Shown here: positions 1-64,000 of the stretch, one piece after another
Layout of the letters: each line of letters opens with the position of its first letter
How positions within the stretch are numbered: the first letter of the stretch is position 1
Assembly: GCA_021234155.1 (NCBI GenBank)
Contig: JAJEKV010000207.1
Coordinates: 744,001 to 808,000 of the forward strand
Length of the DNA stretch: 64,000 nucleotides
Origin: Isoetes taiwanensis
Lineage: Eukaryota; Streptophyta; Lycopodiopsida; Isoetales; Isoetaceae
Reading direction: 5' to 3'
Notes under the pieces: generated by a model
What the model saw: the letters and a program-made list of their open reading frames with translations, nothing else
The model's database searches: none
Told to the model about the DNA's origin: nothing
Position numbers and translations under genes: made by a program

Positions 1-117
1 TCAAGCGCATTCTCGAGAACCGCAAAGATGAACCTGGAAATCAGGACCTTGCTATGGAGAGAGAGGTCTAAGAAGCGGAGACCACCCGCAGCTTTGGGGC
101 GCACGCATTTCCACCAG

Positions 118-1020
118 GCCACCTTGACGACAACAGTCATATGAGGTTGCCTTAGAGTCTGAAGATGCAGAATAGTGGAAAAGGGCTATGATGGAAGAAC
201 TTAGCTCGTTTGAAAGGACAAATACATATGAAATAGTAGACAAGGTTAAAGAGAAAAACATTGTAGGAAGCAAGTGGATATTCAAACTAAAGAAAGGAAA
301 TGATGGTCAGAAGAAGTACAAGGCTAGATTAGTGGCCCAAGGGTTCACTCAGAAACGAGGCATTGATTATGAAGATACATTTTCGCCTCTGGTTAAATTA
401 ACAAGCATACGAACTCTGTTATAATCTAGAAATACATCATTTGGATGTCAAAACTGCTTTTTTGAATGCAAAATTAGAAGAGAAAATATTTATGCAGCAA
501 GCTAAAGACTTTGAAATACAAGGAGACAAAGTCTAGAAGTTAAATCGAGTTGTTTATGGGCTAAGGCAGTCGCCCAAACAATGGTACTTGTGCATAGACA
601 ATTTTCTAAAGGAGCATGGATATGTAGAACTAAAAAATGAAGGGAATCTGTACAAATACAGATATGAGAATGATTTTTACATTATAGCCTTGTATGTAGA
701 TGACTGCATTATGGTTTCAAACAAAATGGAATGCTTGAAGAAATGCAAAACATTTTTGAAAGACATATTTGAGATGACATATTTGGGAATGTTACAAAAA
801 TCCTTGGGAATAGAGGTTACTAGAGACATATACAGCTGAAGCAGAATACAAAGCTGCCTCACTAGCTTCACGAGAGATCATATGGGTTAGAAGACTTTTG
901 GAGGCGCTAGGTATACCACAAGCACAACCAACCAGTCTGTTTTCAGACAATATGAGTTGTATTTCAATCACGAGAAATACAGTGTTGCATGAAAGAACAA
1001 AACACATAGAATTACATGTT
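118..1020 (+). pseudogene. Ty1/copia polyprotein fragment: reverse transcriptase fused to RNase H by deletion
   Basis: Reading in broken frames gives the copia reverse-transcriptase start ([10 protein letters not shown] at about 270-300, [11 protein letters not shown], then [14 protein letters not shown]), the fingers/palm stretch LDVKTAFLNAKLEEK, VYGLRQSPKQW, and the catalytic box YVDD at 693-704. At about 832-840 the palm segment ending in VTRD joins directly to TAEAEYKAASLASREII of the RNase H domain. The roughly 150-200 codons that normally separate them are missing, so this is an internal deletion. RNase H continues to ERTKHIELHV and stops near 1020. In-frame stops at about 165, 421 and 535 and frameshifts show it is dead. 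The closest relative in view is the minus-strand copy at 2.0-5.5 kb, which keeps the missing part. Confidence 0.9.
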
Positions 1021-1239
1021 TGTTGATGGAGCTATAGTTTGATTTTTCGGCGTCCGTTAATGTTATTTTTAGTGAGTCAGGTCCCTGCATCATGATCTTT
1101 TCTCGTTTGATGTTCCTTCCCTTGCACTTTTATTTCATTTTGTGAGATGCTCTAGGATTGGTTCTTTTCGGCAACGTTTTGAGTGTTAAGCTTATGATAG
1201 TTTAGACTTTTTAGTTTCTTGTCTTTCTGCCCCTTTTTT

Positions 1240-2044
1240 CAGCATGTTGTTGCATTGTGTTGGTTGAGTGCAACTAGGCTCTAGAAGTGCGATTTATCTG
1301 CGTTTTGAGATTAGCAGATAAATCCGCTTCTTGAGGCTAGTCGTGAGAGTCCCTTGGAGTATTTATAGACTTGTTGCATTCCTCCCATCTTCATCAGCCG
1401 TCTTTGAGCCTCCCCCTTTGTAGTTGCATGCCCCACCCCCTCCCCTTTTTTAGTTTTAGCCCTGCGTTACAACCTTGCGTGATTGTAGTATTCTTATAGT
1501 CAATATCTTAGTTTTTTATGTTGATTGGCTCCTTGTTCGACTTTTTGATCTTGCGAGGTTATCTTATACAATGGGTTGGAGGCTCTCATGCCAAGCATTG
1601 TTGTTGGGGCAACTCTTATGTCTTGAATGTTGGGTTTTAAGTCGACCTTGCGCCATGGTGGTAGGCCCTCGTATGCCAAAATGTGGCAGCCTTTGTGCCA
1701 AGATTGGGGTCCTCGTACCAGGTGTTTCTTTGTTCCTTTTGCAGATCTGCTCAAGATGGATATGGAGACGTCCTTTGCGAGTTTTGCAAGAATCTTGACA
1801 TGTTGGGGTCGTGTTGGACATTAGCGACGGAGGCCTATAAATCTCTATCAACTTATTTGAGTTTTGGATCCTTTGTGGTACTTTGATGCTTTTGTATACC
1901 CAAAAAGGCCGGTGTGCATGAGGGATTATTAGAAGTGAAATATTGTTGTATAGCTATTTTGGAAACAAAGGGGAGGGCCACATGGCTCATTCATTCACAG
2001 CATGTTGTTGCATTGTGTTGGTTGAGTGCAACTAGGCTCTAGAA
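1240..2044. repeat. Small element bounded by a 47 bp direct repeat
   Basis: The same 47 bases, starting CAGCATGTTGTTGCATTG and ending GGCTCTAGAA, occur at 1240-1286 and 1998-2044. They enclose 1287-1997. The enclosed sequence begins with a hairpin and promoter-like region that recurs at 12981-13126 in the other orientation. I see no convincing coding region inside. The right copy abuts the truncated RNase H of the minus-strand copia element. A 47 bp repeat is long for a target-site duplication, so recombination or duplication of the target is an alternative. Confidence 0.6.
1287..1432 (+). promoter_or_regulatory. Promoter-like terminal segment of a repeat (copy 1)
   Basis: This 146 bp segment starts GTGCGATTTATCTGC. 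It carries an inverted repeat (GATTTATCTGC near 1291-1301 against GCAGATAAATC near 1314-1324), then a TATA-like GTATTTATAG near 1359-1368 and a C/T-rich stretch with an initiator-like context. An almost identical copy lies inverted at 12981-13126, and similarity stops abruptly at the same base in both. It is therefore probably a mobile-element end that brings a promoter. The element class is unknown. Confidence 0.55.
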
Positions 2045-3240
2045 TCTAACTGAAATTATTTCTCTAGAAGCTAAAGATGCTGCCTTGTATTCTGCTTCTG
2101 CAGTTGACATTCTCCATGAGATAGGTCCTCCTCCTACTATTAGCGTATATCCAGATGTTGATCTTCTTGTATCAGGGTCCCCTCCCCAATCTACATCCGA
2201 ATGAGCTTTCAAAGTAAGGTTATTATTATCAAACATAGTTCCATGGTTTTTGAGTTCCCTTTAGAAACCTCAGGGTCCTTTTTGCTATCGCCCAATGTTG
2301 CTTTCTAGAATTGTTCACGAATCTACTCAATAAATTTACTCCAAATGAAATATCCGGTCTTGTACAGTTCGATACATATAATAAGCACCCAATCAATTCT
2401 CTGTATGGTGTATGTTCCATTTCTTCTCTTTCAGCTTCATTGGATGGACATAAGCTTTCAGTCAACTTCTGACCTGGTACTAAGGGCGTAATTGCAGCAT
2501 TGCTTAACTTCAGGCCAAACCTTTTCAGCATCCCTTGAATATTTGTTTTCTGCGTCAATGCCAATATTCTTTTATTTCTATCTCGAATAACTTTCATGCC
2601 TAGGAATCTCTGTAATTCTCTTAGGTTTGTCATTCTAAATCTGTCACTTAGTACTTTCTTACAATTTTTTAGACATTCTGTGTTGTTGGATATCATTATG
2701 CAATCATCAACGTACAGGGCGATAATGCAAAAATCATCTTCATGCTGAAATCTGTATAAATTTCCTTCATTTTTAAATTTTGCAAATCCGTGTCCCTTCA
2801 AGAAACTGTCAATACATATGTACCACTGTCGCAGGAACTATTTCAGTCCATATACAACTCGTTTGAGCTGCCATACCTTATTCTTATCTACTTCAAAACC
2901 CGGCGCTTGCTTTATATATATCTTCTCTTCGAGTTCGGCATTTAGAAATGTTGTTTCCACGTCCATGTGGTTTGAATAACCATTTATTTCCCACCACATT
3001 CTTATCTTTCGGCATTTCAGTCCTCTCAAAGGATTTAATTTCTTCTAGCATTGCATTCTTCCAATTTTCTGCATTTTCACAAGTTATTGCTTCTTCATAT
3101 GATTTCGGAATTTCTGGCTCCAATATTGCCATAATAGCATGAATCTCCTCCTCTTGCAATCTTCTACTTCTGCCATCTTGTTGCCTTGCAAATTTTGTGA
3201 CATCGATATCTACTCCTTCCGTTAGTCTCTTTACTTCCAT
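2045..3240 (-). pseudogene. Copia polyprotein, reverse transcriptase and RNase H part
   Basis: This is the 3' half of a minus-strand Ty1/copia polyprotein. From the right it reads VVGNKWLF, FLNAELEEKIYIKQAPGF, KRVVYGLK, then FKNEGNLYRF and the catalytic YVDD (2703-2714), RFLGMKVIRDRN, TPLVPGQKLTE, YRELIGCLLYVSNCTRPDI, and the RNase H start AHSDVDWGGDPDTRRSTSGY followed by TAEAEYKAASLASREI. It stops at 2045, where the neighbouring 47 bp repeat begins, so the last part of RNase H is lost. Frameshifts at about 2229, 2815 and 2900-3030 and a break near 3240-3285 make it non-functional. Family knowledge: this part copies RNA into DNA and removes the RNA strand. Confidence 0.92.
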
Positions 3241-3284
3241 GATCTTTCTCTTTCTTGTTGTCTTGATTCCTTCTGTATCAGATG

Positions 3285-4609
3285 TTATCTGAGGCTCTTA
3301 TCGTTGTCTGCTGCATTGTTAGATTGCTCATCCATATCATCATCTTCAGTGTTTATCTCAATGACAACTTCATTTTTGCTTTTTTCCTGTTGTTCATGAT
3401 CAGCTGCATGCTTATCTGCAATCTTACCATCAAGTTTATCACGTGATTTATACAAAATGCTCTCATCGAAGCTGACATCCCTGCTTATAATCAGCTTTCG
3501 TCTTGCAGGGTCATACAACTGATACGCTTTAGCAATTTCATCATATCTAACCAGAAAGGATATGATTGCTCTATCATCCAATTTTGATCTGAGTTCTTTG
3601 GGCACGTGCACAAAAGCAACACATCCATATGCCTTAAACCTGTTATATGTCACTTCCCTGCCATTCCACAGTTCATCTGGTATATTCCCTGCCATGCTGG
3701 AAGAAGGTATTTTATTTTGAACAAATACAGCAGTTTGAACTGCTTCCTCCCATAAAAAAAATTGGCAGACTTGTGTGTTTGAGCATGGCGCCCTTGCTGC
3801 GTCTAAAATTGTTCTGTTCTTAGGTTCTGCTACGCCATTTTGTTGAGGGGTGAATCTGCATGTTAGTTGTCTTCGTATTCCCTTCTCTGCACAATATATT
3901 TAAATTTACCTGAGAGGTATTCGCCACCTCGATCCGATCTTATGCAATTGATTTTTCTGCCTGTTTCTCGTTCTGTTTTTGCTTCAAACATTTTGAAAGC
4001 ATTAAAAGCCAGATCTTTTGTCTTAAGGACACAGCATTTGGTTTTCCTAGAATAATCGTCAATGAAAGTCAAAAAATATTTTCTACCATGCAAACTTCGG
4101 ACATTCAATGGTCCACAGAGGTCGGTATGCACAAGATCTAGTATACCTTTGGCTGATTTGTTGGATTTTCCAAATCTTAAGCGTGTATGCTTCCCAAGCT
4201 TACAACCAATGCATGTGAAGTGTTTGTCCTCTTCTGTTGCATCAATTTTCCCTTTTTTGATCAAATGTTGCACATTGTTCTGGTGGGTATGACCCAATCT
4301 TTCATGCCATATTCTTGCAGAAGGCAAACTAATTGCATTTGTATTTCCATCTTCAGTATCGTTATAAAAACCAAACAAATTTCCAACGCGTTTTGCTAGA
4401 AATCTCAATTCATTATTATAGAACACTTTACATTTGTGTTTGCCAAAACAAACTTTGTACCCCAAGTCTGTTAACTGGCTGATATATATCAGATTTCTAA
4501 CAATAAATGGTACACACAAAACATTGCTTAAATTCACCACATTCTCATGCAAATCAAAAAGCTCTAGTATCCCAGCTTCCTCCACCTTTTGCATCTTCCC
4601 ATTTCCCAT
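3285..4609 (-). pseudogene. Copia polyprotein, GAG-pre-integrase and integrase part
   Basis: The fragment at 4609-3863 shows the GAG-pre-integrase zinc finger HERLGHTHQNNVQHLIKKG ... CIGCKLGKH (HHCC pattern), then the integrase core with the first Asp in LVHTDLCGPL, YFLTFIDDYSRKTKCCVLK, and the second Asp in IRSDRGGEYLSGKF. A second open stretch at 3695-3285 gives the integrase C-terminal part (ELWNGREVTYNRFKAYGCVAF, HVPKELRSKLDDRA, YQLYDPARRKLIISRDVSFDE). Between them (3700-3862) the core sequence around the catalytic Glu is frameshifted. The order gag, integrase, RT, RNase H is the copia order. Confidence 0.92.
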
Positions 4610-5465
4610 CTGAACAAAGCTGGATGTCTTGACCTTTCCTTAAGTGCATCAGCAGTCTTGATTGCGCTTCTCTCAGCTCCGCTATCTAAGACATATAGAC
4701 TATTATCAGTATCTCTTTCTGAAATATTCAGTGCATTGGTTTTACTTACCTCGGCATCTGGATCTTCTTCTTCAGTCTCTGCATCTCTTGCAATATTTAC
4801 TACAGCATATTCCTTACTTACCTCTTCCTCTACCCTTTGCATTGCTTATATTACCTCGGCCTTGACCAATACCTCCTCTAGCTCTGTCACTTCTCAGATC
4901 TTTGGGGCAGGAACAGTTTATAGCCAGATGTTCAAACCCATCACAGTTATAACATCTATTCTCCTTCATCTTTGGACAATTAGATTTGATATGCCCATAA
5001 GCATTGCACAAAAAACATGGGCCTGCTCTGCCTGACTGTGCATCACGACCCTTTCCTGTACAAGACTTCAGTGTGCTCTTCTTCATCATCCTGCAAAACC
5101 TTCCTTTGCTCCAACTCCATACGAATCATTTGCTCAGCCTTATCCCTGTTTCTTGCAACATTCCTAACCAAAGTAGACGAGTTTTCATAATTTGAAAATG
5201 CTCGCGCTAAAGATAAAATCCGAAATTCCTTAGTTATTGGAATTCCTGCAGCTTCCATGTCAGCCAAAGTATTATCAAACTTTTGAAAAAACTCCGTGAG
5301 ATTATCACCTTCCTTATATTTTAATTTTCTCAGCTATCTGTCTAGCATATCCATCTGCGAGGAATTCTTAACTTCATATGTTTTAATTAGGTAATCCCAT
5401 ATGCCTTTAGGTGATTTACCTCTTACTTTCAACAATATACTTGAACTCAATTTAGAAAAGTATGT
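4564..5465 (-). pseudogene. Copia gag (nucleocapsid) and protease part
   Basis: From the right, 5465-5267 encodes degenerate gag (KGIWDYLIKTYEVKN, MDMLDR stop LRKLKYKEGDNLTEFFQKF, then ADMEAAGIPITKEFRILSLA). After it comes a CCHC zinc knuckle (CYNCDGFEHLAINC, near 4953-4912), preceded by a second CX2C-type stretch CFLCNAYGHIKSNCP. The protease active-site region reads LYVLDSGAERSA near 4710-4680, that is a D-S/T-G type motif. The gag start and the 5' LTR of this element are not present: the sequence ends 18 bases before the plus-strand LTR at 5484. Stops at about 5335 and frame changes at about 5045 and 4850 disable it. Confidence 0.88.
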
Positions 5466-5483
5466 TTTTTACTAGCTGCACTT

Positions 5484-5967
5484 TGGTTGAAAGAATAGCT
5501 AGGTTAAAAGTTGTTACCATGCTAGACATGCAGCAAAACAAAATCTTAGACCATGGTAGCCGACCGTGGTAGCCGGCATACGAATAGGAGAAAAGGATAA
5601 ACTATGGTTCTGAGCTAACAAAAAGGGGAAGTCGGATAAGCAAATTAGTTAGTGCCAAGTCCGTTGGGTATTACATAGAAACAAGAAGGAGCTCCGACTG
5701 GGCCAATTTGGATAAATAGGAGAGGAATGAAGATCGATGTGCAGCTGGGTTGAAGGCGAATTGAAATCCAGGGGGATAAGTACGTATAGGTAGTACATTT
5801 GCCAGATGAAAGATGGATCAAATGTAAACAGGTTCTTATTTCTATAGTATCGATTCCTCTTGCAATAATCGTTTTCATTGTAAGATCAATTTGATGTGAC
5901 AATTGCTTGAAAATTAGTTTGATGTGTTGTCACAAAGTTTAAGATTCAGATTAAAGGTAATATTTCA
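5484..5967 (+). repeat. 5' LTR of plus-strand copia element
   Basis: The segment runs from TGGTTGAAAGAATAGC to a terminal CA at 5966-5967. It matches 13505-13989 nearly throughout, with scattered substitutions and a few small indels (for example near 5685 against 13710). The CA end lies one base before the primer-binding site. The start was chosen where similarity to the second LTR begins. Confidence 0.8.
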
Positions 5968-5968
5968 T

Positions 5969-5980
5969 TGGTATCAGAGC
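5969..5980 (+). promoter_or_regulatory. Primer-binding site for initiator tRNA-Met
   Basis: TGGTATCAGAGC is the standard plant retrotransposon primer site, complementary to the 3' end of initiator tRNA-Met. It sits one base after the LTR end and three bases before the gag ATG at 5983. Confidence 0.9.
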
Positions 5981-5982
5981 AA

Positions 5983-6330
5983 ATGTCTACTAAAGTTGGT
6001 GCATCCTTACTAAGTGGTATTGAGATTTTTAAAGGAGAAGCGGGATTTCAAGCATGGAAGGAGAGGATCAAGGATGTTTTGGAAGCTGAAGAAGTATGGG
6101 AACATGTGATTGCTAGAGAAAGTGGAGAAGCTGGGAGTAGCGCTGCAAGTTTCAGTACAAAAGCTGTTGGAGAATCTTTTGCCACAGTAGGAGGAACTGA
6201 AGGGTCAACAAAAGCCATGCCCATTGCTGCAAGATCATATATCATGATCAATCTTGTACATCTTCAATTCACATATGGTACCAAAGTTGATGAGCTAACA
6301 TGTTTAAGAAACTATGAAGATCGTAGGTAG
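5983..6330 (+). pseudogene. Copia gag N-terminus, truncated
   Basis: The ATG at 5983 opens a frame of 115 codons. It starts MSTKVGASLLSGIEIFKGEA and continues FQAWKERIKDVLEAEEVWEH, typical of the N-terminal gag of plant copia elements (a short start, then a W-containing segment). A Ser/Ala/Thr-rich stretch follows at residues 50-80. The frame ends at a TAG at 6328 and no zinc knuckle follows, so gag is truncated. Sequence beyond 6340 no longer resembles copia. Confidence 0.75.
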
Positions 6331-6339
6331 CTGTGAAGA

Positions 6340-8099
6340 CCCAAGGAAGGGCATTGGCACAAAACTTCAAACATGGTTATACTATGGAGCCAAAGAGAGT
6401 ATATGTCAAGGGCAAAAAAGTGCTAGAAGACACCTAGAGAAAGTTTGGAAGACCCTTGCAAAGAATGAGGTATGTTTTGTCATTTATGGTTTGATCATAT
6501 CTTGAAGTACTACACACCATCTTACCCTTACCGTCATGCAAGCCATTCTCCATTAGTCCACCCATACACTCTCTCATCATTCCATTTTTACTCTATATCA
6601 CGTTCATCATGTCACCATTGTCCTTTTTTGGCTAGCCGTATTGCAAGTTTTCGTTTCCTAGCTCAAAAGTTGCAAAAGACATGTGGCAACATCATTTGAC
6701 ATGTTATGGGACTAATATGCCAACACACTTGACACCTCACATGCCTGATCACCATGGGACCCCATTTTTCGCGCAAAAGTCAACTTTTCCCTAAATTATG
6801 CCCTAATCATTTTTTCATGTTGTCTTGCCACATGTTCTCACCACATTTGACACCTATAAACATAGATCATAATATTTAAAGTGGGAAAATCAAGAAAACT
6901 ACAAGTGCTTCTTTGAAAATTTGAGCTAGGCTATCTTATAGCCTAGGAAACATATTAGGTTTGGCACTTTGAAGGTTATAATCTAAGGGATCTTACTGGA
7001 AAAGACATTATGTAATACAACGTTGTTGTTATTCCCATATTTATCCACTGTTATATCCATATATGCATGTAAAGGCACTATGAGAATGCAAGTTCTGCTT
7101 ATTAAGAGATGCAAAATCTATCAGGAATAAATCACAATGCTTTAAAATCAAATATATCCATTCATGAAATGGTGGGACACATGAGGCATAAATAGGATAG
7201 TTAGGCCTCCAAAACATAAAAGAATAAATTTTGCAATGAGTTGCATTACCCGTAAGTATTAGAAGTGTATGTTCTGCAACAAGGATTGCATTTCCTGTAC
7301 ATGGTTTCAAGGTGATTCAAGCCCAAACTGTGTGCATGACACACCCTTACTATAAGAGTTTTGATATGCTTGAGAAAAATTTCAAAAGTTGCAATACTTG
7401 TAAGTCCATGATGGATGGTTTTCATCGATAGATTGCACATTGATAACTTATTCAAATCTCAAATGCGCACACAAAGCCAATCAACTAGTCTTATTAGTCC
7501 AATAAATTTTCATAAGATCATCTCAATTATTTGGACAATTGAACCATTATAATCCAATGAAATATAACTATTCAAATGCACTCGATTGGTACTGTAGCAA
7601 TAACATAAGATGGGCTAGAAAGTTAACTAGGTTTGATTATCACAACCTTGTTGCCACGGTCTACAGAACGATTCCCCTGGAGCCGATCCACCCGTTTTGC
7701 AATTCTTATCTGCATATCTATTTGCCTTTTTTATCTGTGTTCACTTGTAGTCGGTTCAGCATCAGCATAGCATGTTTCTATCAATGTTATTTTTATGTCA
7801 CCATTTTATTTGACCGAGATCTAGTTTCTATACCAATAGTTAATGCCCATCTCACTAACCTGATCACATAATTCCTTCAATGGTCTCGACCTCCTTGACA
7901 ATTACTGTTTCCCCTTCATAACCTAGTTCCAAACTTAGCATTAGAGAATATTGATTCATGATATATTAACCTTTCATTCCCCTTCATGAATCAATGTCAT
8001 ATTGATGCTGCTAGATCAATCTGCATTTTGGGACATGCGATCATTCCACTACCTCATATTTCTGTTTTAGTTTTCATAATTGTTATGATATCTGTAAAC
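6340..8099. other. Unassigned non-coding stretch inside the copia element
   Basis: This AT-rich sequence has only short frames that match nothing I recognise. No retroelement motif, tRNA or clear repeat boundary was seen. It ends at a minus-strand copia RNase H fragment. Confidence 0.4.
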
Positions 8100-8275
8100 T
8101 TAAGGATTCACATCTTTCGCTTTATGTACTCCAAATAAACCTTGCAACTTCTGAAACCTTGTAACAGAGATTGCCTTAGTCAAGATATCAGCAATTTGAT
8201 CATCTGTATGAATATATTCCATCGTGATAAGTCTAGAAGCAACCATTTCCCTAATGTAATGAGGGGTGGGGACTA
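8100..8275 (-). pseudogene. Copia RNase H C-terminal fragment
   Basis: On the minus strand the sequence reads HYIREMVASRLITMEYIHT, then DDQIADILTKAISVTRFQKL, then LFGVHK. This is the conserved end of the copia polyprotein (the H-x-IREMV, T-x-Q-x-ADILTK and F-x-x-L-x-LFGV signatures). It is in the opposite orientation to the surrounding plus-strand copia and lacks everything upstream, so it belongs to a separate, truncated copy. Confidence 0.85.
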
Positions 8276-11200
8276 CACGTGTCCAAACCACCACACCTCT
8301 ATCGCAATTCCGAAAGCTTAAACACAACATGCTCACTCACTAAAAAAAAAAAAAATAGTGCAACATATTCACTCGCTAAGAAAAAATAGTGGACCTAAAC
8401 AAAAGGCTCCAACCAAGCTACTAACATGAACTATCCTAAGCTTAAAAACTCAACATACCACTCCCACTCAATTACAATGAATGCCAGGACTAGACGATAC
8501 AACAAAATGTTATGGCCTATATAACGCTACAAAATAAATGGAGGCATGTGACTACTACAAAACAAGGCTCGAAGGACAACTAGGCTGAAAGATCTTGCAT
8601 ACCACCGCATACCGGCACAAGGATCAACCAAAGCAGACTGCCCTTCAAAATCCCACGCGGGCACGTGAACACCACTCAAAGTTGACAAATATATACCAAT
8701 CAATTCCATAGAAAAATAGACAATTATCAACTCTGTAAACAAAAAATATGAGCATCGACTCGAGAACCGCTAGGCCTTCAAGAGGAAAAATACCCATAAG
8801 TAGCTGAAGAGCTTCAAAATCGAAGGACCATTGCACCAATTTGAGCCCAAAATACTATGAGCATCGAAAGGCACTAGAAGTCACAGGGAGTCTCCTAACT
8901 TCTACTCCCCTAAACCAAGTAGGCAATAAAGCGAGAGCCATTCTCCACCTAGCACAAAGGTTATTTTCACCTCTCAACAAACAACACGGACAAATAAAAT
9001 CCCTAACCCTCATGAATTGGCAACCGCACAAAAATAAGATGTCACTCATGTGCAACAAGACCTAAACCTAAGGAGAGGAATTTAACGTTGCAAAGATAGA
9101 CAATATAAGTTGGAAGCTACGCAAATTATACTAAAAGACTGGCACTACGATTGCTAAAGGCTTTTGAAAAGCACAAGAGGTGAAAATACAAACAAATAAA
9201 CCCATGAACTAGACGACACAAGACTTGGAAAAGAAAAGTGGACATTAACAAAATGAACTCTAAATGAACTCTAATAGACTTCTAATAGACTACTTGCGAG
9301 ACATCAAAAGCAAAACGACACGCCATTCTCTATCCCGCTTCCTGTTCTTAATGTCTTGCCAAGCAACTCTTTAACATCTTGCCAAGCAACGCAAAATTCT
9401 CATTCCACCTAATATTCTATATTGCTTGCCAAACAATAAAATGCAGAAAATGACATTTCTTGGCACACTGGAGCCTCCTAGTCTTTCCATACATAATGGA
9501 ACTATAGAGACAATCTTGTTGTGGTTGCTACACCGAAATGAGTCATGCACAGAATAAGCTTAATGAACCTAATGAAGCTCAAGCTGGAATAAAAAAGTCC
9601 AAACCATGCTAGCATGTTCTTGACGAGAAAAATGTGAAAACAGACCACACTCTAAACTAATGCCTGTAAACAGTCCACACTCTAAACTAATGCCTGTAGG
9701 CTGGTATGGTACATGACACATGACACCGTAAGAGACTAAAGCAGCACAACAAAGTAGGAAAGGACAAACTAAGGTACAAAAAACAAAGAGCAAAAAGGAC
9801 ACTGTTACAAAATCACAAGGCAGTTACCACAACTCATGCCAGCCACACCTCGTGCCAGAGTTGGGAGTACAAGTTGAGAATACTTCTTCCTCTTAAATAG
9901 AAAGACTGTCAACCCAAATGAGTGTAAATAATAGGGGCCCTACAAAACTAGCATCCAAGCAGTACTAGAAAGTTCTAGAAAACAATAAACAGCAGCATGC
10001 TTTGGCAGGCTCTATGCTAGCATCTAATGAGAGAAGTTCTAGCATCTAATGAGAGAAGTTCGTGCATCTAACAAGGGAAATTCCAAAATGAAATAATAGG
10101 GACAGGCTCACAGATCAACATGGGGAGCAGGCAAAGAGCGGGCAAAACAACAAGGTTGCGAAACCCTTAATCCCTACCACTAAAACAGCATTCTGGTTGG
10201 AATTTAAGACAAGAAAATGCACTAGCTACAAAACTAAGATGAAGCCACGACAAGAAAGGTCTGCAACTTCAAAATGTTTCCCTAGCTGTTGTATTTTAAT
10301 ACAATTGTAGCGAAAATGGCAGATCAAAAGAGGACTATCCTTGAGCCCAATCCAACCGTTTGGACCTGTGCTTACTACTTCTTGCAAATGTACCAGGATA
10401 ACGTAACTACTACTGCCAGGAGTTGCAACAACACCACCACAGAAGCGCAAGAGGGATAATGTAACCACTGCCAAGTTAACTCCGGAACATACCTGCAACA
10501 AGAACTATCAAGGCAGCTAACATGTGAGATGGTTAAAAGTACTGAACATATAATCGGCTAAAGATGGGACACATAAAGCTAGGAAACACGTTGGATCTTG
10601 CGTATGGCATATAGATGTTGCCACTTAAAATGGAGTGTGACCAGAGTATTGCCACTAAAAATGGAGTGTAACAAGAAGTGCATATGCTCCAACTAGCAAA
10701 TTAACCCAAAAGATGTACAGCCACCAAACCATCCTTCAAAAACTTGAAACGAAATCTTGAACCTGAAAAGTTGAAGATAATTTGTCTGTATTAAGCAAGT
10801 AGAATCTAAACTATCTCACTGCATAACCCTTTTGCACCAGCAAAGGAGCTCTGAAATAGACTGACAAATTGCGAACAGTAGCCCTGAACCAATAACATAA
10901 GCATCCAAAACAGACTCCACAAAACTGCAAATGCATACCTTGCTCAAAATGTTTCCATCTCCACATCAAATGCCAACCTTCAACACACCAGCAGATTGCA
11001 TCTCATATCAAGCTAAGATTGCCCATAGCCTACGGATACTGCTCCTGATATTAGCCATAGCTACACCTCTCCTTAAATAACCAGAGACGTGAAGAATTAA
11101 GAGAAAGCATGAACTTACTACTATAACCAGAGATGTGAGAATTAAGAGAGAGCATGGGCTCACTACGTTAGCAAAACAGCAAAGGGCTACAAGCTGCACT

Positions 11201-12980
11201 GGGAGGTTAAAAAGAAGGATGTTCCCTAGAATTCATAGGCATTCGGCTAACTGTTGCACCATGCCTAGTAAATCATGATAGTGATGCCAAATGCAATTAA
11301 TTAACAGTCAAGACCATAAAAAACTTCAAAGAGCAGGAGACAAACCAGATTCGAGTCTATGTCTATAAGCAACCAGACAAACTATAAGCCTAGAAGCGAT
11401 CTGTCAAGACTTACATATTGCGCGCAGAAAAGGCCCAGCAAATCATCACACCTAGAACATCTATAGGCTTCATACATGGTATGCAAAACGGAATGCATAA
11501 GAACAAAACGTAGATCAATTGCATCCTAACAGCTTGAAATTTGTGATATCTCATCGATATCCCCACTGCAAAAACCCACCCAGGTTGTAGAGCATTGTTC
11601 GTGATACAGAAGGAAACCACCTTATTAGACCCGAGTTACAAAAGAGCAAACACCAAATGACATTCTCTGGCTAGGCTTGTGCATATTCAAACTTCCTGCC
11701 TTGGCGATGGGGCCATCATGTAATCCCATGAAAGCAGAATAGATTACAAACCCAGGAATTCATCATAAAGCGCAGAGCTTCCTCACCTTGGGCTGAATTA
11801 CCGCGACTGCAATTGGGCATAGTCAAAACTCCAAGCCTGTCAAACAAGAATTGATCGCCACGGTCTAGAAAACGAAGGCTACCAAGCTGAAATTATCCGT
11901 AGCTACACCTCCCCTACCCAAAGACGTAAGATTTAACAAAAGGAGATGAGCTTATTCTGTAGCAAAAAGTAAGAGGCTGCAAACTGCATTAGGAGGTCTA
12001 GAAGAATGTTCCATGACTAGACTCAGTCCTCAAAAATCCAGATTTGTTCAAAGAGTTGGCACAAGCCAGATTTGAATCCAACACGCAACCCAGCAACAAG
12101 TTGAGCGACAACATACTAACCTAGATATGCAATTAACTAGAAGTCCAGAAGCGGTCTATCAAGGCTTGCACAGCACCCATAAAACATGCAGAAAACCACC
12201 ACACCTAGAAAATGGGCTTCAAGGCATGGGATACCAGATGGGACACATAAGAACAAAAACTCAGATTAATTATACAACAACGGCTTGAAATTTCTGTTTT
12301 TCCCTCGAATATCAGCACCAAAAACTAAGCATAAGAACAAACGTAGACCAATGCATCACAAACAGCTTGAAAAGTTGTGTTTTTCCATCAAATATCACCA
12401 CTGCAAAAACTGACTCAGACTGTAGAGTATAGTTTGCTACACAGATAAAAACCACCGAACTAACTCAAGCTACAAACAGGCAAACTCCAAATGACAATAT
12501 GTCAAGCTCGGTATAATCCATACTGGGCAGAAATAGAGAGGAACAGACGAAAATACAAAGATTACCTCTAGTTGAAATTACCTCCGGCTGAGATTGAGCA
12601 TAATCGAACTCCTTGGTGATGATGGGGCCAGCAGGGGATCCCACAAAAACAGAACAGATTACGAACCCAAATCGAAATTCCAGAACCCTAAGTCTGAAGC
12701 CGTTGTTCATGTTCATCTACAATCGAGACAAGAAGCAAGGTACTGACCATGGCGTCCTCCGAAATAACGAGCTCAACTACTGTGGAAAGCACCGCGGTGC
12801 TTTTGGATAAAAAATGAGCAAGTGAAAAAGAAAATGAATGGCAAGCGAATGGGATATAGGCAATCATCCTCAGTTGCAAATTTTACTAGCATGCTATGAA
12901 ACGCCCAAGAATCATGCAACCAGAGCGACTCCAGAAGCGCAATTGCCACAAACGAAACTGGAAAGAGACTCTCAAGTGAC
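8276..12980. other. Long non-coding insert, minus-strand orientation
   Basis: About 4.7 kb without a supportable gene. The 13.1 kb end carries the promoter-like segment shared with 1287-1432, so the insert is probably one transcription unit or mobile element read on the minus strand. It contains an internal diverged duplication (11020-11770 against 11880-12680) and short direct repeats, for example a 32 bp repeat starting TAAACAGTCCACACTC at about 9626 and 9667. Frames are all short and lack recognisable motifs. Confidence 0.45.
11020..12680. repeat. Diverged tandem duplication, about 0.75-0.8 kb units
   Basis: Unit 1 (about 11020-11770) and unit 2 (about 11880-12680) share ordered blocks. 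These are TAGCTACACCTC (11056/11904), GCTGCA-rich stretches with GGAGGT (11194/11980), CAGCTTGAAA followed by ATATC and CACTGCAAAAAC (11530/12362), and GATGGGGCCA followed by TCCCA and CAGATTAC (11706/12617). Divergence is high, so the duplication is old. Confidence 0.65.
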
Positions 12981-13126
12981 GGCATGCAACTACAAAGGGG
13001 GAGGCTCAAAGACGGCTGATGAAGATGGGAGGAATGCAACAAGTCTATAAATACTCCAAGGGACTCTCACAACTAGCCTCAAGAAGCGGATTTATCTGCT
13101 AATCTCAAAACGCAGATAAATCGCAC
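12981..13126 (-). promoter_or_regulatory. Promoter-like terminal segment of a repeat (copy 2, inverted)
   Basis: This is the near-identical reverse complement of 1287-1432, ending at CGCAC in 13122-13126. It interrupts the RNase H reading frame of the plus-strand copia exactly at its edge. Read on the minus strand it has the same terminal hairpin and TATA-like box, pointing into the 8.3-13 kb insert. Confidence 0.55.
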
Positions 13127-13128
13127 AT

Positions 13129-13435
13129 ACTGCTAGAAGAATTGGGTCTGATACAAAGAAAACCAACAGTACTTCCATGTAACAGCATGAGTTGTATAGC
13201 AATAACTAGAAATTCGGCATGAGAGAATGAAACACATAGAATTACATGTACACTTTATTCGTGAAATGGTGACAGAAGGATACATTATAGTTGAGCATAT
13301 AAGTACAGAAGATTAGGTTGCAGATGTAATGACAAAACCATTTTCAACTAGAAAATTTATGAAATTTCAGAGGCTCTTAGGAGTTATAGATATAACATAT
13401 CATGTAAATAGCATTGGATTTTAAAATCCAGTTCA
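13129..13435 (+). pseudogene. Copia RNase H C-terminus
   Basis: Joined frames read LLEELGLIQRKPT, SMSCIAITRN, ERMKHIELHVHFIREMV, then EGYIIVEHISTED, VADVMTKPFSTRKFMKF, RLLGV. This is the last part of the copia polyprotein. It contains one frameshift (near 13215) and one in-frame stop (TAG at about 13312). It starts where the inserted promoter-like segment ends and leads to the purine tract of the plus-strand element. Confidence 0.85.
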
Positions 13436-13446
13436 TCATATATCAT

Positions 13447-13455
13447 GGAGGGGGA
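13447..13455 (+). promoter_or_regulatory. Polypurine tract of copia element
   Basis: GGAGGGGGA lies after the RNase H stop, the usual place and form of the plus-strand primer. The second LTR begins about 50 bases downstream rather than immediately. Confidence 0.6.
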
Positions 13456-13504
13456 TGAAGATGTACAAGATTGATCATGATATATGATTTTGCAGCAATG
13501 GGCG

Positions 13505-13989
13505 TAGTTAAAAGAATAGCTAGGTTAAAAGTTGTTACCATGCTAGATATGCAACAGAAAAGGAAAACAAAATCTTAGACCATGGTAGCCGATCATGGTA
13601 GCCAACACACCAATAGGAGAAAAGGATAAACCATAGTTCTGAGCTAATTAAAAAGGGAAGTCAGATAAGCAAATTAGTTAGTGCCAAGTCCGTTAGGTAT
13701 AGATAGAAACAAGAAGGAGTTGTGTCGCACCGACTGGGCCAATTCAGATAAATAGGAGGGGAATGAAGATCGATGTGCAGCTGGGTTGAAGGCGAATTGA
13801 AATCCAGGGGGATAAGTACGTATAGGTAGTGCATTTGCCAGATCAAAGATGGATCAAATGTAAGCAGGTTCTTATTGCTATCGTATTGATTCCTTTTGCA
13901 ATAATAATTTTCATTATAAAATCAATTTGATACAACCATTGCTTGAAAATTAGTTTGATGTGTTGTGACAAGGTTTAAGATTCAAATTA
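13505..13989 (+). repeat. 3' LTR of plus-strand copia element
   Basis: The sequence parallels 5484-5967. It begins TAGTTAAAAGAATAGC where the first copy has TGGTTGAAAGAATAGC. Similarity is lost after about 13988, so the last few bases before the expected CA are missing or mutated. Confidence 0.78.
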
Positions 13990-16900
13990 TGTCATGTTGC
14001 CATGCATGGCAACACAACTATAATCCCAATCTTTTTGAGATCAAAAAACCCGCCACTGTAGAAGTGTATGATAACTCGTGCTACTAAGTTTTCTGTGTCT
14101 CCAAGATGCTTCTTATGATTGATTTCCATATATTTGATTGGAGCTTTTTGCTTGACTAAAGTATCATTGGTCATGGGGTGAGCATCATCCCTTCACTATG
14201 TGCACTGTGGTGTTGTTCTTGTAGCCATTCCATGTCTACTAGTATCTTTTTTTAAAAAAGCTCAGCTAGACACTTTTACTTCTTGGACCCTCGAGAGTCT
14301 TTTTTGTTTTATCCATTCACTAAATCTGGGCTTTGAAATTCTCTTTATAGTATTTCCATGTCTCCATGCTAGTGAACTATTAGTGCAAGCTTTCTTCTCA
14401 ACACTCAAACTATTTGTTTGTGATACCTTATTACCATCATTCACTTCATTTACATCAGTTTGCTTCATATGATTTGCAGCCTCTTTCTCTTCACGTTCAG
14501 CAGGCATTCATTTGTGATACATTACTAGGTCATTCACTAACATCCAGCATTTTGTTTCACATGATATGCAGTCCCTTTCCCAAGTTGTGGGCTTTGCATT
14601 TTTGTCTTGCATTTACTCTTGCGTGAACACTTGATCCACTTGATCTTTGTGCCAAATCACCCCATTGACACTCTCCTTCTAAACTAACATTATTCAATAA
14701 TATGGAACTATTTTCCATAACGAGACAAGAATGTATCATCTATATGCTTGAAATGTGAACCAGAGGAGAAGAGTACCAAATTGAAAAAGGATTTACCTGG
14801 CACTCCATTAAGAACCCCATCCCAAGATGAATTCCTTGCTAGTAAGCTTGATCCATCCATCCATCCATCCTATAAAGATTCCCCTAGTTCTATCAAGATC
14901 CTCCTGGATGCTATAAGATTCCTCTAGATTCCTTTAAATACCACAAAGATTTCCTAGTAGTATTTGATAAATGTTCCCCTAGATTCTCAAAGATTCTATG
15001 CTGTAACCGTCGTGCCTCCTTGACTCTACAAAGCTCCTCGCGCCGTCTAGACGATTGCACTGGGAAAAGATCCTCTTGTACTGAGTAGGGAGTACCCCTT
15101 AGATGGCTGCCATATTGCAGGATATGCAATCTATCATGTGTTGTACAAAAATGGACTAGAATATGACGAGGTTGATCAGGCCTATGGGCTCCTACCCAGG
15201 TGGCTGTAATAATACTAGTGCTACAGACCTGCATTACGTCGGTGAAGAAGTGCTCAACTCCCTCAATATCTGAGTGATCCACCTGCTATTCGTAAATTTA
15301 GGGCCCTGTCTTCATTTTTCGTATGTAAGTTTCTGTATGGGGTCATGGCCTGCCTCTTGCATTGTCAAATCAGAACTAGCTTGCGGTTCTACCACCGATC
15401 CTGTGACGTCTGGTAACTCATCTGTTTGTGCCATGAAATCCACTCTTATAGCCTGTGCTTCTACTCCTGATCCTATGATACAAGGTAAGTCTTCTGTCTG
15501 GACAATAGCATCCACCGTAATTTATGGAGCAGATACTGATGGTTGTTGCGCTTGAGTGCCTGTCGCAATTGTAGAATAAATAATAATAAGTATCTTAACC
15601 AGTACCTGGCCCTCTACGAGGAGTGACGTGTCTTAAATACTTATCTTGCCCCACATATCCCGGAGCAAAGTTGTGACGCTCCCCGAATCTATACGATGCC
15701 ACCATCATATAAATACGGAGAATTCACCTCCCATGGCGAACCCATCACCACGAAAAGGCCCTCCATCTGACTCGGACCACTTGTGATGGCCAAGTGTCCG
15801 GGGGAAGGACACAGAGGTGTCATTCGTCCCACGCCTTCTATGGGAATCCTATATAGCGGAAGCGTATATACATGTTAGCATCTGGCAACAATACCAATAA
15901 TTAATATACCACCACGAAGGGTGATCCATCATCATCAACGAAAAGACAATACAACCATAAATAACATGAGCAAAACACCATAACGAGGGCGCTACCCGGG
16001 GCTCAGACTTCATGGGGGTCAACTGACGATCAGGGCCTCAAGATATCAGCAGACGGAAATATAACATGGCGTTGGCTGGCATAAGACAATGGCTAGGGTA
16101 GTCCACTCCATCTGCCCCTCTTGTGCACACTTTGCAGATAGACTGAATCGTGCTATGACGTGCTTGTAGCCCTTCGGAGACGCAATCCCAAGGAATCACC
16201 CATGGGACTACTCCAGATTACATCTCCCTGGTCTGATGAGGCAGATCGGAGAAGCTTCCCCTCCCAGATCACAACGGTTCCCTGGGTGTGCTAGAGGGTA
16301 CCTGCCACACCTGCAACACCCATATCCGTACCCGACTTAGCTTCTAAATCTACACAAAGTCGAGGACGTCTATAAAGGCCATATCCAACGACCTAGGAGG
16401 TGTCAGACCCATACTCGACCCACACATAGTGACCGACTATAAGCCTAGCACACTGTAGGAGCCCCAGTACCCACGCTCAGCAAGGCTCCACCCCCGCTTC
16501 ACCAATTGTGTCCATTGTTTGGTGTTGAACCACATCATAGCATCCACAACCAGGTTGGCTCTTGTGCACAGGCCGCATTTACTAGGTTTTAAGGGTTCTA
16601 ACTAGGAACATCTCTACGTCTAGATGGCCTTTAGGTCTCTACCCCCCTTTTACCCATACAACACAGGAGGAACAGAAAGAAAGCTATCCTTATACATCCA
16701 TCCATCTATAGCTTCGAATAGAACATAACATAGCTTATGAATATTTAATGTGCCATCAATTATTCATAGTGACGTGTCATGTATTTATACTCAAAAAGCT
16801 TATAAATACGTGGAACGTCACAAAAGTGGCATCTGCTGAAGACAATCGATCAAAGACCTCTTGTTGAAGGTCACCCAGTTGATGCCACAATTCATGTACC

Positions 16901-17487
16901 CCTGGCACTGCATGAAAACATGCTTGATATGGGCCTGTGCTAGAGCTGTTGTTATTATGATGGCGCCTTGTCATGGTATACGTTGCCTTGGTCTGGAGTT
17001 GATGTTGCGTATGCTAATTGCATGTTTGGGCTGGTTGCAGAATCTGGGCCACCGAACTGCAGTTGCTGCTGCTGTATACTGGGGAGGTGTTGTATATGCT
17101 AATTGTGTGTTTGGGTTGGTTACAAAATCTCCACCGAACTGGGATGTGAAAGCTCAAAGTTCTATGCTAGGGCAATGGCCTGTGGAGCAAAATTGGGACA
17201 TAAAACAATCCAAAATAATCCAAACAATCGAAAACCTGATATGGCCGATATTGCAGATGGGAATCTTTGTTGGTTTGGGTTGAGGCCATGGCATAAGCTG
17301 AGGCTTGGGCTGGATGAATCTGACGCTAGGTTGAAAGAAGCCGATCTGAGGCCAAAAAGGCAGGAAGAATCCGACCTCAGGGCGTCGTTGTAGAATCAAA
17401 AGGAATTCGTGATGCAGACCAGGACCTGTAATATGCTGGGTTTTCGTATCTTGATGTTAACTCCTGCAGAGAGTTATGTGAACAGGG
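13990..17487. other. Unassigned stretch with small repeats
   Basis: No gene is supportable. Visible items are (TCCA)n-like CCATCCATCCATCC near 14857-14870, a long inverted repeat at 16769-16821, and a diverged direct repeat at about 17010-17065 and 17095-17150 (TATGCTAATTG followed by TGTTTGGG and CCACCGAACTG). The 15.6-16.8 kb part is GC-richer than its surroundings and could be an old retroelement end, but I found no domain. Confidence 0.4.
16769..16821. repeat. Inverted repeat, 21 bp arms
   Basis: GTGACGTGTCATGTATTTATA at 16769-16789 pairs with TATAAATACGTGGAACGTCA plus a final C at 16801-16821 with three mismatches and an 11 base loop. A partial copy of the left arm (GTGACGTGTC followed by AAATAC) occurs at about 15624-15643. 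It could fold as a hairpin, or be a palindromic ACGT-core regulatory site. Confidence 0.6.
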
Positions 17488-17924
17488 GTTATTTTGCTAC
17501 ATATTCTAAACGAGGTGCACCCTGGACTACCACAGTCGTCGGATCTGTCAATCCGACGGCCCAGACTGTATGTTGGAGCCTCTGGACACCTCTCGTTTCG
17601 ATTATGCTCAATTATGATTGGGGACGCCTATGATTTTAAGATGTCGAATACGAGTTTGCCTAAGGTTTTGATGGTATATCGAGCCTCTATACGGTTTCGC
17701 TTTATGAAATACGGGGATTCGAACCTCTACCAAAATAACTCAATGTCCTAATAAGACTACTTTAACCAATCTAACCAGTGAGCTAATGTGACTATTTTTT
17801 ATCTTAAATCTATGTTTTTTTTTATAATAACCCATTGAATTGTTTTAGGGATATGGTCTATGATTTCAAGAATTATATCTATATCAAATCCCCCTGGAAC
17901 CCCCTGTTATTTTGCTACATATTC
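17488..17924 (-). mobile_element. SINE-like tRNA-related insertion with 19 bp target duplication
   Basis: A perfect 19 bp direct repeat (GTTATTTTGCTACATATTC) lies at 17488-17506 and 17906-17924 and encloses 399 bp. On the minus strand the insert has an RNA polymerase III A-box-like TAGCTCACTGGTTAGA (near 17781-17766) and a perfect B-box GGTTCGAATCC (near 17725-17715), spaced as in a tRNA. The tRNA-like part lies about 125 bases inside the element rather than at its 5' end, and no A-tail is visible. It is therefore either an unusual SINE or an insertion of other material carrying a tRNA pseudogene. Confidence 0.6.
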
Positions 17925-18544
17925 AGGGCCTAGGCGCACAGGCGGTACTTTAAGGGGCCTAGAAATATGTATATATTGGGAATTTTCGTTCATATAATAT
18001 TTTCCATAATATTCCATGAACTACTCTCTAGTCTGTTCCTTGTAAGTCAAGATGGGGTCAAACTGGCCTAAGTTGGCCCGATTTGTAAGGAGCTATTTAA
18101 AAAACCAAATCTAATGGTTATTTTGTAAAGCTAATACAAGTCACGTGATATAACCTAATACAACACAGTATACCTGATTGAACATCATATAACCTGATAT
18201 ATCGTATCATTCCAAAATAAAATGAGATTAGAAATGCTCTGGACTTACCTAAAACGTCACCTAGAGGATATCTTTAATGTCCATGAGAGCTTGAGTATTT
18301 TGTCAGGAACTCTCATGTGACAGAGCGCTCATGCTCTCATAGACAATTAGAGACAATAAAAGCATGGCTCTACAGAATTTCAACAAGCCCATGCATGAAA
18401 ACGATCACTCCGACATCACTCGCAGCCACTGAAAGCTCCAATAGTCAATGGCATCAAAGTGATGATCTTCATACATAATCCTTGCTAGCATCACACATGA
18501 TCTCCAAGTCCGTACACTGCAAGCAAATAAAGATAAACCATCAG

Positions 18545-18652
18545 TTGAGCCTAGGGAATTGAACCCTAGCACGATGCCCAGACTCATCCGGGCATAGCAA
18601 AAATCTCAACCCAAGAAATGACCACTATATCCAGGAACCGGAGCCCACTGAT
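18545..18652 (-). other. Replitron-like copy A: conserved hairpin terminal region
   Basis: This segment downstream of ORF2 of copy A matches, in order, the segment downstream of ORF2 of copy C (37922-38027). The plus-strand order is GAGCC, a hairpin CTAGGG-AATTGAA-CCCTAG, CTCATCC, and a closing GAGCCCACT. The hairpin stem differs from copy C by a paired A-T for G-C change while the loop stays alike. A second short stem GCCC(A/G)GA...GGGC surrounds CTCATCC. It is probably the 3' terminal or nicking region of the element. Confidence 0.6.
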
Positions 18653-18832
18653 AGTTCAGGTCTGTTAGTATACATACGAATGTACATATAATAATCATAC
18701 AGTCTATAAACACAAAAATAAAAAATTGTCTTATTCACATTCAACAAATCAGAAAAAGATTCATGTGCTTGACAAGCACTGAAACAACTCCTCCAATCAA
18801 CTTAAGGTTCACAAAAACAACAAGATCAAATA

Positions 18833-19219
18833 TTAATTCATGGGCAGGTCCAACTGCATATGTCTAATCACAGAGTCAACCTGCCGGATGTTTTGGATCA
18901 ATAAAGCCTTGGCAAGCTTCATGTGGGACCTCAAAGTATAAAGTTTAGAAACCGGAGACCTATTTGTTCCCACTCCATGCTAGACATGGCAGAACCTATG
19001 CCTCAACACACGAAGAGAGGCGGCTATCTTATGGGCCTCAGTCTCGATCTGTATCACATTAGAAACAAATTCTTGAGCATAAGACACTTGCTCTAATTCA
19101 GCAAGATAAATACATGAATTGGGATGGAAAGCATCTTTTTCTGAGCTTATAAGAGATGGCGCCAAGCTCAAGACTAGATGACTAACATCACCTTGTGCAT
19201 CTCCATCACTCTCCATCAT
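18833..19219 (-). pseudogene. Replitron-like copy A: ORF2 homologue
   Basis: This is homologous to the 136-residue ORF2 of copy C. Shared stretches include ESDG near the start, AQEFVSNVIQIETEAHKIAASLRVLR, and, after a frameshifting deletion of roughly 26 bases near 18980, HMKLAKALLIQNIRQVDSVI and the C-terminus PMN. Both copies end at the same place. Function is unknown. The conserved part is predicted to be mostly alpha-helical and rich in heptad-like Ala/Leu/Ile spacing. It follows the Rep-type gene by about 100 bases, as in copy C. Confidence 0.7.
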
Positions 19220-19319
19220 AACCCTATAACATAACATGAATTTACAAACAAGAAATACACTGAACAAGAACGAAACTGAAACTCACAAAATGAAACACAA
19301 ACTTTACAAGGAAAATAAA

Positions 19320-19815
19320 TCTAGACAAGCTTAATCAATAGCCAACCTGTGATCATCCATGTGGACTGGAATATAATCCACACCAACCTCCAGAATAAAA
19401 ACATCGGGTTGAAGGAAGGGTCTAGAATATCCTGGAAGTTAACACCTTCTTCGTCACAAGGAATAGAGTCATCCCAATAATGTCTACGACCTGGCACGTT
19501 CCTTTCCATAGGCACAAAGCTTGCAAGTAATCCAAACGATATGGTTCTAATGTCAGAAGGCATACAATGATTGGGATTCAAAAGAACCTTCCCGATAGCT
19601 CTAAGTTGATGCTCATAGAACTAGGCAATGTATACTTCCCAGACCTTATCATCCTGCACAAAGTGTAAGTTAAACTAGCATTAACCTTTCGATTCATGAT
19701 AAAATACAAAGTGAGCAACCTTGTTCAACAAATTCATGTTATCCAACACAACAAAACCTAATTTATTGTCACCTGCACTACACCTTAAGTATAAATCCGT
19801 ATCTTTCTCAATTAT
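19320..19815 (-). pseudogene. Replitron-like copy A: C-terminal part of Rep-type transposase
   Basis: Read on the minus strand from 19815: IEKDTDLYLRCSAGDNKLGF, VVLDNMNLLNKVAHFVFYHE, then after breaks RMIRSGKYTLPSS, LNPNHCMPSDIRTISFG, FVPMERNVPGRRHYWDDSIP. Each matches the transposase of copy C in order. The HUH and YxxK motifs lie in the part missing upstream of 19815, so the copy is 5'-truncated. Stops and at least two frameshifts are present. The last codons of this copy continue past the point where copy C has a stop and end in frame, which shows that the copy C stop is a mutation. Confidence 0.75.
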
Positions 19816-22800
19816 CCTAAATCTTTTGGATTTTCTATTTTCATATTTTTTTCTTCCTTACTAATTCATCCAGTATGATATCTTTAAAATTAAAGGCTGC
19901 ATTTATGATGCATTTATGGCAGCTATTCGCCCCATTTTTTTATCGTCGGACCTCCTGCAAACAAAGATTGATTGTGCCAGATTACTTTTCTTCCTTACTA
20001 ATTAGGCGAGAGCGACACATGTCTCGATTTCAATATTCCAAAATCGTGGAAAACTTAAGTGATATAGACATTATTGACATGTGCCTTAATTCATCATTTG
20101 CAAATGTACAATCATCAAGGGATTAAAATGTTGAATTGAAACATGATTTATTTGGGATAGATTACGATGGATTTGTATTGATATGTGCCTTATTTCATTT
20201 ATGAGAATGATTTTGAATGACTATGCGAGAGCGATATGTGTATTGGTTTCAATATTCTAAAATCGTGAAAAATCTAAGTGATGTAGATATGTGGCAGATC
20301 CGGCCTTGGTTATATATGCACACGGCATATTTAGCATTAATTATGTAATGTACAAATCGACATGTGCCTTAATTCACTATTTGCAAATATATGAATCATC
20401 ATGGGATTAAAATGTTGGACTGACACATGGTTTATTTGGTACAGATGGATTTGTACTGACATGTGTCTTATTTAATTTATCTTCTTTTTTATTTTGTGAT
20501 AGCGTTGGGTCGTGTGCCACGGAACGCCATATGTTACGCTGCATGCATTACGCTGCATGCAGCGTTCCCTTCAGTCTTGTGTTCCCCCTTGCATTACGCT
20601 GGTTGCCCGCATTGAATGCCGAATTCGATTTTTTATGATAGAGGAAGCTGGGTGTGCTATCTCCAAGCTTTGTTCTGCCCGCTTTGTTCTGCCCGCTCAC
20701 AACTAAGACGATGGAAAGCAGACCAAGTGACATGTAGATTTTCATGTTATAGGAGTAATGACGGATTTGCCATACCGGCTTTTGGGAAAGGTGTAGAGTT
20801 GAAGTTTTTGTCCTTGGCCCGGAAATGGGACTAGGATGACTGTATGGGTTTTGCTTGGCTATGCCATAGCCATAACCTCAACGGGTTCTTTTCTGTAGCA
20901 CCTGCAGCTGAGGCATACAGAGTTCCGATTAATTGTAAGCAACGTGAAAAGGGGTAGAGAATTACTATCATTTTTCTTGAATTTAGTTCTCATATCATTT
21001 CATATCTAGCAGCTCCCCCAGCATGACGTTCCTTTTCCAGAAGCCTCTCACTAGCCATGATGCAAAAAAACTCGAAGCACTCAACACAGTTGCTAATTCT
21101 CTACTATCTCTATTCTATTCTTTTCATTTCGGTTGGGTTCCCGTGGACGTAAAAATTTATCTTATCTTATCTTTAATTTGTGTCTTCCGTTTCGTACTCT
21201 TAGTAACAAATAATGTTTTTGCCGCTTTGACAATTAGGGTTAGGATAATGAATTCTGCTGTGACTGATCATGATGATGACGATGATCATTCTTGAGAACT
21301 GCTGCTTTGGTCGGAATATGGTTTTGTCATTTGGGTACAAATGACGGAGATAGAATTGAATATTTTTGCTTTGTCCTGCGTACATCATTTGCCCTCTGCA
21401 AATTCACAGTTTCTTTTCCTCTTTCTGTTGTCTGGAAATCTTGCAACACAATAATAAATATAATGTTATGTTTTCTTTCTTTTACAGGCTTGGGAGCGGC
21501 TGGAGGTCTGTTATTTTCCATTAACATGGTTAATTGCTTCATTCGATTAGTGAGTACTTTATGTACAAGTTATCTACGTTTATTTGTATGATAGAACTGT
21601 GTACATGATTTGTTGCTGCTACAGATTATATTCAAATGTTAAAGCGGGTGAATGCTGGGCATTACATGTAAGCCCGTTTATATATTGAAGAAACGTGAAC
21701 AATGATTCCAGGTTCAAGAAAGCTTATTAAATTGCTTGCTTATCTTGCTACAACTTTCAAGTTTGAGTTTTTTTAATCATTTTATGCCATTTCTCCTACT
21801 TCTAATTGCAGTTCATAGTGATTTTCTTTGATTTGAAGATGTTCTTCATCTGGATTTAGAGTCGATTGTGAGATGTTATCATCATTTATTGCTGGTTCTT
21901 TGTCTAGGTATATCTGGAGTTGCAAATTTGTTGGAGTGTTTCAACATGTTTGGAAATAACATATTTGGAATAGAAGGTATTGCAATCTTGAATATATTTT
22001 TTTCCTTCTCTCAGGTATGCTAATTTCCTTCCCATGCACTTTCTAGGATTTATTGAGTTGGTTCATTTTCTAGGGTAGAAGGTCTTATAATATATTTGGA
22101 ACATGCTGCTCGCTGATTGGAGATTAGATGGCATCAACCATACTATTTTAACTCTTCATGTAGATTCTTGAGATTCATGGCAACTCTAAAGGTTCAGGCG
22201 TTTTCCCACACAGTAGGCCATCCAAAAATGCATGTTTATAACTTTGGATGCAAGTTCTTAGCTCAGATATATACTGTTTGATGATGATGTATCCTTTTTG
22301 TGAACAAATAACTGTATTAAACTTGAAATATTATGGTTCATAGGTCAATGCAGTTTATGTTTGTAATTTACTAGAATCTGCTAAATGGTGAGATCTCAAA
22401 AGTTATCTTGCCTACTTCTACAATGAAGGTAAGTCCTCTAGAATTGAATAGTTTGTTTATTTGTTGGTTGTGCACTTTCTTGCTCTTTGGCAAGATTATA
22501 TGAGAAAAAAACAGATTTTACATCTCTGGATTATGGCAGGCCTTCTGCCACAAATCTCTGGGAGGCCTGGTTTTGTCTACAAGGCTGATATTTATGGTGG
22601 TGCCAGGGCTGCATATGGTTCACGGACATAGAATCAGGCAAGCTAATGTCCATCTTCTAGCCTTTTCTTTTACAAATCAACGAGATCAAATATGTAAAAA
22701 CCATCAATTTTGCAATGTTTATAGCAAAGTCCAAGTTGATTCTAAACTGCTTATGATGATCTACCATTTCTGTCAGGGTTTAGGGTTGTTGCAGAAGTAT

Positions 22801-23017
22801 TACATTATTTGGGTGAGTTAAGTGGAAATGTAGAAGACCATCTATTTCAACAACTAGCATGCATTACTGCAATACATTTTCTGGGCAAAGAGTAGTTCAA
22901 AAAGCAGCTGGCAATATTTTGCATGTCTCTAGATTTTTCAAGTTTGCTTTGTTGTTAAACTGTTTAATGGGGTGTCTGAACATGTTTAGGGTTTATCAAG
23001 AGATTTTGCCGTGATCG
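19816..23017. other. Unassigned stretch with a diverged tandem repeat
   Basis: No gene is supportable. A diverged tandem repeat of about 220 bp occupies about 20004-20479 (GCGAGAGCGA near 20004 and 20224; GACATGTGCCTTAATTCA near 20078 and 20360). Short stretches near 21486-21550 with a preceding TTTTACAG look exon-like but I recognise no product. From about 21900 the sequence is AT-rich with short frames only. Confidence 0.4.
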
Positions 23018-24922
23018 CATGATTAGCATAGATTATGTACACATATTTATATCCAACAAACATAGTTTAAGATGGTTTGCCAATCTTCTCAGGTTAATTG
23101 TGCTTTCAAAACATATACATGATATGTTGTCAATACAGGTCCATGGGGACATAAGTATACATCCATTCCTAAGTTGCTCAAGTTGTGTTTATAGCAATTT
23201 TGTAAGTGATATATCGTTGGACATATCAAGTTGTCTTTATAGCAATTTTGTTGTTATATGGCTGGACATATTGCTGTACCATTTAAGCTATTACAATTAC
23301 AATAATATGATCATTATTTTAAGAAGTCTTTCTCAAAATCAAATTCAAAATTTAACAAGACCATTAACATCTCTCATTAACTATCAGACAAGAAAGTAAA
23401 GTAGAATGCAATGTGAAATGCGAAACTAAAACTTGATGCCTTATGATGTCTATGGGTTAAATTGTCCACATTTGATCATCCCTCTCCCTTTCCCTCTCTA
23501 GGGTAATATCATATCGTAAAATCATAGGACAACCTCGACTAAGGATGGGTTGTGCAATGGAACTCAGACTGATTGTGCAAAAAATGGGGAGATGACACTT
23601 TGATGTAGAGATAGTGAATGGAAAAGTATTTGATATTATGTTTTCATATCATACATTCCAATCATCCCAAGCGACTCAGGCTTGCTATTTAAATTCAAGT
23701 TAGTGCAGTTTCGTGGGCCAAACAATATGAAGGTTTGGGGTCTACCTACATAAACCTGTCTTCACATGGACAACTGTACGTGGCATTCTCAAGAGTGCAA
23801 AGCATTTTGGATATCATAGTTGCATTGCAAGAGAACTTCAATAATCGGGAACATGACAATGTAGCACAGTACACAAGAAAAGTGGTATGCTTTGAGTCAC
23901 TAGCGAGTTGGCTTTCTTGCTGGCTAGAGTAGTCATGTTTATAGGGACGTGTGATGCCGTCCATTTCAATGTCTATGATTGGTTCCTGCATGATGCACAT
24001 TGTCTTTAATTTTATCATTCGAGACTATCATCAGAGGAGGTGTCTCATGTGGTTGATAGTTGTAACCCTGTTTTGGCAATTTACCTAAATGATTACCCCA
24101 CACATTTCACTTTTACATTGGCTATGATATTGTCTGAAGGAGAATTGAAGATCCCATGAAAGCCTTTGTAGATATTTAGCATTAGGTCATCGGTGCATTC
24201 GGCTACGCGGAGATGCATTGTTGGGCACCCGTCATCATGAGATACTATGAAGTCATACACAAACACTCCCCCCCTCCCCGTTCACATGATTAGCATAGAT
24301 TCTGTACACATATCTATGTCCAACAAATATAGTTTAAGATAGTTTGTCAATCTTCTCAGGTTAATTGGGTTTTCTCAACATGTACATGATATGTTGTCAA
24401 TACAGATCCATGGTGATATAATTATACGTCCATTCCTAAGTTGCTTAAGTTGTCTTTATAGCAATTTTGTTTATGACATATGGCTGGACATATTGTTGTA
24501 CAATTTTGGCTATTACGATGATATGATCATTGATATAATATTAAGAAATCTTTCTCAAAACCAAATTCGGTATTTAACAAGACCATTAACTTCTACTATT
24601 AATATGTGATGCTGTCCATTTTAATGGTATGATTGGTTCCTGTATGATGCACATGGTCTTTTATTTTATCATACGAGACTATTGTCAAATGAGGTGTCTC
24701 ATGTGGTTGATAGTTGTAACTCTGTTTTGGCAGTTCGATTGAATGACTATCCCACATATTTCACTTTTACGTTGGATATGATATTCTCCAGAGGAGGATT
24801 GAGGATCTCATGAAAGCCTTTGTACATATTTAACACTAGGTCATTGGTGCATTCGGCTATGTGGAGATGCATTGTTGAGCACCCGTTACCATGAAATTCT
24901 ATGGAGTCATAGACAAACACAA
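23018..24922. repeat. Duplicated blocks A and B in the order A-x-B-A-B
   Basis: Block A (about 23018-23376 and 24285-24601) and block B (about 23949-24262 and 24606-24922) are each present twice in direct orientation, at an estimated 85-90 percent identity by eye. The first A and B are separated by a unique 570 bp piece containing the Helitron helicase fragment; the second pair is contiguous. This fits a tandem duplication of a Helitron-derived segment with loss of the middle in one copy. Confidence 0.75.
23715..23830 (+). pseudogene. Helitron helicase (Pif1-type) C-terminal fragment
   Basis: Across a one-base frame change the sequence reads GVYLHKPVF then SHGQLYVAFSRVQS. This is the conserved last helicase motif of the RepHel protein of plant Helitrons (usual form: YLPxPVFSHGQLYVALSR). 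Only about 35 codons remain. It lies between the duplicated blocks described at 23018-24922. Confidence 0.75.
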
Positions 24923-26276
24923 AAAAAAAAACCCAGCCAAACCTAGAATCCTAGGTCTGACATCAATCCTCGGTCAATCCCAAGGATTGTATTATCAACC
25001 CAGATTCAAACTTACGTAAGAATTGCCTGGTACTTATTGTCCTTTAGCCTCTAGAACCTCTGAATTGAAAATTACATGACCAAGACAAGCCATAATATGC
25101 CATTTCTAACTTTCATAAGTCTTGTTTATGCCAATGTCATCAACAAGAACAATATTAAACTGGATGTCTTGCATACAAGCTTGCATGCACGCTTTTCTTA
25201 AAAAACATAAGTCAAGATAATCTTGTTCGTTAGCATTTATAGCCCCATGAACATATCCCTTATGATAATATTTTGCTTTTACGCACTTGCGTTTCAACAT
25301 TATAGCATGCAAATTGAAAGTATATAACATGGAAAATACAACATGTATGCTTAAAAGCATATAAGGATGACATAGAACATGTGCAGAAGAAGAAATCCAG
25401 TTCTAGTAGATGGTATCAGTCACCATTTGATAAATCTTTTTATTTCGCTTCCAAATTCCAGCAAATCCAGCAAACTAGAACAAAAGAGCAACAAAGACAG
25501 GAGAGGTCCGGTACCTGCAGCCAATCATCAAAACATTAGCATGTAAAATGGTAATGATTGAAGGGCCAAAAGGTACAATGGAGCCTCTCGGTTTATAACC
25601 GATCGACCTTTGTAACCTTTTGCCACGTTAGTTAGAAAAGCATAGAGAATGGAAGGAAAAATGTATGTAATTTTATTTCCATACAAAGAGTCTAAAAGGT
25701 ACAGAGTGCCGAATGCATAAAAATGTATCACCACTTGTTAGTTTCACCGGATATATGTCGGTTAATAACCGCCAAGAAAGCACAACTTGTGGTGTAGCAT
25801 GGTTAAAAAATAAACAATTCTCTAAAAGTCGGGGCTGTTATCATAAGGATAGGAGACGCGTTTGCAAGTGTTTCCCAAACATCTATTATGCAAAAGATGG
25901 AAAAATCCTCCCTCCATATGTTTTAACCTGAGCTTTTAGCATTGAAATATGCCAAACTCTATGATGTTTTCTAAGAAATGTAAATAAAGCTGATATGGCA
26001 AAATATAGCAAAGGTTTTTCAAAATATATGACCTGTGAAGATAAACGAATAACGAGCACACAATATTGTCTTATCAAGATTTTAAGCTTTACATTCTGCT
26101 ATCTCTGTTATAATCCTCTTTCAATAAAAAACCTAGATACCTGATTGTTTTGTTGATCAGAGTTGAAAGGATCTTCTTGGCATGCCTCTGGGACTGTGAG
26201 ATCGTAGCATTATCCTTATTGTATTGTGCATGGATTAACTGCTTTTGCAATAGTATTGCCCTTCTTGCTTGCATTC
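24923..26276. other. Unassigned non-coding stretch
   Basis: AT-rich sequence with short frames on both strands; a poly-A run near 24921-24932. No domain, RNA gene or repeat boundary recognised. Confidence 0.35.
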
Positions 26277-26475
26277 AGAGCCCTAAATTGGGCGGTCCGG
26301 ATTAATCTACCCAACGGTGTAGATGATGTCACGTTAAAAGCCTTTTTAGCTAAAAAAAAAAAAAAAAAAAAGGGTTCGAGCCCTAAATTGGGCGGTCCGG
26401 ATTAATCTACCCAACGGTGTAGATGATGTGATGTTAAAAGCCTTTTTAGCTAAAAAAAAAAAGCAAAAAAAAGGG
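26277..26475 (+). repeat. Tandem pair of A-tailed SINE-like 3' ends
   Basis: A unit of about 75 bases (GAGCCCTAAATTGGGCGGTC and onward, ending GCCTTTTTAGCT followed by an A run) occurs at about 26277-26371 and 26382-26475. The second is preceded by GGGTTCGAGCCC, a match to the pol III B-box. The A-tails (about 20 and 11 A) and near-identity suggest a recent duplication or nested insertion of a SINE 3' end. Confidence 0.5.
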
Positions 26476-27280
26476 TTTGAACGTATTAGGGGATCATGCC
26501 CTAAATCGGGGTTTTGCTTCCTCCAGTTCATTCCAATCCGGCAGGAGTTTTTGCCATGGCCGGACAGATGGAGCTTAGAATTCAGAGGTGTGGACGGTTC
26601 AGTCTAGGGTTGGATCATCCAGGGCTCTCGGGCGGCATAGCTTCTTCGCTATAGCTTCATTCCTGTAAAGTTCGAATCTTCTTATGTTTAGGTGTTTTTG
26701 CCCTTTCCTTAACCGATCATTTGTTTTATACAGAGCTATGGCAATGGCGATGGTGCGTGGTTGGGGAGCTCTGTTTAGGGCTATGGCAAAGCAGGGGCCA
26801 ATTTGACACACATGGCAAAACACTGTGTTGTCAGTGTTGCGACTTGAACCTCAGTCAGAACATTCCTGACTTACAATCCTGGCAATCTTAGATCCGCACA
26901 GGATGATTTTTGGGGTTAGAACATTAGATTCATTAAAAGGCAGGGACTTCAGAGTTCATCACCCTAACTGGACTTTGGCGATGGTCTAGGAGCTTCGTTC
27001 GGCAAATCGGCAGCACAAACACCTCTAGCAAAATAGCTTTCAACACAGGAATGTTGGAACTTGATTCAAATCTATACCTCAAAGTGCAATGCATTTGCAG
27101 GGTCTTTGAATGCCCCTTGAATTCGTAATGCATAAAAAGGTATTTTATAAAACAGGTATTTTCGTTTTGAGTTTCTTGGTGGAGCTGTTGGCTATTTGTA
27201 GTATGCTAGAGCTTGCAGTTATGTTGTTTCCAGATCTTCTTCGACCAGTTCTGTGATTCTTCTGTTATGCCATGCCACGA

Positions 27281-27458
27281 TTTATACAGGTCAGTTGAAG
27301 TGAAAGGTTGTGGATTTACACATGCCAGTTCACAAATTACACAAGCCAGTTGAAGGTAAAGTTTATGGATTTAAACAGGTCAGTTGAAGTGAAAGGTTGT
27401 GGATTTACACATGCCAGTTCACAAATTACACAAGCCAGTTGAAGGTGAAGTTTATGGA
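27281..27458. repeat. 89 bp tandem repeat, two units
   Basis: Units 27281-27369 and 27370-27458 are almost identical (TTTAtACAGGTCAGTTGAAG at each start). Each itself holds a weaker half-unit, TTTACACATGCCAGTT and ACACAAGCCAGTTGAAGG. No coding frame is associated. Confidence 0.85.
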
Positions 27459-27629
27459 TTTACACAGGACATAAGCTTATGGACTGGAGTAAGTTAAGAA
27501 TCTCTGCTTACAGAGAAATTTATTGGCTCTATGGGTTATTTTTTTCAAACAAAAAAATTGCTGCGTAAGGAGCTAAAAGATCTACTACTCGATTTCCTGT
27601 CTCAGTTATACGACAAAATAAAAGTGCTT

Positions 27630-28000
27630 TTCCAAGTTGTTGATAACTATGAACTGATTGATCTTTTAGATTCCAAGTTAATGACAACTACTCCTGTTTT
27701 CACGATAATATTTTGTTTCAGATGTTCACTCCGCATTATAAATATGAGCGCATGGCAGATTTATTCACAAGGGTAAAAGTTCCAACCACAGGTTTGATTA
27801 TTAGATCATGGCAAAACAAAAGCGGTTTTCTAGGTTGTTGATACTAAGGTCTTCAACTGTCTTGCGCATGGACTTGATTAATCTTTTAGATTCTACGGAA
27901 ATGACAAGTACGCATATTTCCACAATAAAATATTGTGTTTCAGATGTTCATTCAAAATTGTAATTATGAATGCATGTCAGATTTATTCACAAGCATAAAG
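27630..28000. repeat. Diverged direct repeat, about 150-180 bp
   Basis: Both 27630-27776 and 27820-28000 contain TTGTTGATA, ATCTTTTAGATTC, ATGACAA, TTTCAGATGTTCA and GCAGATTTATTCACAAG-like blocks in the same order. It is an old tandem duplication of unassigned sequence. Confidence 0.6.
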
Positions 28001-28905
28001 GTGAAACACCAGCATTCTTGCTTACTAGGTAGAGCTAACTCTGAAGATGTAGCTAACTTTGTAATTATGATGCTAATTAGCATGCTCTCAAGTTCTGTTT
28101 ATGGTCACGCTTGAGAATGATGATGTTGTCATGTATCAGATGATTAGATCCTTAGGATGTGGTGCTGGTCATATATGTAAATGTGATATTGGTATTATTT
28201 GATAAAAATATCATACCTTAAATTACAAGCAATTGTTGTATGATATTCTGGATTTGCCATCTTGAGACACCATAAATAAGGTTCCATTTCCAAATACTTG
28301 CTCCATTGTCAAACACTAACTTCTACAACATCAAAACCTCCAACTCAGAACAAGAACAATGGTCGTAAATAATTTGTTAATCAAAACAACCTTAGTTCCA
28401 AAGGATATAACAAATAATTGGCCATAAATAGTTTGTTAACCAAAACAAAGCTGAATGTATAATGCCATAGGTAATAATTGAAGCAAAGCATATATGGTTG
28501 AAGCATCCACTTATAGAGGACACATGAATACAAAGTACATTCGATGGATACACCAAGCCAATAAGATCTAAACTCTACCACGTGTAGTTATTGCTAATAT
28601 TATATGTACACTATGAATAATTGTTCTTAATTGGGAGGTGCACTAAATATTAATGATAACCATGTGCGAGTTGGGTTTTGTATATGCATCCTCAATGAAG
28701 AGGCTGTCTGAGTTGCATATACATTTCATGTATTAAAACAATTGGAAGTGATTTAAACATATCTACGGTGTCTTTTTCCTTTCTTACGCAAACATGACCA
28801 GGGTAAACATGAACCTATTAAAACACAGACATGAGGTAGTCCCTAAGAAAATTGCTGGGTATGTGGATTGAATCGAGTAAGTTCGTTAACAAGGTCCCAA
28901 CGTTA

Positions 28906-28933
28906 GCCCAGCAACGCTGGGCACCATTACTAG
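28906..28933 (+). mobile_element. Helitron 3' terminus 1
   Basis: The hairpin GCCCAGC-AAC-GCTGGGC (28906-28922, perfect 7 bp stem) is followed by 7 bases and CTAG at 28930-28933, then T. This is the standard plant Helitron 3' end with insertion between A and T. The 5' (TC) end could not be placed. Confidence 0.75.
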
Positions 28934-29405
28934 TAAACGTTAATGTGGAGTAGAACGTACTTTTGTGCTCTTTGGGCAAGAGGCATCATTCCTTCATGCA
29001 CTTTAGAATGAGCACAAACAAAAATTCAATGCATGCAAAGTAATGTTATTTTATATTGACACATGGCAAGCATGCCATGCATCATTTTCTTCCCACTTTT
29101 TTTTGCAAAAATTATATGGTTACCACGAATGATCTATAAGCAAATATTTCTCTTTGGCATAAAAATTGCATGCTTAGCACAAATGCACGTGCAATTTGCA
29201 ATGTCATATTGTGAGAGGTTTCCTGCAATTTGCAATATGTCATATTGTGACAGGTTTATATGCAATTTTCTTTACCACAAGCCTGATCACTTGGGTCAAA
29301 GGGCAATCTTATAGAGGATATTATATATATTCCTAGAGCAACTCATAGTAGATACAAAGGTCTACTAAAATGCCAAGGGATATTCACATCTCAAAATGAT
29401 ATCTA

Positions 29406-29439
29406 GAAATATCCTATCACATAAAATATGCATATTCAT

Positions 29440-29472
<33 letters not shown>
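29406..29472 (+). repeat. Poly-A run
   Basis: About 30 consecutive A residues end near 29472, without a recognisable retroelement body upstream. It may be the tail of a short retroposed sequence. Confidence 0.5.
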
Positions 29473-29476
<4 letters not shown>

Positions 29477-29833
29477 CTTCCCCAACATACACATACATTT
29501 CACCTCCCATTTCACATAGACACATGCACAAACTATCCAATTTTCTACCTCCAACCCCAATTGTATTGACTACACATTCGATCTACGACTTTTGTAACAA
29601 TATACTACCACAAGCATGAAACAATACCCTAAATTCCATGCATTCAATTATGTCTACCATTCTATTCAACACTGTTACTACCCATTCTATGTGCATATGG
29701 TTAATGCAATGCACCCGTTAAACCCTTTACACTTAGGCACTACATTACATCTACAAACACAACTACATTTACAGCTTATTATTTTATCTACAAACTCCAC
29801 CACCTCTACCCATTCTAAATGTCTACGACTAAT

Positions 29834-29862
29834 GCCCGGCATCGCCGGGCACACGTTTCTAG
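29834..29862 (+). mobile_element. Helitron 3' terminus 2
   Basis: The perfect hairpin GCCCGGC-ATC-GCCGGGC (29834-29850) is followed by ACACGTTT and CTAG (29859-29862), then T. A possible 5' end is the TCTTATAGAGG preceded by A at about 29308, which would give a small element of about 555 bp. That 5' call is weak. Confidence 0.78.
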
Positions 29863-30084
29863 TGAGAATGATTTTGTATGGTTATGCCTATTATATTAAT
29901 GATATTAGATATAAATATTATGTACATGTGGTTTAAAATGCAAACATGTGATGGAAGAAAGACAACGACATATGTCGATTGTCTAGATAGACTTCGTTCA
30001 ACATAATTTGTGCTACATCTATCTTAAATAAATATTAGGTGTAGATTATGGTAGATTTGATTTATGATATCGGGCCGCCGCGAT

Positions 30085-30576
30085 AAATTTCTTGTAGAAT
30101 TAGAAACATTATGAAGATGACATGAGTAATGGACCTTTCCTATATCCTTCATGCAGTATTTCACCATTCCTTCAAAACAATGTTACCTATTATTCTTCAA
30201 AGCTTTACACATCAACACAACAACAGGAGGTTTTGAAGGCGAATTAAACTTTATTTCAATGGCTTCATTCACAGCTTGAGGAGATTTATATCGTGCCTAA
30301 GAACAACCTGACAATAAAGATGATCAACAGAGGCACCCTTCTTAAGGGCAACAACCCCAATCAAACATCTCTTATCATATAAAGAGGACAAGGCATCATA
30401 AAAACTTTGAGGCACGTCTCGGCCTGAAAGTCCAAGAGTCATCGAGACATCAATTGGCCCCCAATCCATTTCTAAATTAGGCTCGGCACAAGAGCCATAT
30501 GTTTGAACAGAACTGAAGACAAGTGAATAGAGCTAGCGACTCCCTTACCTTTCTTTACAACCCTCTTCATAAACAT
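30085..30576 (-). pseudogene. Replitron-like copy B: N-terminal part of Rep-type transposase
   Basis: The ATG at 30576 begins a basic peptide (MKRVVKKG). A 5' splice site AAAG/GTAAGG at 30549/30548 and a TTTAG acceptor at 30472 would remove 77 bases and join it in frame to MDWGPIDVSMTLGLSGRDVP. The Rep motif II reads DHLYCQ, where copy C has DHLHCQ, so one catalytic His is lost. After a frameshift near 30290 the sequence continues YKSPQAVNEAI, KPPVVVLMCKALKNNR, an in-frame stop, HCFEGMVKYCMKDIGKVHY (motif III YxxK at 30147-30158) and CHLHNVS. Similarity ends near 30085. The copy is 3'-truncated and dead. Confidence 0.78.
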
Positions 30577-31150
30577 TTTGACCCAAAAAACACAAGACAA
30601 CGAAAGACAAGGAGAATGCAAGAAGAACAAAAGCTACAACAACAACAATTCCTTCTTTTCCTTCCCATGCAAGCAAGGAAATGCAGGCGCCACCTGCAGA
30701 TGCTGGAAATGGAAACCAAGGGGTTGAAGGACATTTGCAACGCCCCACACAGCATCCAATATCTAGCATTATAACAGGGGTTTTTTTTTCTGTTTTTGTA
30801 CTGTTTTCTCTAAGGTTTTCATATGATTTGGTGGTCGTATTCATCCAGGTGTACTAAATAGTATTTCTAGAGTGCACCCTTTTGTTAGCCGTTGATTTTA
30901 GAAAAGAGGGCAAATCCTGTGGTGGAGGCTTCTTTTGTGGTGGGTGTGAATATCCTCCCATTATTTTTAGGGGTTTTTTTTTAGGGTTGTGTGGAGGCCA
31001 TAATCGAGGGCATTTGGTTACGAGCTTCAAATCCCCTTTCTGAACTTGGCTGCCGGATGCATCCCAATTTTAAAAACATCATGCAGCAATATCCGCAATC
31101 TATACTGCAAGTGGGATATGCACGCCATATCTGGATGTGGTTTACTTCTG

Positions 31151-31741
31151 CTACTGTAAGCATCTCGGCCGCAGCTCTAGTTCTTGTTTTGCATTAGTAC
31201 GTGAATCAAAAAAATGGAAGCCTTTTATATTTTTCCTAGTATTCGTCCTAACTATCATGTAGACAGCATAGGAAAAATCGACTTCAGTTGTATTGGGTGG
31301 AGAAATTGTTGAACCGGTCAAAGAGTTGTGGGAAACATCGAATCTGCCAAGTTCTGTAAGGCCAGAAAAGTTTGTTGGAATGGATCCTGCGAGCCTATTG
31401 TGGCCAACAAAGAATTGCTTCAAATTGGCAGCTGCCATGCCCGCAGGAATTCTCCCTGTAAGTTGGTTAAAACCCAAATCCAGATCATCCAGATTAGGGA
31501 AGGAAACATTTGGAATTGGGCCAGAGAAGTTGTTTCTCCGAAGCCAAAGCTGGGCAAGCAACGACATGCCTTCTAGAAACGAAATATTACCCACAAATGC
31601 ATTATTGGAGAGAGTGAGATTTTGCATAGAGCTGAGATTGACCAAGGAAGCAGAAATTTTCCCATCTAGTTTGTTAGCATGAAGCCACAACCTTGTTAAG
31701 TTCTTCAGATTTCCAAGCTCTGCCGGAGATGAGAAGCTCAT
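31151..31741 (-). pseudogene. Leucine-rich-repeat protein fragment
   Basis: The open frame encodes about six plant-type LRRs of the LxxLxLxxNxLxGxIP form: LGNLKNLTRLWLHANKLDGK, LSSMQNLTLSNNAFVGNI, LLAQLWLRRNNFSGPIP, LDDLDLGFNQLTGRIP, LKQFFVGHNRLAGSIP and LGRFDVSHNSLTGS, up to residue about 155. A non-LRR tail follows. There is no signal peptide, N-terminal cap, membrane segment or kinase domain nearby, so it is an exon-sized piece of an extracellular LRR protein (receptor kinase or receptor-like protein). It may be a captured gene fragment. The frame itself is intact over 196 codons, so decay is recent or it is an unrecognised exon. Confidence 0.7.
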
Positions 31742-31799
31742 GGTCTTCAGCGCCTGTCTGACTTTGGCATAGGTAGGGGGGAGGGGGGATTATGCTCGA

Positions 31800-33870
31800 G
31801 TGGTATGCGTTGCACCACAACGGAATTCAGGACTCCTGAAGAAGCATCACAACATTGGAATGCTCAATATACAGAACAAGCTTAGCATATACAATTAAGG
31901 TAAAATACATCAGCCATTTTAGTTACGGAAGGGACTGTAGAGATGTGCAGGGAATGATTTGAAGCAATTCTCCAAGTTGTTAGGTCGTATAGGGATGTTG
32001 CAGGCTGGAAGAATAAAATTCTCTGCATTTACGTCATCCTTTTGCATCTTCTTAAAACATTATAAAGCCAACGCCTTGTCGATTTTGGGTATATCTTACA
32101 ATTATTGGATTTCAGGATACTGCATTTCTAGTGGGTAAAATATCAGAATACTTTGGTTGCCTCTTTTAGGACTTTTGGGGTTTGCATGCTGATCTTACTA
32201 GAAAACACGCATATTTGTAAGTATCTCGTTGATTCCCTTGCATAGGTGCAAAGAATATTGCCAACAAATATCTGGGACATTAATTATTTTATGGCACAGC
32301 AAGATTTATAGTTTATAATAAACAACCTTTTTTTGCCTTTAAGACATATTGTTGGATAGTTTACACATCAATGATACTGAGCTGACCATTTAGCATGCAG
32401 GTTTTTGTCATATTCTTTGACTTACTGCACATTGAGATGAATCGTCTTGCTTCCTAATGCAGTCTTTGTAAGTTATGTGGATGCTGGCCTTGTTAAAGCT
32501 ATCTTCACCAAAAAACAGAAAATACATAATTCTCTTTTTATTTCGGCCAAGAATTTGATCCATTCCTTCACAATCATATTTATGGATTGCAATTGAAAAT
32601 TCTGATATGGAGTTCCTCCATGTAATTCATGCTGAGGAGTGGGAACGCCTTCTTTGTTCGACTCCCCACCGACTTGGCATCAAATCTGGGCCTCCAATTG
32701 GAGCATTCAACAGTGGGATATAATGTCATGTCAGCAGGAGGCCTAATGCTGGACACAGAAGTTGCGGCATTCATGCAAGAATGCAAAAATCCAATTTGGC
32801 GTCAGTTTTACTAAAGGAGGAGCCATTATAGAATGTTGGAGCAAGCAGATGGTATTTGGTGAGTGTTTGGAGCTGTACGGCCAACTGGGCATTCAATGCT
32901 ATTATAATGGCTATTTCTTTTATGTGGCATTGCAATCTTGGCAGCTCGGGGATGATTTTAAATCATATATTGTTTTAATGCTACATATTGGATGCTAATG
33001 CCGGTTATGGTTGCCATTTCTTTTGTATTGATGCTCTCTCTTTGTGGAATTAAATTTGTTTTACATATGCCATATGCTTATGAATGCTTGCCATGGCAAA
33101 ACAGGCTTGCATTGACACCAGCACATGTTACCATATGCACTAGCATATGCATGACAATGTGCAGTTTACAATAGTTTACATGATTCTTGTATTGCAATAT
33201 TGAAATTACAGATAATGAATATAATGACTACATTTAAAATCCTATGTTTGCTTTTTAGTAATTAATATTTAGGCCCATAAAGTTTACCTATGTTTGCTTT
33301 AGTTAGGGCCCGAAGGGCCCAAAAATTTTCTTAATATAACAATCAACACACAACTACCATTAACATTATTAACACAAACCATTGCATTTAACAAATTTAA
33401 ATTAAAATCCCCCTTAAACCCCCTTTGGTTTGGGTGTATATTCACACGGGGGGTTACATAGGGCAGCGAGAGCTCCAAAAATATATTTACAATACATGTA
33501 CAAAATTAACACACCATTAAGTACATTCTCTCAAACCTTATAGTATTTTGCATGGTATATTTCTACGGTTTGTTCTCGAGGGCACCTCTCCAAAGTATTA
33601 AAAATAAATACAACCTTTGGACAAATATAAGAAAATGGCCTTAAAAGCGTGACAAATGATAAGCCTAAGTACTACGTGTCCAATGTCCATAAAGCAAACA
33701 GAAATCTTTAGAAAATATTTTAGAGGAATCTTGGCTTTTTACCCAAATATTTTCCTTTTATCATGTATTATTATATCTAAAATTATATAATTGCTATAAT
33801 GGACAAAACCCTAAAATTTTAGGAGAGGGTTTAAGCTCTGCGCATCCTAGAAAAAAAGGAAAAGAGCAGA
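31800..33870. other. Unassigned stretch upstream of the RRP15-like gene
   Basis: No gene is supportable; frames are short. A small open frame at 32629-32814 has no recognisable motif. The last 300 bases would hold the RRP15-like promoter. A-rich GCATCCTAG followed by an A run precedes the start codon by about 20-30 bases. Confidence 0.35.
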
Positions 33871-33875
33871 ATAGA

Positions 33876-36865
33876 ATGATGAGTGTAGAAGAAGATGGTT
33901 ATTCAGCCGGAGAAGAGAACGATGGCAGCGAAAATGAAAATGTTAGTTGTAGCGGAAGTGATGAAGATTCGGCTGCTGGATTGCGCATGCCATCTGCATA
34001 CAGTCGAGCTTTTGGGAAAATTATGGACAAATCCATCCCCCATTCTTCTGTTACAGATACCATGGTAACCCTTGAGTCAATTCCAAATGGTTACGCCCTA
34101 TCCTTTCGGCTCAGTTTATTTTTCTGGTGCAGGGACCGGTGTTGGCAGCTCGTAAAAATCTCGTGATTAAAAAGCTAGAAGCAGATGCTATTGACAAAAA
34201 ATCCAAGTCGGAAAGTGCATCTTCAAAACGGGAGGTATTTCATATAACCATGCTCAGTTGAGAAAATTCTATTCAAATAACCGTGTGGTGTGAGAAGCAG
34301 TGCACTCCCTTTTCTCGTTTCAAATCTTACTAAGAAAAATAGGGAGTGCCCTGTGTGAAAAGAAAAAGTAAAATTTTGTTTTAAAATAAATTGTTTCATA
34401 GGCTCTGAAATGTGTTTTAAACTTTGGTATGCAATCGTACATGTCTGGCAATTTCAGTGCATGAAATTTGCCTTTTGAAACTAATAGCAATAATTAAATG
34501 TTACTGTACACATCAAGCCCAAGATCAAGGAGCTCCTGTGTCAGTCCAATTGGTGAACTCTACCTATGCCTTTCAGACAATGAGATTTTGTTTTGAAGTA
34601 GACTCCAGCATGCATGCCCCTATTGCAAGATCGGTGTACTGGAGCATGAATACTTTGTTTAACATCAACATTGTTTGCACAAGTTCTGGCCAAAGGGGTA
34701 GTAGTAACTGCTGGACTTCGTATCTCCCTTTCTTGACAAGTATTCTTTCCATGTTAATTGCATAATTGACAGGAGGCATTGCACAATAAGTTCCACCAAT
34801 ATTTTGTTAGAACTGTTAGAAACTCTGTTTGTTACGCTAGACTTACATCATTCTAACAATGGCATTAACGTAGGACTTAATATTTTGTCAAGAACTACAA
34901 TTCAATATCGCTCAGCTGCTCCCCAACCACATGATTAAGTTCCGAACTTCATTTCTGTCAGTAGTTGCAGTTTAAGACGGTTCATTGTGTCAAGACAATG
35001 CCTTGAAAATTTAAGAAGAAATTGGTGCTCAAAATATTCAACAGCGAAGGCTGGCCAAAACTACTTAACTCGAGACTGTGTAGGAGTAAAAACGTTTTCT
35101 AGCTATTTTGTTAATGCATTATTGCAGAAAGAGTGCACTTGTTTTTAAGGCGTTTGACATTTGAGCAATAGCATAATATCTTTTTAATGCAAGAATAGGG
35201 ACAATGAAAAGCGATTGGGTCAGAGAGTAATCTGTAACATTAGGTGCATGAAACTATACTAGATGGTGAACTTCGTGCAAAGTGTACTGCTTAGGTGATC
35301 TGCGAATGTTCTAATTTTATTGGGCCATCAGCTTAACTAAACTTGGCACGTGCCTGTTGTTAACTGTTACTATATGAATGCTTAATACCTAGTTATATTT
35401 GTCTATGGAACTGTGGAAGAAGTTATTCATTGCAATGTGGAAGAAGTTGTTCGTTGCAATGTTTGAGATAGCTTTTTTGTGCTTGGCAACCAGCAAATTC
35501 TTTGAACGAGTAGACTCTGTTTGGAGCTAAGCACATTCAGGAGTCTTATACAAAGGGTTTACAACTCTTTTGATTGTTACCCAGCAACTTGGTTCCATGA
35601 ACTATAAGTTTCTATTGAGCTAGAAGTTTGATTATAGTGCCACAATAGTGTACATAAATGTAAGATCATGCTACTTATGCATTCTGCCTTTGTTGTGCAA
35701 GTTACTAAGACAAAAGTTCCATCCTTTTATGTTCAGTTTATACTCATGCACAACGCTGTATTTGTGCATTTTAGATCCGGGAGAAAGCATACACGATACC
35801 AAAGTCTTATCGTGATTCAAAAGAGATTGATCTTGTCAAAGTGGCTACAAAGGGAGGTTAGTATATTTTTTGTCTTCATTTTTAGCTTGTTAAAGATCTG
35901 GAGGATCCTTTGACACATGATTATTTTTTTCCTGCAGTGGTAATACTCTTTAATGCAGTAAGTTTCTAGTTCTTGGTGTACTGTCTTGATAAAAGTATTT
36001 TTTCTCATAGTGTTCTTTCTGCTTCCAGGTAAATAAAGCCCAAAAGATTCAAACTGATAATAGATCGCTCAAGTCATCTGAAGCTAAAGGTTTGTCCATG
36101 ATGCATTCATTTGACACGTATCTTTTAGACAACATATCCAACAGAGACTGGCATGTTTAATATTCAGAGGCTGTGAAGAAAAGAAAAGCAGCATTTTTAT
36201 CAGAAATAAGAGGAGTCTCTAAGGCTGGTACATTGGGAAATCAAGCGAAGAAGCACCAGGTAACATATGTTATTCAGTTTTAGACTAATATGTAACACTA
36301 ATGGCTGGGTGTCTGCCAAACAAGTCAACAAATACTGGGAAGAGCAAAAAGTGCTGTTTAATACGCGTGCATAGTATTGGGTAGTTGGTTAGGTAATTGC
36401 TACCAGTTTGAATTTTAGCTAGTCCTCTTGAGAAAAATGAAATTACTTTATCAGAAGCATTTTTAAGGATATTATGAAAGAGCAATGATCGTTTTTCGCA
36501 TACTAAGGATGTACGAAAATGTCAAGATGAAAGGATGACGGTGTACTCATGTGTTAAGCATTAAGGGGAATTGTGTTCTTTGTGGAGCAAGGACCATCAT
36601 TCTGATTGTTACAAAGGGTTTGTTCTATTTAATAGAGTGTAGATGATGACGAGCCTGGCTGGTCGGTTTTGCAAGATTCATTCATGCTGGGAAAAGCCAG
36701 TTTGAAAGACTGGGATAAGAAAGTGGTAAGCATTAAGTTTCCGGTATAATTGGGTTTCTGTTTTGTCTTTGTTTTCATTATACCCTTTTGTTTCAGGATG
36801 TTGGTTTGGACTCGCATCAGAATTTTGAGGACTCTGAATCAGATGACTCAAGCTCGGAAGGATGA
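33876..36865 (+). CDS. RRP15: RRP15-like ribosomal RNA processing protein
   Basis: An eight-exon gene read by hand: 33876-34064, 34133-34234, 35775-35856, 35938-35957, 36029-36089, 36168-36259, 36636-36725, 36797-36865. Every intron is GT-AG and the phases agree, giving about 234 residues and a TGA stop. The N-terminus is acidic (EEDGYSAGEENDGSENENV), then AYSRAFGKIMDKSIP, VLAARKNLVIKKLEADAIDK, IREKAYTIPKSYRDSKEIDL, VVILFNAVNKAQKIQ, and a C-terminal GWSVLQDSFMLGKASLKDWD with an acidic Ser-rich tail. These are hallmarks of the Rrp15p family, nucleolar proteins needed for 60S ribosomal subunit assembly and pre-rRNA processing. Exon 4 is only 20 bases long. Two ATGs stand in tandem; the first was taken. 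No lesion was found, so this is probably the one functional host gene here. Confidence 0.88.
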
Positions 36866-36869
36866 GTTT

Positions 36870-37920
36870 GACATTCATTATTTGGCTTTCAACAATTTAT
36901 TCTGACGATTTTAATCTGGATCCTTCCTTGTATGGAGGGAGACTGCATAATGTCAAGGCTGCAATGCAGTTAGACAGTTCCACTGCAGGGAAGTACTGAT
37001 TACAGCACGTGAAGACCAACCTATGCTGTTTTCTCCTTGCAGTTGCTATTATTGAATGTTAATGAACTCTTAGCACCATAAAATTGGGAGAAACTGAATC
37101 CATGTACCATATGATGGCTTAATGTGAAAAAATACTAAATCTGTTATGTTAGAGCACTGAACTGTGCAAATATGTGGCTACGCATATCAATATGATATGC
37201 TTTCCAAAACTGTAAACATGCAGGGGCTATTTAATGGCCATAATTGACTGGCTTTATCAGGGGTCAAACTCTCATAACTGCTGCCTTTTGCTCTCTTGGA
37301 AATCTGTATAAGAATCATGACCACCATATATGTTGATATGGCCATTAATTTCTTTAGTTTGGATTGTCCATATTTTGTTTGTAATAGAGATGGGCATTTG
37401 GGTACACAACAGCATGGCCATTAATTTCTTTAGTTTGGATTTTCCATATTTTGCATGTAGCACATTTGGAGAGTTTGGTACATAGAGCTTTGTGAGTGAT
37501 GATTTGGAGCTTTGTGAGTGATGATTTGCAGATTTGGAGATTTTGGTGCATAGAGCTTTGTGAGAGATTTGGTGGTGATGCTAGCATTTTATGGCATCGC
37601 ATTTGACATCACATGTTGGCATATGTCATCTCATTATGTTGGCATATGTCATCTCATTGGAGATGGATTTATTGAATTTAACAAGGAATATAACATTTAG
37701 AACCTTATTTGGGGTGTATTATCATTTGGGGTGTCCAATAATGTTTTGGGACCATTCGATCCAAGCATATGCCACAGCATATGCCACGCCATCAAATTCC
37801 AGCCCTCAAATGGAGGTCAAGATAGGGTCAAATCCCCTATATTTGACTTACCCCTATCAGCCAAGCAAACCATTGAATAAATACAATCTTTGAAATTTGA
37901 AAGTTTGGCCAAACGAACAA
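36870..37920. other. Unassigned stretch downstream of the RRP15-like gene
   Basis: This covers the 3' UTR and intergenic sequence. It contains short direct repeats: GCCATTAATTTCTTTAGTTT at about 37341 and 37413, and GAGCTTTGTGAGTGATGATT at about 37486 and 37507. No gene is supported. Confidence 0.4.
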
Positions 37921-37921
37921 T

Positions 37922-38027
37922 GAGCCTGGGGAGTCGAACCCCAGTGTAAGTTCCGACGCTCATCCAAGCATACTAGGTATCCCACAAGAGGGATGCCTAG
38001 TATGCTTAGGGGCCGAAGCCCACTAAC
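37922..38027 (-). other. Replitron-like copy C: conserved hairpin terminal region
   Basis: The plus-strand order is GAGC, a hairpin CTGGGG-AGTCGAA-CCCCAG (37926-37944), CTCATCC, then an 18 bp stem-loop (37966-37983 against 37990-38007, loop ACAAGA, one G-T pair), then GGCCGAAGCCCACTAAC. The first hairpin and both flanks are also in copy A at 18545-18652; the large stem-loop is specific to this copy. Read on the minus strand it follows ORF2, so it probably marks the 3' end of the element. The first hairpin imitates a tRNA T-arm, but no tRNA is present. Confidence 0.6.
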
Positions 38028-38053
38028 AAAGCAAACAGGTCAGTACCAGCACA

Positions 38054-38262
38054 TCATTTCAATACACAATTCTGTTACATCATTTTAATACACAATTCTG
38101 TTAACCAATTGCAGCTTGCTCAAACTTATTGAACACGTTACTTACAAGCATTTACCACAACCAATTTCACACATTTTAATACACACTTCTGTTAACCAAT
38201 TGCAGCCTGCTCAAACTTATTGAACATGTTACTTACAAGCATTTACCACAACCAATTTCACA
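38054..38262. repeat. 91 bp tandem repeat in the Replitron-like 3' region
   Basis: Units 38081-38171 and 38172-38262 are nearly identical, and a partial unit (CATTTCAATACACAATTCTG) precedes them at 38054. The array lies between ORF2 and the hairpin region of copy C and is not seen in copy A. Confidence 0.85.
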
Positions 38263-38300
38263 CACAAAATCACAAGCCAACAGAAGAACATGTAAAAAAA

Positions 38301-38711
38301 TCAGTTCATAGCCGAGCCACTTTGCGCATGCCTAATGACTGCATCTAGTTGCCATATTTCTTGCACAAGCAATACCCTCGCAAGGCTCATATGAGAGCAC
38401 AAGATGTGCAACTCAGAAACGGGCACCCCCAAATGCTCCCACTCCACAAGAGATATGGCATTGTCAATTGACACATAGAACCCTCTAAGCTGCCGCCTAA
38501 GCAAGCGCAACGATGCCGCAATCCTATGCGCCTCAGTTCCAACCTGGATAACACTATTCACGAACTCCTGAGCAGAAAATGCTGCCTCAGGCTCAGCCGA
38601 AAACACAACAGGGTCCGGATGGGATGCCTCTACAGCAGACGAAATAAAAGACTCAGGCAAAGACACAACAGGTTGCTCCACGCCGGCAACTGCTTCCCCA
38701 TCAGTCTCCAT
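38301..38711 (-). CDS. Replitron-like copy C: ORF2, conserved protein of unknown function
   Basis: An intact frame of 136 codons (start METDGEAVAG, end GSAMN). It begins 74 bases after the ancestral end of the Rep-type gene on the same strand, too close for a separate promoter of the usual kind, so it may be a second cistron, a downstream exon or a separately initiated transcript. Residues 1-55 are acidic and low in order. Residues 45-130 (AQEFVNSVIQVGTEAHRI, ASLRLLRRQLRGFYVSIDNA, HMSLARVLLVQEIWQLDAVI) look helical, with Leu/Ala/Ile spacing suited to oligomerisation. Copy A keeps a homologue, so it belongs to the element and is not a chance frame. I recognise no known domain. Confidence 0.7.
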   Translation of the reverse strand: METDGEAVAGVEQPVVSLPESFISSAVEASHPDPVVFSAEPEAAFSAQEFVNSVIQVGTEAHRIAASLRLLRRQLRGFYVSIDNAISLVEWEHLGVPVSELHILCSHMSLARVLLVQEIWQLDAVIRHAQSGSAMN

Positions 38712-38784
38712 AACTCTTGCAACTAAAAAGAAACAAAACTATGAAAACAAACCCAACTGTACAATGAAGAGCCAACCAAGTTCA

Positions 38785-39806
38785 TCACCCAACAGCCACG
38801 GTATGATCACCTTGTGCAACGGGGATGTAATCTACACCAGGCTAAAGTATCACAACATCATCACTGTCTCCACTATAAGAAGCATCATGAATATCCTCGA
38901 AGTTATTATCTTGTTCATCAACAGGAATAGCATCATCCCAATACCGCCTCCTCTCAGGCCCATTCCTTTCCACAGGTACAAAACCTGCTGGCAGGCCCAA
39001 CAAGATGGTTCTCATATCCGATGGCATGCAGTGACTAGGATTGAGCAGGACTCTCCATGCAGCCCGGACACAGTGCTCATTGATATGGGCAGTGTTAGAA
39101 GGGATAATCCAAGAACTAGACAAGGTAAATTTTCCAGAACGAATCATCCTGGCCAGCGTATACAACAAACTAGCAGTCAATCTACGGTTCCCATGGTAAT
39201 TCACAAAATATGCAGCTCGATTCAACAAGTTTTGGTTATCAAGCACAACTAAATTTTTCGTATCACCAGCTCCCCATCTCAAATACAAATCCTTACCTTT
39301 CTCGATGGCAGCCTCACTCACATTATGAAGATGGCAGACATAATGAACTTTTCCCACATCCTTCATACAGTACCCAATGATACCCTCAAAACAATGAAGA
39401 CGAGTATTTTTAAGGGCTTTGCATACCAATATCACACCAGGAGGCTTAGAAACCCAATTGAAATCTTTTTTTATGGCATCATTCATGGCCCTAGGACTCT
39501 TGAACCGGGTTGTAAAGACAACCTGACAATGCAAATGATCTACAGTAGCACCACGCTCCATGGCCACAGCTCCAGCAACACACCTCCGATTGCAAAACCC
39601 CACAAGACCATCATAAAAACTCATGGGCACATCTTGCCCAGACAGACCTAAGGTAACACTCACATCTATGGCATTCCAGTCCTGCTCAACAGAAAAACCA
39701 CTATATCTTGGGAATTGGAAGAACTCAGGTTTATAATGTGGCTCAGAGAACCAGGGACAGAGCAACCAACACTCTTCCCCTTTCTCGCTGCCCTCTTCAG
39801 AGACAT
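38785..39806 (-). pseudogene. Replitron-like copy C: Rep (HUH, Y1) transposase
   Basis: A 307-codon frame (39765-38842) carries the three Rep motifs in order. Motif I is VSVTLGLSG (residues 35-43), motif II is VDHLHCQVVF with the HUH histidines at residues 77 and 79 (codons 39537 and 39531), and motif III is GYCMKD with Tyr 132 and Lys 135 (codon 39372). A long C-terminal domain follows (RMIRSGKFTLSSS, NPSHCMPSD, RRRYWDDAIPVDEQ). There is one catalytic Tyr and no helicase, which fits Replitrons and not Helitrons. In-frame sequence conserved with copy A continues past the stop at 38842 for about 18 codons, so that stop is a nonsense change. A basic peptide MSLKRAARKGK starts at the ATG at 39806 in another frame; copy B suggests a short intron there. 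Otherwise the frame is undamaged, so the copy is young. Confidence 0.8.
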
Positions 39807-40197
39807 GTGGCCGAAATTTAGAGACAAAAACAAAGGGAAGAGCACAGCCGGCTTACCTCGGGCACAAATCCCCTTTGAGAAGACTCCACCTCGGCTCCCC
39901 ACCAAGCAACCCGACCCCTGCTTATCCAAAACCCCAAAAAAGAAATAAGCCCAGAGCCAGGACACATGAGAACCTCCGCCCTCAGCATCTCCGCCATCCC
40001 TGGAGCACACCACGGCGGCACTACCAGTTCCGGCCAACCGGGCAAAAGATGCTCGGCCTACATTCCAGGGTTTCGAATCCCCACTGCCACCATACTCACA
40101 TACGAATACTTGTACACACCATTAAAAACCTTAGGTTACAAACATACGATTCCAAATTTCGGCCATATTATTGAGGTGATTTAACTTCTAATATTTT

Positions 40198-42020
40198 AAT
40201 TATTTAACGATAATTGTAAGGCTATATTTACATACTTATACCAAAATTATATGGCCTTAATAGTTCATCATTATCACTCATATATAATTCAGTCTCTTTT
40301 TTTGTTTCACACTATTTGTTTGAAGCTTAATTTGTTTGAAGCATCCTGGTGGTGACACGTATGTGCTAAAATTTTAAGGGAAAGAATGCTTTGGATTTTT
40401 TGAACTCCATCTAAAGCATTCAACGGTCGCCTGTTTACTTGGCCCAGAAGGCACCGTCGAAAGGCCCTAATTGCCCTCTTTACTCTGTTTCGGCTTACTT
40501 TATTCCGGCTTCTCCAAACCTGAAAACCGCGGCCCTTAAAAGAACCATGGCCCAAGATGGATTTTGATTCCAAAAAGCAGGCGCTATGTTTCTTCGAGAA
40601 GAGCGGCTTGAAACTGAAACAACGGCTGTCGTGTTCCAGAGCAGCTGGATCGAAACTACATTCCCCTACAAATTCGGTCTGCGACCATAGCTAAGGTCTG
40701 CGATAGCTCCAGATGATGAATCCCGTCGCCAGTATGGCTCTTGCATTTTGATTACTGTGTAGACCATAGCTAAGGTCTGCTCTTATGCCACATTTTCTTT
40801 TATCAAGAAATACTAGTACCCTAGCCATATCTCATAGTCTCAACCATGCGAGAAAAGTCGTCCCACAATATGAAATGCAATTAATCTTTTCTACCAGGCC
40901 ACACTTTATACATATACCATGGAACTTGATCAACATGTGTTTGTAATGTGAATATGAGCTATCAAGCATACTTTAGTTTTGGGTTAATGCCCACACGAAG
41001 ATGCAACTCAAATTTATGTGCAGCCAAAATTTGCGCGGCAACGCCGGGCATACATTTACTAGTATGCCCTATATAGTAATAATATGTGTTATTTGGTGTA
41101 TGATTGTGGTTTTCTATTAGTATGTGGTTTACAAAGTTAGAAGGCTAACATATATGTGGTATTTTATGTTGCAGATGGTGGAAAACTTGTAAAGAAATGG
41201 AGGGCAATAGGATTGGTGGCTGCAAGCAAATGAGGATAGAAAGAGTGATGTGAATAGAAAGATTGAGTTGATGGAGCATAAAACATCAGAAATTAGAGTT
41301 GATTTGTACAGATGGTAGTTAATCATGACGATAAATCCAAATGCAAGGGTGTTTGGGTCGTAAGTGAACTGAAGAATGAAGAGCTAAATAGTACAGTATT
41401 GTATGGTCTAAGTCTATTGAATAAGGAACTAGCAGAAATTGAAATTGAACTAAGGGCATGTTAAGCCGTACCTCTGGCGCTGCAACCTCAAGTGCAAAGA
41501 TTTGAGATTTTTTTGAACATAGTGGCCATGACACTCCTTTAGATCTCGCACTCGCAATGCTTCCTAAAGCGGAAGAAACGGGTGATGAAGGTTGTTCCTA
41601 TTGTGGACGGTGCTTAAAATGGGAGGTTAAATTGTTCCTAGTTGTCATAACAGAATGCAATCACCAGTATCACATTCCATGCTTGGCACAAAATCTGTAT
41701 TGTTATCTCTAACCTTGTTCACAACATTTATTGATGTTGCATTTGCTCTGCAGGCATTCTAGAACTTGTTGCAGCCCTAGTTGTGCCCATATGATGTCTA
41801 AGATATGGCTCTTATCTTTTGGTATTCGAGTGATACCATAGGAACCAAGGAATGCAAGTAAGTAACTTAACTAATGTTTCTAGTGCTGCCAGAGGTCTAC
41901 TGACATAGTGATTGCAAAACTGAGACCACGAAAACTCAACTCCTTGCCACACCTTGATCAATACGAGACTGCAAGATACCACCTGAGTGCAAATATCATT
42001 GAGTCTATTGGACCATAGTT
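40198..42020. other. Unassigned stretch holding a Helitron end
   Basis: No gene is supported. A minus-strand frame at 40573-40307 (start MESKSILGHGSF) is basic and of unknown identity. The stretch contains the Helitron terminus at 41033-41062. TAGACCATAGCTAAGGTCTG-like words occur at about 40681 and 40759. Confidence 0.35.
41033..41062 (+). mobile_element. Helitron 3' terminus 3
   Basis: GCGCGGC-AAC-GCCGGGC (41033-41049, one mismatch in a 7 bp stem) is followed by ATACATTTA and CTAG (41059-41062), then T. It is closely alike in sequence to the other three termini in the window, so it is the same family or a close one. The 5' end was not placed. Confidence 0.72.
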
Positions 42021-42082
42021 GGGGCCGACCTAGGTCGGCCCTAAATCCCGAGCTGTTCCGACCTAGGTCGGAGTCGGACTAA
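42019..42082. repeat. Perfect palindromes built on CCGACCTAGGTCGG
   Basis: GGGCCGACCTAGGTCGGCCC (42023-42042 region) is a perfect 20 bp palindrome, and TCCGACCTAGGTCGGA (about 42058-42073) is a perfect 16 bp palindrome. They are followed by AATCCGACCTTGGGTCG, a degenerate third copy. The spacing of about 35 bases and GC-richness differ from the surroundings. It could be the subterminal repeat region of a DNA transposon such as hAT, or a protein-binding array. Confidence 0.65.
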
Positions 42083-42319
42083 TCCGACCTTGGGTCGATT
42101 GGGTCATAAAAGCCAAATTTTTTTTTCCCCCCTTTCGATTGACAGACTCTGTGGGCGTAAAAACTGCTGGAACAGGCGATTTTGGAGCAAAATGGACGCT
42201 ACCAAGTCCGCTCCTGAGTCTGTTTTATGCAAGAACGGCCAAACCATAGCTGAATCTTGGTCGGGTAAGCTTGCTGTCATGTTTTTTTCTCTGTTTCTAA
42301 CCTAAACTGCAATCGCAGA

Positions 42320-42676
42320 ATGCTCTGCTAGCTCCCATCCCAGCTTTTCCTTCTGCTGCATTTGGCAACTCCTTCAGCCCACAATCTCCACTTTAACCAA
42401 AGAGCTTTGCTGCAAGCATCCAAAGGTAAGCCTACTTTAATTTTTAGTCTATATGGGTTTAGAGTTTTCTGACATTTTGCATTGGCACTGCAGCTTGCTC
42501 TGTGAGTTTTGCAAAGGAGGATTTTTCTTCAGTTATCAGCGTTTGCAAGGGGCCCAAGTATGAGAGCAATTTGTGCTGCCCTGCATACACTAAACTGGCA
42601 TGCAAATACAAAGCTGAGGTGAACGACTTCTCAAGCACATGCCCTGTCGATTTCCTTGCACGTCTTAACTATGCAG
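42320..42676 (+). pseudogene. LORELEI-like GPI-anchored protein fragment
   Basis: Two exons can be joined. Exon 1 (42320-42425) encodes a hydrophobic, signal-peptide-like stretch QLFLLLHLATPSA and then RALLQASK, with donor AAAG/GTAAGC. Exon 2 (42494-42676) gives ACSVSFAKEDFSSVISV, CKGPKYESNLCCPAYTKLAC, then YKAEVNDFSSTC. This is the Cys pattern of LORELEI/LLG proteins (CKGPKYPxxxCCxAFxxFACPYxxxLNDxxxxC), small GPI-anchored chaperones and co-receptors of FERONIA-type kinases. The ATG at 42320 is followed by a TAG three codons later, and the expected next exon and GPI signal were not found. It is therefore a fragment or pseudogene. It lies between two Helitron 3' ends, so capture is possible. 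Confidence 0.72.
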
Positions 42677-42929
42677 GTAACTAGTAGTCAATCATCTTCA
42701 ATCATTCTTATGCTTATCTTCAATCATTCTTATGTCATTTCTTATCTGCTACTGCAGTAAAGATCAGAGCTTGGCTGGCAGACTCCAAGTTCATAGCAGC
42801 AAGGCATCGATAGTCTGTCATTTTGCTTCTCCTTCAGGTATTCAAGCTCACATCAAACTCTTTGATGGCTTCCAATCCAAGTTCAGAAATCCCTTAGGTC
42901 TGTACTTAGGTCTGTTCTAAGAGCTACTA

Positions 42930-44654
42930 TTATATAGTAAGAGATCTGTTCGTCTGCTGTAACAGGTGTTGTCCAAGCATAGCAGATGATGGTCTTCGGA
43001 TTACAAAGCATGGACTAAATCCCAGGTTCTTATTTGATTACTCTGTATTTCATGGAGCCTCAGCATATATTCTCTTCTTCAGGGGCCAGATGGAAATAAA
43101 TAGTGACAGATTATTCAATGACAGATGGAAATAAATAGTGACAGATTATTCAATGACAGATTTTTCAATGGTTGACATATTATTCATAGGACTTAGTGTA
43201 TAATTCATAGAAGGTAATTCATGAGGGGGATTATTACAAAGGAAATATGTCTTAGGGCGAAATCACACTTACGCCCAAGTCCAAACAAATAAAAAATTGG
43301 AAAGGCACCCATCGGGCACTGTCCAACACAACCCTATCATACTAGAGCCCGTCCAAACCAAAAAATAAATAAATAAATAAATAGAATTTAAATAGCCAAG
43401 ATTTGAATTCAATGGGCAAGATCATCTTGTGTCCACATGGCAAGAAAATAATGTATACCAAAAGTTTAGACAAGCAATATTGCCCGCCCAAAACTTTAAT
43501 GCATGTCAAAAGCCACGCCATACTTTAGGCAGCATGGTGTGATACGTTGGGTGCTTCTTTTGTCCACACAGCAAGTTATTATTAGCCTATGCCAAAATAT
43601 TTTGGGTTTGGGCAGAAATCTGATTCGAGCCTTATTAGCCCCTCTTTCTTCCTGCAAAAATAGAAGAGCAGTTTGTGTCTGCTTATGTTTTAGACAAATG
43701 TTTGGTCATAAATCCCTATTTTCTGTTTAAAAATGTGTCTATATAAGTATTACAGACCCTTTAAAAAATAGTATGAGAATTTGATGTCATTCCTTTACAC
43801 AATTGCGAAGTCTCTGGTACCAAAGCAGCATGTCTCAAATTTTAGAGGTGAGAAAACTTAGCACAAGTTTGGCCAAATATCCTTGCCTATATAAGGAGTG
43901 AAGGCCAATCTAAAAAGCTACATGTTTCAACATTTTAAAGTGAGAAACTTTGCAAAATTGTACGAGCAGAGATATCCCGAGTCCTAATTTCATAACGTGT
44001 ACCTTTTGCTAACTTCAGACCACCACTTAGAGAAACCAAATAATAAGTTTACTTCATAGTAATTTTACTTCATGGTTATAGAATAACTAGCCACAATAAA
44101 CAACAATATCATAATGAGAAAGAGAGCATTGTTCCTCCAGTATTGTAATCTAATGATCCTTCAACAAATTCAACTCTCAATAAGCAACTCTATGTGTGTG
44201 TGTGTGTGTGTGTGTTTTTTTCTTGAAGGACGTCAAACTATATTGAAAGTCCAAGCCAAAAGACGGATACAACTGTATAGGCGGGATTAAAATCTAAGAG
44301 GGATCCACTGAGTAGGACCACCAGCCTATGCATAAAACAATGCACTCAAATAAGTCTCAAAGATCAACTGACGCTTCGCAAGAGCAAGCGAAGAGCAGTG
44401 GTAGGCCTTAGCAATTCTATATTGATCGTCCTGGAGGACAATTGTGTGTGTTGTGGTAATGCTAACGTTCTTTATAAAGCATTGTATTCTCTGTTGAAAC
44501 ACATCCTTTAAACGCAAAGCTAATACATTGATGATACTATTAACAATAAAAATAATTAGAAAAGCAAATCATGTCCACTCTTGCAAGCATTATGTTTTGC
44601 TGTTGTCAGAAGTTGCACACGTCTACGTTAAAGGCAGCTAAAAGCAGTGAAGCC
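42930..44654. other. Unassigned stretch with simple repeats
   Basis: A 35 bp tandem repeat of two units lies at 43087-43156 (CAGATGGAAATAAATAGTGA at each start), an (AATA)n stretch near 43361-43381, and a (TG)n microsatellite at about 44192-44214. The minus-strand frame at 44517-44326 shows no recognised motif. Confidence 0.45.
44192..44214 (+). repeat. (TG)n microsatellite
   Basis: About 11 uninterrupted TG units, followed by a T run. Confidence 0.9.
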
Positions 44655-44665
44655 CAGGCATTGGC

Positions 44666-44693
44666 ACAGCAACACCGGGCACATGTTTACTAG
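44666..44693 (+). mobile_element. Helitron 3' terminus 4 (degenerate hairpin)
   Basis: GCACAGC-AAC-ACCGGGC is the same 17 base motif as the other termini with damaged pairing. It is followed by ACATGTTTA and CTAG (44690-44693), then T. The conserved spacing and end make it a Helitron terminus despite the weak stem. Confidence 0.65.
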
Positions 44694-45248
44694 TTTTTCG
44701 TGAAAATCTTCTTTATATTTTACACCCTGGAGAAGCTGCTTTTGCTTGTCAAAGTTGGTTTCTCAAATGCATTGCCATGAACATTTCTGTTGCAAAAAGC
44801 AGAAAATCTGCTTTGAATTTTCCGATGGTTCCTTCCCAGACACATCAGCTATGTCATGTACATGCAATGGTTTTGTATTTTTTTTTTCTAACACGTATTT
44901 TTATACATATTAGGGCAGCTTCACACTGGCCGTTATAATGCCATTAGGTTAAAAAACTTTAGCTTAACTGTGCTTCACATTGACTTCTGTTAAAAGATTC
45001 CATTAAGATTATGCGGTTAAAAATTGACACTGTATAATAGGGGTTCACACTGTATTTCGTTAGGTTAAATTTCGGCTAATCCAAGAGTTGGCTTGTTGGG
45101 TTTTCTGCCATAGCCTTGATCTCAGAGCTCTACCCACTCAAATCCGATACTCGAATCTGGTAATCAATTCCGGCCTCTTGTGGGAGATTGGGGTTGATTA
45201 ATGAGGAGGACAGCGGGTCCGTGATGCAGATTTTTTTATAATTTATTC

Positions 45249-46394
45249 ATGACTTTCTTAAATAATGTGTATGTGTTTCATGCAGCAGCTGTTCCTGCAC
45301 GAGATTGTGATAAAGAAAGCCATGGCCTGGCAAGCTTCGAGCTATATAAGAACTATATAGGGGGGATGCCCATTGGCTGCGCATTTTTTAGCATTTCAAT
45401 GGCTGAGTTTGTACAACATTGCTTGAAAGTTCATGCAGACTGGCTCAGAGTACAAAATATTTTGTACAACAAACATATTTTTTGGAGTGATGGTTGCACA
45501 GCACAGTTCAAAGGAGCAAGACCTTTTTGGTATTTAGGAAGGAACTATGTCAATAGTGAAGGAATTGAGTATGAATGGAATTTTTTTGCCAGCTCTCATG
45601 GGAAAGGAGAACATGATGGACAAGGTGCAATCCTAAAAAGGATTTTGGCAAGAGAACAATTGAAGTATGATTCCTGGAAATTGGAGCGTGCCAAAGACGT
45701 TGTGGATTTCATGAATTGGTATATGATGAACAACCCACCAGACCCAAATATAAGAAGGTAAATTCAATCAGTACCATTGCATTCTTCTTCATTTGAGGTG
45801 ACATTTTTCTGTTCTATATTGCAGGTTTTTTTGGCATATTGAACCCGAAAATGTAGACAAATCTGAAAAGAGGGAATGGAGATCACTTTGTGGGAGCTCT
45901 AAACTTCATTCCATCAGACCATGTGACAAAACAAATCCTGCAAAAGTTGCCCACAGGTGCCTCTCTTTTGTTTCTGTCCTTTTTGCTTTCATGGAAAATG
46001 GGATGATTGCATGAACAAAGCTCGATTGGGAGCTTGGTCCACAAATGAACTGAAGTTGAAGAAATCTACGAGAAAACAATCACCAACAAAAGCGGTTCAA
46101 GATGAAGATGAGGATGATGATGAAGAAGAGAATGATGATGAGGCTAATGAATACCTCAGTTCTGTTCTAGAAGTTGGAGATAACTTTGCTGTAAATGCAG
46201 ATCCAGAGGATGATGAAGGAGTTGACTTTTATGTTCTTAGGTGTACAGAGACTAAAAATACATTGTTAGATGCATATGAAGACTCATGGGGTTCTGCATT
46301 TGGTGTGGGAGAAGTCATAGTTTCTGGCCACTACTACAAGCAGACAGATGCACTCCACTTTGAGTTATTAGTGGACAAGCAGTTGCCTAGTTAG
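45249..46394 (+). pseudogene. Transposase-like gene of unassigned superfamily
   Basis: Exon 1 (to 45757) contains FWSDGCTAQFKGARPFWYLG and, further on, NFFASSHGKGEHDGQGAILK. This pair of motifs (SDGxxxQFK and SHGKGxxDGxGxxxKR) occurs in a widespread group of transposon-derived proteins with candidate acidic active-site residues; I cannot name the superfamily. The intron 45758-45824 is GT-AG. Exon 2 reads FFWHIEPENVDKSEKREWRS and TNPAKVAHR. A frame change near 45955-45975 leads to CFCPFCFHGKWDDCMN, a Cys-rich motif, then an acidic stretch (EDEDDDEEENDDE) and a BAH-like segment (VGDNFAV ... YEDSWGSAFGVGEVIVSGHY). The start and 5' exons were not found. It is either a decayed element or a domesticated gene with an unrecognised small intron. 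Confidence 0.6.
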
Positions 46395-46399
46395 TGTGT

Positions 46400-47301
46400 A
46401 GGTCACCTTATTAGACAAGTGAAATTTGATATGGAGAGTCTTGGCAACAACAAGTTCAAGATGAGTGAAGAGACATGCCAAAAGTGATGGCATCCCTTCC
46501 TCAGGACCGCTAACATCGCTGGACCGCTTTTTTTCGCTTCTTCTTGAAGAGGCGAAGCACATCATTCACATGTAAAGTGGCTCATTCATTGCTACATTGT
46601 TTCTAACAAACCTATTGTTTCTAACAAACCTATCAATGGAAGCTAACAAATTCTTTTGTTGCACATAAATTTGTAGTCCCGACCGACTTGATCAATGTAA
46701 TCTGCTAGCTTTGGTGCTTTATTCTTTTTACGCTTTTGTCTGCCGGCGTGCTAATTGTTTTCGAGTTTATGCTTAACATGCGTCGTCCCTTCAGGTTTGG
46801 TCCTTGGAAACAAATGGTGGAAACTTTACGCAAGTGTTCAATTGGGGATTTGCTCAAGACAATGCACAAAGTAAATACTCTTAAACCTTTTTACATGCAT
46901 ATGTTCAAAGATTGGCTTCATATACAGGTTTGTTTGTTTAACCATTACATTCAAATATAAACTGGGACAACAATTTTGCAAGTAGAAACTCTGCAAGTGC
47001 AGGTAAATATTATATTCATTAGATACAAAATTGTTACAATATATGTACAAAGCCTGTACAACTCACTTGTCATCTTTATTCTGGGTTACATACTGAGGCT
47101 AAGTTACATAAATATTGAAAAGAGTCTATAGACTCTTATTCTCCTTCTGTGAGAATTTCTGTTGCTGCATCACTTGAAGTGCCGGTATCAGCAATAAGAG
47201 TAGTATCTTGTGTTTTATCTTCTCTTGCATGCTCTTCATCCTGTTCATTGACAAAATCAGTATTATTACCTGCAGGATTGTTATTATTATCTTCATGTAC
47301 T
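46400..47301. other. Unassigned stretch
   Basis: Just downstream of the transposase-like frame a further open piece reads HLIRQVKFDMESLG (46404-46450), so the original protein probably extended beyond the stop at 46392. A plus-strand frame near 46736-46960 has no recognised motif. Confidence 0.4.
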
Positions 47302-48308
47302 TTATCTCCCTTTTTGCATCAGTATGTTTATACTTATATCATCTATCAAGCCTTGTAGCTTAGACATCTCCTGGCTACCAACTTGTACTTCTGTTTCTAT
47401 TTTCTCCAAAACATGCTCCTTGTGAACCTGTTGCTTATCTGTTTCTATGTTGCTATCATTTTTATTATGAGTGATGCGCCCAGTAGTTACCTCAATTGCT
47501 TCCTCGAGCCTTTGCAACTTCTAGGTTACATCAAACCAAGTAATTCAAATCAAACAACATACAAAAAATGCAACTAAATGAATTGAAAGCAATGACATTA
47601 CAAACAATCACTTCAATAGCATAACAACACAACTAAATGAAATTAAACAACATACCTTAACAATTTCCTTCATTAACTGAATGCTTTTGAGAATAGCCAC
47701 TTTCCACCTCGCTAGCTCATTTAGATGTTCAGCCAGAAGCCTAAGTATGTCGATGTCCTCTTCTTGAACTTTATCTTCAACATACTGCTCGTGCAACCAC
47801 TTTTGAGGATTCTTGGCATTGAGCCAAGTTTGCAGAAATGCAGCTAAGAAATTGAAACCTTTGTCATTGATGTCATTATCAAATTTTTCAATTATGAAGC
47901 AAGTGTCTTGTGGGGACAAGAAAGTCTTGTACAATGAGTCATCAACTAGCACTAGCTCCCCTACATCCTCAAAAGCCTCATACACTTTTACAATTGGCTT
48001 CATAAGCACTGGCTTGTTCGGATTCCCTGGAAAATTGAAAGGCATCACCTCGCACTCTTTCTGACCCCAAATGAACTTGAACCTTCCTATAAAGGAAGGT
48101 GGCACTATAACATTTAGGATTTCTATGATGTTGTGCTTCATCATAGAAGACCATATGGCTACCTCAAACCGCAAAGCACCCTTCTAAAAACTTTATCGAT
48201 ACGGTGCGCACACCACCACTTTCCCCGCATAATGCTTCTTCAGCTTTCTGTTTTGAATTTTAATTACGGTTCTTTTTGGAATGTGCTCACCAGAACTCCA
48301 TTTAAGTC
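47302..48308 (-). pseudogene. FCP1/NIF-like (HAD) phosphatase-domain protein
   Basis: The minus strand carries the plant NIF-like phosphatase domain. It has motif I LVILDLNGVL (DLNGVL at 48308-48291), then HIPKRTVIKIQNRK, KVVVCAPYR, FEVAIWSSMMKHNIIEILN, FIWGQKECEV, NPNKPVLMKP, and the acidic motif LVLVDDSLYKTFL (Asp-Asp near 47943-47938). An intron (47655-47521, GT-AG, in phase) leads to a last exon, KLQRLEEAIEV to LMQKGR, with a stop at 47302; this tail looks like a coiled coil. The family acts as CTD-type or related protein Ser/Thr phosphatases. Two in-frame stops (48195-48193 and 48186-48184) and a frameshift just after motif I show a pseudogene. Upstream, 48900-48560 in the same strand is Glu/Arg-rich, as in the N-termini of plant members. 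Confidence 0.75.
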
Positions 48309-49617
48309 TAGGATGACCAGTTTTTTTTTTTTCTAAGGGGTCTGCAACATTCATAAAACAAAAAACTCAAACATCAACAACCTCGACATCAATTTAATTG
48401 ATCTTAATAAATTGCTTCAAATTCTTTGTCTTTTCAACAAATTAACACAAGTGTCATTTCAAAGTTTTCAAAGTTTTCAAAGAACTTTCAAGTGTTATTT
48501 CAAAGTTTTCGGGAACTTCGGATCAAACACGGACCGGACCGGTTAACATTTTGAAAATAACATTCCGAGGATCACCTTTTGGAGGTTGTGTTGGCATCTT
48601 CTTAGGGGCCTACCCTTCTTCTTCTTCTCTCCACCTGCGGTGCTTGTGCATGTTCTTCTTCTTCTTCTACATTCTTCCCTTTATCAGCAGCCTTTATTGC
48701 AATGTGATCGGCACCACCGGCTTCTTCGTCCGGATCTACAACTTCATCAACCACGGGCTTTCTCCTGCGGTTCTACTCCTCAACCTCGACTTTATGGTGC
48801 TCACAAGCTGTATACCGTCTCAGGGGCTCTTCTTCTTCATCAGTCTTTGTCAACCACTAGTGCACGTTTTACTCTCTTTTGGGCTTTTCCTTACCAATCG
48901 AATCGGTAAGGAAACTAGTTAGAATAGACATGAAATAAAGTTTACAAAACGAACACATAAAACACCAAATGGTTACCTTTTTAATGCTTCAACGGCTGTT
49001 GTAACAGACTTGGTGATGCCACGGCTTTTATAATGTGTTTTGGTGATGCCAATTTGCTAGAGTATAATCGGGGAACTAATGGAGACTCAAGAACAAATTT
49101 TGGTGAAGAAGTGGATTTGTTTGTAGGGTGAAGCAAAAGCACTACTAGTGCTCGCTCCAAACCCATTGTTGATGGCTACCTCACCATCTTCAGCTCCAAC
49201 TTCTAAACCAAGTTCCACAAACAAATCCACAGGAACTTCCTTTAAGCACTGAAGCATGCCTTCTTTTCATACAGAAGCATGCAACATGCCAAGTGATAGG
49301 CATGTTCACATGGCAACTTCATACTCAAAGTATATTGTGGATTGAATACCAATCCACATGCAGCACATGAGTTCTCCATAAAACCTGGCAATCTGCTCTT
49401 CATAGTCATGATAGAGATTCCGAAGTGTCTGGTGCATCAACTGCGCCTAGCGCCTTCTAGACCCTGCTTTCTTGAAGTCTCAATTCTAAAGAGGCTTTTA
49501 GCCTTTGCTTCTTCTCCCTTTAGATCTCTTTGCTTCAACACTTACCTTTGGAAGGCAAGCTTCTAGTTTGGAGCAGGAGTAAAGCTCTCCACTTATTTTA
49601 TGCTTCAAATCTGCAAT

Positions 49618-50238
49618 CTAGGTCAAATCTTCATCTGTTTTATCTGCTTTGTCATTCAAAGCAGATAATTCATTCTGTAGTCTACTCACCTCCTTCTTTG
49701 CTATATCAATCATTACTTGCTCCCGTGCTAGGGAGTTGTTGTCAACCTCAATCTTACTAATAATCTTAGCCAAACTGTTTTGGTTATCTAACTCTGTTTC
49801 CAACTTCTTTACTTCCTCATCAATCAAAGAAATATTGAAGCTACAATTGCAAACAGAAAATTCATTTGGCTGACCTGATTTCGCTTTTAATTCCATCTGA
49901 GGTGTTCTTCTGCCTGAAGGCTGAGGTGTGCTTTGGCCTGAAGGATGTACGGTTTTCATTTTTTTAACATCTTCTTTCTTTACATCCATATCATCCCTTG
50001 GTTTTTTTCTCGATCAAACAGTAACCTGTGACTTGTATGCATCCCAATTTATCTTATGACCCTCATGATCTTGCTCTGCACGACCACAATGCTCCCAAGC
50101 AAATGCCAAAGCAACGAGTTTCCTCAATTCATTGTTTGGTAATCCTGCTTCAGGATACAGGAACTCGACCAAGTCCTCCAATTGTTGCTTCAGATGAGTG
50201 CGGACAAACACTACTACAAAAATAGGTAGAAATGGCAC
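49618..50238 (-). CDS. Hypothetical coiled-coil gene fragment cut by a MITE
   Basis: Two open pieces lie in tandem. The right one reads THLKQQLEDLVEFLYPEAGL, then ELRKLVALAFAWEHCGRAEQ, up to QVTV and a stop at 50014. The left one (49989-49618) is Ser/Pro-rich, then a long heptad-type coiled coil (EEVKKLETELDNQN, KKEVSRLQNELSALNDKADK). I recognise no family. The right piece is interrupted at 50208 by the CACTA-type MITE. Beyond the MITE a Lys-rich frame (50670-50416, SSAKRKASSGDLVVKKIGTV) may be the upstream part of the same gene. Frames are short and stops intervene, so the gene model is uncertain. Confidence 0.4.
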
Positions 50239-50404
50239 AAAAGTGACATTTATCCTCCGCCCTTTTACCGCGTATAAACGTCACTTTTGTGCCATTTATA
50301 ACGTTTGTGCTCCCCAAATGGCACAAAAGTGACGTTTATATGCGGTAAAAAGGCGGAGGATAAATGTCACTTTTGTGCCATTTCTACCTATTTTTGTAGT
50401 AGTG
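50209..50404. mobile_element. CACTA-type MITE with long terminal inverted repeats
   Basis: The 196 bp element starts CACTACTACAAAAATAGG at 50209 and ends with its exact complement TTTGTAGTAGTG at 50404. The ends start with CACTA, and 3 bp AAA flanks on both sides fit a CACTA target duplication. The arms pair over most of the element (ATGGCACAAAAGTGAC and ATCCTCCGCC in each arm), leaving a short centre that itself carries inverted GGCACAAAAGTGACGTTTA copies. Arm identity is very high, so the insertion is young. It lies inside the hypothetical minus-strand gene. Confidence 0.92.
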
Positions 50405-50679
50405 AAAATAAATTTTTATTTTGCCTTTTTCTTTAAAGGATTCGAATGGTTCTGTCCATACACTGTTCCAATCTTCTTCACCACAAGATCCCCAGAGCTA
50501 GCCTTCCGTTTCGCCGAGGAATAATCCCTTCTCCCGCCATCAAAAAGCGTTGAATTAACCAAAGAGCAAGGTATGAAGCAAGCGCCGGAAGGAAAAAATC
50601 TCGGAAAGCAGAGGGTACAATTCGAACTGTAAAATAGGGTATAATCTGCGTACAGCAGATCAATTATCAATTTCGGTGC

Positions 50680-51592
50680 GAATGATTACGGGTCTGACAA
50701 CCCAGATCATTGTTTGCGAAACGCGCGGGAAACGAGAAGGTGCGAAGAATAGCTGCTTCGCGTGCTTAATCTGCTTCCGCTTGTCGCGCTTTTTTGTACC
50801 CCAATATCTAACTTAGACCCCAATACATGAACAACATTATCGAAGTGGTCAGACAATACGGCCAGTCTCCATGTTATGTCAAGGGGCTGCGCTCTTCATT
50901 CATCAATATCACATGTTCCAAGTATTGAAGGGGCTGCGAGATTTGTGCAACTGGAGCTGAGCTCGGAAGGGCTTCAGCCGGTGGAGCTTGGAGGGGCTTC
51001 AATCGGACTGGATCTTGGAGGCGCAACTGGAGCGGAGCTGTGTGTTTGCAGCGCCATATGGACGTACCCCACAATTGCATCTTGTTCACTAACTGGGATT
51101 TATGTAGCTTGGTATTTAACAATAGGAAGTTAGATGATTTACGGCACGGCAAAAAAAAATTTCGGCCGAAAATTTTTTCGCTTTTGTTTAAACCTTCGGT
51201 TTAAACTACATAAAACTTAAAAAAAGGATTTTTTTAATTTTTTAATTTTTTATTTTGTGTTTAAACCAGTTAAAACTTTACGAAAAAAGGTTTTTCATAA
51301 CCAAAATCGAAGGTTTAAACACGCCAAAAAAAAAAAATTATTTAAATTTTCGGCGATGACGCGAACGCTGTTTCTCTTCGTAAGTGGAACGAGAGGTTTT
51401 CGACAATTAAAAAAAAATCCGACTTTTTTTTTAAAAGCGAAATTGAGGTTTCGCTTAACTGAGGCCGGTATGTTAAAAATACGAAAAATATGTATTTAAC
51501 CTAAAAATATATATTTTTGGACTTTATACGTCTGAGAAAATAATTTCATATGTACGGAACCTATCTTTGGAAAAAATAGACCGCCCAAAGAT
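50680..51592. other. Unassigned stretch, then AT-rich low-complexity sequence
   Basis: At 50870-51060 there is a GC-richer piece with GCTTCAGCCGG- and GGAGCTTGGAGGGGCTTC-like short repeats. From 51130 to 51590 the sequence is AT-rich with repeated GTTTAAACC and CGGTTTAAAC words. No gene is supported. Confidence 0.35.
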
Positions 51593-52060
51593 GTTTAAAC
51601 TAAGAGTTGAAACAAACTATGTACACGCTTGGCGTGCACTAGGAGGACACGCTCGGCATGTAAATTAATAATAGATTCAGGAAAAAAATATACACGCTTG
51701 GCGTGCATTGAGCAGAGGGAAAACAAAACCTACACACATTTGATAAATAAGTAAATAGATAAAGGCCAGGTGATTAAAAACACGCTTGACATGATTCGGA
51801 ACTGACTAAAATGACATATTTTAAACTAAAAGTTGAAACAAACAATGTACATGCTTGGCGTGCATTAGGGGGATAAAAGTTTTACACGGTTCTACGGTAA
51901 ACTAATAATAGATTCAGGAAAAATATACACGCTGTGTGTGCATTGAGTAGAGGAAAAAAAAAACTATACATCTTTGATAAATAAGTAAATAGATAAGGGC
52001 CAGACGATTAAAAACACGCGTAGCGTGTATTCAGAACTGACTAAAAAGGCGTGTTTTAAA
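51593..52060. repeat. 227 bp tandem duplication rich in CACGCTTGGCGTG-type palindromes
   Basis: Units about 51593-51819 and 51820-52055 share TTTAAACTAAGAGTTGAAAC-like starts, GATTCAGGAAAAA, GATAAATAAGTAAATAGATA and ACTGACTAAAA. Each unit has three or four copies of a near-palindromic word ACACGCTTGGCGTG with variants (CACGCTCGGCATG, CACGCTTGACATG, CACGCGTAGCGTG). The variants often keep the inverted symmetry. Confidence 0.75.
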
Positions 52061-52202
52061 TTTTTTCTTTGAGAGTTTTCTACGAACTGATATATAAGGT
52101 TAACTGATATGTAAAATCTGATCCTTCTTTGTAATATATATACAGAACTGGAAATTATAAGGGTAACTGTTCATAATAGAAACTTGCATGCTACAGCATG
52201 TT

Positions 52203-52460
52203 TCATTCAAGAAGAAAAACTCCAGGGTTTACTCGAAACAAAAGATGAAGTTTATAGAAAGCTATGCTTGCTTTCATAAAAAAATCATCTGCTTCTTCTT
52301 CCTCGAGGAAATCAATGAGCTTCTCTTCTTGGATTAGACCTGCCATAGATATGCATTTTACAATTAAATCAGAACTAACCTTGAATTCTGAGGCCTTTGT
52401 TGAACGCGTGCAATTCCGATGTCCTCTGTAGCGTCTGCTACCGATGCTTTTTTTGCCCAT
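52203..52460 (-). CDS. Small hypothetical protein
   Basis: An 85-codon frame starting MGKKSIGSRRYRGHRN. The N-terminus is strongly basic and the middle acidic (LIDFLEEEEADDFF). It matches no family I know, and it could be chance or the first exon of a lost gene. A CACGC-type repeat field lies just downstream. Confidence 0.25.
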   Translation of the reverse strand: MGKKSIGSRRYRGHRNCTRSTKASEFKVSSDLIVKCISMAGLIQEEKLIDFLEEEEADDFFMKASIAFYKLHLLFRVNPGVFLLE

Positions 52461-53263
52461 GGAGAAAAAAAAGCAGAGTCTTCAAGTAAGTTTAGGAGGC
52501 TCGCATGCAGCTAGAGAAGGTTAGAAATTGCCGAAACCAAATATGCAAAATCCAGAAGGCTAAAAATTGCTGAAAAGAAGCCTGTTCACCAAGATTTAAC
52601 CACGCTGAGATCCAAGCATGCGAGGAGGGCGGAATAAAACACAGCGGAAGCGCAACCGCCAAATCGCATGAAGAAAGGAAGAATAGGTAGAAACTTTTGA
52701 GAGCATGAATTGGATTTATATAGGCATAATAAAGAATATATTAGCGTGAATAATTGATTGCCTGAAATAACACGCTAGACGTACGGTCTTCTCGTCAGGT
52801 ATAGCATCTAGGGTATATATGGAGAATATTGCAATGCAATAAATTCTCACGGCTACCATTTGGAAAATCAGAATTTAGATATTTTATGTATTTTCCTATT
52901 CTCACGCCTAAAATTTCGATAAACAAAATCTGGATTCATTTAATGCCCGAAGGCCTTCTATTTACAATGGAGCCCGGAGGCTTGAAATAAGATGCCTGAA
53001 GGCTTTTCATAGTATTTTGTACGAAAAAAAGAGCCCCGAGGCATGACCATAATTTTTTTAACCAAAAAAAAAAAAAAAAAAAAAAAGGAGACCCGAGAAC
53101 TTCATCACTTCTCCAAGAAAGAAGAGTGTTACAATAGAAGAACAAAAATACGAAAAGAAAATAAAAACAAACATGCAAACCTGTGTCCTCTGCAAGCCAT
53201 GTTAAAAATTCTTCGAAGTCCTGTTCTTCTCTGAATCTTCATCTTCTCATGCTCGCTTTCAGA

Positions 53264-53464
53264 TCAAGCCAACCCGAAGCAAAGCAAGCCAGAACTCGTG
53301 AATCGGCTCGATTCTTCTACTTCTTCCTCCTCTTCATCCTCTGAGTCAGAATCAGAGGATTGCTGCAAAAAAAACTGCAATGGGGGGAATTCAACCCGAG
53401 GTCTTTTTGAAGAGACCTCGGGTTCTTCATGAAGAAGCTCCCCTGCAGACACCGAACGCTTCAT
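53264..53464 (-). CDS. Small acidic hypothetical ORF
   Basis: A 66-codon frame (start MKRSVSAGELLHEE), with a basic KRPR patch and a long acidic run (DSDSEDEEEEEVEE). It overlaps, in another frame, the downstream remnant of the lectin-like pseudogene, so it may be a chance frame. An A run (poly-T on the other strand) lies near 53063-53086. Confidence 0.25.
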   Translation of the reverse strand: MKRSVSAGELLHEEPEVSSKRPRVEFPPLQFFLQQSSDSDSEDEEEEEVEESSRFTSSGLLCFGLA

Positions 53465-53810
53465 GGCTGGACCAAGCTAGCTTTCCACGTTAATCTTTGA
53501 GCTCTAGGTTACCATCTGATGTTAAAGTAAAGGTCGCATTCTCCCCCACATTTTTGCCATCATTTGCAGTCCAAATGATGCGCACACTCATGTTCTGGCC
53601 ATAATCACCGATGTCAAAGACCATAACTGAGAGAGTGTATGAACCAGACGTTCGGTTCACAAACCAGAGTTGAAAATTTAAATTACCATCAGACTGAAGC
53701 GATACCGGGCGGCTTGTGATGCCTTGCTTGTTGGGCGGCCATAGCTTGAAAAGGGGAGGCTTGGAAGCAGGAATAGAAGACAGAGGACTTGCAGCCGCAG
53801 GTGGCGCCAT
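53430..53810 (-). pseudogene. B-lectin (G-type, mannose-binding) domain fragment
   Basis: From the ATG at 53810 (MAPPAAASPLSS) the frame reads SRPVSLQSDGNLNFQLWF, SGSYTLSVMVFDIGD, VRIIWTANDGKNVGENATF, TLTSDGNLELKD. This is the bulb-lectin domain pattern (W-x-ANxxxPVxxNATLxLTSDGNLxLxD). A TAA at 53492-53490 follows, yet the same frame continues RGKLAWSSHEAFGV, as the domain should (W-S-S/T). The stop is therefore a nonsense mutation or small change. No signal peptide, kinase or PAN domain is present. G-type lectin proteins are cell-surface or secreted carbohydrate-binding proteins. Upstream, 53830-53900 has three CCCCTAAAC words resembling telo-boxes, a common feature of plant 5' regions. Confidence 0.7.
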
Positions 53811-53949
53811 AGCTGAGAACCTTGCCGGAGCAACCCTAACCCCTAAACAAATGAAAACCCAACCCCTAAACAAACGAAATACCCTAACCCCTAAACGTAT
53901 CTCGACCGTTAATATTTTAACTCAAAACCTGGGCCGTCCGATCTAGAGC

Positions 53950-54850
53950 TGGATCCAAACAATACACTAAAACATTATAATATAAGATTGTAAGCCTGAT
54001 TTGCATGTAGAGTGTGCAGTTTGTCTTTCGAAAAAACCACCTTCAAATTTCAGTAGTTTTTTAACTGCGAAATTCTTTGTTGACGTCCTGTCGGTGTTTT
54101 GGGCGGCTCCGCCTCCTAAGCTTGTTTCTGCACAACGCCTGTTACTCTCAAGCTTCTCAGGCCGTGAAAATGAAGGCTTCCCCACCCGTGAAGGCTTCTC
54201 CCGGCGGCCATAGACAGAGCTCATGACTCTTGCTTTTTTTTTTTTGTGCTCGCAGAAGTTTGTGAGGAAAAGGCAAGAAACTCTACAGATCTTTATTTCA
54301 TTGGAGAATTTGAAGGAGCTATAAAATTTCGTATGAAATTTTGAGGTGACGTGGCGGCGCCACTCGTGGCTCCGCCGGTCATGGGTCGCCAGGTCACCTC
54401 AAAATTTCATAACGAAATTTTAAGCTGTTTCGAATTACTCCTTCCAAAAATATCAAGCCAGCAATTTTTTCATCCAAAGGAAATTTTGGGGCGCACGCCC
54501 AGGCTCGCGACTGCCGACGTTCGCCAGGGCTTTTGCCTCCCAGCAGGAATTACCTGTTTTGAAGATTGGGGGGGGGGGGGGAACATGGCACCTCTTGCCA
54601 TTAATATGTGGCCATAGTTTCCACATCCACTGCATAGACACCTGATTCTGTTCCCACTCTACTTGCCCCCTCTATCAGGCAACACCAAAGCAAACCCCAG
54701 AACAATATACAAGGTATATTACCTTCACTTAATGCTCTGATTCTCTGTGTTTTAGAATATAATTGTCCTCTATTTTTTAGATTATAGTTCTTAGTAGTTT
54801 TAAACAGAGGGGTACACATCCACACCCATTTAGAATGTGGTTCTTGGTCG
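53950..54850. other. Unassigned stretch
   Basis: AACGAAATTTTGAGGTGACG-like text on one side of 54330-54420 is complemented on the other (AAATTTTGAGGTGAC at about 54339 and GTCACCTCAAAATTT at about 54393), giving an inverted repeat of about 20 bases. A run of 12 G lies at 54569-54580. No gene is supported. Confidence 0.45.
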
Positions 54851-54855
54851 TTTTA

Positions 54856-55480
54856 AATAGAGGGGTATACGCTCAGCGTGAACTAGAGGTTTGACAATTG
54901 GGTCTTTTTTTATTGGTGGTGTACAATAAAGCAGTCCAGGACATAGGGTGCTTAACGGGTGCTGATTGCCCTTCAAGCTACCCTTCATTGCCCTTCCCTT
55001 GCCCTTCATTGCCCTTCAAAAAATATTAGGATGTTCTTTAGTTATGTATAACATAATGAGCATATTAGTAATGTGAAGCCCCGATCACACATGTTATCTA
55101 TGAAGGTGCTGATTTAGTGCTTGAATTTCATTTTTTTGTACACCACCAGCAAAAAACCACCCAATTAGAGATAGCAGTCTTCAATGAGGGTATGTAGTGT
55201 AAATTATGGATGCATAAAGGGTCTATAATAGGTGCTAAAAGCATGCCAAGCGTGACTTATACTAATAGGAGCTAGAAACATGCCAAGCGTAAATTATACT
55301 AATTTAGCTTTAAATTCACACCAAGCATGGTCTGTAATAGAAGCTAGGAACACGTCAAGCGTGAATTATACTTTTAGCTTCAAATTCATGCCAAACGTGG
55401 TCTATAATAGGAGCTAGAAACACCCCAAGCGTGAATTACACTAATTTAGCTTTAAATTCATGCCAAGCGTGATCTCATGT
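54856..55480. repeat. Second field of CACGC/GCGTG-type repeats
   Basis: Between 55220 and 55480 a unit of about 45-60 bases recurs five to seven times. Its core is CATGCCAAGCGTGAATTATA with flanking AGGAGCTAGAAACA or TTTAGCTTTAAATTCA. The core is the same near-palindrome (GCCAAGCGTG is the complement of CACGCTTGGC) as in 51.6-52.1 kb. An isolated copy is at 54868-54880 (ACGCTCAGCGTG). Confidence 0.75.
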
Positions 55481-55517
55481 TCAGAAAAGTATTCTAAATC
55501 ATGTTCATCTTCTTTTC

Positions 55518-56249
55518 CAGTGCCAAAGAGGAAGAAAACCCCTAATAATTTGGGTCTATTCCTGGTAAGAAGCCAAGGGTAGACGACCCAGATGTAATAT
55601 CATATGATCTCATCTTAGATGATGAAGGGCCTATTCTTATAGCAACCACTGACCCTGCATGCCCTGAAGAGGAAATGGACGAGCGTGTCGAGTAGTACGT
55701 TGACCTCGCCAAAACAAATGGCAAGCTCGACTTAACGCTCTTCTCGAGGAAAAAGGAAGCAGATAAGATGACCAAACAAGGGATCCTAATCTCTTGTGAG
55801 GAAGAGGATGACACCAACTGCAGATTGCTCTTGGAGATGACACATAAGCAGAAGAAAGATCAGGTCAGACTTACTCATTGTAGAGCTACTGCAACAAAGA
55901 TACTTTCATGAAGACAGATGTGAACGCTGAGAAATGTTTTAAGTATGGCTGACCCACTAATGTAGCAGTTGCACCAATATCTATTTGCCACGGGGTTACA
56001 GCTGTGCGTAGAGGCATGTTCAATAAACTGACACCAAGTCACTACTTCCAGGAAGCTAGAGAATTAGCTGACTTGAAAGCTTCTAGGAGGGTCCTCAATC
56101 GAGGGAAGGATATTCTATCTGCGGTTGCTGAAGGCATAGAGGCTTCCGTATTTGAGAATGAACAGGACAGGGTGGCACAGCTAGAGGCCACGAACAAGCT
56201 GAATAAGTACTCTGACCATTATTCATGTGGTCTTAAGACAACTTTTTAG
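55518..56249 (+). pseudogene. Unrecognised gene fragment, two exon-like pieces
   Basis: After an acceptor-like TTTTCCAG at 55521, the frame VDDPDVISYDLILDDEGPIL and ATTDPACPEEEMDERVE is stopped by TAG at 55692. It then resumes YVDLAKTNGKLDLTLFSRKK to HKQKKDQ, with a donor-like CAG/GTCAGA at 55863. A second piece (56004-56249) reads RRGMFNKLTPSHYFQEAREL, DLKASRRVLNRGKDILSAVA. No family was recognised. The intact stretches and codon pattern suggest a former protein gene, possibly from a transposon. Confidence 0.4.
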
Positions 56250-56388
56250 CTCCATGTGAAGCGCCTCATCTGTTCACCAAGCTCCATTTATGTTAGCAGA
56301 AGATAGTATCCAGCACATGCCATGGAGATTGTTCAAAGCATGAACTTAAAGAAAATTAAGAAACATCTGTATTCCTGAATAAAACCTT

Positions 56389-56403
56389 ACCAGACCATGT
56401 TTT
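56389..56403. repeat. Target-site duplication of the LINE (left copy)
   Basis: ACCAGACCATGTTTT is repeated at 63300-63314 on the other side of the element. Here it runs into the T tract that represents the LINE tail on the minus strand. Confidence 0.88.
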
Positions 56404-57228
56404 TTTTTTTTTTTTTTTTTTTTGTGGAAACGGCAGTGGTATTATATTACATGTAAATACATAGTAATACAAAAATACAGGGGGAAGCCCTGTTATGAAG
56501 ACCAAATTGAAAAATGGTCTTGACACTCCCAAGGAGGATAATTACTTAAATTAAAACACTGATTAAAGTTTTTTAGGAATATCAAAATCAAAATTATAAA
56601 AGCATTAAGTTCCTCTTGTTCCTCTTGTTCTGGAAATTTCTGCTAATAAACTGAAACTTCAGTTTTCTGTGACACCATCCAAGGAGATAATTGCCGAGGC
56701 ATGAATGGTAATCTGAACAAAGCAAGTCATCAAGCTCCACCGCTCCATAGGGGAGGAATCCGAATGTGGAGGATCCATGATTCCCGGCCCCAATACTGAT
56801 TTGGAGCTTCTCCTCAAATAAGGCTTGATTTCCGCTTGAAAGCCCGTGATATCTCCATCTTTTCAGCACCTGCTGTAGGGTTTGGATCATGATCGTTTCT
56901 GTTGTTTTGACCCATTGCAAGGCTGCCAAGACCTCCCCGATGAGACATGGGGCGGTATCCTCCGGGGCCTCTCTCGCATGGCCACCTTCATGATGCTTGT
57001 TGACTAGATAATGGTCGAGACATTAGAAATGTTATTGAAATAAGATGAAAAGAAAGCATAGAACCCCTTGAAAAGAGCCCAAAGTATCCCATCTTTTGTC
57101 ATAGTTGCATCCCTTTTTTCATTCTCAGGTGCCATGGTCGCTCGCTAACTCCAATTGAAGAGTAGTCTTAAGAAAGTTCAAGTCCTGAGTGTGGTGATTA
57201 ATGGCTACATTGTTCCCTGTGTTTCCAG
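56404..57228 (-). other. LINE 3' untranslated region
   Basis: Sequence between the ORF2 remnant and the A tail. The minus-strand frame at 56929-56594 has no known motif. Nothing else was recognised. Confidence 0.6.
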
Positions 57229-58600
57229 TTACCCACGTGCATAATGATCTAATTGTACCCTCAAAGGAGGAAGTATTTTCAAGGAAGTCAAAAGATCATG
57301 TTCAAGCACTGAATTGCACCAATATGATTGCCTATCCAGGTCCAAAGGGGTCAGCCAAGGGCAAATAAATATGTGTGTAGAGGACTCTACTTGGCCACAT
57401 CCTAAAGGACATCCGGCCGAAGTTTTGACTATTATATTTAGCTCTGTGGGCATTAGACTTCGTGACTTTTGCTCAGGAAAAGCCACCGAAAAGAATAACC
57501 TTCTTTGCACATTGAAGTTTCCAACCTTTTCTTATAACCCGGAAAGGGTTGCTCAGACAGCCCCATTGGCTAGCAACTTTAGTACTGATCCCCCAACAAA
57601 TGGGGAATAAGCTTTAGCCACACTATACCCTTTGCCATCCATGGTCCAGCTTCTGCTCAACCTGCTTGTGTTCCCCTCCCTCTATTGTGCCTTGTTAGGG
57701 CTTTATAAATGTTTCTATTGAGGTGGTATTTTGCAGAAGACTAGAAATTTCTAGCCATGTTTTCCAGTTATCACCAACTGCCATGTTGCCAATTGTGCAC
57801 AAGCCCTTATCCATCCATTCCTTGTATTTTCTTGGATGTTTAAGAGCTAAACATCCATCATCTTCACTAACCAGCCCTTGATGCCAGAAAAAGCTGAAGT
57901 TTTCTGAGACCTGTTCTATTGGATTTGCTTTAAAGCACACAGATACCTGGTTCCAAGCTTGAATAATCCTTCTCATTATAGTGGAGGTGCCCGATCCCTG
58001 GATTAAGTTGATAAAAGGCTCAATCGGGTAGATGGTGAGGGGTAGATGGACTTCCCACTAGTGTAGTCTTCCCAACCCAATATTTAGTGAAAACCAGGGC
58101 AGGTGATTTAGCAGCTGGGTCTAGAGCTCTCCAGACCAACTTAGCTGCCAGAGCTTGGGCCTGCAAGAAGAGATCTTTGCACCCCAATCCTCCTTTCTTT
58201 CTAGGTAAAGTCAAGTATTTCCATCCTACCATATGTGTGCCCTGCCAAATGAATTCCTTCATTATAGCCTCTAGCTCCTCGGTAGGTCTTCCTCGTCTGC
58301 AATTATTGTTGATGAAAAAATAAACATGAGAACCGGCAATAACATCGTTGATTATCTCTACTCTCCCAGCCTAGGGGACGGTGGACTTGGGATACATTTG
58401 AAGCTTTTTCTTAATCTTGGTCACAATGGGTTCCCAAAGGCCATGTAGACTCATGTTGAGGGCTAGTGGAAGACCTAATAATTTGGTAGCTTTCTGAAGA
58501 CCACAAACACTTATCCCCTCAATATGATCTTCTAAAGTATCAGAAATAAAGGCACACTTTTCCTTGTTTAGGACCACCCGAAGCATTCCCAAAAGCTCCA
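57229..58600 (-). pseudogene. LINE ORF2 C-terminal part
   Basis: Broken frames read, in order, LLGLPLALNMSLHGLWEPIV, then WQGTHMVGWKYLTLPRKKGG, LGCKDLFLQAQALAAKLVWR, and after breaks the zf-RVT-type CPLGCGQVESSTHIFICPWL near 57420-57370. These are the standard downstream parts of plant non-LTR reverse transcriptases (W-K-x-x-CxPKxxGGLG and the CxxC-H-x-x-x-C region). At least three frame breaks are present. Confidence 0.82.
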
Positions 58601-59435
58601 TGGCAGAAAAGGAAGTTTCAATATCGCCCCTTGTCTATTTAAGAACACAAAGGTATCCCAAGATCTTTGCATTCTTGATAAAAGTGTCTTTTGTGTCCGG
58701 AAGATTTAGGCAACTAATTTTCTTATCTTGTTGCATCTTCATGATAAATCTAGTAACCATTTTCGCTACTATTAAGAAAAGATAGGGGGCTAAAGGACAC
58801 CCCTCGCCTCTCACTCCTCTTTGCAGTCAAAAAAAGGAAGAGGGAGAGCCATTGACCAAAACCGTTGAGCAACCTTTGTTATGTTGAAACCAATTATTTT
58901 CCCAATGACCGATTCGAGAATCCTAAGCGTGCCATGGCCCTATAAAGAAATTTCCAATCAATGGTGTCATAGGCTCTTTTAAAATCCAATTTCAAGAGCA
59001 CACAACCTTGATTGGTTAGTTTATTCCAATGTAGACCTTCATAGGCTCCAATGAAGTTGTCCAAGATACACCTCCTCGAAGAAATCCGCATCGGATTTGG
59101 ACAAATCTTATTACGAAGGATCTTTTTATCCTATTGGCAAAGATCTTAGCCAAAACTTTATACGTCCACATTTTTGTTAATGAGATAGGCCTCCAATCCA
59201 GAAGTTGATAGGCATATCTACCTTTGGAATTAGGGCAATTAGGGCCTCGCATTAATTCTTGGATGTAACTTTTCACCGCCAAGCACCCCTCGCATACAAA
59301 TGTAACTATGTCCTTGTTCATTACATCCCAGAAATGATCATAAAATTCAGGAGGTAGACCATCAGGTCCAGGGCTTTTCCCATGAGCCATACTCCTTAAT
59401 GTACTTAAAATTTCAGCTTCCATAGGAACTGCCAA
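58601..59435 (-). pseudogene. LINE ORF2 reverse transcriptase core
   Basis: Reading from the right: ILSTLRSMAHGKSPGPDGLP, EFYDHFWDVM, LDWRPISLTKMWTYKVLAKI, ANRIK, then GCVLLKLDFKRAYDTIDWKF (motif A with catalytic Asp), RGVRQGCPLAPYLF (motif B). Where motif C (Y/FADD) should stand near 58680 the sequence reads TKDTF, so the catalytic Asp pair is damaged. Several frame changes and a stop (about 58638) are present. Confidence 0.85.
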
Positions 59436-59571
59436 AAGTCAGATATCCCGGATATGATCATCCCTTGGGCCAAGGTACTCAAAGAATTCATCCATTTTAG
59501 TTAATCATTATCCCCCGGCCGCAAATAACTCCTTGTATTTAGTGTAGAACAATTTTTGGATGTCCTCTTGT

Positions 59572-60766
59572 TTAGACAAAGACTCTTCCGATTGTCATCT
59601 CAACTGAGACTATCCCATTGTTCATAATTCTCGCTTTTTTAGACTCAAAAAAGAATTTTGAACTGCAATCATCCATGAGATTCACATATAAACTTCTGCT
59701 TTTTATGGCCAGACTTTTAGCTTCATATTCTTCAATCAGCTTGACCTTCCTTTCTAAGGACTCCTCTTTCTGCTGCAATTGTACATTAGCTTTGTCCAAA
59801 AAGAGACTCTGTCTTACATCTTTTATTTCCGAGTAGACCTCCATTTTTTCTAGCCTTTTTTTCCTGTTCCATTCCTTGCCCCACAGCTTGATCCAATTTT
59901 TGATTTGTTTGTTTCTGCATATAAACTCCTTCATGGAACCACTTGCATTCAAGTGCTCTAATGAACTATAAAACGGTGAACTCCTCACAAAAAAGCCCTG
60001 TTATTCAGGAGACTGACATTGAATTTGAAGGGAGTGTCAGCACACCTGTTTTGAGGAAAAATACCAGTGTCCAGGATCTGTGGGTAATGATCTGAAATTG
60101 AGTTGCTACAATCATTGCTGACAATCAAATTATCCCAGTCATCCAGAGTGGAAATACTGGTATAATATCTGTCTAAAAGACAATAAACTCTGTCATTTCC
60201 CTTTCTCTTATTGCACCAAGAGTATGCATTAGAGGAAGAAGGAGCATGGTATATGAAATTATGAACCAATTTATCCCATTGAGTTCTCTCTCCTCTGGAC
60301 ATGTTGATCTTCTTTCCTGCTTTTTGCTCCCAAGATGGAGTATTATTAAAGTCACCACTGAGAATCCAATTACTGGTATTTTGACTTTGCAACCAATTTG
60401 CCATATTTTTCCATTGCTCTTCCCTTTCTTCAGGAGAAGTAGAAGCATAGACATTTATGATTCCTACTTGCTCTTGCCCAACTTCTTCAAAAGCCCACCG
60501 CCATCTACCTGAGGGGTGTAAGAAGGAATTTACCATTCTATACCCATTCCAAGCAATGCAGATGCCTCCTTTTGTGCCATCTGCAGGGGACCAAATGGAT
60601 TCACCATTGGGGAAAATCCAATTTCCCAGGTTTGAGGCTTCAAAGGTCGGGCAACCCTGTGTTCCCCAGAAGGATAATGTCTCGCTTTGAGCTCCTTGAG
60701 AGCTATTAGAGCCCTTTTCCTTTCGGGGCCCTTAATTCCTCTTAAGTTCCATGTGACTATCTTCAT
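59572..60766 (-). pseudogene. LINE ORF2 start: AP endonuclease and linker
   Basis: The ATG at 60766 begins MKIVTWNLRGIKGPERKRAL, the AP-endonuclease start, and it overlaps the ORF1 stop as ATGA. After a frame change near 60700 the domain goes on as DGTKGGICIAWNG, VGIINVYASTSPEEREEQW, ILSGDFNNTP (catalytic GDFN), NDRVYCLLDRYYTS and SISDHYP (the conserved S-DH). The segment 59988-59572 (RLEKMEVYSEIKDVRQSLFL) is the helical linker before the reverse transcriptase. The expected QET motif is mutated. Confidence 0.88.
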
Positions 60767-62905
60767 TGGGTTTTGGAACTTCTGGAATTTCTGGTGACAG
60801 GCCCATTTTCCCTGGGAGTATAGACCTTTTTCTGTCTTTTTTTGATCTGTGGCAGGGGAGTAACATAGTTCTGCTCCTTTACTCCACTCCCCAACTCCTC
60901 TTCACTGACATCTTCATCATCCCAGAATTTACCATAGAGTTTGGAAGAAGGATCTTTCAGTTCCCTTAACTTAGCTGCTGGAGTCTTGAACTCTTCCCTC
61001 TCCAAGGTTACTATGTTTCCAGGAGTGGCTTTCTCCAATTCATGATCAGAGGGGCTTATAGGTCTATTGATCTGGACACTGCCAATTTCCTGGCCAGCTG
61101 GAGTTACAAGTCTTTGAGGCTGATTCCCCAATCCTTGTCCAGTTGGACTTACAGGCCTATTGTAGTGCTCAGTATCAATTCCCTGGCCTTCTGAAACTGG
61201 AATCCCTGGATTTGGATCATTTTCCAAATCCCCTGTGTCAGATGTATCTTTTACATGTTCCACAGCTATGGAGGTCTCTATTGTTGCATCTTCAAAACTC
61301 GAGGCCGGGTCAAAGATCTTTGATCCTTTGGGAAATAATTCCATGACTGGGAGGGGAGATTCATTGTTATTATTGGCTGTCAGAAGAGGATTTTTGGGGG
61401 AGCTCGGTTCCCCTTTTTCACGGCATCCAGGTTGACTCCTCGGAGGAAGAGTAATTCTCATTCCCCGAGGCTCCCTTATTGTGAGAGCCATGGAGTTATT
61501 TTTTGATAGGATTTTCTTCCTCCATAACCCCTTTCCCTTTGGCATCGGATTATTAAGGACCTTTACTTTAGAAGCATCCTCCATGAGGCACCTTTCTTTT
61601 TCCATTCGGTTCTCAATTTTCTTTCTAAACTCTTTCCTTCCTCCATTTTAGTTCTCTCCTTTTCTCTTTCTTCTCTCGATTTTTGCCTCCTTCTTTTCTT
61701 TTTCCTCCCATTCTTATTTGCTTTGTACCTTTACGCCTTACCTTTGTTGGGTGTGACCCATATTTCCTCCTTGAATCCCTGTTTCCCCGATTTATTTCCT
61801 TTGGAGCCCTTTTAACTCTCTCTCCTTCTGATTTTCCCTCCATGGAGTCTCAACCCACGTGCCGAGCATGGTCGTGGCGCACCTTTGCCATACCGGTTTT
61901 TAATGTCTTGGGGTTACCAAAGTAATCCACAAAATTTATGTCACCGGGATTGGCTTTAGAAGATCGACTTGAGCCCACACTCTTGGAGCTTTATCCAGGA
62001 GAGAGACTTCCCAATAATAATATTCCCCGTCTCACATTTGGAGCAGAGTAAGCAAGGACTGCTCATTCCAAGACATCAGTTTAGACCACCAGAGATGTCC
62101 GGCCGGGTGATACTGATTCAGAAAAGTTCTCATGGGTCAAAGGAAGGATACCATTTTGGAAGAAAAACGGAGTGTTAGCCACTGAAATGGTTCCTTGTTT
62201 GAGCAAAAAGGGTAATTTGTCGGATGTTACCGCACTCAACCATAAAAAAGGAAAGTCAATCCAATATATCTTGTTGATTGCTACCCCACATTCCATTCTC
62301 CAACTCCCCTTTAAAAATTGAAGTTCCCCCCTCATGCCGGATGCAACCAATGAGCCCACGAGATTTCAGAAATTTTAATTTACTCTCTCTTGCTGCATTA
62401 CTGAGAGGCTTACCCACAAAGACGGTTCCTTGTCGTTCCGCCAGTTCCTTTCAGACCTCCTCCCCCACTTGATTTGCATAATCCAAGATTTGGTCCCTTG
62501 CCTCCTTTTTGTGCTTTGTAAAGTCCCCACTCCTGAAGATCGCTTTGGTATTCACCATATCTACAGAGTAGAGGTAAGGAAATCTCAAAAGCCAAGAAGT
62601 CCTTCACAATTTAAGCCCCTTCTCTACCGTCGCTAGATTTGGGAATCTCCGGATCTGGTTGTGTCCTTCTCACTTAGGGTACAAATGATTTCCAGTAACT
62701 CTGCATTCCTATTTTCCCTTTTGTCATTATTCTTGCCCGTCAATGTCGTCCCATTTCCCCCCAAATCTGTCCCTTTCTGTATATTTTGCACATTTCCCAA
62801 TGCCAGTCCTGTCTGTCCCAACTGCTGAACATTCCCAGACAACCCTGCCTCCTGTTCCACTATTTTGCACGGGTCTTTCCCTTCTTTTTCCATTCTTTTT
62901 TCCAT
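60763..62905 (-). pseudogene. LINE ORF1 (nucleic-acid-binding protein), broken
   Basis: Fragments at 62905-62633, 62607-62410, 62359-62081, 61843-61625 and 61605-60763 follow one another on the minus strand. The 62359-62081 part (LQFLKGSWRMECGVAINKIY, WIDFPFLWLSAVTSDKLPFL) resembles the DUF4283-type domain of plant LINE ORF1. The last part (280 codons, ending RNSRSSKTQ) is Pro/Gly/Ser-rich and repeats PVSPTGQGLG, VTPAGQEIG, PISPSDHELE, an approximate 25-residue repeat. No CCHC knuckle was seen. Confidence 0.7.
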
Positions 62906-62954
62906 ATTTTACTGTTTTTAAGTTTTCACAATACTACAAAAACGATCCAGACTC

Positions 62955-63230
62955 CTAACTGTAAACTTTCACAATTATTTTACTATCCGTCCATGAACAA
63001 TGTGTATGAAAAACACCAGCTGCACTAACATTCCTATCACCCACAAACTCACCCAACCAAGATTCTAAAAGCAAGACCTCAGACTGAGGAACCACAGATG
63101 AGATAGGCATAAATAGTTCTTCTGGAAAGAACCTACTGTACACCAAGCTCTCCCATAGCCATGCACTCTCTCCCTCGAGCCATCCACAAGTGAATCTATC
63201 ACCTTGGATCAGGATCGTGAAGAGCTTCAT
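62955..63230 (-). CDS. Small upstream frame of the LINE
   Basis: A 91-codon open frame near the LINE 5' end (start MKLFTILIQGDRFTCGWLEG), rich in Trp, Leu and Phe. It may be the original N-terminus of ORF1 separated by a frameshift, or an upstream ORF. No family recognised. Confidence 0.4.
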   Translation of the reverse strand: MKLFTILIQGDRFTCGWLEGESAWLWESLVYSRFFPEELFMPISSVVPQSEVLLLESWLGEFVGDRNVSAAGVFHTHCSWTDSKIIVKVYS

Positions 63231-63299
63231 GGTTTAGGGTTGAGAGTTTTCTGTTCTCCCGCCCGCGCCTCCGCCATCAATATGACAAATTTCAATTTC

Positions 63300-63314
63300 A
63301 CCAGACCATGTTTT
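63300..63314. repeat. Target-site duplication of the LINE (right copy)
   Basis: ACCAGACCATGTTTT, matching 56389-56403. It overlaps the end of a minus-strand exon whose splice donor (CTG/GTAAGG) remains intact on the left copy. Confidence 0.88.
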
Positions 63315-63700
63315 CATATCCAGCTTGCACTGGAAAACTAAAGTGGTTCTTGAAGGTGGATTCCACAAGTCCCGTTTGCATGCTCGAATGGAAAACAACA
63401 AGCTGCCAATGCTTCGCAGTTGTAATTTTCCTAATGCCGTCGACGAAAGCATTAAACTCTGAGTTCTTGAAGGGCTGGGGTAAATCGCATTTGGCCCTTA
63501 AGTTTGAAGCCATAGGGTAGGTCGGCAATTACCAAGGTGAAATCTTGGGGCTTGATTGATCCAGACAACTTCGTGCAGTCACCGAGATCGAACATAGTAA
63601 ACCATTCATAGTCGGAGGGCTCACCATCTACAACAACACTGTAACGCTTTCGTTCTCTCCTCCCGTACTGTCCTTACCAGGTGCATGAAGCCCTCCAGAA
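63300..63700 (-). pseudogene. Exon of a methyltransferase-like gene (DLPYG motif)
   Basis: The minus-strand frame reads VVVDGEPSDYEWFTMFDLGD, then IKPQDFTLVIADLPYGF, a frameshift near 63490, and FKNSEFNAFVDGIRKITT, KHWQLVVFHSSMQTGLVE and AGYENM, where the LINE target site begins. The VIADLPYG stretch resembles motif IV (D/N-PP-Y/F) of amino-group DNA or RNA methyltransferases, with Leu for the first Pro. The strand order beta-4, motif IV, then W-x-x-VVF-x-S fits that fold. Beyond the LINE, at 56390, the left target copy continues as GTCTGGTAAGG, a good splice donor. The family is inferred, not established. Confidence 0.45.
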
Positions 63701-63966
63701 GGTCTTTGTTCTTCTTTTTGCTTTGTAACAAAAAATGCCCCCACTACAATCCAAAACAGAAAAGCTAAGTAGAAAAACAAAAAGACAACATATCCAACCC
63801 ACAAAATTTGGCACGTACTGCAAGATACGTTCGTCTGAAGTTGTGATAGAATAAAGCTCCCAAAATATCCATGGCCCATAAACCATAGAATATTCCGTTA
63901 TGCCAAACCTTAACATGCATGCAAATATAAAACAAAGGTTATCAATTTATTTAGACATAACGATCC

Positions 63967-63979
63967 CCCCCCCCCCCCC
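63967..63979. repeat. Poly-C run
   Basis: A run of 13 C residues near the right edge, followed by A residues. Confidence 0.8.
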
Positions 63980-64000
63980 AAAAAAGGTGCTTTTCAAAAG

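Follow-up and report, generated by a model that had tools for sequence, protein, structure and literature searches.

Which mobile element does a HUH-type Rep gene in the lycophyte Isoetes taiwanensis belong to, and in what condition is it? The gene lies on the minus strand of the window, the whole stretch of 64,000 nucleotides analysed here (C223:744001-808000 of the genome searched). A first-pass annotation had proposed a Replitron-family element encoding a Rep with one tyrosine and no helicase. Replitrons, reportedly described by Craig in 2023, have a Y1-type Rep domain next to a further domain and are said to be abundant in non-seed plants. Our reading, with a probability of roughly 0.93, is that the element, named copy C, died recently and belongs to a Replitron family present in many copies, and that its relatives carry Rep, an accessory protein and a 3′ structure. 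Its features, together with those of a second, split copy in the window, are collected in Table 1.

Table 1. Features of copy C and of the split copy AB (positions in the window)
Feature	Position	Strand	Basis or remark
Probable Replitron copy C, 2467 bp	37707..40173	-	blastn against 20 relatives; ends good to a few bases
5′ end ATAATATGGCCGAAATTTG, mostly ATAATGTGGCC in relatives; contains ATAAT	40153..40171	-	5′ member of direct repeat
Rep/transposase gene as read in relatives (~345 aa)	38785..39806	-	interrupted in copy C
Open Rep frame of copy C, P0001, 307 aa	38842..39765	-	ORF
HUH motif His77-Leu78-His79	39529..39537	-	HLH in 25/25 relatives L009-L033
Y132-C-M-K135 (YxxK), predicted catalytic tyrosine	39361..39372	-	YxxK in 25/25 relatives L009-L033
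Premature TAG of copy C	38842..38844	-	relatives read through
Second gene of 136 aa, not assigned to a family	38301..38711	-	38711-38304, stop to 38301; downstream of Rep
Tandem pair of a 91-bp unit, 97% alike	38081..38262	-	between second gene and structured module
Structured module	37921..38021	-	covariation and covariance model matches
3′ end GACACCCCAAATGATAATACACCCCAAAT; contains GATAAT	37707..37735	-	3′ member of direct repeat
Copy AB, 5′ half (A): broken Rep start to ~residue 153	30093..30576	-	tblastn
Copy AB, 3′ half (B): Rep from residue 154 on	18538..19812	-	tblastn
Second gene in B, broken	18836-19216	-	inside copy AB 3′ half
Structured module in B	within 18538-18675	-	inside copy AB 3′ half

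Family assignment and condition of Rep

Searching Pfam with P0001 we found that residues 36-161 match PF21859 (Replitron_HUH) with E=1.8e-19 and 70.8 bits against a cut-off of 28.5, the sole significant Pfam family in the Rep of copy C. The reversed P0001 sequence gave zero matches at E<=10, so the Rep match lies above chance. Replitron_HUH is matched at E<=1 by all 20 members of alignment A7, including one 60-aa fragment that scores below the cut-off. The C-terminal profile PF21860 (Replitron_C) is collinear in copy C and weak (E=0.051, under the cut-off); 16 of the 20 A7 members reach E<=1, the best with 0.0029. The first-pass assignment is borne out by this search, which returned Replitron_HUH as best match, no viral Rep family and, for the Rep of copy C, no Helitron family at E<=10. 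The description as a single-tyrosine, helicase-free protein agrees as well: the one tyrosine sits in the YxxK motif, and with Pfam neither Rep, nor the second ORF, nor any A7 member gave a helicase family.

The best PHROGs match (E 0.0029) was to a family of unknown function and is not convincing; NCBIfam gave no match to Rep, and the PDB no convincing relative (best E 0.14 with the P0001 sequence and 0.36 with the profile). Searches of the protein collection, of viral contigs with exact peptide patterns and of prokaryote genome contigs brought up no relative. AlphaFold2 models built from window-only alignments had mean pLDDT values of 32.7 and 35.0, too poor for use in fold assignment; the HUH fold of Rep is predicted from the profile match. 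The order of the motifs, HxH and then YxxK, is also that of CRESS-DNA virus Reps, and on this ground the gene might be what is left of an endogenised CRESS-type ssDNA virus or plasmid Rep. We consider such an origin very improbable: Pfam returned no viral Rep family, the PDB profile search no Rep, the viral contigs no relative (exact peptide patterns) and none of the searches a helicase family, whereas more than 100 copies with shared ends and a second gene are transposon-like.

DHLHCQ (residues 76-81, with H77 and H79) and GYCMKD (residues 131-136, with Y132 and K135) are located in the minus-strand ORF 38842-39765. The span 38785-39806 had been presented as one frame, which does not hold for copy C, where it joins two: the ATG at 39806 begins MSLKRAARKGK..., the remainder is out of phase, and the frame stops at the TAG at 38842-38844, ahead of the TGA at 38785. 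In the relatives one frame of ~345 aa encodes Rep; it starts with MSLKRAARKGK or a similar sequence and ends in ...MAVG. Since 12 of the 20 fetched relatives are open across both sites, copy C carries an N-terminal frameshift and a nonsense codon. The earlier impression of a nearly intact minus-strand frame is thus right for the ORF holding both motifs, but has to be amended for the frameshifted N terminus and the TAG. Judged from its sequence, copy C is broken though nearly complete.

For two further pieces, A and B, the earlier reading has to be corrected: tblastn places A on residues 25-153 (30478-30093) and B on residues 154-298 (19812-19408), on the same strand, in order and without overlap, i.e. 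as collinear halves of one Rep. A and B are read as one older copy, AB, apparently split by ~10.3 kb of inserted DNA. The identity of the A/B pieces to C is 47-79%, their synonymous sites are close to saturation, and copy A reads HLY, a Tyr replacing the second HUH His. TAATT occurs near both junctions of the insert (19813-30092), where a clean target site duplication (TSD) was not found; the insert carries its own repeats. A 77-nt candidate in copy A was considered as an N-terminal intron common to A and C and rejected: the frame of the relatives is uninterrupted, which leaves a frameshift in C. Pieces of a Copia-type retrotransposon (RVT_2, gag_pre-integrs, rve) lie at 2229-4609 on the minus strand.

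Copy number, termini and junctions

Searched with Rep as query, the genome (1110 contigs, 1,658,258,908 bases) gave at least 130 matches, among them that of the window itself and a piece of 21 residues. Of 4700 first-look candidates 129 were scored, which makes the count a lower bound. Most matches are ~78-94% identical, a second group ~68-75%, and many of them are stop-free. Rep is open from start Met to end in 12 of the 20 fetched relatives; these were picked among the best-scoring matches, so the proportion is not a genome-wide fraction. Scanning all three sense frames of L009-L033 with a loose motif pattern, we found both HLH and YxxK in each of the 25 relatives. The partial loci L034-L038, which served only for ends and the two Rep motifs, have HLH in four of five and YxxK in one of five. 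For the Rep of copy C, dN/dS was calculated against seven family-1 relatives over 284 codons. The nearest, L011, differs by few changes (dS 0.028, dN 0.030, dN/dS 1.09), and the other six gave dS 0.068-0.62 with dN/dS 0.09-0.36, suggesting that Rep has been mostly under purifying selection. That the element is young, as had been claimed, fits the dS of 0.028 to its nearest relative but not the dS of 0.068-0.62 to the other six.

The ends of the element were placed with blastn. Similarity of copy C to its relatives begins at 40170-40174 in 14 of 20 and ends at 37705-37711 in eight and at 37716-37727 in six more; the 3′ end of copy C is possibly off by one short repeat unit. At the 5′ end the sequence is (N)ATAATGTGGCC(G/A)AAATTTGG or nearly so, and unrelated DNA precedes it. 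At the 3′ end it is GACACCCCAAATGATAAT, to which a second ACACCCCAAATGATAAT unit, whole or partial, is often added; there are exceptions. A GACACC motif near the 3′ end is found 173-221 bp past the start of the T-arm motif described below (nine copies measured). A short direct repeat occurs at or near the termini, ATAAT at the 5′ and GATAAT at the 3′ side, with L012, L023, L024, L026 and L027 among the exceptions; inverted repeat pairs of >=30 bp were not found within 30000-48000. The units measure 2.4-3.1 kb (n=11, copy C included). In L038, CCCCAAAT-GATAAT of one element abuts GTGGCC of the next, a head-to-tail junction sharing one GATAAT, as expected if the end repeat is the joining site. 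The high copy number and the head-to-tail junction agree with the copy-and-paste transposition predicted for the element.

At the chosen ends a TSD of >=4 bp was seen in one of 11 copies compared with 15% of mismatched pairs, and TSDs are therefore not above chance at these ends, the 3′ one being uncertain by a repeat unit. Replitron TSDs are given as 2-8 bp in a review (PMC10741241).

The 5′-terminal motif ATAATGTGGCC(G/A)AAAT is repeated internally, between the second gene and the first hairpin, in eight of 14 copies examined (L010, L013, L015, L018, L021, L024, L025 and L028); in C, L009, L011, L014, L016 and L019 it was not found in the interval between second gene and module. In L037, a 124-bp fragment of a Replitron 5′ end was seen inside another copy at ~850-975, where the Rep gene is partly missing. 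Three other candidates for termini were discarded. A T-arm-like stretch at 40069-40082 turned out to be internal, with the 5′ end ~90 bp away; the sequence at 41067/40972, at first taken for a terminal repeat, resembles a Helitron end; and the structured module, a candidate 3′ terminus when B and C alone were compared, is followed by DNA in which the relatives stay similar to C until ~37707. A tRNA-like sequence lies on the plus strand at 39990-40082, opposite in strand to the Replitron in whose 5′ part it lies (GTTTCGAATCCC preceded by tRNA-like sequence), and the 5′ parts of the relatives align across it.

Helitrons have a Rep fused to a helicase and two tyrosines. They share the HUH nuclease and its mechanism with the element described here, and motifs resembling Helitron termini lie nearby, so that copy C could be a Helitron (RepHel) fragment in which the HUH part remains and the helicase was lost or is located elsewhere. 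To this we attach next to no credence, less even than to a viral origin: the relatives are small units of 2.4-3.1 kb with ATAAT/GATAAT ends and a Rep of ~345 aa, no helicase family was found, the one tyrosine stands in a YxxK motif, and the best family is Replitron_HUH, with no Helitron family at E<=10.

The Helitron-like terminus motifs, for example CTAGTAAATGTATGCCCGGCGTTGCC and GTGTGCCCGGCGATGCCGGGCA, are located at 41037-41062, 29833-29854 and 28906-28925, all on the minus strand. A similar Helitron-like sequence flanks L028 on its 3′ side.

A second gene and a folded module

The second gene was matched by tblastn in 20 of 20 family-1 relatives and in five of five cluster-2 loci (44-72% identity by piece, L031 partial), hence in all 25 relatives searched, and in copy B (46% identity). 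Residues 1-136 are uninterrupted in eight of 21 family-1 copies, C included, of which L011 and L018 are without ATG; in the other 13 the gene is interrupted or incomplete. Across the 21 pairs of seven uninterrupted family-1 copies dN/dS is 0.12-0.69, with 15 pairs at 0.15-0.4, and C differs from B by pN 0.30 and pS 0.78, which is saturated. Pfam, PHROGs, NCBIfam and the PDB gave nothing convincing for this protein.

The module further downstream has three parts: a hairpin with a UUCG loop, a long hairpin made up of 19 pairs, and a T-arm-like hairpin (TGGGG-TTCGACT-CCCCA in copy C) enclosed by a 5-bp stem. The downstream DNA of C aligned with that of B with a score of 67, compared with a mean of 33.3 and a maximum of 49 in 500 shuffles. 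Comparing just B and C, we found 97.0% of the pair cells kept versus 32-49% when slid, and five pairs changed on both sides, a number reached by 13 of 500 shuffles. A covariance model built from these two copies reached >=82 bits in 21 of 26 sources, with 22 matches, two of them the B and C copies themselves, all on the Rep strand. The five sources below 82 bits, with weak or absent modules, are L010, L017, L025, L029 and L031; weaker matches of the model on the opposite strand mostly comprise just the near-palindromic long hairpin.

We then examined covariation in a MAFFT alignment of 23 copies, which was not fitted to the structure and includes the partly deleted or poorly aligned L021 and L029. 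In this alignment 95.3% of cells pair versus 32-49% slid, 26 cells have changed on both sides versus 6.9 in shuffles (0 of 500), and eight pairs have changed on both sides versus 4.4 (6 of 500); these controls flatter the module, since the structure was taken from C and the copies are kin. The loops keep their letters: UUCG occurs in 17 of 23 rows, and all 22 rows that have letters in the T-loop read TTCRAYT. Read on the sense strand, the wobble positions comprise 51 G.T versus 18 A.C cells (45 versus 13 without L021 and L029), and this excess makes the sense strand the likely folding strand, as the sequences suggest.

No tRNA was found in the module by ARAGORN, and no tRNA family in Rfam. Rfam returned weak matches of the T-arm-like hairpin to mascRNA and tmRNA as well as miRNA-like hairpin matches, all far below gathering. 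The module shares its T-arm-like hairpin with tmRNA and with the mascRNA of MALAT1, but differs from both in lacking a full tRNA fold and in its upstream hairpins. Elsewhere in the window, hairpins at 50232-50380 and 54290-54454 scored below gathering against the miRNA families mir-4796 and MIR821; they are perhaps MITE-like inverted repeats. A tRNA-derived SINE-like sequence was seen at 17714-17785 on the minus strand, with an A-box-like TAGCTCACTGGTTAGA and a B box GGTTCGAATCCC.

Instead of being working parts, the module and the second ORF could both be hitchhikers: the one a tRNA-derived SINE, for instance, and the other a gene captured from the host, fixed together in one ancestor. The likeness of the T-arm-like hairpin to a tRNA B box, the tRNA-like SINE pieces in the window, the interrupted or incomplete state of the second gene in 13 of 21 family-1 copies and its dN/dS of up to 0.69 in some pairs would all agree with this. 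We nevertheless think it unlikely: both parts have been kept despite saturated synonymous divergence, the module has acquired compensatory changes, and its hairpins are not a tRNA according to ARAGORN and Rfam. A different question is whether the module acts as RNA instead of as a DNA signal, i.e. as a tRNA-like 3′ element for tRNA-processing enzymes that would set the 3′ end or the stability of the transcript. Its RNA-like UUCG and TTCRAYT loops, the wobble bias of the sense strand and the weak Rfam likeness of the T-arm to mascRNA and tmRNA are in line with such a role, whereas those matches lie far below gathering. The transferred DNA strand may also be the sense strand, so the wobble bias does not separate the two readings; we regard the action as RNA as quite possible, if short of probable.

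A possible course of transposition and relation to known systems

HUH enzymes generally nick a strand, form a 5′ phosphotyrosine link, displace the strand, cut a second time and join the ends. We infer all catalysis, and the roles of the second gene and the module, for this Replitron as follows. Rep, whose two His would hold a metal, would nick the sense strand where the ATAAT/GATAAT end repeat lies, and its Tyr would become linked to the 5′ end of the nicked strand. The strand would then be displaced through host replication, and a second cut at the 3′ repeat would allow joining to a new site while the donor stays in place. The folded module may be a single-stranded DNA signal for Rep to end the transfer, comparable to the hairpin near the Helitron 3′ end (PMC4778049), or the 3′ portion of the transcript may carry it as an RNA signal; the second protein may be an accessory of Rep. 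Tentatively, and with somewhat less confidence than in an action of the module as RNA, we propose a two-gene Replitron lineage that requires both the accessory protein and the tRNA-like folded 3′ element. The latter would be a partial tRNA mimic, formed by the transcript or the transferred strand of the element and read by Rep, by the accessory protein or by host tRNA enzymes, and would end the transfer or process RNA.

Measured by the criteria of the Replitron review (PMC10741241), the family agrees with Replitrons in its HUH profile, its single Tyr and the lack of a detected helicase, and likewise in having short end repeats, no long inverted repeats found, a size within 0.9-4 kb and a non-seed plant as host; a lycophyte falls within the Replitron host range of green algae and non-seed plants. 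It differs in that TSDs are not above chance here and in that the C-terminal profile is weakly matched. The second conserved gene and the covarying module may be further differences from Replitrons. With Helitrons the family shares a hairpin near the 3′ end (PMC4778049) and, with many of their plant members, the possession of an added gene.

As a group of eukaryotic HUH transposons, Replitrons were described only recently. This plant genome has over 100 detectable copies, many of them with an open Rep, and so offers for direct testing concrete termini, a junction of two elements joined head to tail, and two additional conserved parts. If the module or the second protein is needed, the family would show by what means a helicase-free HUH transposase with a single tyrosine recognises its ends.
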